From Pseudomonadota bacterium (GTDB lineage: Bacteria; Pseudomonadota; Alphaproteobacteria; JACQOE01): DNA of 64,000 nucleotides. The translations under genes were made by a program, and so were the position numbers. Positions within the stretch are counted from its first letter, which is position 1. Each line of letters opens with the position of its first letter. Under the pieces are notes generated by a model. The model searched no databases. It saw only the letters and a program-made list of their open reading frames with translations, and was not told the origin of the DNA. The stretch lies in assembly GCA_016202695.1 (NCBI GenBank), contig JACQOE010000007.1, positions 1 through 64,000 on the forward strand, in the 5' to 3' direction. Shown here piece after piece: positions 1-64,000 of the stretch.

Positions 1-278
1 ACATCGCCGTCGAGCTCGAGCGGATCGCCCTTCAGGACGAGTACTTCATCGAGCGCAAACTCTACCCGAACGTCGACTTCTACTCCGGGATCATCCTCAG
101 CGCGATGGGCTTCCCGACCAACATGTTCACGGTGCTGTTCGCGGTGGCGCGCACGGTGGGCTGGATCGCGCAGTGGAAGGAGTCGATCGAGGATCAGGAC
201 CAGAAGATCGGACGGCCGCGGCAGCTCTACACCGGTGCGCCACGCCGCCCGTATGTCGCGCTCGAAAAGCGCGGCTAG
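1..278 (+). CDS. gltA: citrate synthase, C-terminal part (partial)
   Basis: The gene enters from outside the window and reads in the frame beginning at base 3. It ends with a typical type II citrate synthase C-terminus: [20 protein letters not shown], then a [16 protein letters not shown]-like stretch, then a tail with [19 protein letters not shown]. This enzyme condenses acetyl-CoA and oxaloacetate at the entry to the TCA cycle in the cytoplasm. Only about the last 91 residues are visible, so the start and the catalytic residues lie outside. It is convergent with the distant lpxB operon, an arrangement common in alphaproteobacteria, where the two are usually neighbours. Confidence 0.93.
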
Positions 279-454
279 ATCGGCCCGCGGGAGCGGGGCG
301 GCGCGCCCCGCCGCCCCGTCCATCGCGGCGCCTCTATTAGACGGACCCCGGCCCGCCGGGGGGCGACCGGCGCCGGGTTCGCGCCCCTTGCCCGCTTTGT
401 TTCCTTGTGACGCGCTTCCCGCCCGGGGTAGCATCCCCGAAAAGGGAGGGCTCC

Positions 455-2203
455 ATGACGGGCATCGACCGGATCACCGCCGAGGTGATCGGCCATCGCT
501 TTCGTGCCGCCACCGACGAGATGCTCGCCACCCTGGTCAAGACCGCGTACTCGCCCAACGTCAAGGAGCGGCGTGACTGCTCGGCCGCGAGCTTCGACGC
601 CGCCGGCGACCTGGTCTCGCTGAGCGCGGTCGCCCCCATGCACCTGAGCTCGCTGATGGGCATGGTGCAGAACATCGCCCGCCGCTTCCCGCTCGCGCGG
701 CTGCGCCCGGGCGACGTCTACCTGACCAACGATCCCTACGTCGGGGGCGGCTCGCATCTGCCGGATCTGACGCTGGCCAGCCCGGTCTTCGTTGGCGGCC
801 GGCTGGTCGCCTTCGTCGCCACCACCGCCCACCACTCCGACATCGGCGGCAAGGTTGCCGGCTCGGAGAGCGCCGACTGCACCTCGATCTTCCAGGAGGG
901 GCTCCGCATCCCGCCGGTCAAGCTGATGGAGGCGGGGGCGGTGAAGCAGGACATCCTCGACATCGTGCTCCTCAACTCGCGCACCCCGCGCCATCGCGAC
1001 GGCGATCTCAAGGCCCAGCTCGCCGCTAACCTGATCGGCATCCGCCGGATCGAGGAAACGTTCGCGCGCTTCGGCGAAAACACAGTGCTCGCCGGCATCA
1101 AGGCGACGCTGGATTACGCCGAGGCGCGCACCCGCGCCGAGATCGCCAGGCTTATCAAGGACGGCGTCTACGAGAACGAGGACTTCCTCGACCACGACGG
1201 GGTCGAGGCGAGGCGGGTGCGGATCAAGGTTCGCGTCACGGTCGAGGGCGACCGGCTGGCCTTCGACTTCGCCGGCAGCGACCCGCAGATCGCCGGCGCT
1301 CGTAACTGCGTGATGACGGCGACGCTGGCCTGCGTCTACCACGCCGTCAAGTCGGTGACCGACCCGACCCTTCCGCCCAACGCCGGATACTTCCGCAGCA
1401 TCGAGGTGTCGGCGCCGGAGGGGACGGTGATGAACTGCCTGCCGCCGGCGGCGGTCGGCGATCGCGGGCGCACCTCGCAGGTCGTCGGCGACGTTCTCCT
1501 CGGGGCGCTGGCCAAGGCGGCGCCGGAGCGGGTGATGGCCGGCTGCGGCTCGAGCCAGGCGATCCTCTACAGTGGCATCGATCCCCGCCGAGGCGAGTAC
1601 ATCGTCGACTACGACGTCTTCGCCGGCGGCGCCGGCGCGCTCGCCAACCGCGATGGCATGGACGTGGTGCGGGTGTATGCGGCGATGGCCGACAGCACCC
1701 CGCCCGAGGCCATCGAGCACGAGTTCCCGCTCGCCGTGCGCCGCTGCCAGATGACCGTCGACTCGGGCGGCCCCGGCCGGTTCCGAGGCGGCCTCGGCCT
1801 CACCCTCGAATTGGTGGTCCTGGCCGAGGAGGCCCGGCTGTCGGGCCGCGGGCTCCGCCACGGCCTCAGGGCCCCCGGCCTCTTCGGCGGCCGCGGCGGG
1901 AGCTTCGCCGGCTATGTCCTGCACCCCGGGACCGAGGCCAAGCGGCGGATGCCAGCGGTGTTCTCGGAGCTGCCGCTTGAGGTCGGCGCGGTGGTGCGCA
2001 TCCAAACCCCCTCGGGCGCGGGTTACGGCGACCCGCTCGAGCGCGACATCGGCCGGGTGCTCGACGACGTCGCCGCCGGCAAGGTCACGATCGAGGGGGC
2101 CGAGCGCGACTATGGCGTAGTCGTGGCCGACGGCAAGGCCGATCGGCAGCGAACCGAGGGGTTGCGCGCGCGGATGCGAACCGAGACCGCCGCCGCCGGG
2201 TGA
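455..2203 (+). CDS. hydantoinase B / oxoprolinase family protein
   Basis: A 582-residue protein of the HyuB/acetone carboxylase alpha/5-oxoprolinase family, which hydrolyses cyclic amides such as hydantoins with ATP, normally together with a HyuA subunit. The family signature TNDPYVGGGSHLPD is near residue 90 and an HHSDIGG motif near residue 126. The ATG at 455 is chosen because an AAGGGAGGG ribosome site lies just upstream; the frame is open further upstream but has no such site. No HyuA partner is adjacent: gltA lies upstream and mobile debris downstream. The substrate cannot be told from sequence. Confidence 0.85.
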   Translation: MTGIDRITAEVIGHRFRAATDEMLATLVKTAYSPNVKERRDCSAASFDAAGDLVSLSAVAPMHLSSLMGMVQNIARRFPLARLRPGDVYLTNDPYVGGGSHLPDLTLASPVFVGGRLVAFVATTAHHSDIGGKVAGSESADCTSIFQEGLRIPPVKLMEAGAVKQDILDIVLLNSRTPRHRDGDLKAQLAANLIGIRRIEETFARFGENTVLAGIKATLDYAEARTRAEIARLIKDGVYENEDFLDHDGVEARRVRIKVRVTVEGDRLAFDFAGSDPQIAGARNCVMTATLACVYHAVKSVTDPTLPPNAGYFRSIEVSAPEGTVMNCLPPAAVGDRGRTSQVVGDVLLGALAKAAPERVMAGCGSSQAILYSGIDPRRGEYIVDYDVFAGGAGALANRDGMDVVRVYAAMADSTPPEAIEHEFPLAVRRCQMTVDSGGPGRFRGGLGLTLELVVLAEEARLSGRGLRHGLRAPGLFGGRGGSFAGYVLHPGTEAKRRMPAVFSELPLEVGAVVRIQTPSGAGYGDPLERDIGRVLDDVAAGKVTIEGAERDYGVVVADGKADRQRTEGLRARMRTETAAAG

Positions 2204-2239
2204 CCGACGCGTCCCGACCCCCGGCTGCCCCCGCCCCGG

Positions 2240-2309
2240 TCAGGGCCGCTGGACCAGCTCGATGCGGTAGCCGTCGGGGTCTTCGATGAAGGCGATCACG
2301 CTGCCGCCC
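2240..2309 (-). pseudogene. 3'-terminal fragment of a glyoxalase I gene
   Basis: About 23 codons on the minus strand encode GGSVIAFIEDPDGYRIELVQ and a short end, which is the C-terminus of lactoylglutathione lyase including the last metal-binding Glu. Similarity stops abruptly near 2309, where an unrelated plus-strand reading frame begins. By hand alignment, the 69 bases from the stop codon inward are about 80% identical to the end of the intact gloA at 34791, in the same orientation. This looks like a displaced or duplicated gene end at an integration boundary. Confidence 0.7.
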
Positions 2310-3177
2310 GCCTCTGTTTCCGCCTGGGCGACTCTGACGCCCGGAAACTCGAGAGCGGCTTCTCCGCCTTCATCGCCCGCGACCTCCAGAGCCTCGGGAT
2401 CGGCGAGGCCATCGGCCGGATCGGCGGCGCCGACCGCGACTTCAACCTCCGCACCGTGCCGCCCCCTTCGGTCGACCCGGCGGTAGCGGCGGGGCGGCGC
2501 GAGCATGTCGTCGCGCACTCGCGGACTGCACACGGGCGGCCGGTCGGACCGATCGATGCCCCGGTTCAACGCGCCCATCCTGTCCCTATCGTCACGCCCC
2601 TGACTGCTCCGACCTCGGCCCTGGAGCCTCGGCCGTTGGCCGAGCCCCCGGGAGCTCCCCGGGAGGCACCCCTGGCGTCCCCAAGGCAGGACAACCCGCC
2701 GGAGCGACGCCGCTTCTCGGACGGGGCGGCGGCCAGCACCGCTACCTTCAGTACCTCATCAAGCAGGTGGCGGAGGAGCGGGGGTTCCGGGCGGTGGTCG
2801 AGGAGCCGGTCCTCGACGCCGGCGGACGGGTCGACGTGGCGCTCTCGCGCGGCGATCTCCGGGTCGCGTGCGAGGTGTCGGTGACGACCGACGCGGAACA
2901 GGAACGAGCGAACGTCGAGAAGTGCCTCGCCGCCGGGTTCGATCAGGTGTTCCTGATCTCCCCCAACCGGAAGCGCCTCGGGACGCTTACCCGCGAAGTC
3001 GCCGGCCGGCTCCCCGAGGCGCAGCAGGGCCGCGTCCATGTCGTGTCTCCCGAGGAGTTCATGGCCGGCCTTGAGACGCTCGGAGCGCCGCAGGACACGG
3101 CCCAGCAGACGATCCGCGGCTACCGCGTAACGGTCACGCAGCGCGCCGCGGCAGGGCCTGCGGCCGCAACGCGCCGG
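2300..3177 (+). pseudogene. remnant of conjugation-type DNA-binding ATPase (TraG/HerA-like), C-terminal part
   Basis: Two plus-strand segments in different frames look like consecutive parts of one protein. The first (about 2300-2570) reads RLCFRLGDSDARKLESGF then GADRDFNL, as at the end of type IV secretion coupling or HerA-like ATPases. The second (about 2640-3177) reads GRGGGQHRYLQYLIKQVAEE, then a GGRVDVALSR..VACEVSVTT segment that resembles a restriction-endonuclease-like core found at the C-terminus of such proteins, then NVEKCLAAGFDQVFL. The frame changes between about 2570 and 2650 and the ATPase core is missing, so the gene is dead. The family assignment is from memory of motifs and is tentative. 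Confidence 0.5.
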
Positions 3178-3396
3178 GCCACATACAGTTGCACCCGCTT
3201 GAGGCTCTCAGCTCAAAGAGAGGCTCCATCTCTGTCGGGCCCGACGGGAAGGCCCTAATTGCGGGCATGATCGCGCAGCAGGAACTCACCCGTAGCCACA
3301 AGAGGGACGGAAACTTAGGCGTCACGACGCACCGGAAAGCGATGCCGGGGAGCCCCGTCGTACGGAAACGACGGGGCCACGGCCCGGCCAAAGAGA
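3178..3396. other. intergenic stretch without a convincing gene
   Basis: Open frames exist here, as everywhere in this GC-rich DNA, but none has a ribosome site or a recognisable protein pattern. It is likely the tail of the mobile-element debris to its left. Confidence 0.4.
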
Positions 3397-3424
3397 GGGG
3401 GTCGGGCGATGAAGCCCGACCCCC
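3397..3424 (-). terminator. hairpin after the glycine-rich secreted protein gene
   Basis: GGGGGTCGGGC at 3397-3407 pairs perfectly with GCCCGACCCCC at 3414-3424 around a 6-base loop. It lies 28 bases past the stop of the minus-strand gene ending at 3452. Read on the minus strand it is followed by TCTCTTT, a weak U-tract. Confidence 0.55.
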
Positions 3425-3451
3425 GGGAGGCGAGTAGGCGAGTTGGAGGCG

Positions 3452-4213
3452 TCAGCTGGAGGTCGTGCTGGTGCTGCCTTCCACGGTCGAGCCGGTGCCT
3501 GTCTCGCCGCCCTCCGAGGTGGTTCCCGTAGTGCCTTCGCCGCCCGTTCCGGTTTCTTCGGTCGAGGGCTCGGTTCCGGTCTCGGTTTCGCCCGCGCCAG
3601 GCTCGGTGGGCTGCACGCCCAGGAGCGCGTTGACCGCGGCGGTCACCTCGGGTGTGATCTCCTTGTTCGAGATCGCGGAGAGCATAGCCTCGGCTTCCTC
3701 GACCGAGACTCCCTTCTCGATCGCGTCGCGATACGCCGCCAGCATCCCGACGGTGGAGTTGGGCGCGGCGTTCGCCAGCGCGGTCGGCGAGGCATGTGCG
3801 GCGTTGAGCTTGCCGAGTGCGCTCGCGATGGCGCCGCGGCTGGATGTGGTCGACTCCTCGGTCGTGGCGGCCGAGGCACCGCTGTCGCGGCCGCGGCCAA
3901 CACCGCCGGCGTTGCTGTGATCCGGGGCATTTCCGAAGCCGCCGGCGTTGCTGTGGTCCGGGGCATTCCCGAAGCCGCCGCCTTGGCCACCGGCGGCGCC
4001 GCCCGCGTTGCCGCCACCCTGGCCGCCGCCGCTCCCGGCTCCGGCGCCGCCCCCACCGCCGCCGCTACCACCCCCACCGCCGCCCTTCGCGTGCGCGGCG
4101 GCGAGGTCCGGCAACGGGTTGCCCATCTCGATGTGTACGGGGACCGCCACCAGCGCAAGCGCGAGCGCGGTCGTCGAGGTCAATCTCATCAAAGTCCGTG
4201 TGCATACCCTCAT
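3452..4213 (-). CDS. secreted glycine-rich protein of unknown function
   Basis: A 253-residue protein with an N-terminal signal-like hydrophobic stretch (about residues 9-42, ending near AAAHA). A long Gly/Ser/Ala tract follows and contains two tandem copies of GGFGNAPDHSNA. A helical Ala-rich segment covers residues 125-195 (SALGKLNAAHASPTALANAA, then VEEAEAMLSAISN), and a Thr/Gly/Glu/Ser-rich low-complexity tail ends the protein. The start is supported by GAAGGGAG about six bases before ATG 4213; an internal Met at residue 9 is an alternative. The gene has its own promoter with the shared 11-bp repeat element and diverges from the lipoprotein gene at 4659. It is probably a periplasmic or surface protein, but I do not recognise the family. 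Confidence 0.7.
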   Translation of the reverse strand: MRVCTRTLMRLTSTTALALALVAVPVHIEMGNPLPDLAAAHAKGGGGGGSGGGGGGAGAGSGGGQGGGNAGGAAGGQGGGFGNAPDHSNAGGFGNAPDHSNAGGVGRGRDSGASAATTEESTTSSRGAIASALGKLNAAHASPTALANAAPNSTVGMLAAYRDAIEKGVSVEEAEAMLSAISNKEITPEVTAAVNALLGVQPTEPGAGETETGTEPSTEETGTGGEGTTGTTSEGGETGTGSTVEGSTSTTSS

Positions 4214-4295
4214 GACACTCTCCCTTCGCCGGCGTTTCCGCTTGGCGCATTAGGCCGGGGGGCCCGATGGCCAACCAGCGTTTCCGATAGGTTTT

Positions 4296-4340
4296 ACTAT
4301 AGGCGCGTATCGTTCACCCCGGTTGTGAGCAAGCTGTGAC
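4296..4340 (-). promoter_or_regulatory. 11-bp-repeat activator box and -10 for the 4213 gene
   Basis: On the minus strand GTCAC starts at 4340 and CTCAC at 4329, exactly 11 bp apart. A TATAGT -10 occupies 4301-4296, starting 28 nt after the start of the last half-site. There is no good -35, as expected when an OmpR/PhoB-type activator binds in its place. The 445-base gap between the divergent genes (4214-4658) otherwise holds only this element and its plus-strand counterpart. Confidence 0.6.
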
Positions 4341-4481
4341 AAGGTGCCTTTCGGCCAGCATGTGTTGGCAGGCACGGCTCGTTCACCGCGAAGTCGCGTC
4401 CGGGGGAGGAGATGGCGGGGCTTCGCGGCAGCATTCCATCGCACGTCCCGACCGGGTTTCAGACCCGGCGTCGGCGGGCCC

Positions 4482-4537
4482 GTCACGGATTTGACACGGC
4501 CTTGTCGCGGGCGTGGGCGCGGCCCGAATCCTAACTT
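4482..4537 (+). promoter_or_regulatory. triple 11-bp-repeat activator box and -10 for the 4659 lipoprotein
   Basis: GTCAC at 4482, GACAC at 4493 and GTCGC at 4504 form three half-sites at 11-bp spacing. The -10-like TAACTT begins at 4532, 28 nt after the third half-site starts. Nearly the same sequence and geometry recur before the genes at 9925 and 16338. The architecture is that of a winged-helix response regulator site. Confidence 0.65.
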
Positions 4538-4658
4538 CCTCCTTACGCGCCAACACTTGGCGTGGCGGAAGGGAAAGCAGCGTCGAGAGAGATCTCATCG
4601 CCAGACCCGCCGCCGGTGCGGCCATTTCCTGTCCATCTTAGACGAGTAGGAGAATGTC

Positions 4659-4943
4659 ATGAAGCCAATCCTGCGCACCCTGCCCGTCCTTGCCATGCTC
4701 GCGACGGCGGCTTGCTCGAACCTCAATACGATCGAGGAGCGCACCCTCACCGGCGGCGCGATCGGCGCCGGCGGCGGGCTTGCGATCGGGGCGCTGGCCG
4801 GCGGACCCCTCGCCGGAGCCATCATCGGCGCCATCGGCGGCGCCGCGATCGGAGGGCTGACCGCCGAGGAACAGGTCAAGGTCGATCCCAGGGCCCCCAC
4901 GGGTGCCCCCGCCCCGCTCGGCCAGCAGCCCGCCAGGCCGTGA
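4659..4943 (+). CDS. small glycine-zipper lipoprotein
   Basis: 94 residues. A signal peptide ends in a lipobox with the lipid-modified Cys at about residue 19 (ATAACS). A glycine-zipper segment follows (GGAIGAGGGLAIGALAGG and onward), able to insert in or span membranes, then a short Pro-rich tail. TAGGAGAATGTC before the ATG is a good ribosome site. It is clearly paralogous to the lipoprotein at 17345: both share the CSNL start, EER, then a GGA.GAGGGL.IG pattern. It is probably anchored in the outer membrane as an envelope-stress product, controlled by the upstream repeat box; the MscS-type gene lies 94 bases downstream. Confidence 0.85.
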   Translation: MKPILRTLPVLAMLATAACSNLNTIEERTLTGGAIGAGGGLAIGALAGGPLAGAIIGAIGGAAIGGLTAEEQVKVDPRAPTGAPAPLGQQPARP

Positions 4944-5037
4944 TCCGCCTCGGAGAAGCACGCCCGCCGGCACAGCCCACGGTGGCGCGCTTCTCCCTTG
5001 CCATTCCGAGTCCGTGGGACCGAGACGCAAGAGAGGC

Positions 5038-7521
5038 ATGACACGTCCCATATCACCGAGGCGACACCTCACGTTTGTGATCGCGATCATCGCTTTGGTC
5101 GGGATGGTAGCCGTTGCGGCCTCGCAGGACATCGACGACGTAAGCCACCAACTCGATCAACTCGGAGCCGATCTCGATCAGGTCGAGTCGGTCCTCAAGC
5201 AGCCTTGGGTGTGGCGTGAGGTCCTCGAGGATATCCGCGACCGCGTGGATCGTGTCACTGAGGAGTCCGAGCGGCACAAGAAATGGGCGGAAGATCAGGC
5301 GAAAAAGCGGGAAGAGCTTCTCGCCACACTAGGCCCGGTCCCGAAGAATGAAAGTTCCGACCCCCCCGAGGTCGCCAAACGGCGCCACGAGCTTGCGGCT
5401 GGTAAGACCGCGCTGGAGGGATCGGCCAAGCGGGCGCGGCTGCTGATCGCTCAGGCAAATGACCTGCGCGGGCGAATCGGAGAATCCCTCGCGCGGCTTA
5501 CCACTCGCGCGCTCTTCCAGCGCACCGCCCCGTTGACCGATCCGGCCCGCTGGGCCACGGCCGCCAGGGAGCTCGACGACGCGCTCGAAACGGCCCTCTC
5601 CAGGGCCGGCTATGCGACGGCCGCCCCCGGCTCTCCACAGCACGGCGTGGCGGCCCTCTTGGTATTCATCGGGCTCGCGGTGCTCTTCGGCCTCCAGGTC
5701 GGCGCACTCCGACTCATCACGCGCTCGCCGGGCGGGACTTCGCACGGCGGCTCCGTGCAATTCGGCCCTGTCATGCGCCGCGTGCTCGTCGAGAGCGGCG
5801 GGCCGGTCCTCGGCGCCCTCGGCGTCCTGCTCGTGCTCCGCGGCCTGGATATCATCAGTGCGGTCGAGATGTGGCTGATCGCGACCGCCTTCGGGCCGGT
5901 GACGGGGGTCATGGCGGGAGCGGCGATCCTCACCGGATTCTCGACATTGGCCAGCCGCGGATCGCCGGCGGAGCCGGTTCCGGAATACCGATTGATCCGG
6001 CTGTGGATCGTGCTCGCGGGGATGGGCGGTCTCAGCTATTTCCTCTCCGAGGCGAGCCAGGCCCTCATCGCGGTGCCCGAACTCTTCCGGGTCACCCAGT
6101 TCCTGGTCCGCATCGTCGTCGCGACGACGGCGGTGCTGCTGCTGAAGAAAGGGCTGTTCGCACACGTTCAAAACGTCACCTTCGCCGCCGTGCGCGGACA
6201 GAGGAGCCGTCGCCGGGCGCAGCGGAGGGCCCTTCTCCTGGGCCTGCTCCTCGCCGGTGCGGCCATGGTCCTCGTCGCCAACCCGCCCCTGCTCGCCGCA
6301 GGGTATTGGACGCTCAGTGACTGGCTTTTCTTCGGAGTGAGCGGCTCGATCGGGCTGATCGGAAGCGCGCTCCTTCTCTCGCGCACGGCGCACCAATTGG
6401 GGCCCCGCCTTCTCCGCCGGTGGCTCCGGCCGATGCTGGTGCGGGGCCTCGGCCTCCGCTTTCCGGCCACCCGCCTGCACAATGTCGAGTTCTGGATGAA
6501 CGCCGCCGCGACCCTGTGCATCTGGGCGGCGGCCGGGATCGCCGGCCTGCACCTTTGGAGCGTCGCCCCCCTTGCGCTTGCGAGCGGGGTCCGCGCCGCC
6601 GGCGAAGGCGTCACCATCGGCGGTTTGCACCTCTCCGTGCGCGATGTGGCCTTGGCATTCGCCGTCTTCGGGACCCTGATCCTGCTCACCCGCCTGACGC
6701 GGCGCACCCTGCAGACCAAGGTCTTTCCCCGAACGCGGCTCGATCCCGGCGCGCGCGCGGCGCTGTCAACGGGAATCAGCTATGGCGGAGTCGCCATCGC
6801 AACGCTAAGCGCGCTCACCACGCTCGGAGTCAGCCTCTCGCATCTCGTGCTCGTCGCCGGGGCGCTCTCGGTCGGAATCGGCTTCGGCCTTCAGGCCATT
6901 GTCAACAATTTCGTCTCCGGAGTCATCATGCTCATCGAACGGCCGATCAAAGTCGGGGACTGGGTGGTGGTCGGCGCGCACGAGGGGATCGTCAAGAGGA
7001 TCAGCGTGCGCGCCACCGAGATCCAGACCTTCCAGCGGGCGTCGGTACTGGTCCCCAACTCCGAGCTCATTACCGGCACGCTCACCAACTGGACGTTCAA
7101 GGACCTCACGGGCCGGGTCGACGTCAAGGTGACCATCGCCCAGGAGAGCGACGTCGCCCGGGTGCGCGCGCTCCTGCTGGGATGCGCGCGAGATCATCCC
7201 GAGATTCTCGACTACCCGGCCCCGCGGGCAATGCTTCGCGGCTTCGGGGAGTACGGTCTCGAGTGCGAGCTTTGGGCCTTTATCCGCATCCGCGAAGTGA
7301 CCGACAAGGTGCGGGTGGAAAGCGAGCTGCGCGAGGCCGTGCTCGCGGCGTTCCGACAGCATGACGTATCCATTCCCTACCCCTACCACAAGATTCACGT
7401 TGTCGCGTCGAATCGAACCCGGGCCGTCCTCCTTGCAAAGGGACAACGATCCGAGGCACAAGGGCCGATCCGCAAGTCGCGCGCCCTTCGTCGCCGAGAG
7501 GATGCAGGGGCCAGGTCGTGA
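5038..7521 (+). CDS. large MscS-family mechanosensitive channel
   Basis: 827 residues. A signal-like N-terminus (residues 5-28) leads into a periplasmic coiled-coil region (about 30-140; VDRVTEESERHKKWAEDQAK) of the DUF3772 type. Many membrane helices follow, then the MscS pore helix from about residue 600 (GALSVGIGFGLQAIVNNFVS) and the beta domain (ERPIKVGDWVVVG, then LVPNSELITGTLTNW), and a mixed C-terminal domain. MscK/YbdG-sized relatives release solutes on hypo-osmotic shock. ATG 5038 is chosen because GAGAGG precedes it and the signal-like sequence follows. It may be co-transcribed with the 4659 lipoprotein and so share its activator box. The last 40 residues are basic and probably cytoplasmic. 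Confidence 0.85.
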   Translation: MTRPISPRRHLTFVIAIIALVGMVAVAASQDIDDVSHQLDQLGADLDQVESVLKQPWVWREVLEDIRDRVDRVTEESERHKKWAEDQAKKREELLATLGPVPKNESSDPPEVAKRRHELAAGKTALEGSAKRARLLIAQANDLRGRIGESLARLTTRALFQRTAPLTDPARWATAARELDDALETALSRAGYATAAPGSPQHGVAALLVFIGLAVLFGLQVGALRLITRSPGGTSHGGSVQFGPVMRRVLVESGGPVLGALGVLLVLRGLDIISAVEMWLIATAFGPVTGVMAGAAILTGFSTLASRGSPAEPVPEYRLIRLWIVLAGMGGLSYFLSEASQALIAVPELFRVTQFLVRIVVATTAVLLLKKGLFAHVQNVTFAAVRGQRSRRRAQRRALLLGLLLAGAAMVLVANPPLLAAGYWTLSDWLFFGVSGSIGLIGSALLLSRTAHQLGPRLLRRWLRPMLVRGLGLRFPATRLHNVEFWMNAAATLCIWAAAGIAGLHLWSVAPLALASGVRAAGEGVTIGGLHLSVRDVALAFAVFGTLILLTRLTRRTLQTKVFPRTRLDPGARAALSTGISYGGVAIATLSALTTLGVSLSHLVLVAGALSVGIGFGLQAIVNNFVSGVIMLIERPIKVGDWVVVGAHEGIVKRISVRATEIQTFQRASVLVPNSELITGTLTNWTFKDLTGRVDVKVTIAQESDVARVRALLLGCARDHPEILDYPAPRAMLRGFGEYGLECELWAFIRIREVTDKVRVESELREAVLAAFRQHDVSIPYPYHKIHVVASNRTRAVLLAKGQRSEAQGPIRKSRALRRREDAGARS

Positions 7522-7633
7522 CGGTGGAGATCGGACAGGGATCGATTGTCGCGGCGGCACATGTGCCCGGACGGGTGATCGACGCTTGGCCTTAAAAGCG
7601 TGCCCGACCGGCTGGACTATCGGCAATTACCAG

Positions 7634-8701
7634 CTACAGGATCACCTCCTCGTCCTCATCGGTCGCGTCCATGAATATCGCGCCCTGCCTGAGCAATTGC
7701 TGGGCCAGGGTGATGACCTCGGCCTGCGCCTCCCAAACCTTGGATTGGCGAACATTGCCCAATGCCTCGATGTCCTCTTGCAACATCCACGCCGCGCGCT
7801 GCGACATGTTGGCCATGAATAGCTCCCGGGTGGAGTCGTTGGCGCCTTTGAGGGCCATGGCAAGCAGCGGCTTCCTCGTCTCTCGTATCAGCGCCTGAAT
7901 CCCGCGCGCATTGATGCCGGCAAGGTGATCGAAGGTGAACATCAGTGCCTTGATCCTTTGCGCGGCCTCCTGGTCACGCGCTCCGAGAGCGGCGAGGAAC
8001 CGGGTCTGCGTGTCGGGGTCCAAACGATTGAAGATTTCGGCGACCTTTCCGCAGTTGTCCTGCGACCGCCCGCTTAGCAGATTTCCCGCGAGCTCCTTGC
8101 CGAGCGCACGTTCCACCTCGGCAACCGCCTCCTTTGTGACCGGCCCGGAGTGCAGCATCCGCAGCATCACGTCGGCGGCCACGTCGTCGGGAAGGACGGC
8201 CAGGACGCGCCCCGCCTGAACGGGCGAGATGGCCGAAAGCACCAGGGCTACCGTTTGCGGATACTCAGCCTTCAGGTAGTTCGCAAGCACCCCTTCATTG
8301 ATGCCGCTCAGCTTCTCCCAGATGGTTCGGCCGGCCGGAATCTGAAGCGGATCAAGGATTCTCCGCACCCGGTCTTCGGTCATGGTCCCGCGGAGGAAAC
8401 GCTCCATCCGCTCTGGGGAGCCGACGAGCGAGCCGGGCGCGGAGAGCCTGTCGGCGAACTCGCGGATCAGGCCCTCGACTTGGCCGGTGCCGATCGCCCC
8501 GACGCCTGCCATGGTCCGGGTGATAGCTTCGATTTCCCTATCGTCCATCAGCGCGAGCAGCCTGCCGGCGCGATCCGCCCCGAGAACGAGCATGAGGATC
8601 GCCGCCTTCTCGGGTCCCGAGGGTCGGCGGTTGCCGCCTTTGCCGCCCGCTGCTGCGGGCCTCGCGGGCTTCGGGTCGCTGGCCTTTCCGAGCCGTCTCA
8701 T
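7634..8701 (-). CDS. fliG: flagellar motor switch protein FliG
   Basis: 355 residues with the three FliG domains: an N-terminal segment from about residue 30 (SGPEKAAILMLVLG), a middle domain (SGINEGVLANYLKAEYPQTV) and a C-terminal armadillo-like domain (MFTFDHLAGINARGIQALIR), ending in the acidic tail DEDEEVIL. FliG couples stator torque to the C-ring. ATG 8701 is preferred because GGGAG precedes it; the frame stays open 32 codons further up. It stands alone with no other flagellar gene in the window. The charged residues of the torque helix look altered (the expected EDI..L..R pattern is only partly kept), so a specialised paralogue is possible. Confidence 0.85.
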   Translation of the reverse strand: MRRLGKASDPKPARPAAAGGKGGNRRPSGPEKAAILMLVLGADRAGRLLALMDDREIEAITRTMAGVGAIGTGQVEGLIREFADRLSAPGSLVGSPERMERFLRGTMTEDRVRRILDPLQIPAGRTIWEKLSGINEGVLANYLKAEYPQTVALVLSAISPVQAGRVLAVLPDDVAADVMLRMLHSGPVTKEAVAEVERALGKELAGNLLSGRSQDNCGKVAEIFNRLDPDTQTRFLAALGARDQEAAQRIKALMFTFDHLAGINARGIQALIRETRKPLLAMALKGANDSTRELFMANMSQRAAWMLQEDIEALGNVRQSKVWEAQAEVITLAQQLLRQGAIFMDATDEDEEVIL

Positions 8702-8833
8702 TCGGGCTCCCGCTCGATCGCGCCAGGTCCATCGGCCCCCGGCCCTCGATCGAGGCAAGCCCTCATCCCACTCGGAAATTTGAAGTGATTTTTGCATTGA
8801 CGGTGCGTGGGCACCGTAGAGACACTCACGCAG

Positions 8834-9583
8834 TTAACCTCGCCCGATGGCTGTTTCAAGACCGCCTGTCCGCCGCCGCGCCGAGCCCGGGGAGCGCGCG
8901 GAGGGGACGAAAGAGCCGAATTCCGCCGCCATGTGGGAATGGGTCGAGGTCGCGCCGGCCGACAATCCGAGCGCCGGTCGGGGCGGCTCGACCGCCGAGA
9001 GCGGTGCAAGCAGGTATTGGCGCCAGCTCGTCCGGATCTGCTGTTCGAGGGCGACGTCGAGATCGTTCATCAGGTCCCTGACCAGGGTGACGTACACCCT
9101 GTCCCGGTCCGGCCCGCCGAGGTTCGGCTTCACGTTGCGGGCCCGCTCGGCCTCGACCTTGATCTCGTGCTGCGGCACGCCGTCCCGGTCGCGAACCTCG
9201 AGCATCATCGAGACCCTGGCCCTCAGCCGCTCGGTTCCCAGCAGGAAGGGAACGTCCGTCTGCTGCGCGCGGATCACGCTGGCCTCGCGGATGTAGACCA
9301 CGGCCTTTCCCGCGAATCCCCCGGCCTCCAGCCGATCCCGGACCCAGCGGACGACGGCGGTCTCGGGCGGCGTCGGGAACTCGTGCTCGACGTAGGGGGC
9401 CTGCATCGGCGAGCGGTACTGGGGCACGACCTCCACCGCCGCCACGTTGAGCCGGATCCGCGGCAGATGCGCGAAGGAGATGGTGTTACGCGCGGGTTCC
9501 TCGGGGACCGCCTGGCACGCCGCCAGTGCGAGGGCGGCCCCCACGGCGAGGATGACTCCACGGCGTAGAACTAAGTGCATCAT
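8834..9583 (-). CDS. lipoprotein of unknown function
   Basis: 249 residues. A signal peptide (RRGVILAVGAALALAAC) ends in a clear lipobox, with the lipidated Cys near residue 23. The mature domain has a mixed alpha/beta pattern (LNVAAVEVVPQYRSP, then YVEHEFPTPPETAVVRWVRD), ERLRARVSMMLEVRD.DG, and a Gly/Ser/Arg-rich tail. The pattern resembles periplasmic lipoproteins found beside response-regulator loci in related bacteria, but I cannot name a family. ATG 9583 has GGGAG upstream. It is driven by its own minus-strand 11-bp-repeat promoter at 9730-9785. fliG follows in the same direction after 132 bases, with a small 7-bp hairpin at 8800-8817 between them. Confidence 0.75.
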   Translation of the reverse strand: MMHLVLRRGVILAVGAALALAACQAVPEEPARNTISFAHLPRIRLNVAAVEVVPQYRSPMQAPYVEHEFPTPPETAVVRWVRDRLEAGGFAGKAVVYIREASVIRAQQTDVPFLLGTERLRARVSMMLEVRDRDGVPQHEIKVEAERARNVKPNLGGPDRDRVYVTLVRDLMNDLDVALEQQIRTSWRQYLLAPLSAVEPPRPALGLSAGATSTHSHMAAEFGSFVPSARSPGSARRRTGGLETAIGRG

Positions 9584-9729
9584 CGTCTCATCTCCCGATC
9601 CGGGGCCTCCGGGCGGTTCGTCCGCTGGTCGCGGGCGAATGCCCCGGCGCCGCACCCTATGGTCCCTTCTGCACTGTCGATCATGGAGTCCAACCCGTCC
9701 GTCCCTTGGTCCGGTCCTCCGCGAGACAA

Positions 9730-9785
9730 GAGTTGGGCCCGACGGCGCCGTCTTGCTCGCGACAAGGCTGTGTCAAAGCTGTGCC
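9730..9785 (-). promoter_or_regulatory. triple 11-bp-repeat activator box for the 9583 lipoprotein
   Basis: On the minus strand GGCAC, GACAC and GTCGC start at 9785, 9774 and 9763, spaced by 11 bp. The segment 28 nt beyond is CAACTC (9735-9730). It keeps the AACT core seen at 4532 but lacks the TA of the other five, so the -10 is the weakest of the set. It lies back to back with the plus-strand box at 9833 in the 341-base gap between divergent genes. Confidence 0.6.
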
Positions 9786-9832
9786 GACCGCGAGCGAGAG
9801 GACCAGCCCGTTGCGACGCAAGGCCAGGGGCA

Positions 9833-9888
9833 GTCACAAATTTGACACGGCATTGCTTCGGGGCGGACGGCGGCGACGCGATTAGGAT
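9833..9888 (+). promoter_or_regulatory. triple 11-bp-repeat activator box and -10 for the 9925 gene
   Basis: GTCAC at 9833, GACAC at 9844 and a weak GCTTC at 9855. TAGGAT at 9883-9888 starts 28 nt after the third position. Together with the minus-strand box at 9763-9785 it makes a divergent regulatory region. Confidence 0.62.
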
Positions 9889-9924
9889 CATCGCGCAGGG
9901 CAGACAGCATCTAGGGATTGGACG

Positions 9925-10377
9925 ATGCCGCTCTCGACCATCATCGGCGGGTTATCGCGGGGTTCGGCTCCGCCGTCGGACGTCTCGGTGTCGGAGATGA
10001 AGCGGGCGATCGGCCTGCTCGAGCGCACGCACGCGCGCCTCAGCCTCTTCATCCTCCAGTGTCAGGATGACCTTACGCCCTCGCGCTCGGCCCGTCTCGA
10101 ACAGGCCCTCGACCATATCGGGGTCACCGGGCGACTGGGCGGACGCACTTTCGGGCTCCTCTATATCGGGCCGCGATGTCCGGGCAGGCGGGGCGATGCC
10201 GAGATCGAACGTCGGATCATGTGGCAATTGCGCGGCGCCCTGCGGCGCAGTGGCGACGAGCGGCTGGCGAGCCTCTTGATTCTCGATGTGGTCCACTTCT
10301 GGTCGGACCAGGGAGCGACGATCCCGAGCCTGCTCGCCAAACTCGAAACCGCCGTTCCCGGCTGGCGGTCGAACTGA
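9925..10377 (+). CDS. small cytoplasmic protein of unknown function
   Basis: 150 residues with no signal peptide. The central part (MKRAIGLLERTHARLSLFIL, then GGRTFGLLYIGPR, then IERRIMWQLRGALRRSG) has the order of elements of a degenerate GGDEF-like fold, where GGRTF would replace GGDEF. This is only a resemblance; if true, the protein could not make c-di-GMP. It lies 30 bases downstream of a predicted transcription start from the 9833 box, so it is probably part of the same regulon. A 39-residue membrane protein follows 38 bases later. Confidence 0.6.
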   Translation: MPLSTIIGGLSRGSAPPSDVSVSEMKRAIGLLERTHARLSLFILQCQDDLTPSRSARLEQALDHIGVTGRLGGRTFGLLYIGPRCPGRRGDAEIERRIMWQLRGALRRSGDERLASLLILDVVHFWSDQGATIPSLLAKLETAVPGWRSN

Positions 10378-10415
10378 GCGTCGGGAGTCCGCGGCCATCG
10401 ACAGGGAGGCGAACG

Positions 10416-10535
10416 ATGATCGCACCAAAGGACATCGTGATCGGCGTTGTCATGGGAACCGGGTTCGTCGGCACCATCGTGGCCTGCGGCCTCGTTCTTG
10501 GACTGCTCCTCGCCGCGGTGGGCGGAATCGGCTAA
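10416..10535 (+). CDS. 39-residue single-pass membrane protein
   Basis: The frame encodes 39 residues that are almost entirely one transmembrane helix (IVIGVVMGTGFVGTIVACGL and onward to AAVGGIG). The ATG is preceded by AGGGAGG at ideal distance, the main reason to accept it. It lies between the 9925 gene and the predicted small RNA, in the same direction, and is likely co-transcribed with the former. Function unknown; small membrane proteins of this kind often tune sensor kinases or transporters. Confidence 0.55.
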   Translation: MIAPKDIVIGVVMGTGFVGTIVACGLVLGLLLAAVGGIG

Positions 10536-10571
10536 CAGCCTGCCGATACCCAGGGGCGGCGGCATGGGATT

Positions 10572-10616
10572 GTCACGGGAAACTCACACCATCCCTGGCC
10601 CGCAACCGGGTATACG
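10572..10616 (+). promoter_or_regulatory. 11-bp-repeat activator box and -10 before the predicted small RNA
   Basis: GTCAC at 10572 and CTCAC at 10583 are 11 bp apart, and TATACG at 10611-10616 starts 28 nt after the last half-site. This two-site version matches the box before the 4213 gene in bases and spacing (GTCAC, 11 bp, CTCAC, 28 nt, TATA). No ribosome site or plausible start follows, only a terminated stretch of about 100 nt. Confidence 0.6.
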
Positions 10617-10622
10617 CGACCT

Positions 10623-10721
10623 GGTGGCTGTCTGATCGTTACCACGACTGACGCAAGGCCACGAACTCACCTCCCCAAGCAGCCTGGAACGGGTGAGGCT
10701 TCCCCCACCCGTTCCCTTTTT
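10623..10721 (+). ncRNA. predicted small regulatory RNA of about 100 nt
   Basis: Start predicted seven bases after TATACG; end set by a strong intrinsic terminator. The 5' part can form a weak hairpin (GGTGG near 10623 with CCAC near 10642). A pyrimidine-rich stretch CACCTCCCC (10668-10676) stays unpaired and is complementary to strong Shine-Dalgarno sequences; the terminator loop carries a second one (CTTCCCC). No open frame with a ribosome site occupies the span. Caulobacter ChvR shows that small RNAs under ChvI-type regulators exist. No sequence relation to ChvR is claimed. Confidence 0.5.
10686..10721 (+). terminator. intrinsic terminator of the predicted small RNA
   Basis: GGAACGGGTG (10686-10695) pairs over all ten bases with CACCCGTTCC (10706-10715), with a 10-base loop, followed by CTTTTT ending at 10721. 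It is the best-formed intrinsic terminator noticed in the window. Confidence 0.8.
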
Positions 10722-10831
10722 CCGGGCGACGAGGGAGAAAGGCATCTGGCCTATCGAGTGGACATCGCAATATCGGAGCGCCACAGCGCACACCACCGCG
10801 GAAACCGCCGGCAGCGCTGTTGAACGGAAGC

Positions 10832-11308
10832 ATGATGCGACGCTGGAGATACGACTTCAATGTTCCGGGGCGCCTCGGACCCGCGGAGGCGAGCCCCGCG
10901 GGTGCCGCCCTGGAACCCGAAGATCCGCCCGGCAACATCCTCTTCATCGGCCCCGACATCGCCTTCAAGGGTCGCATCTTCAATTGCGACACGATCATCG
11001 TGCATGGCGACCTCGAGGCTTCGGTCGAGGCTCGCGGGCTTCACATCGGTGATGACGGGAGGTGCCGTGGGAAGGTGGCGGTGGAGACAGCCGACATTGC
11101 GGGTCAATTCTCCGGCGAGTTGACCGCGCGAGAGCGGCTCGTGATCCGATCGACGGGCCGAGTGGAGGGCAAGCTGCTCTACAATAGGCTGGTGGTCGAA
11201 GATGGGGGCTCGATCGTCGGGCAGGCTGCGATCGTGGAAGAGCCTGCCGTGTCCGTCGCGGTCGAGAATGCGACGCGGGTTGCGGGCGTGCTGCCCTCGG
11301 GGGGCTAG
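10832..11308 (+). CDS. bactofilin family protein
   Basis: 158 residues with the bactofilin (polymer-forming cytoskeletal) domain from about residue 37. It shows the repeated beta-helix pattern IGPDIAFKGRIFNCDTIIVH, then GDLEAS, GLHIGDDGRCRGKV, GQFSGELTARERLVI and RVEGKLLYNRLVVEDG. Bactofilins polymerise without nucleotide on membranes and often recruit peptidoglycan enzymes. The N-terminal 35 residues are disordered and Pro/Ala-rich. The start is uncertain: ATG 10832 and ATG 10835 are adjacent, after a weak GGAAG. The context of lipoproteins and a glucosaminidase fits a role in envelope shape or repair. Confidence 0.85.
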   Translation: MMRRWRYDFNVPGRLGPAEASPAGAALEPEDPPGNILFIGPDIAFKGRIFNCDTIIVHGDLEASVEARGLHIGDDGRCRGKVAVETADIAGQFSGELTARERLVIRSTGRVEGKLLYNRLVVEDGGSIVGQAAIVEEPAVSVAVENATRVAGVLPSGG

Positions 11309-11466
11309 GAGGATGGCGTCCCACCGCGCGGGCCGAACGAAGGGGCCGATTCCTGGACCGCACTCCGCCCAGGCCGTCGACCCGAATTCGACAGGCAAGC
11401 CGCACGTGGAGTCGCGCGGACTTGCCACGCGCCGGTGCCGTCCGGGGTACGCCGGCGGGGCGGCCC

Positions 11467-11482
11467 TGTGACCGGCGTCACA
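11467..11482. promoter_or_regulatory. perfect CRP/FNR-type palindrome
   Basis: TGTGA at 11467-11471, six bases, then TCACA at 11478-11482 match the CRP consensus TGTGA-N6-TCACA in all ten defined positions. A GTCAC at 11477 and another at 11488 are also 11 bp apart, so an OmpR-type box could overlap, but no -10 lies at the usual distance. The element is 172 bases before the cNMP-binding protein gene. The 345-base gap 11309-11653 shows nothing else. Confidence 0.4.
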
Positions 11483-11653
11483 CCGCCGTCACGGGGCATA
11501 TGAGACACTGGCCGCGGACGCGATGAGAGGCCCATTGAGGCCCGAATGCACACTGCCTGGCGCTGCTTGGCGCCGTAGTCCGGCGGTGGATTGCGCTTCC
11601 CCGCCGGGGCGAGGCCCAACTCGGACGCGGGCGCGCGCAGGAGGTGCGGCGGA

Positions 11654-12049
11654 ATGACGAGGCTGGACGTTCACGACCGCAAGGTCTTCCGCGCCGGAGG
11701 CGTGATCTACGCCGAAGGCGAGGCGGGAGATTGCGTCTACATCGTTCAATCGGGCGCGGTGGAGCTGGTCCGAAGCACCGATGACGGGCCGCTCGTCATC
11801 GCGCGCGTCGGCCCCGGCGGACTGTTCGGCGAGAAGTCGCTGATCGACGGCCGGCCCCGTTCGGCGACCGCGCTCGCCGCCCAGGATACGGTCTGCGTCG
11901 TGGTTCCGCACAGCGCGTTTGCCGACAAGCTCCGCCGGACGGATCCCTTCGTGCGGATGCTGCTCAATCTCATCGTCGCTGATTTCCGCCGGGCCCTGAC
12001 GAAGGACCCGGACGACACGGGCGGTCGCGGCGCCACCGGCGGACCTTGA
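11654..12049 (+). CDS. stand-alone cyclic-nucleotide-binding domain protein
   Basis: 131 residues made almost only of one CNB fold: FRAGGVIYAEGEAGDCVYIV, a GAVELVRS strand, then the phosphate-binding cassette with GLFGEKSLIDGRPRSATALA, where the Glu and Arg that hold the cyclic nucleotide are present. No helix-turn-helix follows, so it is not a CRP-type regulator by itself. ATG 11654 is preceded by AGGAGGT and is clearly the start. It may be a cNMP sensor acting through a partner, or a relative of the Crp/Fnr-like domain used in membrane-potential or channel control. Confidence 0.85.
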   Translation: MTRLDVHDRKVFRAGGVIYAEGEAGDCVYIVQSGAVELVRSTDDGPLVIARVGPGGLFGEKSLIDGRPRSATALAAQDTVCVVVPHSAFADKLRRTDPFVRMLLNLIVADFRRALTKDPDDTGGRGATGGP

Positions 12050-12136
12050 CCCGAATACGCGACCGCCAAATTTATGGGAGGTTGGTGGAGGCGGCCCTTT
12101 TTTTGGCCCAGGGTGTCGAGGAGGCGAAGACCGGTC

Positions 12137-13252
12137 ATGCGGCGGAACCTTGCGAATGCACTCCTCGTCGTTTCGCTCGGCCTCGTCGGTTGCGCCCAGG
12201 TTACCGAGGTCGCCGACCAGGCCGCCATCAGGCTGGACGGCATGCTCGGCCAGGGGCGTGGCGCGCGGACCGAGGCGGCGAACGAATCCGAGCGGGCCTA
12301 TCGGCAGGGTTTGCGTTACATGAACGGCGAGGACATGGCCCGCGACGAGCGACGGGCCGCGACCTATTTCCAAGAGGCGGCCGCGGCTGGAAATGCCGAC
12401 GCCCAGTTCCTCCTCGGGCTCTCCTACCAGGACGGACAGGGCGTGGCGAAAGACGAGACGGAGGCTGTCCGCTGGTTCCGCGCCGCCGCCGCGCAGGGCC
12501 ACGCCGACGCCCAGTATCTGCTCGGGCTCGCCTCGTGGCGTGGTGTCGGGACGACCAAAGACGCCGCCGAGGCGGTGCGCCGGTTTGCCGAGGCTGCCGC
12601 CTCGGGCCATGCCGGCGCCCAGTATCATCTAGGCGTCGCCTATGGGTCGGGGCAGGGGGTCGAGCCCAACGACGAGGCGGCGCTCCTCTGGCTCGAGCGC
12701 GCGGCCGCCCAGAACCACCCCGAGGCCCAGTTCCTCTTCGCCTCGGCCTTCACCAACGGCCGCGGCACCGGCAAGGACCACGCCTGGGCCGCCCGCTGGT
12801 ACGGAAAGGCCGCCGAGCAGGGCCTGGCGCGGGCCCAGTACATGCTGGGGCTGTCCTACGGCGCCGGTCTGGGCCTGCCCAAGGATCTCGAGCGGGCGTT
12901 CTTCTGGCTCAGCCTGGCGGCCGAGCGCGGCGACGAGGACGCCGCCGTGCTCCGCCGCTCGCTCTCGGGGAGGCTCCCGCCCGAGGTGCGGGCACGTGTC
13001 GAGAGCCGCGCCGCGGACTGGCACCCGACCCAGGGGGAAGGCCCGGAGGACGGGCCGACGGTGAGATTCGTTCAGATCGCGCTCCGGGAGATCGGCTTCG
13101 ACCCAGGGCCCGTGGACGGGGCATACGGGGCGCGTACCCGCCAAGCCCTGGTCGCCTTCCAGCGGCGCGCCGGGCTCGACGCCGACGGCAGCGTGAGCGC
13201 GGTCGTGCTGGCGCGGTTGCGCGCCGATCGCGCTCTCAAGAAGTCGAACTGA
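12137..13252 (+). CDS. Sel1-repeat lipoprotein with peptidoglycan-binding domain
   Basis: 371 residues. A signal peptide ends with lipobox VGC at about residue 18. Six or so Sel1/TPR-like repeats follow (each like GNADAQFLLGLSYQDGQGVA) between residues 50 and 270, then a C-terminal PG_binding_1 domain (VRFVQIALREIGFDPGPVDG, GARTRQALVAFQRRAG). It is probably a periplasmic scaffold anchored to the outer membrane and bound to peptidoglycan. ATG 12137 is chosen because a signal peptide starts there and GAGGAGGCG lies upstream. It precedes the two-component locus in the same direction. Confidence 0.85.
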   Translation: MRRNLANALLVVSLGLVGCAQVTEVADQAAIRLDGMLGQGRGARTEAANESERAYRQGLRYMNGEDMARDERRAATYFQEAAAAGNADAQFLLGLSYQDGQGVAKDETEAVRWFRAAAAQGHADAQYLLGLASWRGVGTTKDAAEAVRRFAEAAASGHAGAQYHLGVAYGSGQGVEPNDEAALLWLERAAAQNHPEAQFLFASAFTNGRGTGKDHAWAARWYGKAAEQGLARAQYMLGLSYGAGLGLPKDLERAFFWLSLAAERGDEDAAVLRRSLSGRLPPEVRARVESRAADWHPTQGEGPEDGPTVRFVQIALREIGFDPGPVDGAYGARTRQALVAFQRRAGLDADGSVSAVVLARLRADRALKKSN

Positions 13253-13392
13253 ACGGACTCGAACGGAGGTGCCGTATTTGCGCGAGTTGCCGAGCCCGAG
13301 CCGCCATCCGGCCGCCGTCATCGCCTCCGGGGCAAACGTGCCGATGGCGGCCGGGGGTCGGTTTCGGACCCGGCGCGCGTCTCGCGCCGGGA

Positions 13393-13422
13393 TTGGTCGT
13401 GTCGCGGACGCTAAGCTAGAAT
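13393..13422 (+). promoter_or_regulatory. sigma-70-like promoter before the two-component locus
   Basis: TTGGTC (13393-13398), an 18-base spacer, then TAGAAT (13417-13422), 41 bases before the start of the first gene of the locus at 13464. Unlike the other promoters in this region it has no clear 11-bp-repeat box. Confidence 0.45.
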
Positions 13423-13463
13423 GGTGCCGCCATGCCCTTCCCCTCGAGCGCGTGGGAGTCGAC

Positions 13464-13913
13464 ATGAAAAGCGACGCGGCGCTGGCCACGATTGGACTGC
13501 TCTTCTTGGGAGCCTGCACCCTCCCGTGGGCCAGCCCTTGGGAGGGCACGCGGCCGGCTTCGCCGGGCCAAGCTGCGCCGGACAAGCCTGCGGCAGCGGC
13601 CGCCGCGGTCGGTCCGAAGCCCGCCGCGATCGCCCGTCCAGCGCCGGGCCTTGAGCCTCAGGCGCTGGTCGGGCTCGATCCCGAGCAGGCCGAATTCATT
13701 CTCGGGCGCCCCTCCGACGTTCGCCAGGAGCCCCCTGCCACCGTCTGGACCTACCGCTCCGGGTCCTGCACGCTCGACCTGTTCTTCTACGCCGACATCC
13801 AGAGCCGCGCACTCAAGTCGCTCGCCTTCGACCTCAAGGCGCCGGCCACCACCGAGTCCGCACGGCGCGACTGCTTTGCCACCATCGTCGCCGACCATCG
13901 TGAGCGACGATAG
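13464..13913 (+). CDS. small lipoprotein upstream of the response regulator
   Basis: 149 residues with a signal peptide and lipobox LGAC (Cys near residue 17), a Pro/Ala-rich linker, then a compact domain (residues 70-140) with two strands around a Cys pair: VWTYRSGSCTLDLFFYAD and RRDCFATIV. This resembles the SmpA/OmlA-like lipoproteins in general layout, but I cannot assign it. ATG 13464 has GGGAG at good distance. Its end overlaps the start of the response regulator by 14 bases, so the three genes form an operon and the lipoprotein may feed into signalling. Confidence 0.75.
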   Translation: MKSDAALATIGLLFLGACTLPWASPWEGTRPASPGQAAPDKPAAAAAAVGPKPAAIARPAPGLEPQALVGLDPEQAEFILGRPSDVRQEPPATVWTYRSGSCTLDLFFYADIQSRALKSLAFDLKAPATTESARRDCFATIVADHRERR

Positions 13914-14673
13914 CCCCACCCAGAGGCCCGTCCACGTGGCGGTGGTGGACGACGACGGCCTGTTCCGCGAGTCCCTGGAGCAGAACCTCCGCGACGCCGG
14001 CTTCGAAACCATTGCCTTCGCCGACGGCCCGGAGGCGCTCGCCTACTTCGCGGGCGGGGGCGAGGCCGATCTCGTGGTCCTCGACTGGAAGATGCCGGGG
14101 ATGAACGGGATCGAGGTGCTCCGCAGGCTGCGCGGGGACGGTAGGCCGGTTCCGGTGATCTTCCTCACCGCCTTGACCGACCAAATCTTCGAGGAGGCAG
14201 CGCTGGGCAGCGGCGCCATCGACTTCGTCGAGAAGACGAGGAGCTTCTCGATCCTGCGGCACCGGATCGAGCTAATTGTCGGCGGCGCCAAGGGGCGCGG
14301 GCAAGAAGCGCCGCCGCGGCCGGAAACGAAAGAATCTCCGAGTCTGCGAATCGGCGATCTCGAACTCTCGCTTGACAGCCACCGGGCGCTCTGGAGAAAT
14401 CGCCACGTCGAGCTCACGCTGGCCGAGTTCCACATGGTTCACCTCCTCGCCGCGCGCGCCGGCAAGGACGTCGACTACCGGGAGCTCTACGACGTCGTGC
14501 ACGGCGAAGGCTTCATCGCCGGCGAGGGCCCCGAGGGCTACCGGGCGAACGTCCGTACCTTCATCAAGCGCATCCGCGAGAAGTTCCGCGACGCGGACTC
14601 GACGTTCGACCGCATCCAGAACTACCCGGGCTTCGGCTACCAATGGCTGCCCGACAACACGCCGCCATCGTGA
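13900..14673 (+). CDS. OmpR-family response regulator, ChvI-like
   Basis: 257 residues. The receiver domain spans residues 12-130: the acidic pocket is VVDDDG, the phospho-acceptor Asp is near residue 61 (VVLDWKMPGMNG), the Thr is in IFLTALT and the conserved Lys in VEKTRSF. A winged-helix DNA-binding domain follows (residues 150-250; LTLAEFHMVHLLA, then RANVRTFIKRIREKF). GTG 13900 is inferred from the overlap with the upstream gene; no clear ribosome site is seen, and GTG 13936 is an alternative. The layout and sequence recall ChvI, the acid and envelope-stress regulator of alphaproteobacteria. It is the obvious candidate to bind the 11-bp-spaced boxes that surround it. Confidence 0.85.
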   Translation: MSDDSPTQRPVHVAVVDDDGLFRESLEQNLRDAGFETIAFADGPEALAYFAGGGEADLVVLDWKMPGMNGIEVLRRLRGDGRPVPVIFLTALTDQIFEEAALGSGAIDFVEKTRSFSILRHRIELIVGGAKGRGQEAPPRPETKESPSLRIGDLELSLDSHRALWRNRHVELTLAEFHMVHLLAARAGKDVDYRELYDVVHGEGFIAGEGPEGYRANVRTFIKRIREKFRDADSTFDRIQNYPGFGYQWLPDNTPPS

Positions 14674-16175
14674 CGATCCTGGGCGCGCCCGCGAGGATCG
14701 CCCGCTCGCTCGCCGGCAAGTTCGCCATCCTGCTGGTCATCTTCGCGATCGTCCCGCTCATTCTCTATGGGCAGTTCCGCGTCGCCGACGAGGAGAAGCG
14801 CGGCCTCGTGCTGAATGCCGTCGGCGAGCAGGGGCGACTGATCGCCCAGGGCCTGGCGCCGTTGCTCCGCGACTTCGGCGGCCGCAGCATCCCCGCCCTC
14901 AATGACGCGCTGGCCCGGTTCGGCGGACAGTCGCTCCGGATCAAGCTGCTGCTCCGCGCCCCCGGTACCACCGGTTCCGGCGGTTTTTACTACATTGCGG
15001 CTTATCCCAGGGTCTCGGGCGACTATCTCGAGAAGGACCGCACCGAGCTGATCGGGTCCGGCGTCCTTGCCCGGCTCGGCGAGGGCTGCACGGGCGACGA
15101 GCACTCGGCCCAGCGCTACCGAAACCCGGCCGGCGAGGAGGAGGTTCTCACCTCGCTCACCCCGGTGAGCACGGACAAGGGCTGCTGGGCCGTGATCACC
15201 TCGCATACGGGCTCCGAATACCTCGGCTCGACCCTCGGCCGCTCCTACTGGCAGAGCCGCGAGGTGCGGCTCGCCGCGTTCATCTACCTCCTGATGGCGG
15301 CCCTGGTTGCGGCCCTCTTCCTCGGCCTGTGGCGGAATCTACAGCGCTTCGCGCGCCTCGCGCAGCGGCTGAGCGCGGCGCCGCCCGACTCCGAAAACTC
15401 CTTCGCCGCGCTCAACCGGGTTCCGGAACTTTCGGGGATTGCCTCCGAATTCGACCGCATGGTCGACGTCCTCCGTCGCACCGCCGGGGCCATCCGCCAC
15501 GCCGCCGAAGAGAACGTTCACGCCCTCAAGACCCCGATCGGCATCATCGCGCAGTCCCTCGATCCGATCCGGCGCGCCTTGCCGGCCGAGGCGGAGGGCG
15601 CGCGCTCGGCCTGCGACCGCGTCGAGCGCTCGGTGGAGAGGCTGGACGCGCTCGTCTCCGCCGCCCGGCGCATGGAGGAGGTGATCGCCGAGTCGATGAG
15701 CCCGCCGCGGGCGCGACTGGCCCTCTCCGATTTGCTCGCGCGCCTCCTCACGACCTTCGAGGAGACCATGGCCGCGCGGGGCGTGCGCCTGGAGCGGAGC
15801 ATCGAGCCGGGGCTTGCCCTGCTCGCCGGCGAGGAGACCATCGAAGCCGTGATCGAGAACCTCCTCGAGAACGCCCTCGGGTTCTCCCCCGCGGGCCGCT
15901 CGATCCGCGTCACCTTGCGCAAGGACGGACGGTCGGCCGAGCTGTGGGTCGAGGACGAGGGGCCGGGGGTCGAGCCCGCGAATCTCGATCGCATCTTCGA
16001 GCGTTACTACTCACACCGCCCATCCCGCCCGGATCAGCCGGCCGACGACGAGACCCACTTCGGCATCGGCCTCTGGATCGTCCGCCGCAACGTCGAGTCC
16101 CTGGGCGGATCGGTCCGCGCCGAGAACCGACCCGAGGGCGGCCTTCGCGTGCGCCTTCGCCTGCCTCTCGCGTGA
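14670..16175 (+). CDS. membrane sensor histidine kinase, ChvG-like
   Basis: 501 residues. One N-terminal helix (FAILLVIFAIVPLILYGQF), a periplasmic sensor domain of about 170 residues, a second helix (residues 203-225), a HAMP-like linker, then HisKA with the phospho-His near residue 284 (HALKTP). The HATPase follows with N box (VIENLLENALGFSP), G1 (DEGPG) and G2 (GIGLWIV). The start GTG 14670 overlaps the regulator stop by four bases, the usual sign of translational coupling. It phosphorylates the upstream regulator. The periplasmic part contains two Cys (near residues 140 and 174) that could be redox-linked. Confidence 0.87.
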   Translation: MTILGAPARIARSLAGKFAILLVIFAIVPLILYGQFRVADEEKRGLVLNAVGEQGRLIAQGLAPLLRDFGGRSIPALNDALARFGGQSLRIKLLLRAPGTTGSGGFYYIAAYPRVSGDYLEKDRTELIGSGVLARLGEGCTGDEHSAQRYRNPAGEEEVLTSLTPVSTDKGCWAVITSHTGSEYLGSTLGRSYWQSREVRLAAFIYLLMAALVAALFLGLWRNLQRFARLAQRLSAAPPDSENSFAALNRVPELSGIASEFDRMVDVLRRTAGAIRHAAEENVHALKTPIGIIAQSLDPIRRALPAEAEGARSACDRVERSVERLDALVSAARRMEEVIAESMSPPRARLALSDLLARLLTTFEETMAARGVRLERSIEPGLALLAGEETIEAVIENLLENALGFSPAGRSIRVTLRKDGRSAELWVEDEGPGVEPANLDRIFERYYSHRPSRPDQPADDETHFGIGLWIVRRNVESLGGSVRAENRPEGGLRVRLRLPLA

Positions 16176-16238
16176 GCCCATCGTAGGCGCCGCCGGCGCA
16201 CGACCTGCGCACCCAGCGTTTCCGCGGCGCTCCCTCCC

Positions 16239-16294
16239 GTCACAGATTTGACACGCCTTTGTCGCGGGCCTTCCACGCCCGGCTTTCTTACGAT
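16239..16294 (+). promoter_or_regulatory. triple 11-bp-repeat activator box and -10 for the glucosaminidase gene
   Basis: GTCAC at 16239, GACAC at 16250, GTCGC at 16261; TACGAT at 16289-16294 starts 28 nt after the third half-site. Except for a few bases it repeats the box at 4482, including the ATTT and TTGTCGCGGG flanks. It lies 44 bases before the gene and 64 bases after the sensor kinase stop. Confidence 0.65.
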
Positions 16295-16337
16295 TGCCGC
16301 CGAAAGCCGCTCCCGCAACGGCAACGGAGACCGGGAC

Positions 16338-17309
16338 ATGCGCAAAGCCGAGACGATGCTCATGGCGAGCCTCCTGCTGCTGGCCGCAGGCTGCGCCGAA
16401 TCGGACGGGAAGGCGAACGCGGGCTACGGGCCGGCAACGGTGACGCCCGCGTCTGCGCCTTCGGCAGAACCCCCGGAAGGCGACCCCGCGAGGGCCGCCG
16501 GAAGGGCGGCTCCGGCGTCCCCGCTCCTGCCCGGAATGCCGGCGGACGCGCTGTTCCTGTTTTTCCGCTGGATCGACTACGACCTCGATGCCGTGCGCGA
16601 CGGCGAGGCGTCCGTTCCCAGGCTTCTGGTGGCGGGCTTGCCGCCGGACCTGCGGGGGCTGCACCCCATCGCGGAGCGCAAGGAGCTGTTCCTGGGCGCG
16701 GTCTTGCCGGCCGTGCTGGAGGTCAACGACACCATCCTCCGCGACCGACGCTTCCTTACGCGGATCCAGGCGCGCATCGAGATGGGCGAGTGGCTCGACG
16801 CCGATGAGCGCGGACGGCTCGATTCAATCGCCGATCGCTATGGCACCGGCGATTTCGACGAGCTCCTGCTGCGCGTCGACGTCGTTCCCTCGGCCCTTGT
16901 CCTCGCCCAGGCGGCGATCGAGAGTGGCTGGGGCACCTCGCGCTTTGCCCGCACCGGAAACGCCCTCTTCGGACAGCGAGCCTGGGGCGGGAACGGAATG
17001 AGACCGCGCGAGCTCGACTCGCCGCCGTTCCGGGTGCGCGCCTTCGAGCATCTGCTGGCCTCAGTCGAAGCCTATGTCCATAACCTCAACACGTTCCCCG
17101 CCTATCGGGCCTTCCGTGCCCGACGCGCGGCGATGCGGCGCGGGGGCGGACCCCTCGACAGCCACACCCTCGCCGGCACGCTCCACCGCTATTCGGAGCG
17201 TGGCGCCGACTACGTCAGGGAACTTCGCGCCATCATCCGCGCCAACCGGCTGGAGGGGCTCGATTCGGCAAAGCTGATGGAAAGCGCGCAGCAAGCAGAC
17301 CAAGCCTGA
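16338..17309 (+). CDS. glucosaminidase-family lipoprotein (Bax-like)
   Basis: 323 residues. A signal peptide ends in a lipobox (LLAAGCAES; Cys near residue 19), then a Pro/Ala linker, then a GH73-type N-acetylglucosaminidase domain. The catalytic Glu is near residue 194 in AQAAIESGWGTSRFA, followed by GNALFGQRAW, VEAYVHNLNTFPAYRAFRA and RYSERGADYVRELRAII. It cuts glycan strands of peptidoglycan in the periplasm. ATG 16338 follows CGGAGA. It is led by the shared repeat box, so cell-wall remodelling appears to be an output of the two-component system next door, and it may be co-transcribed with the next three envelope genes. Confidence 0.85.
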   Translation: MRKAETMLMASLLLLAAGCAESDGKANAGYGPATVTPASAPSAEPPEGDPARAAGRAAPASPLLPGMPADALFLFFRWIDYDLDAVRDGEASVPRLLVAGLPPDLRGLHPIAERKELFLGAVLPAVLEVNDTILRDRRFLTRIQARIEMGEWLDADERGRLDSIADRYGTGDFDELLLRVDVVPSALVLAQAAIESGWGTSRFARTGNALFGQRAWGGNGMRPRELDSPPFRVRAFEHLLASVEAYVHNLNTFPAYRAFRARRAAMRRGGGPLDSHTLAGTLHRYSERGADYVRELRAIIRANRLEGLDSAKLMESAQQADQA

Positions 17310-17344
17310 GCGAGAGACTCAATGACGGAGAAAGGAGTACGCCC

Positions 17345-17647
17345 ATGAAACGGATCACATACGCCATGGCTATCGTAGTCATGCTCAGCATGACCGCCTG
17401 CTCCAATCTCGACACCCAGGAAGAGCGCGCACTGAGCGGCGGCGCCATGGGTGCCGGCGGCGGCTTGGTGATCGGTACCCTCGTCGGCGGCCCCCTCGTC
17501 GGGGCACTCGTCGGGGCGGGCGCCGGAACGGCCGTCGGAGCCTTCACCTCGAACGGTCAGGTGCACGTCGACCCCCGTCCGGCACAGCGACAGCCGGCTC
17601 AACGCGAGCCGACCCGGCTCGGCCAATACCAGCCGACGAATCGCTGA
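17345..17647 (+). CDS. small glycine-zipper lipoprotein (paralogue of 4659)
   Basis: 100 residues: signal peptide with lipobox MTAC (Cys near residue 19), CSNLDTQEERALSGG, a glycine zipper (GAMGAGGGLVIGTLVGG and onward), then a Gln/Pro/Arg-rich tail. A very good AAAGGAG precedes the ATG. It shares start, zipper and spacing with the protein at 4659, so the two arose by duplication. It lies 35 bases after the glucosaminidase gene in the same direction. Confidence 0.85.
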   Translation: MKRITYAMAIVVMLSMTACSNLDTQEERALSGGAMGAGGGLVIGTLVGGPLVGALVGAGAGTAVGAFTSNGQVHVDPRPAQRQPAQREPTRLGQYQPTNR

Positions 17648-17689
17648 CCGATCACGAACGACAACCGCCAGCGCTCGAGGGGACAAGCC

Positions 17690-18295
17690 ATGTGGACAAT
17701 AATCGCGATTCCGTTGCGGCCCCGCGTCAACGCACTCCTCGGCGCGGTCCTTGCCGCCTCGCTTCTGGCGACGGGGGCATCGCCGGCCCTCGCCGATCCG
17801 CCGCCATGGGCGCCGGCGCACGGCTATCGGGCGAAGAAGCATGGCCACGCGCCCTCGGCGACCGCGGTCTATTTCGTGCCGTTCGATCTCGACCTCGGCC
17901 GCTGCAACCGGCAGGCGCTGGGCGGCGTGCTCGGCGGCGTCGCCGGCGGGGTGGCCGGCTCGGGCATCGGCAAGGGCGATGGACGGACCGCGGCCATCAT
18001 CGGCGGAACTCTCCTCGGCGTGCTGATCGGCGGCAGCATCGGGCGGAGCATGGATGTGGTCGACCAGCACTGCGTGGCGCAGACGCTGGAGCACGCGCCC
18101 GACGGCCAGACCATCGCGTGGAGTGGCCCGCGGGCGAACACGCGCTACGAGGTGACGCCAAGGCAGACCTATCAGGTGGCCGACGGACGCTACTGCCGCG
18201 AGTACGTCACCGAGGCGGAGATCGGCGGCCGGAGCCAGCAGGTTTACGGCACCGCCTGCCGTCAGCCCGACGGCGCGTGGCAGCTGGCAAATTGA
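17690..18295 (+). CDS. secreted glycine-zipper surface-antigen-like protein
   Basis: 201 residues. The signal peptide ends near SPALA (residue 36). Then comes a linker with basic and aromatic residues, a glycine zipper (GGVLGGVAGGVAGSGIG, then IIGGTLLGVLIGGSIGRSMD), and a C-terminal beta domain of the 17-kDa surface antigen/RT0821 type (TIAWSGPRANTRYEVTPRQT, GRYCREYVTEAEIGG, YGTACRQPDGAWQL). Members are outer-membrane or periplasmic proteins of unknown role. The two Cys of the C-terminal domain may form a disulfide. It is part of the run of envelope genes behind the glucosaminidase. Confidence 0.82.
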   Translation: MWTIIAIPLRPRVNALLGAVLAASLLATGASPALADPPPWAPAHGYRAKKHGHAPSATAVYFVPFDLDLGRCNRQALGGVLGGVAGGVAGSGIGKGDGRTAAIIGGTLLGVLIGGSIGRSMDVVDQHCVAQTLEHAPDGQTIAWSGPRANTRYEVTPRQTYQVADGRYCREYVTEAEIGGRSQQVYGTACRQPDGAWQLAN

Positions 18296-18377
18296 GGCGT
18301 CGGGGCCTTTCGTTCGAGGCCAACGGAACCCAGCCATGCGGCCAGTTCTTCAAATGCGACATGTTGAGGAGGCACAA

Positions 18378-18737
18378 ATGGGCGTCAATCGTCATACCGT
18401 GAGGGGCATGCGTCATGCCGTGAGGCGCATGGTCCGCGTCCTGGTCGTGGCCGCGGCAACCGCTGTCGCGGCCTGCGCGACGAGCGACGAGGTGACGGCG
18501 TTGCGGAGCGATGTGAGCGCGGTTCGGGGCGCCGCGGCCGATTCCCAGAAGGCGGCCGAAGCGGCCGCCGCAAACGCCAAGGCCGCGGCGGATAGCGCCC
18601 GCGCGGCGGCGGAGAACGCCAAGGCTGCGGCGGAGAGCGCCCAGGGCGCAGCCCGACAGGCCGAAGCCGCCGCGCAACAGGCGAGGGCGGCCAGTGTGCA
18701 GGCCGAGCGTAACCATAGCCAGTCGGTCCGGAAATAA
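18378..18737 (+). CDS. Lpp-like alanine-zipper lipoprotein
   Basis: 119 residues. After a signal peptide with lipobox VAAC (Cys near residue 33) comes a short polar part (SDEVTALRSDVSAVRG), then a long alanine-rich heptad coiled coil, and a C-terminus ending in Arg-Lys. Size, alanine coiled coil and a terminal Lys are the hallmarks of Braun's lipoprotein, whose last Lys is linked to peptidoglycan by an L,D-transpeptidase. ATG 18378 follows GAGGAGGC. Cross-linking to the cell wall is inferred from this similarity, not shown. Confidence 0.75.
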   Translation: MGVNRHTVRGMRHAVRRMVRVLVVAAATAVAACATSDEVTALRSDVSAVRGAAADSQKAAEAAAANAKAAADSARAAAENAKAAAESAQGAARQAEAAAQQARAASVQAERNHSQSVRK

Positions 18738-19096
18738 GTCGAGCTTGTCAGGAGCCGCGCAGAAGCCGAGCAACCCGGGACAGGCAGTGTGGGTGATCTC
18801 CACTGTGGCAGGAATGCAACGCGTCTATGAGAAAGTGCTACTGCGAGAAGGTGGGGGCTGCGTGGGCGTGAAATCACCGACAGCGGACGCTGTCAGTCTC
18901 GGTCTAATTACTCGCACTTGGGGTACGTTTCTCAAAGACCGAATCGCTGAGGGATTTCCGGCGGGCTGGGTTTGTGATCGAGATGCGGGCTGGGGTATGG
19001 AGGCTAGGTGCGACCTCGGCGAGACGCTGGAGATGATCGGCGGCGCGGCGCAAGAGTTCCAACGGTCGTATGAAGGAAGGGCACGTAAGTTTGTTC
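18738..19096. other. gap with a less GC-rich patch and a repeat; no convincing gene
   Basis: This 359-base gap between the Lpp-like gene and the end of the oxidase gene is visibly richer in A and T than its neighbours from about 18820 to 19140. An open frame reads through it and starts MQRVY at 18814, inside the 24-bp repeat, but it has no ribosome site, resembles nothing I know and runs into the antisense of the next gene. It may be foreign or decayed DNA. Confidence 0.4.
18806..18829 (+). repeat. 24-bp direct repeat, left copy
   Basis: The 24 bases starting TGGCAGGAATGC and ending GTCTATG recur without mismatch at 34762-34785 in the same orientation; flanking bases differ. The two copies bracket the whole cytochrome cluster. 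Confidence 0.75.
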
Positions 19097-20539
19097 CTAT
19101 GCGGATACTTGACGTTCGCCGAATTCAATCTCGCCCACACCGGCGATGGGATGGCGACTGCCGGACGTGTTTGGCAAGGCGATGGGCACGTTTCCTCGGC
19201 CACCCAGGAATCGATCGATCCGAGCCGCCGCCTCCGCCGCTTCCGCGACACACGCCGCGACCGACGGCCCGGAGAAGTAGTTGCCGGTGAGAAAGATGCC
19301 AGGCTGGCGGCCACTCGCATCGACCAAGGCGGCGACGCGGTCCTGATGGCCGAGGCGGTACTGCGGCAGGCCCAGCGGCCAGTGCCGCACCCGCGCGACC
19401 AGGGGCTGGCCATGGGCACCGATCAGGTCGCGAAATTCGCGACGGGCGAAGGCGATAAGTTCGTCGGCCGATGCCGCTCCCAGTCCGGGCTCGCGCGCCC
19501 CGCCGAAATACCCCGCCACCGCCACGTGACCCTCGGGAGCGCGTCCGGCGAACATGGTCGAACAGAACTGGGCGCCGTTGAGGGTACGCCGTTCGTCCTC
19601 GGCGGCAAGGAAACCAAGGCCGTCAAGGGGATGGTCGACGTCTTGGCGCCGGAAGCCGAGGAACACCACCGCGAGCGGCGGCGCGTCGATCCCCGCCGCG
19701 GCGGCTGCCGCCGGACCGTCGATGCCGTCGAGCAGCCGGGCCGCGACATGCGGCTGGGTGGCGATGAGCACGGTCCGGGCGTCGATACCGCCGGCGGCGC
19801 CGAGGTCCAGCCGGAAGCCGTGCCGACGCCATTCGATCCGGCGCACCGTGACCCCGGTCTGCACGGTCTCGCCGAGCCGACGGGCGAGCGCCCGCGGCAG
19901 GGCGCCGATCCCGCCGCGCCACGAAAACAGGCGGCTGCCGGGCATTGTCGCGCCGTGCCGGCGCCGGCGCAAAATGCCGCCAAGGACAGAGCCGTGCCGG
20001 CGTTCGAGTTCGACCAGCTTGGGGAACAACGCCGCGACCGAGACCTCGCTCGCCCGCGCCGCGTAGATGCCGCCGACCAAGGGGTCGATCACCCGCGCCG
20101 CGAACTCGGCCCCGAAGCGGCGCGCGCAGAAGGCGGCGACGGTCTCCTCGCCGCCGCCGCGGGGCATTGCGACCTCCGCCGCCAGGCGAAGTCTTGCCCC
20201 GAGGGAGAGATAGTCGGAACACAGGAAGCCGAGAGGGTGAACGGATATCCCGCAGAGAGCCCCGCGCGACACCAGGTAGCGGCGGCGCACGCCGGCGCCG
20301 AGGTCGCATCGCTCGGGATCGAGCCCGAGTTCGCGTGAGAGCCCGGTGGCGACGGGAGCGCCGGCATTGACCGTGCTGGGGCCGTGCTCCATCAGAAATC
20401 CGTCGAGGCGCTCGGACACTGCGTTGCCGCCGATGTGGGCTTGGCGTTCGAGCACCGTTACCCGGTAGCCGCGCCGGCGGAGGCCATAGGCGGCGGCGAG
20501 CCCGGAGATGCCACCGCCGATGACGACGGCGTCAAGCAT
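19097..20539 (-). CDS. oxygen-dependent protoporphyrinogen oxidase (HemY/HemG type)
   Basis: 480 residues. FAD-binding N-terminus (VVIGGGISGLAAAYGLRRRG, then the acidic LERQ at the end of strand 2), GGNAVSERLDGFLMEHGPST, a central substrate domain (DPLVGGIYA) and the C-terminal FAD motif (GIFLTGNYFSGPSVAACVAE). It converts protoporphyrinogen to protoporphyrin IX in heme synthesis at the membrane. ATG 20539 is chosen by the FAD motif; it overlaps the radical SAM gene by eight bases. It is the last gene of the cytochrome cluster, which suggests heme is made or altered for it. Confidence 0.85.
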   Translation of the reverse strand: MLDAVVIGGGISGLAAAYGLRRRGYRVTVLERQAHIGGNAVSERLDGFLMEHGPSTVNAGAPVATGLSRELGLDPERCDLGAGVRRRYLVSRGALCGISVHPLGFLCSDYLSLGARLRLAAEVAMPRGGGEETVAAFCARRFGAEFAARVIDPLVGGIYAARASEVSVAALFPKLVELERRHGSVLGGILRRRRHGATMPGSRLFSWRGGIGALPRALARRLGETVQTGVTVRRIEWRRHGFRLDLGAAGGIDARTVLIATQPHVAARLLDGIDGPAAAAAAGIDAPPLAVVFLGFRRQDVDHPLDGLGFLAAEDERRTLNGAQFCSTMFAGRAPEGHVAVAGYFGGAREPGLGAASADELIAFARREFRDLIGAHGQPLVARVRHWPLGLPQYRLGHQDRVAALVDASGRQPGIFLTGNYFSGPSVAACVAEAAEAAARIDRFLGGRGNVPIALPNTSGSRHPIAGVGEIEFGERQVSA

Positions 20540-21824
20540 CTCCGCCCCACCGCCCAGGGAAGCGGCCGACCCCGGGCGGCGGCCCCGCGCCGACGAAGCG
20601 GCGTGGCATCGACGCCTGCAGGTCATCGGCGGTCACCGTGCCGCGCCCGCGCCGGCGGGCGGCGTCCTCGATCCGCTTCCGCACCATGCGACGGAGGAAT
20701 GGCGGCACTCGCGCGAGCCGACTTTCCGCCTCGGCGGTCCAGGAGATATCGCCGGTGGCGTCGTGCAGGGGCTCGATCACGGAGCCGCCCTGCGGCCGGT
20801 AGGAGCACAGGAAATCCTCGCCCATGAGCGCACCGCTGCGGGCCAGGGGCCGCGCCCGGCAACCGCCGCAGATCTTGCGGTATTCGCAGCATCCGCAGCG
20901 GCCATCGAGCCGCGGCGCGCGGAGCCGGCAGAACATCGGTGCGTCTCGCCAGATGTCGGCGAACGGAGTGGTTCGGACGGAGCCGGCCGGCGTCTCGATA
21001 TAGGGGCAGGCCGTGACCTCGCCTTCCGGCGTCACCCGGCAGTAGCGGGTGCCGGCGAGGCAGCCTCCGGCCTCGTAGCCGTGCGCCAGGGTGATCGGCC
21101 AGGAGGGATCGAGTTCCATCGCCATGCGCTTGAAGTGCGGCGCACACTTGGCCCGCACCAGAAGTCTAGTCTCCTCGTGCGCGGCACGGGTGACGCGGCG
21201 GAGAACGTCGTCGTAAGTGCCAGAGGAGACGTTGGCGAACCGCTCGCCGCGTCCCGTGCAGACCAGGAAAAAGACATTGAGGGCCAGGGCCCCGGCCGAA
21301 CGCGCGAATGCGATCATGGCCTCGAGTTCGGCGGCGTTGCGGTTGGTGACCGAGAAGTGGATCTGGAAGGCGAGCCCGCCCTGCCGGCAGGCGTCGATCG
21401 CCGTCATCGTTCGTGCCCAGGCGCCGGGCCGGCCGCGGAAGCCGTCGTGGTAGGCGGGATCGAGCGAGTCGAGACTGATGCCCACTCCCGCGACGCCGGC
21501 TTCGATAAGCGCGGCGACGCGCCTCGCGTCCAGTACCGTCCCGTTGGTTCCGACTACGACCATGAGGCCGAGGCCGACGGCATGGCAGGCGATCGCTTCG
21601 AGATCGGGACGCAGCAATGGCTCGCCGCCGGTCAGCACGACCATCGTCTCGCCGCCGAGCGAGGCGATCCCATCGAGCACCGCTGCGACCTCGGCAGTGG
21701 CGAGCTCGGCGCCCGTGCCGGCGCGGCGCGTGCCGGCGTCGAGGTAGCAGTGCGCACACGCGAGATTGCAGCGGCGCGTCAGGTTAAGCGCGACCAGGAA
21801 GGGCGCCTCAGCCGCCGGCGCCAT
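20532..21824 (-). CDS. radical SAM/SPASM protein with C-terminal PCP_red-like domain
   Basis: 430 residues. The radical SAM cluster motif CNLACAHC has Cys at about 19, 23 and 26. GGEPLL and the SISLDS-like GVGISLDSLD follow, then a SPASM region with many Cys (GRCGCCEYRKICGGCRARP) for extra Fe-S clusters. The last 80 residues contain WTAEAESRLARVPPFLRRMV and a RGRGTVTADDL tail, a domain like the small protochlorophyllide-reductase-type (PCP_red) domain. Overall it is nearest to the NirJ/AhbD heme-modifying enzymes. Next to a protoporphyrinogen oxidase, a role in heme biosynthesis or modification is likely; the exact reaction is not known. Confidence 0.8.
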   Translation of the reverse strand: MAPAAEAPFLVALNLTRRCNLACAHCYLDAGTRRAGTGAELATAEVAAVLDGIASLGGETMVVLTGGEPLLRPDLEAIACHAVGLGLMVVVGTNGTVLDARRVAALIEAGVAGVGISLDSLDPAYHDGFRGRPGAWARTMTAIDACRQGGLAFQIHFSVTNRNAAELEAMIAFARSAGALALNVFFLVCTGRGERFANVSSGTYDDVLRRVTRAAHEETRLLVRAKCAPHFKRMAMELDPSWPITLAHGYEAGGCLAGTRYCRVTPEGEVTACPYIETPAGSVRTTPFADIWRDAPMFCRLRAPRLDGRCGCCEYRKICGGCRARPLARSGALMGEDFLCSYRPQGGSVIEPLHDATGDISWTAEAESRLARVPPFLRRMVRKRIEDAARRRGRGTVTADDLQASMPRRFVGAGPPPGVGRFPGRWGGDA

Positions 21825-23382
21825 GGTCCCGCTCCTTTCCGCCGCGCCGGGAGCGGTGTCCTCCCGACCGCATCGTCTGCTTCATCGCGAGGCGGCCCTC
21901 GGCGATGGCGGCCTCCATCGCCTCCAGGGTGATCTCGGCGGTGCCGGCTTCGAGGGCAGCGGCCTCTGCACGTCGGCGCAACGCCGGACGCACCGGCTCT
22001 GGAACCCGCGCGAGCCGCGCCAGGGCGGCGGCGCTCCACCCCGGTTCAGGGGCGGCACAGGCGGCGACCGCGGGATCGCCGACCCCCTCGGAATGGGCCA
22101 TCCTCCCCGCCGCCTTGGACCCGCCGCGTCCGGCTGGACAGAATCGCTCGGTCGCCTCGTCGATCAGCGCCGCGGTGACGACCGTGTGGCCACGCTGCTG
22201 GGCAAAGCGCAAGATGGCCATGCGCACCATCTTGCGCGCCGTCTCGGGCACGCGCTCCATCTTAGCCTCGGCTTCCTTGCTCCAGCCGATCGTCTCCTCG
22301 GCAACGATGTCGAGGGCCGGGCTGTAGGGCACCTGGCCGAGCCACACGTGGCAGGGCGCCATGCGCAGCAGGTTCTCGGCGTTCCCGCCGATGTCGAGGC
22401 CGGGGTCGGCGTGGGTGCCGGTCTTGCCGATCACCAACAAGCTGGCGCCGACGCGCTGGAGGTACTCGAGAATCGCCCGGTAGGCCCTGCCGGTAAGGAG
22501 CGTGCAGACGAGCGCGACACCTTCCTCGGCCGCGATCGTGCGGGCGACGTCCAGGTGCGCCTGGTAGATTTTGGCGAGACCGTCGTCGATCAGCTCCTCA
22601 TGGAGCCTCTCCTGCTCCTTGAAGCGGAAAAGCCTGCTCGCCTCGTCGCTGAGGACGCCGGCGATCTTGTTGAAGGCGGCATAGTGGTAGTACGGGTCGA
22701 AGGCAGCCACCGCGTGGACCTCAGCGCCGAGGCGCCGCCCGATGTCGAGGGCGGTCCGGAGCGCGCCGAACGAGCGAGGCGAGCCGTCGAGCCCGACCAC
22801 GATCGGGCCGGCGCCGATGGCGCGGTCCGGCTCGCGGACAACGAGAACGTCGATGGGGCTGCGCCGCGCCACCCGCTCGCAGACGCTGCCGATAGCGCTG
22901 CCCGGGGCGGCACCGAGGCCGAGCGCGCCAAGGGCAATCAGGTCGAATTCGCCGCTCTCCGCCGCTTCGACGATGCGCCGGTAGTTCTTGCCCTCGGGGC
23001 TGCGGCGCCCATAGGGCAATCCCGCTTCTGCGCACACCCGCCCGGCGTGGTCGTGGTAGCTGTCGCTGACGATGTTGAGGCCGCGGGTGATGAGATCGTC
23101 GTGGATCTCCCGCTGACTTTCGAGGGTTTTTTCTTCGCGGTAGCGGTCGGGCAGGCCCCCTTCCATTTGGCGAAACCGGCGATCGTGCAGCTTGGCGGCA
23201 TAGACGTGGATACCGGTGATCGCGCCCCCAACGCTTCCGCACAGCTTGATCGCTTCCATGAGCGCGCGGTTGGCATGGTCCGAGGCATCGAGAGCCACCA
23301 GAAAACGCTTGGGTAAGCACGACGCCGTTTGCTCGACGGCCGGATCGGCGACGCTGGTCGGGGGAGCGGGAGCGAGCGTCAT
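21808..23382 (-). CDS. tandem universal stress protein with PCP_red-like C-terminal domains
   Basis: 524 residues. Two UspA domains (about 25-175 and 176-330): the first starts RFLVALDASDHANRALMEAI, the second GPIVVGLDGSPRSFGALRTA, with a VIGKTGTHA-type nucleotide-binding end. Then comes WSKEAEAKMERVPETARKMV, and later WSAAALARLARVPEPVRPAL, two copies of the PCP_red-like motif also found in the radical SAM protein next door. The shared domain suggests that both proteins bind the same partner, perhaps a heme intermediate or a cytochrome. ATG 23382 follows GAGGT; the gene starts 7 bases after the tiny membrane protein gene. Confidence 0.78.
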   Translation of the reverse strand: MTLAPAPPTSVADPAVEQTASCLPKRFLVALDASDHANRALMEAIKLCGSVGGAITGIHVYAAKLHDRRFRQMEGGLPDRYREEKTLESQREIHDDLITRGLNIVSDSYHDHAGRVCAEAGLPYGRRSPEGKNYRRIVEAAESGEFDLIALGALGLGAAPGSAIGSVCERVARRSPIDVLVVREPDRAIGAGPIVVGLDGSPRSFGALRTALDIGRRLGAEVHAVAAFDPYYHYAAFNKIAGVLSDEASRLFRFKEQERLHEELIDDGLAKIYQAHLDVARTIAAEEGVALVCTLLTGRAYRAILEYLQRVGASLLVIGKTGTHADPGLDIGGNAENLLRMAPCHVWLGQVPYSPALDIVAEETIGWSKEAEAKMERVPETARKMVRMAILRFAQQRGHTVVTAALIDEATERFCPAGRGGSKAAGRMAHSEGVGDPAVAACAAPEPGWSAAALARLARVPEPVRPALRRRAEAAALEAGTAEITLEAMEAAIAEGRLAMKQTMRSGGHRSRRGGKERDHGAGG

Positions 23383-23389
23383 GGGGACC

Positions 23390-23524
23390 TCACGGAATGA
23401 GGTAGAAGAACACGATCAGGAGGACGATCGCCAAGTTGGCGAGCACGCCGACCCGAACCAGCCAGGTGAAAAGCGGCCGTTCCTTCGAGACCGGCGGCGG
23501 GATGGATCGGTCGGTCATGGTCAT
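23390..23524 (-). CDS. 44-residue single-pass membrane protein in the cytochrome operon
   Basis: Sequence starts MTMTDRSIPPP and contains one helix (LVRVGVLANLAIVLLIVFFY). ATG 23524 overlaps the stop of the upstream gene (ATGA), which argues that it is truly translated. It resembles the small accessory subunits of terminal oxidases (CydX/CcoQ-like in size and layout, not in sequence). Confidence 0.65.
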   Translation of the reverse strand: MTMTDRSIPPPVSKERPLFTWLVRVGVLANLAIVLLIVFFYLIP

Positions 23525-25050
23525 TTCCCTTCCCCGTGCTCGCGCCGTCCGCCCGCGCGCCGCGCCCGCGCCGACGCACCGAGGAGCCCGCCGGCCAGCA
23601 GCAGGGCCACCGCCGTCGGAACGTAAGCGGTCTTGAGCGAGGGTGCGGGCTCGAGCCACAGCCACACCCAGGGCGTGAGGGTGTGCTTGGAGCCTTTCTC
23701 GCCGTTGGATCCGTCCCAGTTGGCGAAGGCGACGGGGATCAGGCGCCCGCTCTCGAAGGGAACGTCGCCTGTGTCGCCCAGCCGCGAGCGCCGGAAGACG
23801 ACCCGCCATGTGCCATCCGTGTATTCGCCACTGGCCGAAAGGCCCGAGGGGGCGGGATCGCGCTCTACTTTCGATCCCATGCCCCTCATGTCGAAGAGGG
23901 CGTAAGCGGAACCTGCCCCGGCGCGACCGGCCCGCCAGTACCAAACGTTTACCGGATTGGCGGCGTCGCCATGGCCGAAATAGGGCTTGTCGGGTCCCTC
24001 TGACGGCGCGACTGGGAACTGGGCCGCGACTGCGTCCTCGAACATCTCCCCCGGAGCCAGCGCGGCCTGTACCCTGTCGCCAGGCCGGCTCGGCGTCGGG
24101 TCGTCCCATTCAACCAGAAGTGCCACCTCTCGGTCGTTGTAAAGGGCGCGCACGGTGACCTGGTCAACGACAGGCGTGAATAAGCGCTCGGCGGCGATGA
24201 TCTGGGGCGCGAGGCGGAAGCTGACGGCGGGAGCATCGAGCCAGACCTGGGCGGTGACGTCGGCGGGAATCTCCTCCGCGCGATAGCTCGCTTTCGCCAC
24301 GTTGGCCGCCGGGCTCGGCCGGCGCGCGGGATCGGCGAGCGAAGCCACGTAATGGGCGACCGACCACCGCTCCCACTCAGTCAAGGCATCGGGCTTGCCG
24401 GCATCTCCAAACGCGGGCATGGGCATTCCCGGGATACCGACGGTGATGCGCGTGTAGATGTCCTTGACGTCGCTACCGCCGCGGAAGGTCCAGGGCCGCG
24501 TCAGGTTGCGGGGCCATGCGGGCGCGCCCCAGTCGTCCTTGAGCTTCTTCGACGGATTGCCCTTGCCGGCGTCACCGTGACATTCGTGGCACTTGGCCTT
24601 GCGATACGTGTCTTTGCCCACGGCGACGAGCTGCGGCGAGTCGGCGGGCCGGCCGGCAAGGGAAATGGGCGGCCCCGGCTCCTCGGCCTCGAAGATATCG
24701 CTGAACGTCTTGACGTAGGCCACCACGTTCTGGCGGTCGCCCTCGCCGAGCACGTCCTTCCACCCGGGCATGGCGGTGCCCGGCATCCCCTCCGCCACCA
24801 TGCGGCCGATATCCTGGTCGGAGGGGGGCCGCGTGCCCTCGGTCGATTTGTACTTGTAGACGCCGAGGGTGAAGTCGCGCGGCCGCGGCATCAGGAACGG
24901 CGCCGCCGGCCCGTTCCCGTCGCCTTCCGCACCGTGGCACCGGGCGCACCAGCGGTCGTAGACGGCCCGCCCGACCTCGCTGTCGGCAGGCGCGGCTGCG
25001 GCTAGCGCCTGAGCGAGGAGAAGAACGAGCGGGATCGCGAGACGCCTCAT
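23521..25050 (-). CDS. diheme c-type cytochrome with EB_dh-type heme b domain
   Basis: 509 residues. Signal peptide (1-20), then two cytochrome c modules: CARCH at 35-39 with Met ligand candidates in MPGTAMPGW, and CHECH near 155-159 with GMPMPAFGD. Residues 255-480 form a domain like the heme b-binding gamma subunit of ethylbenzene dehydrogenase and of nitrite/chlorate oxidoreductases (AQVWLDAPAVSFRLAPQIIA, ALYNDREVALLVEWDD, YADIWYWRAG-like NVWYWRAGRAG). A C-terminal helix (AYVPTAVALLLAGGLLGASA) anchors it. It is probably periplasmic, passing electrons between a donor and the oxidase. No molybdenum catalytic subunit is nearby. Confidence 0.8.
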   Translation of the reverse strand: MRRLAIPLVLLLAQALAAAAPADSEVGRAVYDRWCARCHGAEGDGNGPAAPFLMPRPRDFTLGVYKYKSTEGTRPPSDQDIGRMVAEGMPGTAMPGWKDVLGEGDRQNVVAYVKTFSDIFEAEEPGPPISLAGRPADSPQLVAVGKDTYRKAKCHECHGDAGKGNPSKKLKDDWGAPAWPRNLTRPWTFRGGSDVKDIYTRITVGIPGMPMPAFGDAGKPDALTEWERWSVAHYVASLADPARRPSPAANVAKASYRAEEIPADVTAQVWLDAPAVSFRLAPQIIAAERLFTPVVDQVTVRALYNDREVALLVEWDDPTPSRPGDRVQAALAPGEMFEDAVAAQFPVAPSEGPDKPYFGHGDAANPVNVWYWRAGRAGAGSAYALFDMRGMGSKVERDPAPSGLSASGEYTDGTWRVVFRRSRLGDTGDVPFESGRLIPVAFANWDGSNGEKGSKHTLTPWVWLWLEPAPSLKTAYVPTAVALLLAGGLLGASARARRAGGRREHGEGK

Positions 25051-25820
25051 GAGTCCCTCACCCGTGGCGCCTGTCCGGTGAAGTCATAGAGGAAGAGAAT
25101 CACCTGCCAGATTTCGGTTTCCGACAGGAAGCGATGCCATATCGGCATCGAGGACATCCACGGCCAGCCCTCGCGGGGCAGGCCGGGCCCGCCGGTCGCG
25201 ATGCGCCAGAACAGATAGGATTCCCGGAGCTGGGCGATGGTGCCCACGTCCCGGAAGTTGGCGGGCCGCGGATGGAAGGCGTCGGCGTAGTGACCCTTCC
25301 CATCGAGCTTGTCCCCGTGACAGAAGAAACAGTTCTTGAAATAGAGTTCGGCCCCGGCCTTGACGTGGTCCGCGAATTTCGACTTGTCGGCGCGCAACGG
25401 GTTGTTCAGCGTCGACAGGTCGTACGCCTTGCCGCCGATGGAGAAGGACGCGGGCGGCGCCGGGTGGATCGCGCGCAACTCGGGCGGAGTCTCCAGACGG
25501 GGACGCACCGCGTCATAGGCCACGTAACCGCCCGCGAGGCTGATCGCGGCGATCACCAGGGTTCGCACCACACGCACTTCGTCCGCGCCGAAGAAGTATC
25601 GAAGCTCTCCACGGACGCGGCCCCAGAGAACCTCGTCGGCGGCCGTGTAGAGGAGGACCACATTCGCGATGAAGAACAGATAGATCCGGGCCAGGTGAGC
25701 GGGCACCACAGGCCAGGTTCCCGGCTTCAGCAAGGCGCCGATTGCGGGAATCCCCGCCTCGACGATCGCGTAGGCGAGTGCCACGACCAGGATCGGACGG
25801 ATCGCCCGGGGAACCTTCAC
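25047..25820 (-). CDS. membrane-anchored monoheme c-type cytochrome
   Basis: 257 residues. Three N-terminal membrane helices (about 8-30, 42-62 and 85-105; e.g. ARIYLFFIANVVLLYTAAD), then a periplasmic cytochrome c domain with CFFCH near residue 168 (ELYFKNCFFCHGDKLDGKGH) and the Met candidates PWMSSMPIW. ATG 25050 to the upstream-gene stop overlap is ATGA on the downstream side, typical of tight coupling. It is likely part of the complex with the CydA-like protein. Confidence 0.8.
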   Translation of the reverse strand: MKVPRAIRPILVVALAYAIVEAGIPAIGALLKPGTWPVVPAHLARIYLFFIANVVLLYTAADEVLWGRVRGELRYFFGADEVRVVRTLVIAAISLAGGYVAYDAVRPRLETPPELRAIHPAPPASFSIGGKAYDLSTLNNPLRADKSKFADHVKAGAELYFKNCFFCHGDKLDGKGHYADAFHPRPANFRDVGTIAQLRESYLFWRIATGGPGLPREGWPWMSSMPIWHRFLSETEIWQVILFLYDFTGQAPRVRDS

Positions 25821-25821
25821 C

Positions 25822-26670
25822 TCAGCGTCCCTCCGCCAAATAGTCGACGATCATCTGAAGCTCGGCGGCGAGCATGCGGTCGCCATAGTCCTCTGGCATG
25901 AGGCCCGGCTCGAAGCCCTCCGCCGTCACCCTGGCGGGAAAGAGGATCGATTCGACGATGAAGTCCCTGGCGCCCATGCCGGCGACGCGGTTGGCGGCGG
26001 TTTCCCGCAGCTTCCGGAGGTCAGGTCCAGGCAGCCGTGCGCCCTCTTCGACGGCGAGGCCAGGAAGGTGGTGGCACATGTCGCACTGGAATTTTTGCAA
26101 TGCGGCGACCGCGTCGGGCGCCTTCTCGCCGACTGTAGCCTCGGCCGCCGGCCGCTCGACCCCGCTCGCCGGAACCGGTCGGGGCGCGACCGTCACCTTC
26201 GCCCCGGCCGTGGACTGGAGATGGGCGATCACGGCGTCGATCTCGCCCGGGCTGAGCGCGAGCGCGCCTCGATTTGCCCCGGGCATCGGGCTCTCGGTGT
26301 CGCCCGAGCCCGGCTTGCCGAAACCTTTGACCACGTAAGCCGAGGGCTCGATCATCGACTCCCGCAGGTATTCCTCCAGGCTCTTCGCGTTCCCGCGATA
26401 CCGGGGGTCGTCGACCCGTTCGCGCCACACCGTCGCGATGGCGTCGAGCTTTGGCGCCCGGTCGCCGAGGCCGGAATGGCAGAGTACGCACGCGCGCGCG
26501 TAGATCCGGGCGCCGGCGGCAACGAATTCCTCGATCATCATCGCCCCGCTAACCTGCTCCTCGGCCGGCGGCGGCTCGGGGACCAGTTGCGGAATGCCGT
26601 AGTACGAGAACGCCGTGAACAGGCCGATCAGACCCACGGCATAGCCGCCGACGCGGAGGACTCCGGTCAT
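25822..26670 (-). CDS. membrane-anchored diheme c-type cytochrome
   Basis: 282 residues. An N-terminal helix (YAVGLIGLFTAFSYYGI) anchors two cytochrome c modules: CVLCH at 61-65 with a MPG ligand segment at about 129, and CDMCH at 196-200 (ALQKFQCDMCHHLPGL) with GLMPEDYG. The start ATG 26670 overlaps the stop of the CydA-like gene by four bases. Electron donor to the bd-like subunit is the natural reading. Confidence 0.82.
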   Translation of the reverse strand: MTGVLRVGGYAVGLIGLFTAFSYYGIPQLVPEPPPAEEQVSGAMMIEEFVAAGARIYARACVLCHSGLGDRAPKLDAIATVWRERVDDPRYRGNAKSLEEYLRESMIEPSAYVVKGFGKPGSGDTESPMPGANRGALALSPGEIDAVIAHLQSTAGAKVTVAPRPVPASGVERPAAEATVGEKAPDAVAALQKFQCDMCHHLPGLAVEEGARLPGPDLRKLRETAANRVAGMGARDFIVESILFPARVTAEGFEPGLMPEDYGDRMLAAELQMIVDYLAEGR

Positions 26671-28475
26671 GGCGTCGCCGGCGCCGCTACGGGCCCGCTC
26701 GCCACCGCTTGCCCGCGGCCGAGACCGGACAGCCAGAATACGAACAGGATCAGCAGGAGGAAAACCAGCGTGGAGGCGCTCACGATCGATGTCGCATGGC
26801 CGATAGTGGGCGTGAAGGCGTCGGCCGAGCCGTCGCGCATCACCGTGTAGACGTGCCAGTGCTGGCGGATCGAGGAGCGGATATAGCCCATCAGCCCCAT
26901 CAACCAGGTGAACGCCACCGCCAGCGTGAACAGCGCGTATTGCGCGCGCGTCGGCATGCGGCCCCAATGGATCATGTGGACCCGCTCGGAGCGCGAGGCG
27001 ATCGCCTCGTCCACGACAACACAGACGACGATGACGAGCAGCGTCGTCGCCACCTGGGGTACGGAGAGACCGATCCGCACGTTGGCGGGGACGAAGTAAC
27101 CGTAGACGCCGAGCCAGACGATGTTGGCCACCGCCGCGATGTAGAACGCCACCTGGAGCCGGGTCGCCCGCGCCATCCACGACTGCGTGGAGCGTACCAT
27201 CGACCGGCGGAACAGCTGATAGGTTAGGAAGGTTGCGAGGATCATGACATTGACGGCGGTGTTCTTCGCCGACATCAGGCCAAGCGGACCGAGAACCGGG
27301 TGATAGGCACCCCCAAGGGCGGCGGTTTCGCGCGCCGTCATGACGAGGGTGTGCGGCGTGAACCACACGAGGAAACAGATGACCAGGACGCCGGCGATGT
27401 ACTTGACGAGGTATGCGGTGCGGCTGGTGCCGTCGAGCCGCGCCATCCCGCACCACAGGTAGAAGTTGGCGGCGAGGAAGATGGTGCCGATGAGGACGGC
27501 CTGAATGATGAACAGCCAAGCGAAGACCCCGCCCATCAGGGTGATGCCCATCTGCTGGCTGTAGTCGTAGATCTCCTTGGTCATCCAATAGCCGGCGAAC
27601 GGCAGCGGCAACAGGGCGACGATGGCGACCCCGTTGGCGGTGTGTCCCATCCAGTCGTAGTGGGCCTTCTCCCCGGGCGTGCGGGCGGCGATGAACCTGT
27701 AAGCGGCATAGGCGCCGACGATCGCCCCCCCATAGGCGATGTTGGCGAGAAAGCGGTGCACGTTGAGCGGAGTCCAGAGCGGCCCCGCGACGGCGGCCCA
27801 CACGTCGCCGGCGAAAACGCCCCGCGCGTCGACGCCGCTCGGCGCCATCATGAAAGTCGCCCAGGAGTTTGACAGCACCATCAGGGCGGTACCGACCAGG
27901 TTGAGGCCGAGGCCGAGGAGAATGTGGCCCGGCTTGCGCCGCCCTTGCATGGCGTCCCACCCGTAGTAGTACGCATAGAGGCAGGCCGTCTCGGCGAGGA
28001 AAAGGAGGGCGTAAAGCAGCATGACGGGGCCGAAGATGCCCGTCAGGTAGGCGAACAGACCGGGATAGAGGGCCACCAGCGCGAAGACCAGGATCCCGCC
28101 CGAGGTCGCGGTCAGCGAGAACGCGCCCATGCTGATCTTGATGAACTCGTGGGCCATGCGGTCGTAGCGGGGATCGCGATTGCGCCAGCCGATGAACTCG
28201 ATCGCCAGCACAAAGATCGGCACCCCCAGCACGAACGCAGCGAAGAACAAGTGGAGTTGCGCCGCCACCCAGACCACGACCCGGCTGTTGAGGCCGCCGT
28301 ACCTGGGGTAGTCGGGGGGGGTGAGTTTGGGTGCCCCTGGATGCCCAACCGCGGCCTCGGCCGCGGATACGGTCTCGGCCGCCATCGCTCCCGAGGGAGA
28401 GGCAACGAGCGCCCGACCGCCGCCGGAGGCGAGCAGGACAAGCACCAGCAATAACATCACCGCCAATGCTTTCAT
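26667..28475 (-). CDS. CydA-like (bd-like) oxidase subunit I
   Basis: 602 residues with about 13 membrane helices after a signal-like N-terminus (KALAVMLLLVLVLLA). It aligns by pattern with cytochrome bd subunit I: AAQLHLFFAAFVLGVPIFVL carries the His equivalent to the high-spin heme ligand, SMGAFSLTATSGGILV and LFLAETACLYAYYYGWDAM match helices 3-4, and NVHRFLANIAYGG carries the second His. The quinol-binding GRQPW signature is absent, and there is no CydB. Similar bd-like proteins surrounded by cytochromes c occur in Nitrospira and others. Its substrate (oxygen, NO or other) is unknown. Confidence 0.8.
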   Translation of the reverse strand: MKALAVMLLLVLVLLASGGGRALVASPSGAMAAETVSAAEAAVGHPGAPKLTPPDYPRYGGLNSRVVVWVAAQLHLFFAAFVLGVPIFVLAIEFIGWRNRDPRYDRMAHEFIKISMGAFSLTATSGGILVFALVALYPGLFAYLTGIFGPVMLLYALLFLAETACLYAYYYGWDAMQGRRKPGHILLGLGLNLVGTALMVLSNSWATFMMAPSGVDARGVFAGDVWAAVAGPLWTPLNVHRFLANIAYGGAIVGAYAAYRFIAARTPGEKAHYDWMGHTANGVAIVALLPLPFAGYWMTKEIYDYSQQMGITLMGGVFAWLFIIQAVLIGTIFLAANFYLWCGMARLDGTSRTAYLVKYIAGVLVICFLVWFTPHTLVMTARETAALGGAYHPVLGPLGLMSAKNTAVNVMILATFLTYQLFRRSMVRSTQSWMARATRLQVAFYIAAVANIVWLGVYGYFVPANVRIGLSVPQVATTLLVIVVCVVVDEAIASRSERVHMIHWGRMPTRAQYALFTLAVAFTWLMGLMGYIRSSIRQHWHVYTVMRDGSADAFTPTIGHATSIVSASTLVFLLLILFVFWLSGLGRGQAVASGPVAAPATP

Positions 28476-28483
28476 CGCGACGC

Positions 28484-28651
28484 CTAACCGAGCGAAAGCT
28501 CCTGCCAGCGCATGAGAAGAACGTCGACGATGTAGAACAGGACGCCCGATCCCATCGCGTAGAGCGCGGTCTCGAGGGCCGCCCGCAGGGAGCGGCCGTT
28601 GATGAGCGACCGGGCGAAGCGGCGGGCGGCTTCGAACAAGTCCCGGACCAC
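28484..28651 (-). CDS. 55-residue membrane protein in the cytochrome operon
   Basis: Translation of this short frame gives a basic amphipathic N-terminus (RDLFEAARRFARSLINGRSL) and one helix (TALYAMGSGVLFYIVDVLLM). GTG 28651 is directly preceded by GGGGTGGGAG, and the frame closes upstream at a TGA, so no other start is possible. It ends eight bases before the CydA-like gene. Probably a small subunit or assembly factor. Confidence 0.6.
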   Translation of the reverse strand: MVRDLFEAARRFARSLINGRSLRAALETALYAMGSGVLFYIVDVLLMRWQELSLG

Positions 28652-28666
28652 CTCCCACCCCTCAGT

Positions 28667-29035
28667 TCATTTCGCCGCCACGCACTTGCAGAGCTTGCGC
28701 GTGAGGGCGACAAGGTCGCCGATCTCCTTGGCCGAAAGCACGCCCTCCCAAGGAGGCATCAGCTCCGATTTCTGAACGGCGTCGCCGCCCTTGGCGATGG
28801 CGCGTCGGATCTCCTCGTCGGTCAGCTTGGACATTTCGACCGAGTTGGTGTGGTCGCGCGCCGAGACCGCCAGCCCGCCCGCCGTCTGATTGATGCCCTG
28901 TCCGGTCCCCGCCGTGCCGTGGCATTGCACGCAGTAAAGCCGGTAGGTGTCTTCGACCGTCTCGGTCTGCCCGTCGGCCATGGCGACGGCGGCCGCCGCG
29001 ATGATGCAGCCGAGCGAGAGCGCAAGCCGGTTCAT
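28667..29035 (-). CDS. periplasmic monoheme cytochrome c
   Basis: 122 residues: signal peptide ending near VAMA (residue 20), heme site CVQCH at 35-39, GTAGTGQGINQ, and a Met candidate in ELMPPWEG. The end has CKC near the C-terminus. Size and layout are those of a soluble class I cytochrome c, a mobile electron carrier feeding the oxidase encoded downstream. Confidence 0.85.
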   Translation of the reverse strand: MNRLALSLGCIIAAAAVAMADGQTETVEDTYRLYCVQCHGTAGTGQGINQTAGGLAVSARDHTNSVEMSKLTDEEIRRAIAKGGDAVQKSELMPPWEGVLSAKEIGDLVALTRKLCKCVAAK

Positions 29036-29050
29036 GGCGACCTCCCCGTG

Positions 29051-29749
29051 TCACTTCCGAGAGACTAGGAACAGGGTCAAAATTTCCCGCTTTTCGTGGG
29101 AGAGATCGATCTTCGGCATCCAGGTCTTGGGGTCCCAGTACTGCGGGTTCTCGATCCGCGCATAGACCCAGTCAGGGTTCAGCCGCTCGCTGGCATCGGT
29201 CAAGGCCGGGCCTGAGACTCCGCCCGTCTCCTTGTCCCGGACCCTCACCCTGTGGCAGCCGACGCAGGGGTACTGTTTGGTGAAAAGCTGGAGAGCGCGC
29301 GATGTGCTAAATTTCTTGTCGCGATCGACGACTCCGGCGCGCATCTTGGCATCCCTGTGGGTCATCAGGTAGTCGGCCACGGCCTCGGACTCAGCGGCGC
29401 TTAGCCGCGATGCGCAGGGCTTGACGGCTCCCTCGTCAATGCGGTCCTTGCCGTCCTCGGTGACGAGGTGGTTGAGGAACATCGTCCCCGACGGGCGGAT
29501 TCGAGAGGGGCTTTGCAGCCAGCGCACCAGCCATTCCCGCTGGAACTTGCTGCCGGCATAGAAAAGATCGGGGGCTTTCCTTTGCAGAACACCGTGGAAC
29601 GTGGTCGACGCGGGGCCGGTGATGTTGTGGCAAGAGGCGCACTTCTCGGCGAAGACCGCCTTGCCGTCGAGGGCGGCCGCCTCGCCGACCACGGCGGTCG
29701 CCAGGAAGAGCCCGCCCGCCGCGGCATTGAGGATGCGGCTTCGTGCCAT
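29051..29749 (-). CDS. periplasmic diheme cytochrome c
   Basis: 232 residues: signal peptide ending AAA (about 26), CASCH at 37-41, and CVGCH at 162-166 (KQYPCVGCHRVRVRD). Met candidates lie in TMFLNHLV and TWMPKIDL. The linker with KPCASRLSAAESEAVADYLM fits the fold of one cytochrome c. It lies 15 bases upstream of the 28667 gene. Confidence 0.83.
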   Translation of the reverse strand: MARSRILNAAAGGLFLATAVVGEAAALDGKAVFAEKCASCHNITGPASTTFHGVLQRKAPDLFYAGSKFQREWLVRWLQSPSRIRPSGTMFLNHLVTEDGKDRIDEGAVKPCASRLSAAESEAVADYLMTHRDAKMRAGVVDRDKKFSTSRALQLFTKQYPCVGCHRVRVRDKETGGVSGPALTDASERLNPDWVYARIENPQYWDPKTWMPKIDLSHEKREILTLFLVSRK

Positions 29750-29870
29750 GCTCGCGCCTCCTTGGTTTTGCGCCGGACACGCCTGAAGGGACGCTTGGAA
29801 CCGAGCTCGCCGGGACCCGGTTCCAGGCGCGCCGGCAGTCCGATCCCGGAACCCGGGAACACCGCGAGCC

Positions 29871-30353
29871 TTAGTTGATGACGACCGAGGCCCGCATCCC
29901 GTGCTCGGCGTGTGTCTTGCCGTCCTTCTCCTTGATGGTGCAGATGACGTCGGTGATGGTGCCCGCCGCGACCGGAACGAACCACCATTCCGCGGTCCCG
30001 CCCGGGTAGACCTCGATCTCGCGGGTGAGGCCCTTGATCTCGGCGATGGCCTTGCGGCTGGAACCGGCCTCGTCCATGACCTGGGCCTTGCGGGTCCACA
30101 CCTTGGCCGCCAGGTCGCTGGAGAAGAAGTAGTGTGCGCTGTTGCTCGGATTGTGGAGAACGAGCCTGTAGAGCTTGCCGGTCTCGAGGGTCAGCTTGTC
30201 GGGATAGAACCTCTGCTCGTCACTTCCTGCCTTGCCGAGGTCCACGCGTATCTCGATCGGTTTCTGCTGGGACAGGTCGGCCGCGAGCGCGCCTGCACCC
30301 ATGAGCAAGGCCGCCCCGGAGGCCAAGATTGTAGAGAGGGTTAACCCGCGCAT
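29871..30353 (-). CDS. cupredoxin-like periplasmic protein
   Basis: 160 residues: signal peptide (1-25), then a beta-sandwich of the plastocyanin/azurin kind. Possible copper ligands are His 74 (NSAHYFF), Cys 138 (VICTIK), His 148 or 151 and Met 153 (THAEHGM), the classical His-Cys-His-Met order. It starts the operon, 52 bases from an inverted repeat. It may carry electrons or copper to the oxidase; some family members are copper chaperones instead. Confidence 0.75.
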   Translation of the reverse strand: MRGLTLSTILASGAALLMGAGALAADLSQQKPIEIRVDLGKAGSDEQRFYPDKLTLETGKLYRLVLHNPSNSAHYFFSSDLAAKVWTRKAQVMDEAGSSRKAIAEIKGLTREIEVYPGGTAEWWFVPVAAGTITDVICTIKEKDGKTHAEHGMRASVVIN

Positions 30354-30404
30354 TTCGATTCTCCTTCATATCCGGACAAAAGATCGCTGGCGCCATTCGT
30401 TCGG

Positions 30405-30423
30405 GGGAATCACGATGATTCCC
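30405..30423. promoter_or_regulatory. perfect inverted repeat before the cytochrome operon
   Basis: GGGAATCA, three bases, TGATTCCC: 8-bp arms, perfect. It sits 52 bases upstream of the cupredoxin start, where an operator or activator site would be. The FixJ-like regulator encoded just beyond is a candidate binder, since such regulators bind as dimers. Confidence 0.5.
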
Positions 30424-30451
30424 AGGAGCCACCCTAGGGTTGGGAGAGGAC

Positions 30452-30496
30452 GAAAAGGAATCGGGGAGTCCCCGTAGACCCAGTAGGGGACTTCCC

Positions 30497-30497
<1 letters not shown>
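30452..30497 (-). terminator. hairpin after the FixJ-like regulator
   Basis: On the minus strand, directly after the TAG stop, GGGG, one unpaired base and AGTCCCC pair with GGGGACT and CCCC around a 12-base loop. The sequence ATTCCTTTTCG follows. It probably separates the regulator transcript from the cytochrome operon. Confidence 0.6.
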
Positions 30498-31097
<600 letters not shown>

Positions 31098-31108
<11 letters not shown>

Positions 31109-33041
31109 CGCGGCCGGTGTCCTCGGCGCCGGGCAGCATGAATCGGAACACGGCGCCGATCCCTTCGTTCGAAGTAACCCAGAGCCGTCCGCCGTGGGCT
31201 TCGACGATCGAGCGGCTGATGGCGAGGCCCATACCGAGCCCGCCCGGCTTGGTGGTGAAGAAGGGGGCAAAGATGCGGCCCAGATTCTCGGTCTGGATTC
31301 CGTGCCCCGTGTCGCGCACGGCAACCTCGACCGCGCCGCCCTCGACCGCCGAGGTCTGGATGGTGAGGTGCCGTCGGTGAGGACTGCCCCCGGCCATCGC
31401 TTCCATTCCATTGTGGGCAAGGTTGAGGACGACCTGCTGAAGCTGGATGAGATCGGCCGACACCGCGGGCAGCCCGTCGGCGAGGTCGAGGTCGATGGCG
31501 GCCCCCTGCTCGCGGGCGTCGACGCGAAGCAGGTCCGCGACGCCACGGATCGCGTCGTTTACGTCGATGGGCCGTCTTTCGTCCTCCTCCTTGCGAAGGA
31601 AACGGCGGGTGCGGCGGATGATCTCGCTGGCGCGCTGCGCCTGCTCGGCGACCTGCTCCACGGAGTCCAGCATTTCCTCCGGCCTTCCGTCGCCGGCGTG
31701 CAGCCTGTCGAGACAGACCTGGGCGCATCCCGAGATGACGGTCAGGGGCTGGTTGAGCTCGTGCGCCAGGCTCGTGGCCATTTCCCCCATGACGATAACT
31801 CGACCGGCGTGAGCGAGCTCGTTGCGGTGCCGCCGGGCATCCTCCTCGATCTGTTTGCGTCGGGTAATGTCTTCAGAAACGCCCAGGAAATGCGTCACCG
31901 CACCGGCTTGGTCGGTGACCGGCGAGATGGAGGTCAGGGCCCAGTAGAGCTCGCCGTCCTTTTTTCGGTTGTGCATCTCACCCCGCCACTCCCTGCCTGC
32001 GGTGATGGTCTTCCACAGCCGTTCATACTCTTTGGGCGGCATCTCGCCCGACTTCAGAATGCGGGGTGTCTTTCCGGCAACTTCGCCGAGGGCATATCCC
32101 GTGACCTGCGTGAAACGGGGGTTCACGTATTCGATCCTGCCCTCGAGGTCGGTAATAACCGTCATCGCCGGGCTCTGCTCCACGGCGCGCGACAGTTTGC
32201 GCAGGTTGTCTTCTGCCCGCCGGCGTTCGGCGATCTCCTCGGTGAGCTTGCGGGTCCGTTCCTCGACCCGTCGCTCCAGTTCGTCATGGGCCTTCGTAAG
32301 CGCCATCTCCGCCCGCTTTCGCTCGGCAACCTCGCGCTCGAGCGTCGCGTTCTTTTCCGTAATGTCGGCGTACTGCCGCTTGATGGTGTTGTCAGCCCGC
32401 AAGACGACCACCAGCAGCGTCCCATAGAGGAGACCGAAGACGACGACGAAGCCGACCACTAGGTTGACCGCGGACGCCTCGATCCTAGCCACCAAGGGCG
32501 TGACATCGGAATAGAGTTCGAAGACCCCCTCCAGGGGGCCGGTGCCGACGCGGATCGGGAGATAGGTCTCCACCAGGTCCCGGTTTTGGACCTCTCCCTC
32601 AAAGGCACTGATCCGGTCGCGGTATGTCAGGCGGCTCGCCGGCTTTCCCTCCCGCGCCGCCGTGAGGAACCCCGGATTGTTGGTCGCGGACGCGCCCATC
32701 TCCCCCGGTTCGGAGGAGTAGACCGTAAGCCCGTCAAGGTTGAAGATCTTGATTTTCAGAACCGGCACTCCGCCCGTCAGCGCCTTCAGGGCCTCATGAA
32801 TCGCGTGCGTTTCCGGCCGTGTAGGCAAGGCGTCCTTTCGCGAGTCCGAGACAGATGTCACGTAGGACGAGAACCGCGGCCAGATCGTGTTGGCGAATGA
32901 CCGTGCCAGGGTCACGTTCTGGCTTTCCGCGAAAGCGATTAACTGTCTCACCTCGCTCTGCCGGTAGAGGACGACGGCAACGGTCACCGTGGCGACGGCG
33001 AGTGCGCTCGTAAAAAGGAAGAAACGAACAAGCCTGAACAT
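31098..33041 (-). CDS. FixL-like PAS sensor histidine kinase with periplasmic domain
   Basis: 647 residues. Helix 1 (FFLFTSALAVATVTVAVVLY), a periplasmic sensor of about 160 residues, helix 2 (VNLVVGFVVVFGLLYGTLLV), a coiled coil, a PAS domain (about 270-385; VNPRFTQVTGYALGEV, EYERLWKTITAG), HisKA with His near residue 426 (LAHELNQPL) and HATPase with FFTTKPGGLGMGLAISRSIV. The PAS lacks an obvious FixL-type heme-ligand sequence, so oxygen sensing is not shown. It pairs with the overlapping FixJ-like gene. Confidence 0.88.
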
Positions 33042-33665
33042 CGTCGTTTGGCCCCGCTCGAAACCCGGAACGATGACCTACTTCACATGAGTGATTCGGT
33101 TCGGATGTTACATCATGTAGCTTCTCGATCCCAAACCGGCGGGAGAGGGGCCGCAGGCTCCTCGGCGGCAATCCACGATAATCTGGCCATGCGCAAACTT
33201 CATGGCGTGCGGCGGGTCATGTCCGACGGAATTTCGTTGTCCAGGTTTCAGTCCGCGGCCGGCCCGGGGCAGCGGCTGGTTCTTTTCCTCCGGCGGCGCC
33301 AGCGTCAGATCCGGCGAGGCCGTCAGTCGTGCCAGACGCCAGTCATGCTCGAGCAACAAGACCAAAGGGCGATCCCGGGCGTCCCATCGGCTTGGCCGCC
33401 GCGCTACCCGTCGAGCGAATGCGCGGCGGCTATTTCATGGCGCTTGCAACGCTGACCCCGAACAACCGAGCCGTCTCGCGACAACGTCGGTCACTCGCAA
33501 CGGACGCGACCTCGCAATTGTGAAGATCGGGAGAATAGGGTCTCGCCATTTAGGCTGGGCATAGCCGACTAGATGGTGGAAAGGAACGAACATCTTCCGC
33601 CTCGGTGTCGGTGTCCCCGCACTTAGGCCGCGGTATGGCCGTGGAACGAGGTCCGTGTCGGGAAA
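33042..33665. other. gap of 620 bases without a convincing gene
   Basis: Many short overlapping open frames, none with a ribosome site or a known pattern. A small inverted repeat TACAT-C-ATGTA lies at about 33108-33118, 67 bases before the kinase start; it may be an operator for the kinase gene. Confidence 0.4.
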
Positions 33666-33902
33666 GTGCTGATCGTTCACATCGACGCGCATCACGCCAA
33701 CGCGGGCCTCGAGCTTGTGGCCAACAAGACCGACTACACGGACGTTGTCGGCCTCGCCCAGATCGTTCGCACTGCAAGGGTCAAAGCGGTCCACATCAAG
33801 TCATGGAACAACCAGGTCGTGCGGGCATCGCTCCCGGCGCGTACCCAACCGGCCGAGATGCGGGACCGCCTGGAGAATGAGATCCGCCTGCCGGGGCGCG
33901 CC
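33666..33902 (+). pseudogene. IS110-family transposase fragment
   Basis: About 79 codons translate to DAHHANAGLELVANKTDYTD, then VVGLAQIVRTARVKAVHIKS and ASLPARTQPAEMRDRLENEI. This is the stretch of IS110 (DEDD) transposases where the K(S/T)D..DA.GLA motif is followed by VRTG.Y..V..KS and R.QL...R..L.N.IR. The N-terminus, the rest of the DEDD domain and the C-terminal domain are missing, so it is a remnant. Confidence 0.65.
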
Positions 33903-34356
33903 CGAGGCGGCGTAAGTGAGAACCGCAACACGCTGACGCTTTTGAGCTCCTCATCGCCGACGTCGCCGGTGGGACGGCGGCGCAAACCACATCGCTCCCG
34001 CGACTGTGGCAGGGCTTCGGCCCCAAGCCTACGAACACCACTTGGAGCGGTCCACGCTCCCAACGCCATCATAAGCCGGGCCTTCGATCCCGACCGCGGA
34101 GAGAACCTTGGACCCAGCAAACGACCCTCCCGGGAACTGCTTGACACGCGCGATTCGAGGACGCCCAGGGACATGCCCCCGGGTGCGAACGAGGGAGAGC
34201 CAGCACGCGCAGTGAGCGACCGAAATATCTTCGAAGCACAGCGATTCTGGTCCGACCTTGTCCCGACTCACTAACCGGCCCGCGACTTCGTGCGGCCCGC
34301 CGAGTGCCCCTCTGCACCGAGACCTCCCGTACCAGAATGCGAAGCGACGCCCTGGT
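33903..34356. other. gap of about 450 bases between mobile-element remnants
   Basis: No coding region could be supported. Frames on either strand are short, change often and match no family I recognise. Confidence 0.35.
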
Positions 34357-34740
34357 TCATGAACCGCTCAACGAGCCTACTCTTTTATCACCGCTTGGCG
34401 TCCGAATGCCTCTCTCCCAGCGTCCAAGGGTTCCGACATCGACGCCGAGTAGCTTTGCCGCCTCCCTCTGTGAGAAGCCACGGCGACGCCGGGCAGACAT
34501 CAGTTGCTCTCCGAGCGACCTCGAAGCCGGACAAGGGTCCGACCCGAGGAATGCGATGATGCTGGGCATCTAGCGCACCGCCGGGGTCGCCGTGCCCGTC
34601 TCCCAGCTCGTCCAGGTGTGGACCCCGACCCCAATCTCGGCCGCCGCGTCCTTCTGGCGGAGCCCTCGTTCCAGCCGGCGTCTCGTGAGGAGATCCGCGA
34701 GAGAGCCAGGATTTCGTGGGTAAGGCTGCCGCTTCGGCAC
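34357..34740 (-). pseudogene. tandem helix-turn-helix (XRE-like) gene broken by an amber codon
   Basis: From GTG 34740 the frame encodes a first helix-turn-helix (RRRLERGLRQKDAAAEIGV, then HTWTSWETGTATPAVR), then TAG at 34572-34570. The same frame goes on at once with MPSIIAFLGSDPCP and a second helix-turn-helix (ARRRRGFSQREAAKLLGVD, TLGRWERGIRTPSG). Intact relatives have two XRE-like units joined exactly here, usually by a Tyr or His before MP. So one base change (for example TAC or TAT to TAG) may have split it. The second part could still be made from ATG 34569. Confidence 0.6.
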
Positions 34741-34761
34741 GCGGAAGGTAACCGGGAGGTA

Positions 34762-34785
34762 TGGCAGGAATGCAACGCGTCTATG
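34762..34785 (+). repeat. 24-bp direct repeat, right copy
   Basis: Identical to 18806-18829 over 24 bases and in the same orientation. It lies five bases beyond the gloA stop codon. Confidence 0.75.
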
Positions 34786-34790
34786 TCGGT

Positions 34791-35207
34791 TCAGGAACGC
34801 TGGATAAGCTCGATCCGGTACCCGTCGGGGTCTTCAATGAATGCGATCATCGATCCGCCGTGCTTCATAGGCCCAGGTGGTCGCGGAATCTTCACCCCCT
34901 CCTTGCCCAGCCGCTCGCAGGCCGCGTGGACGTCGGGAATGCCGACGGCGAAATGGCCGAAGCCCTCGCCCAGCGCATAGGGCTGCTCGCGGCCCCAGTT
35001 GTGGGTGAGCTCGATCACCGTGCCCTCCGCCTCGTCGCCGTAGCCGAGGAAGGCGAGCGTGAACTCGCCGGAGGGATAGTCCTTCCGACGCAGGAGACTC
35101 ATGCCTAGGAGCCGGGTGTAGAAGTCGATCGACCGCTCCAGGTCCCTGACCCGGATCATGGCGTGAAGCAGGCGGGCCTTCTCAAATCCCGGTGCGTTCT
35201 CGGTCAT
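34791..35207 (-). CDS. gloA: lactoylglutathione lyase (glyoxalase I)
   Basis: 138 residues with the VOC fold. The four metal ligands are visible: His in LLHAMIRVRDL, Glu in TVIELTHN, His in GFGHFAVGI and Glu in DGYRIELIQ. It converts the hemithioacetal of methylglyoxal and glutathione to S-lactoylglutathione in the cytoplasm. ATG 35207 is set by the family N-terminus; it overlaps the end of lpxB by 26 bases, so it is the last gene of the long operon. Confidence 0.93.
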   Translation of the reverse strand: MTENAPGFEKARLLHAMIRVRDLERSIDFYTRLLGMSLLRRKDYPSGEFTLAFLGYGDEAEGTVIELTHNWGREQPYALGEGFGHFAVGIPDVHAACERLGKEGVKIPRPPGPMKHGGSMIAFIEDPDGYRIELIQRS

Positions 35208-36420
35208 GCTGAGTCCCTCGTGCCTCGCCGTGCTGGATCTCCTTGAGCACAATGCCGGCCGCACGCTCGCTTGGCAACCACGCCTCGTGGCCGAGCGCCC
35301 TCAGCGCCCGCCCCGAGCCCTCCACTTGGCGCAGGCGCTCGCCGGCGTCCTCGATCAGCTCCGCCACCGCCTCGGCCAGGCGCCCCGGCCGGCACGACTC
35401 CTGAAGAAACTCGGGGATGACGCGCCGATCCAGAATCAGGTTAATAAGCACCACGCTCTCCACCTTGACCAGGCGGCGCGCGATCGCCGCCGAGAGGGGG
35501 TGGACGCGGTAGCCGATAACCACCGGGATCCCGGCCAACCCGAGCTCCAGCGACACCGTCCCCGAGGCGGCGAGCGCCGCGGTGCAGGCGGCGAAGGCAT
35601 CGAACTTCTCCGCCCCGGACCCGTCGACCAGGGCCACCGGAAGCGGCCACGACGCCGTCGCCTCGCGGATCGCCAGCGCCATCGCCGGGACGGTGGCGAT
35701 GAGGACGTGGAGGTCGGGAAAGCGGCCATAGAGGAGGCGCACGGTCTCGGCGAACACCGGCAGCAGACGGCCGACCTCGTCGACCCGGCTCCCCGGCAGA
35801 ACCGCGAGGAGCGGCGCCTCGGCGGGGATGCCGGCACGCTTGCGGAAGGCCTCGCCGTCGCCCTTGTCCGCGCCGCTCTCGACCACGGGATGGCCGACGA
35901 AGGTCGTGGGCAGGCCGTGGCGCAGGAAATAGGGCGGCTCGAAGGGCAACAGCACCATCAGGTGATCCAGCCAGCGGGCGATCTTGCGCGCACGGTCGGG
36001 CCGCCACGCCCACACCGTGGGGGCGACGTAGTGGACGATCGGGAGCCGCTCGGCGCGGAGCGTGCCGGCGGCCTCCTCGAGGTGGCGGATGCGCTTGATC
36101 ATCCGCAGGCAGAAGCCGGGGGAGTCGATCGTCACCAGTACCGAGGGGCGGGCGGCGAGCACCGCCCGTGCCGCCTGTCGCATGCGGAGGAGAATCCGGG
36201 GCAGGCGCGGCAACACCTCGGCGAAGCCCATGACCGAGAGATCGGCCATGGGGAAGAGGCTTTTCAGCCCCTCACCCTCCATCGCCGGGCCGCCGACGCC
36301 GGCGAAGCGCACCCGCCCCCCGCAGCCCCGCCTGAGGGCCGCCATCAGGCGCGCGCCCAGGGCGTCGCCCGAGGGCTCGCCGGCGACGAGGAAGACGAGC
36401 GGCGCCGGGGGCTGGCTCAC
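35182..36420 (-). CDS. lpxB: lipid-A-disaccharide synthase
   Basis: 412 residues of the GT19 family. It joins 2,3-diacylglucosamine-1-phosphate with its UDP form to give the lipid A disaccharide at the inner face of the membrane. Typical motifs: FLVAGEPSGDALGARLMAAL, GVGGPAMEGEGL, SVMGFAEVLPRL, ASGTVSLELGLAGIP. It starts with GTG 36420, overlapping the lpxI stop by four bases. Confidence 0.95.
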   Translation of the reverse strand: MSQPPAPLVFLVAGEPSGDALGARLMAALRRGCGGRVRFAGVGGPAMEGEGLKSLFPMADLSVMGFAEVLPRLPRILLRMRQAARAVLAARPSVLVTIDSPGFCLRMIKRIRHLEEAAGTLRAERLPIVHYVAPTVWAWRPDRARKIARWLDHLMVLLPFEPPYFLRHGLPTTFVGHPVVESGADKGDGEAFRKRAGIPAEAPLLAVLPGSRVDEVGRLLPVFAETVRLLYGRFPDLHVLIATVPAMALAIREATASWPLPVALVDGSGAEKFDAFAACTAALAASGTVSLELGLAGIPVVIGYRVHPLSAAIARRLVKVESVVLINLILDRRVIPEFLQESCRPGRLAEAVAELIEDAGERLRQVEGSGRALRALGHEAWLPSERAAGIVLKEIQHGEARGTQHDRERTGI

Positions 36421-37238
36421 GTCGGGCGATCGATGCCGGTCACGAACAGGCCGAGCTCGTCGGCGACCCGCACCACCTCGGCCCGCTCGAGAACCAGCGT
36501 CCCGCCGGCCTCGACGGCGATCCCCGAAAGCCCGGCGGCGTGGGCCCTGCGCACCGTGTCGGGGCCGATGGTCGGCAGATCGACGCGCCGGTCCTGCTGC
36601 GGCTTCGGAATCTTCACCAGCACGCCCCCCGGGCCGTGGCTGTGCAGCCCGCCGCAGCGGACAAGCAGAGCATCGGTGCCTTCCGCGGCCTCGACCCCCA
36701 GCACCACCCCCTCCTGCACCACCACCGCCTGCCCGACATCGAGCGCCCCGAGGGCGCGCGCGACCGCGACTCCGCGGCCGATGTCGGCCTCCGCCCGAGC
36801 GTCCGGCCGATGCCGACCCAGCGGCCCCGAGGGGGGTAGCAGGTCGACAGCCACCTCGTCGGCCCCGACCACCCGGAAGCCCTCCTCCTCGATCCGCTCG
36901 ACCACGGCCGAAAGCAGCCCGTCGTCGCCGAACGCCCGGCTGCCCACCCGGGCGAGGAAGCGGATGCCGCCGAGGTCGGGCCTGAGCTCGCGCCAGGAGG
37001 GGCGGCGAACCGGCCCGGCGAGGCAGACCTCGCCCACCCGCTCGTCGTGGAGGATGCGGATCGCCTTGCCCAGGGCGCCGAGCCGGACCCAGGCGTGGGG
37101 CGAGCCCTCGGCGACGGCGGGGTCAGTATGGCCCTCGATCGCGAGCACGAAAAAGTCGCGCCCGCTGGCCCGGCAGGCGGCGACCACGCGGCCCGGGAGG
37201 ACGCCGCTGCCGGCGACGATGCCGAGCCTAGGCGACAT
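36417..37238 (-). CDS. lpxI: UDP-2,3-diacylglucosamine pyrophosphatase LpxI
   Basis: 273 residues. LpxI, the alphaproteobacterial replacement of LpxH, cleaves UDP-diacylglucosamine to lipid X and UMP. Motifs: LGIVAGSGVLPGRVVAACRA, GDDGLLSAVVERIEEEGFRV, then LPTIGPDTVRRAHAAGLSGI and a C-terminal ADELGLFVTGI. It overlaps lpxA by 11 bases. Confidence 0.94.
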   Translation of the reverse strand: MSPRLGIVAGSGVLPGRVVAACRASGRDFFVLAIEGHTDPAVAEGSPHAWVRLGALGKAIRILHDERVGEVCLAGPVRRPSWRELRPDLGGIRFLARVGSRAFGDDGLLSAVVERIEEEGFRVVGADEVAVDLLPPSGPLGRHRPDARAEADIGRGVAVARALGALDVGQAVVVQEGVVLGVEAAEGTDALLVRCGGLHSHGPGGVLVKIPKPQQDRRVDLPTIGPDTVRRAHAAGLSGIAVEAGGTLVLERAEVVRVADELGLFVTGIDRPT

Positions 37239-38028
37239 CGCCGCTCCGCGGCTGGCAGATGGCGCGGCTGGAGGCCGAGCGGATGAAGGCGACGATCTCC
37301 ATCACCGGCTCGTTGTCGGCAAACAGCGCGGCCACGTCGTCGAGGCGCTCGGCCATCGTCCCCTCCTCGGCGAAGAGGAGGCGATAGGCGGCACGAAGCG
37401 CATGGACCACCTCGCGCGAGAAGCCGCGGCGCTTGAGCCCGATGATGTTGAGGCCGGAGAGATGGGCGCGGTTGCCCATCACCGAGCCGTAGGGGATGAC
37501 GTCGTGCTCGACCGCCGACGCCCCACCCACCATGGCGTGCTTGCCGATGCGCACGAACTGGTGGATGCCGGAAAGCCCCCCGAGGATGACGAAGTCGCCG
37601 ATCTCGACGTGGCCGCCGATGGTGGCGTTGTTGGCCATGACCACGCGGTTGCCGATCTTGCAGTCGTGGGCGACGTGGCTCGCGACCATGAACAGGCAGT
37701 CGTCGCCGACGCGGGTGACCATGCCGCCGCCCTCGGTGCCCGGGTTCATGGTGACGTGCTCGCGGATAATGGTGTTGCGCCCGATCTCGAGGGTCGAGGG
37801 CTCGCCCTTGTACTTGAGGTCCTGGGGCGGATGGCCAATCGAGGCGAAGGGAAAGACCCGCGTCCGGGCGCCAATCCGGGTCCGCCCCGCGACCACGACG
37901 TGGGCGACCAGTTCCACCTCCTCGTCGAGGATCACCTTGGCGCCGACGATGCAGTAGGGCCCGACGACGGCGCTGGCGGCGAGCTCGGCACCCGGCTCGA
38001 CCACGGCGGTGGGATGGATCGTCGCCAT
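37228..38028 (-). CDS. lpxA: UDP-N-acetylglucosamine acyltransferase
   Basis: 266 residues: a left-handed beta-helix of hexapeptide repeats (HPTAVVEPGAELAASAVVGP onward), the catalytic His in MVASHVAHDCKIGN, and a C-terminal helical part (GFSREVVHALRAAYRLLFAE). It performs the first acyl transfer of lipid A synthesis. ATGA overlap with fabZ at 38028. Confidence 0.95.
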   Translation of the reverse strand: MATIHPTAVVEPGAELAASAVVGPYCIVGAKVILDEEVELVAHVVVAGRTRIGARTRVFPFASIGHPPQDLKYKGEPSTLEIGRNTIIREHVTMNPGTEGGGMVTRVGDDCLFMVASHVAHDCKIGNRVVMANNATIGGHVEIGDFVILGGLSGIHQFVRIGKHAMVGGASAVEHDVIPYGSVMGNRAHLSGLNIIGLKRRGFSREVVHALRAAYRLLFAEEGTMAERLDDVAALFADNEPVMEIVAFIRSASSRAICQPRSGDVA

Positions 38029-38504
38029 CAGGCGTCCACGAGCATCGCCGAATAGACCGCCTCGGCCATCACCTTGCCGTCGACGCGGGCGGTGGCCTCG
38101 AACTTCCAGACATTGCCGCGGGCGTGACGCTTGGTGACATGAATATGCAGCGTGTCGCCCGGGGTGACCGGGCGCCGGAAGCGGGCGCTGTCCACCGACA
38201 TGAAGTAGACAAGCTTGTTGCCGGCCACCTCGGGCGTGAGCCCGAGCGAATGCACCACCAGCACCGCCGCCGTCTGCGCCATCGATTCAATGATCATCAC
38301 CCCGGGCATCACCGGCCGGGCCGGGAAGTGGCCCTGGAAGTAAGGCTCGTTGACGGTGACGTTCTTGATCCCGACCGCGCTCACGTCGGGAATGATGTCG
38401 ACGACGCGATCGACGAGCAGCATCGGGTAGCGGTGCGGGATCATCTGCACGATCCGGCTGATATCGAGCGGGCCGATCCCCTCGCCCTTGCGGCGGTCGT
38501 CCAT
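38028..38504 (-). CDS. fabZ: 3-hydroxyacyl-ACP dehydratase FabZ
   Basis: 158 residues of the hot-dog fold. It has the FabZ motif [15 protein letters not shown] and the active His and Glu regions in [20 protein letters not shown]. It dehydrates 3-hydroxyacyl-ACP, thereby balancing fatty acid and lipid A synthesis. It starts three bases after the lpxD stop. Confidence 0.96.
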
Positions 38505-38507
38505 CGC

Positions 38508-39536
38508 TCAGTCGCCTTTCGTCTCGCGCTTGGCCAGCCGCGCCAGGGTCGCCACCTGCCGCCAGTGCTCCTTGACCGGAAACGCCGGGTATCCCGATAC
38601 CGTCGTCCCCGGCGGCACGTCCTTCGAGACGCCCGACTTCGCCGCCACCCTGGCCCCGTCGCCGATGCTGAGATGCCCGGCGATCCCGACCTGACCACCG
38701 AGCATGACGAAATCGCCGACCTTGGTGCTCCCGGATATGCCGACCTGGGCCACCACGACGCACCCGCGCCCCAGCACGACGTTGTGCCCGATCTGAACCA
38801 GATTATCAATCCTGCAGCCGGGCCCGATCACGGTGTCGGGACCGGAACCGCGGTCGATGGTGGTGTTGGCACCGATGTCCACATCGTCGCCGATGATGAC
38901 GCGCCCGAGCTGGGGAACCGGCAAATGGCCCTCGCGCGAGGTGGCGAAGCCGAAGCCGTCCTCGCCGATGCACACCCCGCGATGGATGACCACCCGGTCG
39001 CCGACGAGGCAGTGACTCAAGGTCGCATTGGCGCCGATCCGACAGTCCTCGCCGATCACCACCCCGGGGCCGATCCAGACGTTTGCCCCGATTACGGTGC
39101 GGGCGCCTACCGCCGCCGCCGACTCGATCACCGCGCCGGGGCCGACCTCGCAGTCGGGTCCGAGGGCGGCGGCGGCCGCGATCACCGCGCTCGCGGCAAC
39201 CCCCGGCTTCGGCGCGGACGGGGCGTGGAAGGCGCGGGCGATCAGGGCGTAGGCACGGTAGGGATGGTCGCTGAGGAGCAGCATCATGCCCGCCGGTGCC
39301 GCCGACGCCAGGTCGGGATGGAGGACGCAGGCGCCGGCCCGGCTCGCCTCCAGGGCCGCCCGATAGCGGCGGTTGTCGAGGAAGCTCACCTCCTCGGCGC
39401 CGGCGAGATGCAGCGGCGCCACATCGCGGAACATCCGCCTGGGATCGGCGCCGGGGGCCAACGCCGCGGCGGCGATCTCGGCCAGCCGGCCAAGCGCCAA
39501 CGGCCCCACCGGGGAATAGAACCGGGGGTCGGTCAC
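38508..39536 (-). CDS. lpxD: UDP-3-O-acylglucosamine N-acyltransferase
   Basis: 342 residues: N-terminal uridine-binding domain ([20 protein letters not shown]), hexapeptide beta-helix ([20 protein letters not shown]), and the catalytic His in [19 protein letters not shown]. Adds the second acyl chain of lipid A. GTG start. The chaperone gene skp, often found between bamA and lpxD, is absent: the 109-base gap holds nothing. Confidence 0.95.
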
Positions 39537-39645
39537 GACCCTGCCTCCGGCCGGGTGCCGGGGTGCCGGGCGCCGGCCTCGGCGTGTGGTGTCCTAACCG
39601 CCTCCTCCGTTCCGAGCATGGCTCGCCACCGGCAAGGGGTCCGCC

Positions 39646-41928
39646 TCAGAACCTCGTTCCGAAGCTGAAACGGAACATTTCCTCCTCGTCAAGGCTCTGC
39701 TTAAGGATGGGGGTGGCGAGGTCGATATTGAGCAGCCCGAGCGGCGTACGCCAGGAAAGCCCAACGCCGACCGACATCCTGAGCGCGCCGCTGTCGAACA
39801 CCTCGGGCCCCGACTCCTCGGGCATCTGCAGGGCGCCGAAATCCGAAAAGACCCGGCCGAGCATGCCGAGCTCCTCGGCGACGCCGAGCGGGAAGCGCAA
39901 CTCGGTCGAGCCGAAATAGACGAGCCGACCGCCGAGCGCGTCGCGCGTCTCGCGGTCGCGCGGGCCGACGCCGGCGACCTCGAAGCCCCGCAGCGTGTCG
40001 CCGCCGAGGAAGAAGCGGTCGACGATGCGCACGTTCTGGTCGAGCCCGACGACGTAGCCCGTGCTGCCGCTGAGGCTGATCACCCAGCGATTACCGCTCA
40101 AGGGGATGTAGTAACCGCCGTCGAGGCGCAGGCGGACGTAGCTCACCGATCCGCCGACGCCGGCGACGTCGTTGCCCAGGCGCGCCACGTAACCCTCGCT
40201 CGGCTCGAGCTTGCTGTTGCGCCGGTCGTAGGTGAACGTCTGCCCGATCATCGAGACGGTGCTCTTGCCCTCCTGCTCCTTGATGAAGCGCGAGGCGTCG
40301 TCCTTGACGTTCTCGACCTCGCGGCCGCTCACGGTGTAGGTGACGCCGTGGCGGAGAAATCCGGTGATGTCGTAGCCCAGGCGGAGCGCGCTGCCCACGG
40401 TGCGCTCGTCATAGCGACTCTGGCGTTGATTGTTTCGAGTGATGTAGAAGGCATCGATACCGGCGGCGAGGGGCCGGTTGGTGAAATAGGGCTCGGTGAA
40501 GCGGACGTCGAACTCCGTCTTGCGCTCGGAGAACATGGCGCCGACCCGTAGGTCCTGGCCTTTGCCGAGCAAGTTACGCTCGCGCAGCCCGACGTCGACG
40601 AGCGCACCCTCGGTGGTCGAGTAACCGGCCCCGAACGTGATTTCGCCGGTCGGCTTCTCGTCGACCTTGACCTCGACGACCATCCGGTCGGGGCGGCTTC
40701 CGGGCTGGGTCGCCATGTCGACGTTCTTGAAGAAGTTCAGGTCCTTGATCCGTTGCCGCGAGCGCCGGAGCTTGGCCGCGTTGAAGGCGTCGCCCTCGGC
40801 GAGGCGGAATTCCCGCCGCACCACCTTGTCCAGGGTGCGCACATTGCCGACGATGTTGATCCGCTCGATGTAGACCCGCGGGCCCTCCTGGACCTCGAAG
40901 CGCACGTCGATGGTCCGCTCCGCCGGGTTCCGCCGCGCCAGCGGACGGATATCGACGAAGGCGAATCCGGCGTTGTTGACCGCCTCGGTGAGCGCCTGGA
41001 TCGAGTTCTCCACCTCCTCGGCGTTGTACCACCCGCCGCCCTTGATGGTGATCGTCTCGGCCAGCGTACTGGTATCGAGGTCGGCGAGCCGGCTTTCGAT
41101 GTCGAATGTGCCGAACTTGTAGCGCGGCCCCTCCTCCACCGTGAAGGTGACGAAGAAGGCCGAGCGATCGGGGGCCAGCTCGGCCACCGCCGAGAGCACC
41201 TGGAAGTCGGCAAACCCGTTCTTGAGGTAATAGCGGCGCAGGAGCTCGCGGTCGAAGGTCAGGCGATCGGGGTCGTAGGTGTCGTCGGAAGTGAAGAACC
41301 GGTACCAGCGCGCCTCCTTGGTCTGGATCTCGTCGCGGAGCTGGCTGTCGCTGAAGAACTTGTTGCCGACGACGTTGATCCGCTGGACCTTGGTCACCTC
41401 GCCCTCGGCGATCTCGAACACGAGGTCGACGCGGTTCTGGTCGAGGCGGATAATCTTGGGCTCGACGCTGGCGGCGAAGCGTCCCTTCCGCCGGTAGGCG
41501 GTCAGCATACGCTCGACGTCGGCCTGCACCTTGGTCCGGGTGTAGACCAGCCGCGGCTTCAGCTGCACCTCGTTCTGCAGGTCCTTGTCCGAGATCGCGC
41601 GGTTGCCCTCAAAGGCGATCCGATTGATGACCGGATTCTCGACCACCCGCACCACCAGCCGGTCGCCCTCGCGCCTCACCGCCACGTCGGCGAACAACCC
41701 GGTCGCGTAGAGGGCCTTAAGCGTGCGGTCCATGGCCACGTCGCTGAAGCGATCGCCGACCTGGACGATCATGTACGAACGCACCGTCTCGGGTTCGATC
41801 CGCTGCGTGCCCTCGACCACGATCTCGCGCACCACGTCCTCCGCCGCCCCGACCCCCGCGCTCGACACGAGCAGCGAAACGAGCACGGCGAGCGCGCGCA
41901 GACTCCGCAGTGGTGAAATTCCCGGCAT
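39646..41928 (-). CDS. bamA: outer membrane protein assembly factor BamA
   Basis: 760 residues: signal peptide (1-28), five POTRA domains (VVREIVVEGTQRIEPETVRS for the first; each about 75 residues up to about 415), then a 16-strand barrel with VRGF-like TLRGFEVAGVGPRDRE and the C-terminal FSFGTRF ending in Phe. It is the essential insertase of the outer membrane. It lies 21 bases after rseP. Confidence 0.96.
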   Translation of the reverse strand: MPGISPLRSLRALAVLVSLLVSSAGVGAAEDVVREIVVEGTQRIEPETVRSYMIVQVGDRFSDVAMDRTLKALYATGLFADVAVRREGDRLVVRVVENPVINRIAFEGNRAISDKDLQNEVQLKPRLVYTRTKVQADVERMLTAYRRKGRFAASVEPKIIRLDQNRVDLVFEIAEGEVTKVQRINVVGNKFFSDSQLRDEIQTKEARWYRFFTSDDTYDPDRLTFDRELLRRYYLKNGFADFQVLSAVAELAPDRSAFFVTFTVEEGPRYKFGTFDIESRLADLDTSTLAETITIKGGGWYNAEEVENSIQALTEAVNNAGFAFVDIRPLARRNPAERTIDVRFEVQEGPRVYIERINIVGNVRTLDKVVRREFRLAEGDAFNAAKLRRSRQRIKDLNFFKNVDMATQPGSRPDRMVVEVKVDEKPTGEITFGAGYSTTEGALVDVGLRERNLLGKGQDLRVGAMFSERKTEFDVRFTEPYFTNRPLAAGIDAFYITRNNQRQSRYDERTVGSALRLGYDITGFLRHGVTYTVSGREVENVKDDASRFIKEQEGKSTVSMIGQTFTYDRRNSKLEPSEGYVARLGNDVAGVGGSVSYVRLRLDGGYYIPLSGNRWVISLSGSTGYVVGLDQNVRIVDRFFLGGDTLRGFEVAGVGPRDRETRDALGGRLVYFGSTELRFPLGVAEELGMLGRVFSDFGALQMPEESGPEVFDSGALRMSVGVGLSWRTPLGLLNIDLATPILKQSLDEEEMFRFSFGTRF

Positions 41929-41949
41929 CCCCCCTACCAGGCCGCCGCC

Positions 41950-43098
41950 TCACCCGATCAAGCGTCTGACATACTCGAAGACCTGCAAGTGCACGAGGTC
42001 GTTGAAGGTCACGAAGACGATCAGGCTCAATACCAGAGCGAGCCCGATTCGGAAACCATAGTCTTGCGCCCGTGGCCCCAGCGGGCGCCCGCGCACCACC
42101 TCGATCAGATAGAAGATCAGGTGTCCCCCGTCCAGCATGGGGATGGGGAAGAGGTTGATCAGCCCCAGGTTGATCGACAGCACGGCGGTGAAGAAGAGGA
42201 GGTCGAGCAGGCCACCCTTCGCCACCTGTCCCGACATCTGGGCGATCCGCAACGGCCCGCCAAGCTCGTCGGTGCCGCGTTGGCCGACGACGATCTGGCC
42301 GACGGCGGCGAGCATGTTCTGGGTAAGCGCGACCGTGTCGCGGGTCGCCTCCCAGACCGCCGCCACCGGCCCGCGCCGGGTGTAGCTCACCACCCCGCCG
42401 GTGACCCCGAGCAGCCCGATCTGGACGCGGTTTCCGAAGCGGTCCTCGCGCACCACCGTATCGGGGGTCACGGCCAGGGCGACCTCCCGTCCCTCGCGCT
42501 CGATGACCAGGGCGAGCGGCCGACCGGGGCTGGTGCGCACGATTCGCTGGATTTCCTGGAAACGCTCGATCCGGATGCCAGCGATGCTTCGGACCTCGTC
42601 GCCCGGCCGGAGCCCGGCCCGGGCCGCGGCACTGTCCGCCTGAACCGTGCCAATCACCGGCGCGGTGAAGGGCTGGCCGACGGTCGCGTACACGCCGGCG
42701 AAGACGAGCACGGCGAACAGGAAGTTGGCGACCGGGCCGGCGGCGACGATCGCTGCGCGCCGACCGACCCGCTTGGTGTGGAACGAGACTGCCCGCTCGG
42801 CGTCGCTCATGGCCGGGACCGAGCCGCCGGCCTCGCGCGACTCCTCGTCGCGCCCGACCTCGCTCTCGCCGAACATCTTCACATAACCCCCGAGGGGGAT
42901 AAGACTGAACTTCCAACGTGTGCCGTTCCGATCGGTGAAGCCGAAGATCTCGCGGCCGAAGCCGATCGAGAACACCTCCACCCGCACTCCGTTGCGCCGC
43001 GCCAGCAGGTAGTGGCCGAGCTCGTGCACGAACACCAGGACCGTGAGGACCACGAGGAACGGCACCGCATAGGACCATAGAAACGTCAGCAGTTCCAT
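41950..43098 (-). CDS. rseP: site-2 protease RseP
   Basis: 382 residues: zinc motif HELGH at about residues 25-29, one PDZ domain in the middle (AARAGLRPGDEVRSIAGIRI), and the second metal motif NLFPIPMLDGGHLIFYLIEV. It cuts anti-sigma factors inside the membrane, for the envelope stress response. Four membrane helices are clear. Confidence 0.94.
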   Translation of the reverse strand: MELLTFLWSYAVPFLVVLTVLVFVHELGHYLLARRNGVRVEVFSIGFGREIFGFTDRNGTRWKFSLIPLGGYVKMFGESEVGRDEESREAGGSVPAMSDAERAVSFHTKRVGRRAAIVAAGPVANFLFAVLVFAGVYATVGQPFTAPVIGTVQADSAAARAGLRPGDEVRSIAGIRIERFQEIQRIVRTSPGRPLALVIEREGREVALAVTPDTVVREDRFGNRVQIGLLGVTGGVVSYTRRGPVAAVWEATRDTVALTQNMLAAVGQIVVGQRGTDELGGPLRIAQMSGQVAKGGLLDLLFFTAVLSINLGLINLFPIPMLDGGHLIFYLIEVVRGRPLGPRAQDYGFRIGLALVLSLIVFVTFNDLVHLQVFEYVRRLIG

Positions 43099-43140
43099 CC
43101 GCGCTCGGCTCCGGGCTTGAGGGTGGGCATGGGACCCGCG

Positions 43141-44328
43141 TCAACCGGCCGTCGCCAGCTCGGCGGCGACGTGCGCCGCGGTGTCGCGCGCCAAGCGATC
43201 GACACCGAGGATCTCTTCGAGGCTGGTCGGGCGCGAGTTCGGCAGGTGCTCAAGGCTGCGTTCGACGATGCGCGCGATGTCGAGGAAGCCGATCTCGCCG
43301 GCGAGGAACCGGCGCACCGCCACCTCGTTCGCGGCGTTGAGGATAGTGGGGCAGGCGCCGCCCGATTTCAAGGCTTGGCGGGCAAGCTTGAGGGCGGGGA
43401 AGCGGACGAGGTCAGGCGGCTCGAAGGAAAACTCGCGCAGTTGGGTGAAGTCGAGCCGGCGCGAGGCGGCGCGGATGCGATCGGGCCAGCCGAGCGCGTG
43501 GGCGATCGGCGTGCGCATGTCCGGCGCGGCGATCTGCGCCAGGATCGAGCCGTCGACGTAGCAGACCATGGCGTGGATGACCGACTGGGGATGAACCAGC
43601 ACCTCGATCATCTCGTCGCGCACCGGGAACAGATGGTGGGTCTCGATCAGCTCGAGCCCTTTGTTCATCATCGTCGCCGAATCGACCGAAACCTTCGCCC
43701 CCATGTCCCAGTTGGGATGGGCGACCGCCTGTTCCGGCGTGACCAGCGCCATCTCTTCGGGATCGAAGCGGAGGAACGGCCCGCCGGAGGCGGTGAGGAT
43801 GACCCGCTCGATGCGATCGCTGTGGGCGAAATCGAACACCTGGAAGATGGCGTTGTGCTCGGAGTCGACCGGCAGCAGCGTTGCCCCGTGACGCCGGACC
43901 TCGGCCATCACCAGATCGCCGGCGCAGACTAGGCACTCCTTGTTGGCGAGCGCGATCACCCCGCCCTGGCCGATGGCCGCCAGCGCCGGCTCGAGGCCGG
44001 CCGCGCCGACGATCGCGGCCATCACCCAGTCCGCCGGCCGCGCCGCCGCCTCGATCACGGCGTCGCGCCCGGCCATGGCCTCGATGCCGCTGCCGGAGAG
44101 CGCCTCCTTGAGCGCCGGATAGGCGGTCGGGTCGGCGACCACCGCCACCTTCGCCGCCAACGCCCGCGCCTGCTCGGCCAGCAGCCAGGCATTGCCGTGG
44201 GCGGTGAGCGCCTCCACCTCATAGGCCCCGGCCCCGGCGAGCAGCAGGTCGACGGTGCTGCAACCGACCGATCCGGTGGAGCCCAGCACGCTCACGCGCC
44301 GCGGCTCGCCTCGCCGGGAGGCGCTCAC
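43141..44328 (-). CDS. dxr: 1-deoxy-D-xylulose 5-phosphate reductoisomerase
   Basis: 395 residues: NADPH-binding motif [18 protein letters not shown], metal ligands in [20 protein letters not shown] and [13 protein letters not shown]. It makes methylerythritol phosphate for isoprenoids. GTG 44328 is preferred because its GTGA overlaps the cdsA stop; the frame is open a little further up. Confidence 0.95.
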
Positions 44329-45197
44329 GTCGAGGCCCACCAATTGGCGACGACGATGACGGCGGCAAGCGCACCGGCGGCGAAGAGCAGCGCGTCCAGC
44401 CGGTCGAGCAGCCCTCCGTGGCCGGGGATCAGGCTGCCGGAGTCCTTGACTCGGAAGTGCCGCTTGACCGCCGACTCGGCGAGGTCGCCGACCTGAGCGG
44501 CGCAGGCCAGCGCGAGGGTCGCGGGCACGACCGCGCCAAGGCCCGCCAGCGGCGCCAATTCCGCCCGTGCGGCCAGCACTCCGAGGTCGGCGGCCGCCGC
44601 CACCCCGATCCCGACCGCCAGCGCCAGCGCCAGGCCGCCCGCCGAGCCCGCCCAGGTCTTGTTCGGGCTGATCGCCGGCGCCAGTCGAGATCCGCCGATC
44701 AGCCGTCCGCAGGCGTAGGCGCCGATGTCGCTCGCCCAGACCACGAGCAGGAGCCAGATGACGATCGCCCGACCCGCCGGATCATCGCCCCGGAGCCACA
44801 GCATCGCGATCACCGGCAGCGTGAGATATACCAGCCCGGCCCCGAGCCACAGCCCGAGCGCGATGTCCCGCCGCGGCATCGAGAGCGGCACCAGCACGGC
44901 GATGGCGAACACGAACAGCACGCCCTCGGCATAGAGATCGGTGCTCGCCGAAAGGCTCGCCGCCCCGGCGGCGATGATCGTCAGCGTGCCCTGCCACCGG
45001 GGTGGCGAGGCGCCGCAGATCGCGCACCACTCGAAGGCGAGGCGAAGCGCCACCGCGAGCGCGAGGAGATCGAAGTAGGGCGACCCGGCGTAGACCGCGG
45101 CCAGGGCGACCGGCGCCAGCAGCAGTGCCGAAACCACCCGCCGGCCGAGCGTGTCGGCGACGGGCGCCGGCGGCCCGCTAGCCAACGCGCGCGCCAT
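44325..45197 (-). CDS. cdsA: phosphatidate cytidylyltransferase
   Basis: 290 residues with about seven helices and the family signature near the end ([20 protein letters not shown], then [12 protein letters not shown]). It makes CDP-diacylglycerol at the inner membrane. ATG 45197 lies within the uppS end (20-base overlap). Confidence 0.93.
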
Positions 45198-45912
45198 ACC
45201 GCCGCTCGCGGCGGTGGAATTCTCGGATGACGTCTTCCAGGTCATGCTCGCTGAAGTCCGGCCATAGCGTGTCGACGAAGATGAGCTCGGAATAGGCCGA
45301 CTGCCAGAGGAGGAAGTTGCTCAGTCTCCGCTCGCCGCTGGTGCGGATGATCACGTCGGGATCGGGAACGTCGCGGGTGAGGAGGCTGTCGGCGAAGCGC
45401 TCGAGATCGATCTCTTCGGGAGCGAGCTCGCCGCGGACCGCTTTGTCGGCGAGGCGTCGCGCCGCGGCCACGATCTCCTGGCGAGCGCCGTAGCTGAGCG
45501 CAATGGTGAGCTGGAGCCCGCGGTTGGCGCGGGTCAGCGTCTCGGCGTCCTCCATCAGGGCGACGATATCGCGCTCGAGCCGGTCGCGGTCGCCGATCAT
45601 GCGGATGCGCACGCCCTTCTCATGCAGATCGACGATCTCGCGCTTGAGGTAGAAGCGCAGGAGCTCCATTAGGTCGCGGACCTCGCCGGCGGGGCGCTTC
45701 CAGTTCTCGGTGGAGAAGCCGAAGAGGGTGAGGAAGCGGATGCCGAAGCCGGGCGCCGCCCGAACGATCCGGCGCACCGCCTCGGCCCCGGCCCGGTGGC
45801 CGGCGGTGGTGGGCAGGCCCCGCGCCTTCGCCCAGCGGGCGTTTCCGTCCATGATGACGGCGACGTGGGTGGGAGGCCCCGGCAGGTCGGAGCTATGCGG
45901 AAGAGGCTCCAT
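45178..45912 (-). CDS. uppS: undecaprenyl diphosphate synthase
   Basis: 244 residues: [20 protein letters not shown] at the N-terminus (catalytic Asp), [15 protein letters not shown], and [20 protein letters not shown]. It makes the C55 carrier lipid for cell wall and O-antigen. ATG 45912 follows the frr stop by four bases. Confidence 0.95.
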
Positions 45913-45916
45913 CGCC

Positions 45917-46486
45917 TCAGACCTGCAGGATGTCGGATTCCTTGTGGGCCAGCGCGGCGTCCACCTTCTTGATGTGGTCGTCGGTGAGTGCCTGGATCTC
46001 CTCCGACCAGTGGCGATGCAGGTCCTCGGAGATGGTGCCATCGCGCTCCATGCGCTTGAGCTTGTCCATGCAGTCGCGGCGGATGTTGCGCACGGCGACC
46101 CGCGCCTGCTCGGCGTACTTGCCGGCGACGCGGGTGATCTCGCGGCGGCGCTCCTCGTTGAGCGCCGGGATAGGAATCCGCACCATCTGGCCGTCGCTCG
46201 ACGGATTGAGGCCGAGGCCGGCGTCGCGGATGGCGCGCTCGACGGTTCCGACGAGCGACTTGTCCCAGACCTGGACGGTGAGCATGCGCGGCTCGGGCAC
46301 GCCGATCGTGCCGAGCTGGGGCAGCGGCATCTCGCTCCCGTAGGCCTTGACCATCACCGGCTCGATCAGGCTCGCCGCGGCTCGCCCCGTGCGCAGCCCG
46401 CCAAACTCCTTGTGCAGCGCATCGAGCGCGCCCTCCATGCGCCGGGCGGCGTCGCTCTTCAGCGTCTTGAGATCAGCCTCGGACAT
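45917..46486 (-). CDS. frr: ribosome recycling factor
   Basis: 189 residues with the RRF pattern: [20 protein letters not shown], then [20 protein letters not shown] and a C-terminal [19 protein letters not shown]. Frees ribosomes after termination together with EF-G. It begins three bases after pyrH. Confidence 0.96.
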
Positions 46487-46489
46487 TTG

Positions 46490-47215
46490 TCAGTCCTTCT
46501 CCCTGATGATCGTGAACCGTCCCCGGCCCTGTACCACGTCGGCGAAGGCGCCCTCATTATGAATCGAGAAAATAACGATCGGAATCCTGTTCTCCCGCGC
46601 CAGGCTGATCGCCGAGGCGTCCATGACCTTGAGGTCCCTGCTCAGCACCTCGAGGAAGGTCATCTCGTCGTAGCGGACCGCGTTCTTCACCTTGTGGGGG
46701 TCGGCGGAATAGACGCCGTCGACCTGGGTCCCCTTGAACAGCGCATCGCAGCCCATCTCGACCGCGCGCAGCGCCGCCGCGGTATCGGTGGTGAAGAAGG
46801 GATTGCCGGTGCCGGCGGCGAAGATGACGATGCGGCCCTTCTCCATGTGGCGCACGGCCCGGCGCCGGATGTAGGGCTCGCAGACCGACGCCATGGGGAT
46901 GGCCGACTGCACCCGGGTTTGCACCCCGATCCGCTCGAGCGCACTCTGTACGGCGAGGGAGTTGATCACGGTCGCCAGCATGCCCATGTAGTCGGCGCTG
47001 GCGCGGTCCATGCCCGAGGCGGCGCCGCTGATCCCGCGGTAGATGTTGCCGCCGCCGATCACCATGCAGATCTGGATGCCCATCTGGTGAACGCGGCCGA
47101 CCTCGGCTGCGATTCGCTTGATGGTATCGTTGTCCAGCCCGTACTCGACGCGCCCCATCAGGCCTTCGCCCGAGATTTTGAGCAGGACGCGCCGGTAGTT
47201 CGGTTGGTCAGCCAT
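46490..47215 (-). CDS. pyrH: UMP kinase
   Basis: 241 residues: [40 protein letters not shown], then [20 protein letters not shown] and [13 protein letters not shown]. Phosphorylates UMP to UDP. ATG 47215 has GAGGAGGCT before it. Confidence 0.96.
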
Positions 47216-47393
47216 AGCCTCCTCGCTCCGCGCCCTCACGACCGCCCCCGACCCGCGCCACGAGGCCCTTCCGGCCCCCGGGGAGCGGGAGGCCGCGCCG
47301 AGGCGGGGCGAGACGTTACGGGTGACGAGGCCCCTCGGGCTGAGCCGCGATCATACACCATCCGACCGGCCGTGCCAGCCGGACAGGGTCGGT

Positions 47394-48317
47394 TCAGCGA
47401 AGCTGGGCGGCGACCTCGGCGGCAAAGTCCTTGGCGCCCCGCTCGACCCCTTCGCCGAGCCGGAAGCGCACGAAGCCGGCCACCTTCACCGGCGCGCCGA
47501 TCGCCTTGGCCGCCTCCTCCACCGCCTTGCCCACCTTGGTCTTGCCGTCGATGACGAAGACCTGCTCGAGGAGCACCACCTCCTCGTAGAACTTGCGAAC
47601 CCGCCCCTCGACCATCTTCTCGATCACGTTCTCGGGCCGCTCGGATTCGCGGGCCTGCTCGCGGAGAACCTGGCGCTCGTGTTCGAGCACCGCCGGGTCC
47701 ACCGAGGCGATGTCCAGGAACTGCGGGGTGGCGGCGGCGACGTGCATGGCGAGCTGCCGCCCGAACTCTCCGAGCCGGCCCGCGTCGCCGTCCGATTCCA
47801 GGGCGACCAGCACCCCGATCTTGCCGAGGCCCGGGCGGAGCACGTTGTGCACGTAGCCGGCGACCACGCCCGTGCCCACGGCCAGCGCCGCCGCGCGCCG
47901 AAGGGTAAGATTCTCGCCGATGGTCGCGATCAGGTGAGTGAGCTCCTCGGCGACGGCGTGCCCGCTGCCGGGGAAGGGCGAGTCCTTGATTTTCCCGACC
48001 TCGCCCCCGACCGCGAGCGCGACCCGGGCGAGGGCCTCGACGAAGGCCTGGAAAGCCTCGTTCCGGGCGACAAAATCGGTTTCGGAGTTGACCTCGACGA
48101 GCGCCCCGGAGCGGCCCTCGGTGAGCACCCCTACCAAGCCCTCCGCGGCCACCCGGCCCGCCTTCTTCGCCGCCGCCGCCAAGCCCTTGGTGCGCAGCCA
48201 GTCGACGGCGGCGTCAAGGTCGCCAGCGGTTTCGGTGAGGGCCCTCTTGCAATCCATCATGCCGGCGCCGGTCTTCTCGCGCAGCTCCTTCACGAGCCCA
48301 GCGGTGATCTCGGCCAT
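47394..48317 (-). CDS. tsf: elongation factor Ts
   Basis: 307 residues: N-terminal UBA-like part [20 protein letters not shown], then [20 protein letters not shown]. Exchanges GDP on EF-Tu. ATG 48317 follows AAGAAAGG. Confidence 0.96.
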
Positions 48318-48382
48318 AGCTCTACCTTTCTTGCAAGATCGACTTGCAATCAATTGGGATATAACGTTTTAGGCAGCAGACC

Positions 48383-49246
48383 TCACGCCCGCTGGGCGGC
48401 GTTGTCGTCCTCGTCGCCGGGGTCCGGCGACGGCACTCCCACGGCGGCGTCCATATCCGCCCCCTCCTCGGCCCTGCCGGCCCCGGCCGCGGACTCCTCC
48501 GGCAACGCCTCGGCCGGCGCCTCCAGGGCTTCGCCGACGTCGGCACCCGAGGCGGCAAGTTCGGCCTGGATGCCGTCAAGCACTGTGCCGGCGAACAGGT
48601 CGCAGTAGAGATTGATGGCGCGGATGGCGTCGTCGTTGCCGGGCACCGGGTAGTCGATGCCGTCGGGGTCGGAGTTGCTGTCGACCACGCCGACCACGGG
48701 GATGCCGAGCTTGTTCGCCTCCTTGACCGCGATCGCCTCCTTGTTGGTGTCGATCACGACCAGGATGTCGGGGAGCCCTCCCATCTCCTTGATGCCGCCG
48801 AGCGCGCGGTCGAGCTTATCGCGTTCGCGGGTGAGGTTGAGAAGCTCCTTCTTGGTCAGCCCCAGATTCTCCTGCTTGAGCTGCTCGTCGAGATCCCTGA
48901 GGCGCTTGATCGAGTGGGAGATGGTCCGCCAGTTGGTCAGCATCCCGCCCAGCCAGCGGTGGTTCACGTAATACTGGCCGCAGCGGCTCGCGGCCTGGGC
49001 GATCGGCTCGGCCGCCTGCGGCTTGGTGCCGACGAAGAGCACCCGCCCGCCTCCCGCGACCGCATCGCGGACCGCGACCAGGGCCCGGTGCAGGAGCGGC
49101 ACCGTCTGGCGCAGGTCGACGATGTGGATGTTGTTGCGGACCCCGAACAGGTACGCGGCCATCTTCGGGTTCCAGCGGCGGGTGTGGTGGCCGAAGTGGA
49201 CGCCAGCCTCGAGGAGCTGGCGGAGGCCGAATTCGGGCAACGCCAT
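48383..49246 (-). CDS. rpsB: 30S ribosomal protein S2
   Basis: 287 residues: [58 protein letters not shown] 45-residue acidic, Ala-rich C-terminal extension (from about 240) goes beyond the ordinary length; such tails are seen in other alphaproteobacteria. First gene of the long operon. Confidence 0.96.
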
Positions 49247-49386
49247 GGGTCAGATCCTTTTCCGGTTGCGCCTCCGCGGGCCATCGCCCCGGCCGAGGCC
49301 GGGGACCGGACGGCGCGGCGGGATGTCGCCCCCGCCGAACCAAGCTCCGCGTGCGGGTTTGTTCGCCTTCCAACAAGGCGGCGAGA

Positions 49387-49415
49387 GTGATAGCCTGGGG
49401 GTCCGCTCTTGGCAA
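49387..49415 (-). promoter_or_regulatory. promoter of the rpsB operon
   Basis: TTGCCA (49415-49410), 17 bases, then TATCAC (49392-49387) on the minus strand, 141 bases before the rpsB start. The leader contains a strong hairpin, CCCCGGCC and GGCCGGGG at 49288-49305, which may be a site of autogenous control by S2. The 369-base gap between divergent genes shows nothing else. Confidence 0.5.
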
Positions 49416-49615
49416 GCCCTTCGGACAAGGGCCTCGCCGGCGATAGGGGGGCAAAAGTTGATTCAAATCAAGGACGGCGTCCGAACCGGTTGATACGGAT
49501 CGGTTAGACTTTGTCGGCGCGACGCGCGCAGGGCCGTTACGGCTACGGCCCGATAGCGCCACTTGGTGTGCCCGTGGCCGAGCCCCGGACCGAGCGGTCG
49601 AAAAGGAGACTATCC

Positions 49616-50308
49616 ATGCAAGCGAAGGACATCATGACTCGCGAGGTCGTCACGATCTCCGCGGATGCCACCGTACAGGAGGCCGCCCGGCTCTTGGTCG
49701 CGCGGCACGTCAGCGCGGTTCCCGTCACCGACAAGGACGGCCGCATCCTCGGCATCGTCAGCGAAGGTGACCTGCTCCGGCGGCCCGAGACGGGGACGCT
49801 GCGGCCACGCTCCTGGTGGCTCGAGCTCGTCGCCGCCCCCGAGGACCGCGCCTCCGAGTACGTCAAGTCGCACGGGACCCGGGTGCGCGACGTGATGACC
49901 AAGGAGGTGATCTCGGTCGGCGAGACCGCGAGCCTGGGCGACATCGCCCACCAGCTCGAGGCGAACCACATCAAGCGGGTGCCGGTGGTCAAGGGCGGCA
50001 AGCTGGTCGGCATCGTCTCGCGCGCCGACCTCTTGCGTGGGCTTGCCACCCGCAAGACGGAGATCTCGCCGGTCTCGGAGAGCGACCGCACCATCCGCGA
50101 AGCCCTGCTCAAGACCCTGGAGGACGAGGACATCGCCCCCCGGCACCTCCTCAACGTGGTGGTCGCGAACGGCGTCGTGCACCTGTGGGGGATCGTCGAG
50201 AACGACGAGCAGCGCAACGCGGTGCGCATCGCCGCCGAGAACACTCCCGGGGCGAAGCGGGTCGAGAGCCACCTGAAGACGGTGCCGGCCTGGGTGTGGG
50301 GCGAATAG
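49616..50308 (+). CDS. CBS-domain pair with BON domain
   Basis: 230 residues: CBS 1 (2-60; KDIMTREVVTISADATVQEA), a linker, CBS 2 (92-148; VRDVMTKEVISVGETASLGD), then a BON domain (165-225; LHLWGIVENDEQRNAVRIA-like VVHLWGIVENDEQRNAV). AAAAGGAGAC precedes the ATG. CBS pairs sense adenine nucleotides; BON usually binds lipid. Common stress-related protein of this group; no partner known. Confidence 0.88.
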   Translation: MQAKDIMTREVVTISADATVQEAARLLVARHVSAVPVTDKDGRILGIVSEGDLLRRPETGTLRPRSWWLELVAAPEDRASEYVKSHGTRVRDVMTKEVISVGETASLGDIAHQLEANHIKRVPVVKGGKLVGIVSRADLLRGLATRKTEISPVSESDRTIREALLKTLEDEDIAPRHLLNVVVANGVVHLWGIVENDEQRNAVRIAAENTPGAKRVESHLKTVPAWVWGE

Positions 50309-50336
50309 CCCCTCCCGCCGCCGCCGGGGCGACGGC

Positions 50337-53819
<3,483 letters not shown>

Positions 53820-53935
53820 GGTGTGGGCGATCCGGGGCTTCCCAGCGGGAAGGATTCCATAACCGGCCCGGATCGTCACCGCCGATTGCGAAGCCCGAGC
53901 CGAGTTATCCACAAGATGTTGGCGACCGGCGGCGG

Positions 53936-54619
53936 TCACGCCGGCTCGACGATGCCTTCGCGCAGGCGCACCACCCGGTCCATCCGGGCCGCGATCTCGG
54001 CATTGTGGGTGGCGACGAGCGCCGCCAGCCCCTCGTCCCGGGCCAGGCTCAGGAGCTCGCCGAACACGGCCTCGGCGGTGTGCTGGTCGAGATTGCCGGT
54101 GGGCTCGTCGGCGAGCAGCAGCGCCGGCCCGTTAGCCAGCGCCCGGGCGATCGCCACCCGCTGGCGCTCGCCCCCCGACAGCCGCCCCGGCCGGTGGCCG
54201 GCCCGCGCCGCCAGCCCCATCCGCTCCAACAGCCGGCCGGCGCGCGCCATCGCCTCGCGCCGGGCGACGCCGGCGATCATCTGCGCCACGGCCACGTTCT
54301 CCAGCGCCGAGAACTCGCCGAGAAGGTGGTGATACTGGTAGACGAATCCGAGCCGGCGGCGGCGGATCGCGGTGCGCTCGTCGTCGGACAGCTCGCCGCA
54401 GGTGCGCCCCTCGATCCGCACCTCCCCGACCTCGGGCCGCTCGAGCAGCCCGGCGATGTGCAGCAGCGTCGACTTGCCCGAACCCGACGGGCCGACGAGG
54501 GCGATCATCTCGCCCGGCCTGAGCGCGAGCGAGGCGCCCCGCAGCACCTCGAGTCGCGCATCGCCCTGGCGGAAGGTGCGCCGGATCGCCAAGAGCTCGA
54601 GTGTCGGCGGCGCGCCCAT
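53936..54619 (-). CDS. lolD: lipoprotein-releasing ABC transporter ATPase LolD
   Basis: 227 residues: Walker [13 protein letters not shown], signature [15 protein letters not shown], Walker [13 protein letters not shown]. Powers lipoprotein release from the inner membrane, needed for the many lipoproteins seen here. ATG 54619 follows the lolC/E stop by one base. Confidence 0.94.
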
Positions 54620-54620
54620 G

Positions 54621-55868
54621 CTACTCGTAGCGCAGCGCCTCGACCGGGTCGAGCCGCGCCGCCCGCCACGACGGATAGAGGGTGGCAAGGAACGAGAGCG
54701 CGAGCCCCATGCCGACCACGGCGACCACCTCGACGGCGTCCACCCTGGCCGGCAGGCGGGAGAGGAAATAGATCTCGGCCGCGAACAGCTCGGTCCCGGT
54801 AAGCCCTTGCAGCCATTGGCGGATCGTCTCGATATTGAGGGCGAAGGAGAGCCCCAGCAGGAAGCCGGCAAAGGTGCCGATCACGCCGACGCTGGCGCCG
54901 CAAAGGAAGAAGATGCGCATGATCGCCGCCCGCGTCGCCCCCATGGTGCGGAGAATCGCGATCGCTCCCTCCTTGTCCTTTACCAGCATGATCAGGCTGG
55001 AGACGATGTTGAAGGCGGCGACCAGGATGATGAGTGTCAGGATCAAGAACATGACGTTCCGCTCGACCTCGATCGCGTTGAAGAAGCCGGCGTTGGCGTG
55101 CCGCCAGTCGACGATCCGCACCGCCCGGCCGGCGGCGCCGACGATGGCGCGGCTCGCCGCGGCGGTGCGATCGGGGTTGTCGAGGAGCACCTCAAGGCCG
55201 GTGACCGCGTCGCCGGTGCGGAAGAAGACCTGGGCCGCCGCGAGCGGCAGGAAGACGAAGCTCGAGTCGTACTCGTACATGCCGATCTCGAACGTCGCGA
55301 CCACCCGGTAGGCTCGCATCCGCGGCACGGTGCCGAACGGCGTCACCGTCCCCTCCGGCGAGATCAGGGTGAGCCGGTCGCCAATGCCGAGCCCGAGCCG
55401 GTCGGCGAGCCGCCGCCCGATCAGCACCGCGTCCTCGCCTTCGAAGTCGGCGAGCGAACCCTGGCGGAGGTTGCCGGCGATCAGCGCCCGGCGCCGGACG
55501 TCGTCGGGCCTGAGCCCGCGCACCACCGAGCCCACCGCCCCCTTCCCCGCCGAGGCCAGCGCCTGGCCCTGGACCATGGGATCGACCGTCACCACGCCGG
55601 CGACCGCGCGGAGCTTCCCGGCCAGCGGATCGAAATCGGCGAGATCGCCGCGCGGGGCATAAACGCCGAGGTGCCCGTTGAGGCCGAGGATGCGGCCCAG
55701 CAGCTCGTGGCGGAAGCCGTTCATCACCGCCATCACGATGATCAGCGTCGCCACCCCCAGCGCGATGCCGGCGAGCGAGAATGCGGCAATGACCGAGATC
55801 AGCCCCTCGCGCCGCCGCGCCCTCAGGTAGCGGAACGCGACCATGCGCTCGACGGGGGAGAAGATCAT
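54621..55868 (-). CDS. lolC: lipoprotein-releasing ABC transporter permease LolC/LolE
   Basis: 415 residues: FtsX-type permease with one N-terminal and three C-terminal helices ([39 protein letters not shown]-like), and a large periplasmic domain between. A single LolC/E-type gene next to lolD suggests a homodimer (LolF-like). Starts 13 bases after proS. Confidence 0.92.
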
Positions 55869-55881
55869 CGCTCGGGCGCGC

Positions 55882-57195
55882 TCATCCGGCCAGCCGGTCG
55901 ATCACCGCATCTAAGGACAGCTCCTCGGACCCGCCGGTGGCCCGGCGCTTCAGCTCTGCCGTCCCGGCCTTCACCCCTCGCGGCCCCACCACCACCTGCC
56001 ACGGCAGCCCGATCAGCTCCATGTCGGCGAACTTCGCCCCGGCGCGCTCGTCGCGGTCGTCGTAAAGCACCTCGACGCCGGCCCGCCGCAGCCGCCGATA
56101 GAGGGAATCGCCGGCCTCGGCGCAGGCGCGGTCGTCGGGGCGGAGGTTGACCAGCCCCACGTTGAACGGCGCCACCGGCTCCGGCCAGATGATACCCTTG
56201 TCGTCGTGGAAGGCCTCGATGATGGCGCCGACGAGGCGCGACACCCCGATCCCGTAGGAGCCCATCTCGACCGGCACGCTGCCGCCCTCGACCGTGGTCA
56301 CGGTCGCGTTCATCGGCTTCGAGTACTTGGTGCCGAAATAGAAGATGTGGCCGACCTCGATCCCGCGCGCGGTGACCAGCCTGTCGCCGAGGGCCTTCTC
56401 CTCGGCGGCATCGTGCATGTCGTCGGTTGCGGCATAGAGCGAGGTCCACTGATCGACCATCGGCTGCAGGTCGGCGGCGTAGTCGACCTCGGTGCCGAGC
56501 ACGTCGAAGGCGAGGAGATCCTTGTGGCAGAAGACGCGGCTCTCGCCGGTGTCGGCGAGGATGATGAACTCGTGGCTGAGGTCGCCGCCGATCGGCCCCG
56601 TCTCTGCCTTCATCGGGATGGTCTTCAGGCCGAGGCGAGCGAAGGTCTTGAGATAGGCGATGAACATCTTGTTGTAGGAACGCCGCGCGCCGGCGTAGTC
56701 GACGTCGAAGGAGTAGGTGTCCTTCATCAGGAACTCGCGCCCGCGCATCACTCCGAAACGGGGCCGCACCTCGTCGCGGAACTTCCACTGGATGTGGTAG
56801 AGCAGCTTGGGCAGGTTGCGGTAGCTCTTGATGTGGGTGCGGAAGATGTCGGCGATCAGCTCCTCGTTGGTCGGCCCGTACAGCATCTCGCGGTCGTGGC
56901 GGTCGCGGATGCGGAGCATCTCCTTGCCGTAATCCTCGTAGCGGCCGCTCTCGCGCCAGAGGTCGGCCGACTGGATGGTCGGCATCAGCAGCTCCTGGGC
57001 GCCGGCCGCGTCCTGCTCCTCGCGGACGATCTGCTCGACCTTCTTGAGCACCCGGAAGCCGAGAGGAAGCCAGGAATAGACGCCAGCCGCCGCCTGATGG
57101 ATCATGCCGGCGCGGAGCATCAGCCGGTGCGAGACGATCTGCGCCTCGCTCGGGGTCTCCTTGAGGGTGGGAAGGAAGTACTCGGTCAGTCGCAT
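55882..57195 (-). CDS. proS: prolyl-tRNA synthetase, short type
   Basis: 437 residues, the length of the short alphaproteobacterial form without the editing insertion. Motifs: [48 protein letters not shown] and [17 protein letters not shown] 57195 ([13 protein letters not shown]) is set by the family; the frame is open further up. Confidence 0.95.
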
Positions 57196-57328
57196 GCCGG
57201 GCCCTGCATCGCCACTCCCGTCGCCTCGGGCGGCGACGGGTGGCAACTCTAGGCAATGGCGCTCGCGCACGCAACCGGAGCGCGGGGCGGCGGGCCCAGC
57301 GGTCGGCCTCGCCCTCCGGGACAGCGGC

Positions 57329-57781
57329 TCATTTCTTTGGCTTCTGCTTCTCGAGCGCCTCGCGGCAGGCGGCCTCGATCCGCAGCCGCTCCTCAGGACC
57401 GATCTCCTTGCCGTTGAAGAGGACGCGGCCCTCGCGCACGGTCACCTTGCCGACCGGGATCTTGCCCTCGTAGCGCCCGGCGGGGGCGGGAACGCCGAAG
57501 CGATCGGTGATGTCCACCGCCAAGTCGATGGTGAACTCCTTGGGAAGCTCGATCTGGCTCCCGCCGCCGAGGTCGGCAGGCGCGACCTGCCGCCCGTAGA
57601 CGTCCACCCCCGGCTTGTAGGTCACGTCGGGGGCGGGGGTGTGGCGAACTACGCGGTCGCACTCGTCGCGGCTGACGGTGATGATCGTATCGGCGCTCTC
57701 CGCCGCGGCCGCGGAGAGGAGGAACGCCGCGAGCCCGACCAGGGCGGCCCGCATCCAAGCATATGCCAACGAGTCGGCCAT
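57329..57781 (-). CDS. secreted protein of unknown function
   Basis: 150 residues: signal peptide (up to about residue 30, AAAAESA), a domain with [56 protein letters not shown] and [14 protein letters not shown], and a Lys-rich end. ATG 57781 is preferred (GGGAC upstream); 57790 is also possible. A conserved periplasmic protein, role unknown. Followed by proS 134 bases later. Confidence 0.7.
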
Positions 57782-57920
57782 GAGTCCCATGTGTCGCACC
57801 GTCTTTGGGCGGCCTTCGCCGCAGGCCGGAAGAGGGAGTATATCGCGCGCCGGCGCCGCCGGCGAAGCCGCATGATAGGGACGAAGGCCGGCGCGGGGCC
57901 GGCCCCCGGGAAGCGCGCCG

Positions 57921-58481
57921 TCAGTCCTCCACGTAGAAGGCCGGGCCGGGGCGCATCCACGGCGGCGAGCGGCGCAGGATGCGGGCGTGGACCGGGCAGT
58001 CGGAGCGATGCGCGCCGGGCAGATAGCCGACGCTGAGCAGGAACTCGCCGACCACCTCGCCGCCCATGAACACGAAGGTGTCGCGGAACAGGCCGACCCA
58101 GTCGGCCTTGCGCATCGGATGGTGCCGGGCGAGCCAGGCGTCGAGCGAACCCTCGCGGGCGATGATCGCGTTCGCGCGCCGGGCATTCTCGATCACCGCC
58201 TCGATCTTGCGCCGGTTGCGGATGATCGCCGCATCAGCCAGGAGCCGCCCGCGCTCCGCCGCCCGGAAGGCCGCCACCCGGGCGGGATCGAACCCGGCGA
58301 AGGCGGCGACCAGGGCCGGGCGCTTCTTAAGCACGATCAGCCACGAGAGGCCGGCCTGGAAGATCTCGAGCGAGAGTCGCTCGAAGAGGCCGGCGTCGTC
58401 GGCCAGCGGGAAGCCGTACTCGCGATCGTGATAGGGGCCGTGCAGCGGGTGGCCGGGGGCGATGTCGCAGTAGGCGGACAT
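57921..58481 (-). CDS. tag: DNA-3-methyladenine glycosylase I
   Basis: 186 residues of the Tag family: YHDREYGFPLADDAGLFERL, catalytic Glu region LSLEIFQAGLSWLIVLKKRP, FDPARVAAF, then VGLFRDTFVFMGGEVVGEFL. Removes 3-methyladenine from DNA. Near the N-terminus WG is replaced by YG, a usual variant. Three bases after the DUF1467-like gene. Confidence 0.88.
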   Translation of the reverse strand: MSAYCDIAPGHPLHGPYHDREYGFPLADDAGLFERLSLEIFQAGLSWLIVLKKRPALVAAFAGFDPARVAAFRAAERGRLLADAAIIRNRRKIEAVIENARRANAIIAREGSLDAWLARHHPMRKADWVGLFRDTFVFMGGEVVGEFLLSVGYLPGAHRSDCPVHARILRRSPPWMRPGPAFYVED

Positions 58482-58484
58482 GGC

Positions 58485-58724
58485 TCAGGGCGCGCTCCGG
58501 AGATCGATCAGCCCGCTCTCGACGACGACATAGACCGCGACCCAAAGCACCGCCGCGACCGCGGTCGTGACCGCGAACTTCAGCAAGAGGCGCGGGTTCG
58601 CGGGCGCGCTCTCGACGTGGCCCGGGGCGGGCTCGTCGACCGGCCTCACGCCCCAGGGCAGGACCGTGAACAGCACGACCCACCAGATGACCACATAGAT
58701 CGCCAGGCCCGAAACCCAGCCCAC
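58485..58724 (-). CDS. small DUF1467-like membrane protein
   Basis: 79 residues with two helices (LAIYVVIWWVVLFTVLPWGV; KFAVTTAVAAVLWVAVYVVV) and the DUF1467 pattern WGV then PEP-like PVDEPAPG between them. GTG 58724 follows GGAGG. Conserved in alphaproteobacteria next to rnj; function unknown. Confidence 0.82.
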   Translation of the reverse strand: MGWVSGLAIYVVIWWVVLFTVLPWGVRPVDEPAPGHVESAPANPRLLLKFAVTTAVAAVLWVAVYVVVESGLIDLRSAP

Positions 58725-58745
58725 CGCGACCCGGCCTCCCTTTCC

Positions 58746-60401
58746 CTACACCCGGACCAAATGGACCTCGACCATGGTCCGCTTGCCGGCCTCGCGGAGC
58801 AACGCCCGGCGAAGCGCCACCCGCGCCGCCTCGCGGAGCGCGTCGTCGTCGCGCCGGAGCGACCGCGGCAGCCCCTCGACCGCCGCGCCGACCTGCTCGG
58901 CGACGACCGCGAGCCGGGGCGCGTCGCCCTCGCCGTCCAGAAGCCCGGGCGCGGCGACAAGGGGGTCGGCGGCCAGCCGGCCGTCGGCGTCCACCACCAC
59001 GGTCGCGACCGCGATGCCGCCGTACATCAGCCGGTAGCGGCTCCTCACCACCCGGCCCTCGAGCGGCAGCAGCCGGTTGCCGTCCACCGCCAGGCGCCCG
59101 GTGGACACGTGATCCACCACCTTGGCCGGCCCCGGCGCGAAGCGGATCATCTCGCCGTTGCCGACCAGGAGCCGCTGGGGCACGCCGCATTCCTCGGCCA
59201 CCCGGGCATGCTCGGACAGGTGCCGCCACTCGCCATGCACCGGAACGCTGATCCGCGGGCGGACGAGCTCGTACAGGCGGCTCACCTCGTCGCGGGCGGG
59301 ATGACCGGAGACGTGGACGAAATGGTCCTTCTCGGTCACCACCTCGACGCCCCGCCGGACGAGCGCGTTCTGCACCCGGCCGATCGCCCGCTCGTTGCCG
59401 GGAATGATGCGCGAGGAGAAGATGGCGACGTCGCCCTCGCCCAGCGCCAGGTCGGGATGGTCGCCGGCGGCGATCCGGGCCAGGGCCGCACGCGGCTCGC
59501 CCTGGCAACCGGTGCACAAAAGCAGCACCTTGTCGTCGGGCAGGCTGCCGACCTGGTCGGGGCCGACCGCGGGCGGAAGGTCGGCGAGATACCCGGTCTC
59601 CTTCGCAGCCTCGACGATCCGGAGCAGCGAGCGCCCGACCAGGGCGAACTGGCGGCCGTTGGCCAGCGCCGCCTTGGCCACGCTCTCGACGCGGGCGACG
59701 TTGGTTGCGAAGCAGGCCACCGCCACCCGGCCCCGGTAGCGGCCGATGAGCTCGGTCAGGCTCCGGCGCACCTCGGCCTCGGAGCCCGACTCGCCGGGGC
59801 GGAGCACGTTGGTCGAATCGCACACCATGGCGAGCACGCCCTCCTCGCCCAGGCGGCGGAAGCGGGCCTCGTCGACCGGCGCGCCGATCAGGGGCTCGGG
59901 ATCGAGCTTCCAGTCGCCGGTGTGCAGGATGGTGCCGAGCGGGGTGCGGAGCACGAGCGCGTTGGGCTCAGGGATCGAGTGGGTGACGGGGATCAGCTCG
60001 AGGTCGAAGGGTCCGACGCGGAAGCGCTCGCCGGGGCGGACCTCGGTGAGCGGCACCTCCTTCTCCAGGCCGACGTCGGCGAGCTTGCGCCGTAGCACCG
60101 CGGCGGCGAAGGCGGTGGCGTAGACCGGGCAGCGCAGCTCGGGCCAGAGATAGGGAACCGCGCCCAGATGGTCCTCGTGGGCGTGGGTCAGAACCAGGCC
60201 GGCAAGCTCGTCCCTGCGGTCGCGGATGAAGGTGGGATCGGCCATCATCACGTCGATCATCGGCGTCGAATCGTCGCCGAAGGTGACGCCGAGATCGACC
60301 ATCAGCCACCGGCCGGCGAGGCCGTAGAGGTACAGATTCATGCCGATCTCGCCCACTCCGCCGAGGGCGAGGAAGAGGAGCTCCCCGGACTTGCGCTTCA
60401 C
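58746..60401 (-). CDS. rnj: ribonuclease J
   Basis: 551 residues: metallo-beta-lactamase motif [25 protein letters not shown], beta-CASP domain ([32 protein letters not shown]) and [12 protein letters not shown] near residue 385. Exo/endoribonuclease of mRNA decay and rRNA maturation. GTG 60401 overlaps the coaX stop by four bases. Confidence 0.94.
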
Positions 60402-61210
60402 CGGCCCTGCCTCGCGGTGCCGGTGGCGCGCCGGTGGACGATCACCAGGCCGCGGAGCGTGAGGTCCGGGTCGAGGTGGTCGATGGCCTCGCAGGCGCCG
60501 ACGAACAGGGGCGCGAGGCCGCCGGTCGCCAGCACCTCGATCTCGCCCGGGGCGGCGACGATGCCCTCGGCCACGCACTCCTCGCGGATGCGCCGCACCA
60601 TCCCCTCGACGAGCCCGACATAGCCCCAGAAGATGCCCGACTGCATGGCCGGCACCGTCGCCCTGCCGATCACCCGCGCCGGCCGCCTGACCGCCACCCG
60701 GGGAAGCTGGGCCGCGGCCTGGTGCAGCGCCTCGATCGAGAGATTGATGCCCGGCGAGATGGCCCCGCCGCGGTAGCTGCCCTCGCCGTCGACCACATCG
60801 AAGGTGGTGGCGGTGCCGAAATCGACCACGATCACCGGACGCCGGTAGGCGGCGTGGGCGGCGACGGCGTTGACCAGCCGGTCGGCTCCCACCTCCTCCG
60901 GCCGGTCGACCAGCACCTTGATGCCGAGGTCTACCCCGGGCTCGCCGATCACCAGCGGCTCGCAGCCGAAGTAGCGCTGGCACAGGCTCTTGATGTGGTA
61001 AAGCGCGGCCGGAACCACAGTGGCGATCACCGCCGCGGTCACGTCGCCGGGATCGAGACCGGCGCGCGACAGAAGATCGAGGAGCCAGACCGCGTACTCG
61101 TCGGCGGTGCGACCGGGGATGGTAGCGCCGCGCCACTGGCCCCGCCATGTCTCGCCGTCGTGGACCGCGAACACGATGTTGGTATTGCCCGAATCGACGA
61201 CGAGCAGCAT
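60398..61210 (-). CDS. coaX: type III pantothenate kinase
   Basis: 270 residues: ASKHA-fold motifs [44 protein letters not shown] and [10 protein letters not shown]. First step in coenzyme A synthesis. ATG 61210, 17 bases after birA. Confidence 0.95.
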
Positions 61211-61227
61211 AGGTGGCCCCGGACCGG

Positions 61228-61995
61228 CTAGCCGAAGAAGACTTCGCCCGCGCTCAGCTTGCGCTCGCCCCCGTCGGCGAGCCGCAGGACGAGGGCGCCG
61301 GCGGCGTCGATCCCGACGAAGGCGCCGCGGAGCGTCGCCTCGCCGGTTCGGAACTCGATCGGCCCCCCCAGCCCGCTGGCCCGTCCCTGCCAAGCGGCCC
61401 GGATCGGGGCGAAGCCCTCTTCCCGCCAAAGATGGAGCCACCGCTCCAGCGCCGCAAGGAGCGGCGCGAGCATGGCCTCCGGAGCCGGCGTCTCGCCGCC
61501 GGCGGCGGCGAGACTCGTCGCCCGATAGCCGGCGAGGGCCGGGAAATGCAGGATGTTGACCCCGATCCCGAGCACCAGCCAGCGGAACCAGGCGGTGCCG
61601 CCCCGCTCCTCGATCCCCTCCCCTTCGAGCAGGATACCGGCGACCTTGGCGCCGCCGAGCAGCACGTCGTTCGGCCACTTGCATTCCACCCCCAGCCCGG
61701 GCGGCGCGAAGCGCTCGACCGTCTCGGCGACGGCGAGGGCGGCGGCGAAGCTGGCCTCGGCGGTTCGGCTCGCCGGCATGCCGGGCACGACGAGGATGGA
61801 CGCGTAGAGGTTGCCGGGCGGGCTCTCCCAGGAGCGGCCGCGCCGCCCGCGCCCGGCGGTCTGGCGGCGGGCGAGGACCACGGTTCCGGCCGGAGCGCCC
61901 TGGCGCGCGAGCCTCCTGGCCTCGTCGTTGGTCGAGCCGACGGCGTCGAGGGCGACGACGTTGAAACCGGTCGCCGGCCCCGGGGCATGGGTCAT
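61228..61995 (-). CDS. birA: biotin-[acetyl-CoA-carboxylase] ligase
   Basis: 255 residues, ligase domain only (no N-terminal helix-turn-helix, so not a repressor): [54 protein letters not shown], and a C-terminal SH3-like part. ATG 61995 overlaps the nuoN stop (ATGA). Confidence 0.94.
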
Positions 61996-63443
61996 CCGCC
62001 GAACAGCGCCGCCGCCGCCGCCGCCGCGCTGGAGAGGAGCGGCGCCGGATAGATGAAGAAGAAGGTGACGAAGAGCGTGGTCACCGCCAGGAGAGTCGTC
62101 ATCTCCAGTCCGATCGGCCGGTCGAACACCTCGCTCGGCTCGTCGAAGTACATGACCTTGACGATCCGCAGGTAGTAGTAGGCGGCCACCACGCTGGAAA
62201 CGACGCCGATCACGGCCAGCGTGTAGAGGCCGGCGTCGATCGCCGCCAGGAACACGTAGAGCTTGCCGAAGAAGCCGGCGAGCGGCGGCAGCCCGGCCAT
62301 CGAGAACATGAACACCGCCATCGCCAGCGCCATCATCGGATTGGTCTTCGCCAGCCCGGCGAGGCTGTCGATCTCCTCCACCATCTGGCCCTTCTGGCGC
62401 ATGCACAGGATGCAGGCGAAGCAGCCGGCATTCATGAACAGATAGATCGCCATGTAGATCAGCACCCCACGGATGCCCGACTCGTTGCCGACCGCGAGGC
62501 CGATGAGCGCGTAGCCAACATGGCCGATCGAGCTGTAGGCCATCAGCCGCTTGATGTTGGCCTGGTTGATGGCGGCGAGCGCGCCCAGGATCATCGACGC
62601 GATCGAGATCAGCACGATGATGCCCTGCCATCGGTCGAGCAGCGGTCCGAACGGCCCGACCATGACCCGGATGAAGAGCGAGACCGCGGCGATCTTGGGC
62701 GCAATGGAGAAGAAGGCGGTGACCGAGGTCGGCGCCCCCTCGTAGACGTCGGGGGTCCACATGTGGAAGGGCACCGCCGAGACCTTGAAGGAGAGTCCGG
62801 CGATCACGAACACCATGCCGACGATCACACCCAGCGACGGCGCCGCGCCGGCGGCGCGACCGAAGACGTCGGCGAGGCCGTAGAAGCCGGTCGTGCCGGC
62901 GAATCCGTAGACCAGCGAGCTGCCGTAGAGGATCATACCCGAGGCCACCGCGCCGAGGACGAAGTACTTGAGCCCGGCCTCGGTGGAGCGCGCCGAATCG
63001 CGCTGAAAGGCGGCGACCACGTACAGCGACAGGCTCTGCAGTTCGAGCCCGAGATAGAGCGCGATCAGGTCGTTGGCCGAGATCATCATCATCATGCCGA
63101 CGGTGGCGAACAGCATGAGGATGGGATATTCGAAGCGAGCGATGCCGATCCGCTCGATGTAGGAGAGCGACATCACGATCCCGGCCGCCGAGGCGAGGAT
63201 CACCAGGCTCTTCATGAACAGCGCGAAGCGGTCGACCACGAACTGCCCGGCGAAGGAGTCCTCGACGCCAGCGTTGAAGATCGGGAGCAGCAGCGCCGTC
63301 AGCACCAGCGCCGTGAGCGAGAGCAGCGTCACCATCCGGGTCGAGCGCTCGCCGCGGAACACGCCGAGCATGAGCAGCGCCATCGCCGCGACCGCGAGGA
63401 ACATCTCCGGGGTGGCGGGGAGGATGTTGAGCTCGTGGATCAT
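61992..63443 (-). CDS. nuoN: NADH-quinone oxidoreductase subunit N
   Basis: 483 residues with about 14 membrane helices; antiporter-like core with Lys/Glu in TM helices ([60 protein letters not shown]). Proton-pumping subunit of complex I. 18 bases after nuoM. Confidence 0.96.
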
Positions 63444-63461
63444 CGCCGTCCTCCGCCCGCC

Positions 63462-64000
63462 TCAGCGCACCGCGACCGCAAGGCCCTTCGCCGCCTCGAG
63501 CGAGGCCTGGTAGTTGTCGATCAGCCCGGTGACCGAGGCCTCCATCACCCCCAGGAACGACGAGGGATAGATGCCCATCCAGAAGACCGCGGCGACGAGG
63601 GGCGCGAAGACCACCACCTCGCGCAGGCTGAGATCCTTGATCGCCAGGAGATCGGCCCTGGTGAGCTTGCCGAAGATCACCCGGCGGTAGAGCCACAGCA
63701 TGTAGGCGGCGCCAAGGATCATGCCGGTCGCCGCCAGCGCCGCCACCCAGGTGTCGACCAGGAAGGCGCCGACCAGCACCAGGAACTCGCCGATGAAACC
63801 GCTCGTCCCGGGCAATCCGACCGAGGCGAGGGTGAACACCATGAACACGAAGGCATAGAGCGGCATGCGGTGGACGAGGCCCTCGTAGCGGGCGATCTCG
63901 CGCGAGTGGAGGCGGTCGTAGACCACGCCGACGATCAGGAACAGGGCGGCCGAGACCACGCCGTGGCTCAGCATCTGGAACAGCGCCCCCTGCATGCCCT
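63462..64000 (-). CDS. nuoM: NADH-quinone oxidoreductase subunit M, C-terminal part (partial)
   Basis: The last 180 or so residues are visible; the gene runs beyond the right edge. Motifs: MLSHGVVSAALFLIVGVVYD, ASVGLPGTSGFIGEFLVLVG, AAYMLWLYRRVIFG. Complex I membrane subunit. Confidence 0.96.
   Translation of the reverse strand, partial: GMQGALFQMLSHGVVSAALFLIVGVVYDRLHSREIARYEGLVHRMPLYAFVFMVFTLASVGLPGTSGFIGEFLVLVGAFLVDTWVAALAATGMILGAAYMLWLYRRVIFGKLTRADLLAIKDLSLREVVVFAPLVAAVFWMGIYPSSFLGVMEASVTGLIDNYQASLEAAKGLAVAVR

Follow-up and report, generated by a model that had tools for sequence, protein, structure and literature searches.

Direct repeats with an 11-bp period are a familiar signature of PhoB, whose Pho box carries TGTCA cores in place of the -35 element, with about 15 nt separating the last half-site from the -10 in E. 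coli pho promoters. For ChvI, an OmpR-family regulator of alphaproteobacteria, the published motifs are TTGC-N3-GCAA and N-GCC-N8-GCC. CenK/CenR, likewise an alphaproteobacterial OmpR-family system, uses the direct-repeat motif TGA-N8-TGA and has envelope targets within a genome-wide regulon (PMC9275681). The PhoP box of Mycobacterium tuberculosis, TCACAGC-N4-TCACAGC, is a tandem dimer site with a strict 4-bp spacer that can be extended to trimers (PMC4832192).

Here, we describe a cluster of tandem boxes in a 64,000-nt stretch of alphaproteobacterial DNA (referred to below as the window), along with a two-component pair encoded among them, whose response regulator gene starts at position 13900. 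Judging from the sequence, it is very likely that the phosphorylated 13900 regulator binds the tandem boxes just upstream of the -35 position and activates a local regulon of envelope genes. The pair and its box look to be real and so far undescribed, representing a kind of gene switch that is otherwise familiar; no description turned up in literature searches on pairs of the 13900 type, on ChvGI paralogues, or on Bax in connection with two-component systems.

Tandem boxes and promoter layout in the window

An earlier note on this DNA had listed 16 half-sites, worded GTCAC, GACAC, GTCGC, or CTCAC, in six promoters. When all 16 positions were re-read, the steps proved to be exactly 11 bp throughout, but the wording failed at two of them (9855 reads GCTTC, and 9785 reads GGCAC). 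Three half-sites make up box A+ (4482..4508, plus strand), box D (16239..16265, plus strand; GTCAC-N6-GACAC-N6-GTCGC, directly 3' of the kinase gene), box B+ (9833..9859, plus strand; GTCAC and GACAC followed by the degenerate GCTTC), and box B- (9759..9785, minus strand; GGCAC, GACAC, and GTCGC). Two half-sites, GTCAC and CTCAC, form box A- (4325..4340, minus strand) and the weak box C+ (10572..10587, plus strand).

The four three-half-site boxes and A- far exceed background in the 64-kb window. Triples of the four named words occur twice at a spacing of 11 bp in the window, and not once at any other same-strand spacing from 6 to 24. A matrix built from the six sites scores those sites at 23–39, the next-best place in the 64 kb reaches 13.9, and mononucleotide shuffles yield a mean of 0.2 places scoring at least 14. 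With each site left out of the matrix in turn, four remain at the top of the window, A- takes rank 7, and C+ takes rank 60; C+ is a weak site that is not separable from background by sequence alone. Across the whole 3.36-Mb genome, both the exact core TCACNNNNTTGACAC and a 26-bp form with up to three mismatches occur three times, always within the window, and the strict box is confined to a 12-kb stretch. No box stands in front of the lipoprotein–regulator–kinase operon itself in the window. A further GTCAC pair with an 11-bp step is present at 11477-11504, 5' of a gene for a cyclic-nucleotide-binding protein (11657); it has no T-rich spacer, and its score does not reach background.

A fixed promoter layout had also been proposed, and here the claim was borne out: at five of the six sites, a -10 hexamer starts exactly 28 nt after the start of the last half-site. 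These are TAACTT for A+ (4532..4537, plus strand), TATAGT for A- (4296..4301, minus strand), TAGGAT for B+ (9883..9888, plus strand), TACGAT for D (16289..16294, plus strand), and the candidate TATACG for C+ (10611..10616, plus strand). The exception is B-, which has CAACTC at that offset and no -10. No recognisable -35 is present at a 17-bp spacer, again in line with the earlier description.

Genes downstream of the boxes

The target of box D is a Bax-like glucosaminidase (16338..17309, plus strand; PF01832; PRK10356, 'protein bax'). After a 35-nt gap, it is followed by a Gly-zipper lipoprotein gene (17345..17647, plus strand), which is probably carried on the Bax transcript and which shares an HMM family with the Gly-zipper lipoprotein gene under A+ (4659..4943, plus strand); an MscS-type channel gene comes next after the latter, at 4996. 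Box A- faces a gene for a Gly/Ala-rich exported protein (3452..4213, minus strand), and B- faces a lipoprotein gene (8834..9583, minus strand), neither falling into any family. The target of B+ is a small protein that we refer to as s9925 (9925..10377, plus strand); it has no Pfam, PDB, or NCBIfam match, and its single-sequence structure prediction is of low confidence (pLDDT 42). A bactofilin gene (10832..11308, plus strand; PF04519) is the candidate target of C+. Some of these targets are transcribed divergently from shared intergenic regions. A predicted RNA, previously counted among the targets, finds no support in Rfam, of which no family matched within 3000-18500. Positions 12074-13252, 5' of the operon, encode a Sel1-repeat lipoprotein with a peptidoglycan-binding domain.

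A conserved lipoprotein–regulator–kinase operon

The first gene of the operon encodes a small lipoprotein (13464..13913, plus strand), a homologue of which lies directly 5' of the regulator gene in 43 of 43 loci. Overlapping it is the gene for an OmpR-family response regulator (13900..14673, plus strand; GTG start; Response_reg and Trans_reg_C), the proposed reader of the boxes, followed by that for a ChvG/CreC/BaeS-like membrane sensor histidine kinase (14643..16175, plus strand) with a HATPase_c domain and partial NCBIfam matches below cut-off. Assignment to the OmpR/PhoB family rests on PF00072, PF00486, and HATPase_c scores above cut-off, with regulator and kinase genes adjacent in all loci. 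The three-gene operon is kept in all 43 alphaproteobacterial loci, and the kinase gene follows the regulator gene in each of the 44 loci read (the window's own copy being included or counted besides). Orthologues of the regulator with 45-67% identity occur in 61 of 385 genomes of the class, and all five matches in a sample of 299 genomes from the phylum belong to that same class. Named close relatives come from Rhodospirillales MAGs and Azospirillum; the window's genome is the sole one of its order among those compared.

Across the window and the 43 loci, the invariant residues of the lipoprotein are G70, G81, W95, Y97, C102, and C137, of which C102 and C137 are cysteines beyond the lipobox. 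Its C-terminal domain is predicted to be globular, with a small alpha/beta structure (pLDDT 90-98). No Pfam or PDB sequence profile identifies the protein, and because even the best hit of a fold search with the model, a DUF4309 protein, is not significant (E = 0.04), a BamE-like fold is offered as a guess. The lipoprotein is a candidate sensor accessory.

The pair had earlier been called ChvI/ChvG-like, which is correct as a likeness but not as an identity. A canonical ChvI-ChvG pair is encoded on another contig (C81) of the same genome, with 36% identity between its regulator and the 13900 regulator, and both pairs are present in 23 of the 24 genomes tested, where ChvI is 64-77% identical to the C81 copy. 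This paralogy and co-existence rule out the 13900 pair as the canonical ChvGI. The kinase scores 101 bits against the Caulobacter ChvG model NF058527 of NCBIfam, failing its cut-off of 740, and the regulator scores 83.8 bits against a PhoB model with a cut-off of 296.2, a model for which the true PhoB of the genome, on contig C37, reaches 323.9 bits. Seven more OmpR-family regulators, complete or nearly so, were located in the genome. Another receiver domain is encoded in the window at 30755-31093 (minus strand), outside the box finding.

The box recurs beside the operon in other genomes

A search of related genomes, suggested at the outset as a check, gave a positive answer: a matrix built from the window only finds the box beside the orthologous operon in many genomes, where the -10 offset and the target families also agree with those of the window. 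At a threshold of 12, the 400 bp following the kinase stop codon contained 19 sense matches, spread over 14 of the 43 loci, and one antisense match, where 0.31 would be expected from the match density elsewhere in the same loci. The resulting P of ~1e-27 is too small, because some of the matches counted are overlapping registers of a single box and a few of the loci come from the same genus, but that there is an excess is certain. Another eight matches, each in the divergent orientation, cluster just 5' of the operon. A refined matrix places a box after the kinase gene in 19 of the 43 loci, all in the sense orientation, and no box within 400 bp upstream of the regulator gene, with 0-3 matches in eight sets of control regions from the same loci. 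Independently of any matrix, a word score detects triples of at least 19/21 in nine of 43 loci at 11 bp, compared with 0-2 at every other spacing. Raw spacing counts over the whole 20-kb loci show no 11-bp peak, as coding sequence swamps the signal; the peak is seen once the counts are restricted to the region after the kinase gene.

The promoter layout recurs together with the box. TANNNT is found 27-28 nt after a half-site in 12 of the 19 refined boxes, with 0.76 expected for four offsets together; in seven of these the distance is 27 or 28 nt from the third half-site, and in the other five it is 16 or 17 nt from the third, which equals 27-28 from the second. The same two classes exist in the window, where the two-half-site boxes A- and C+ count from the second half-site. 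None of the 19 boxes had entered into setting the offset, and the agreement provides an independent confirmation of the 28-nt rule.

Target families follow suit. According to HMM searches covering every locus, the kinase gene is directly followed by a gene for a Bax-like glucosaminidase in eight loci besides the window. The s9925 family occurs beside the operon in six loci apart from the window, directly after the kinase gene in five of them and divergent under a box in L163. Gly-zipper lipoprotein genes follow operon-side boxes in L050, L179, and L185, and a bactofilin gene comes after kinase gene and box in L049. The gene order in L156 is kinase, box, s9925, Bax, Gly-zipper, and in L047 a divergent box with a -10 at 28 nt lies 5' of a gene for a Sel1-repeat lipoprotein resembling the product of the 12074 gene. 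Boxed families that are scattered over the window thus adjoin the operon elsewhere, and no other argument ties box, regulator, and targets together as strongly.

After the kinase gene, 24 of the 43 loci have no box above threshold, and four Azospirillum loci likewise have none; such loci probably have a diverged code or another set of targets. When one mismatch is allowed, the more relaxed pattern TTGYCACARCNTTGYCACA has so few matches across the class that it does not tell genomes that carry the regulator from those that lack it, and it shows no clear concentration in the former (4 of 13 matching genomes). In L203, L207, and L211, where no regulator orthologue was detected, TTGYCACARCNTTGYCACA matches stand directly before the start codons of apparently related tyrosine-integrase genes (MAxxRKRxNxxQVQxRR), and may possibly represent an operator or attachment-site repeat.

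Probable reading of the boxes by the 13900 regulator

We infer that the 13900 regulator is the protein that binds the boxes, and that it activates rather than represses. Going by the families involved, the kinase would phosphorylate this OmpR-family regulator, which would then bind head-to-tail to two or three half-sites of consensus TTGTCACAGC with an 11-bp period. If the -10 hexamer starts at -12, the last half-site would start at about -40, beside the missing -35, and from there the regulator could recruit RNA polymerase, by what its family suggests is class II activation, to the -10 starting 27-28 nt downstream. The output would consist of the Bax-like glucosaminidase, Gly-zipper lipoproteins, s9925, a further lipoprotein, the exported protein, and perhaps the bactofilin.

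The boxes might instead be PhoB (Pho) boxes, or be read by CenR, the canonical ChvI, or another OmpR-family regulator, leaving the adjoining pair as a bystander. The half-site, TGTCAC at 11 bp, resembles the PhoB box, and the genome does encode a true PhoB, ChvI, and other OmpR-family regulators. However, no box lies near PhoB-pst, the canonical ChvI, or five other OmpR-family regulators (7-19 kb around each; the best refined score in the 19 kb around PhoB, at the pst locus, is 8.4), and the boxes instead track the lipoprotein–regulator–kinase operon across genomes. In addition, the published ChvI and CenR motifs differ from the box, and the -10 stands 28 nt from the last half-site rather than the roughly 15 nt of E. 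coli pho promoters. We regard another reader as unlikely. Slightly less probable again is that the 13900 regulator, once bound to the boxes, acts as a repressor or serves chiefly to regulate its own operon: divergent boxes do stand just 5' of the operon in several loci, but those after the kinase gene all point downstream, away from it, and a -10 at fixed distance without a -35 is the layout of an activator-dependent promoter. The probability is negligible that the pattern is a product of coincidence or of repeats, with promoter DNA of this GC-rich genome having been duplicated of late and half-sites chosen by eye. Boxes A+ and D are indeed very similar, and C+ by itself is not significant, but the likeness of A+ and D stops at the box and -10, distant genomes carry the box in the same position and orientation, and shuffles and control regions yield almost nothing. 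For the main sites, an artefact is thereby refuted; C+ may still be due to chance.

With activation of a local envelope regulon by the 13900 regulator as the preferred reading, we tentatively raise a broader possibility, which we hold with less than even confidence: a conserved alphaproteobacterial three-component envelope-sensing system, in which the lipoprotein gates the kinase and a cell-wall remodelling output (Bax-like hydrolase, bactofilin, Gly-zipper lipoproteins) issues from the promoter directly after the kinase gene. The role given to the lipoprotein here is suggested by the protein families involved. The two-component system, which occurs in about one-sixth of the sampled alphaproteobacterial genomes, would acquire a DNA code along with a promoter layout and a set of targets, and would stand beside ChvGI and CenKR among the envelope regulators. 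Once a Bax-like peptidoglycan hydrolase and Gly-zipper lipoproteins, possibly together with a bactofilin, are linked to a named regulator, their roles also become testable.

Comparison with known systems

The cross-genome test supports the 13900 regulator as the reader of a local regulon, but the further claim of the earlier note, that this regulon has a binding code of its own, does not stand, as the half-site resembles both PhoB and mycobacterial PhoP boxes. With the Pho box, the window boxes share TGTCA repeats at 11 bp, but their last half-site lies about 13 bp further from the -10, and they are not near pst. With the M. tuberculosis PhoP box, they share the 11-bp period and a near-identical half-site (TTGTCACAGC), and PhoP binds head-to-tail in tandem (PMC4832192); PhoP, however, belongs to another phylum and regulator subfamily, whereas the targets of the 13900 system are alphaproteobacterial envelope genes, and the likeness supports the mechanism rather than family membership. 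ChvG/ChvI (ExoS/ChvI, BvrS/BvrR) is alike in being an alphaproteobacterial OmpR-family pair with envelope targets, but the genome encodes it separately, as a second pair, and its published motifs are different. CenR likewise has another motif and is unlinked to Bax or the lipoprotein, yet CenK/CenR and the 13900 system are found in the same class and have in common direct repeats and envelope targets.
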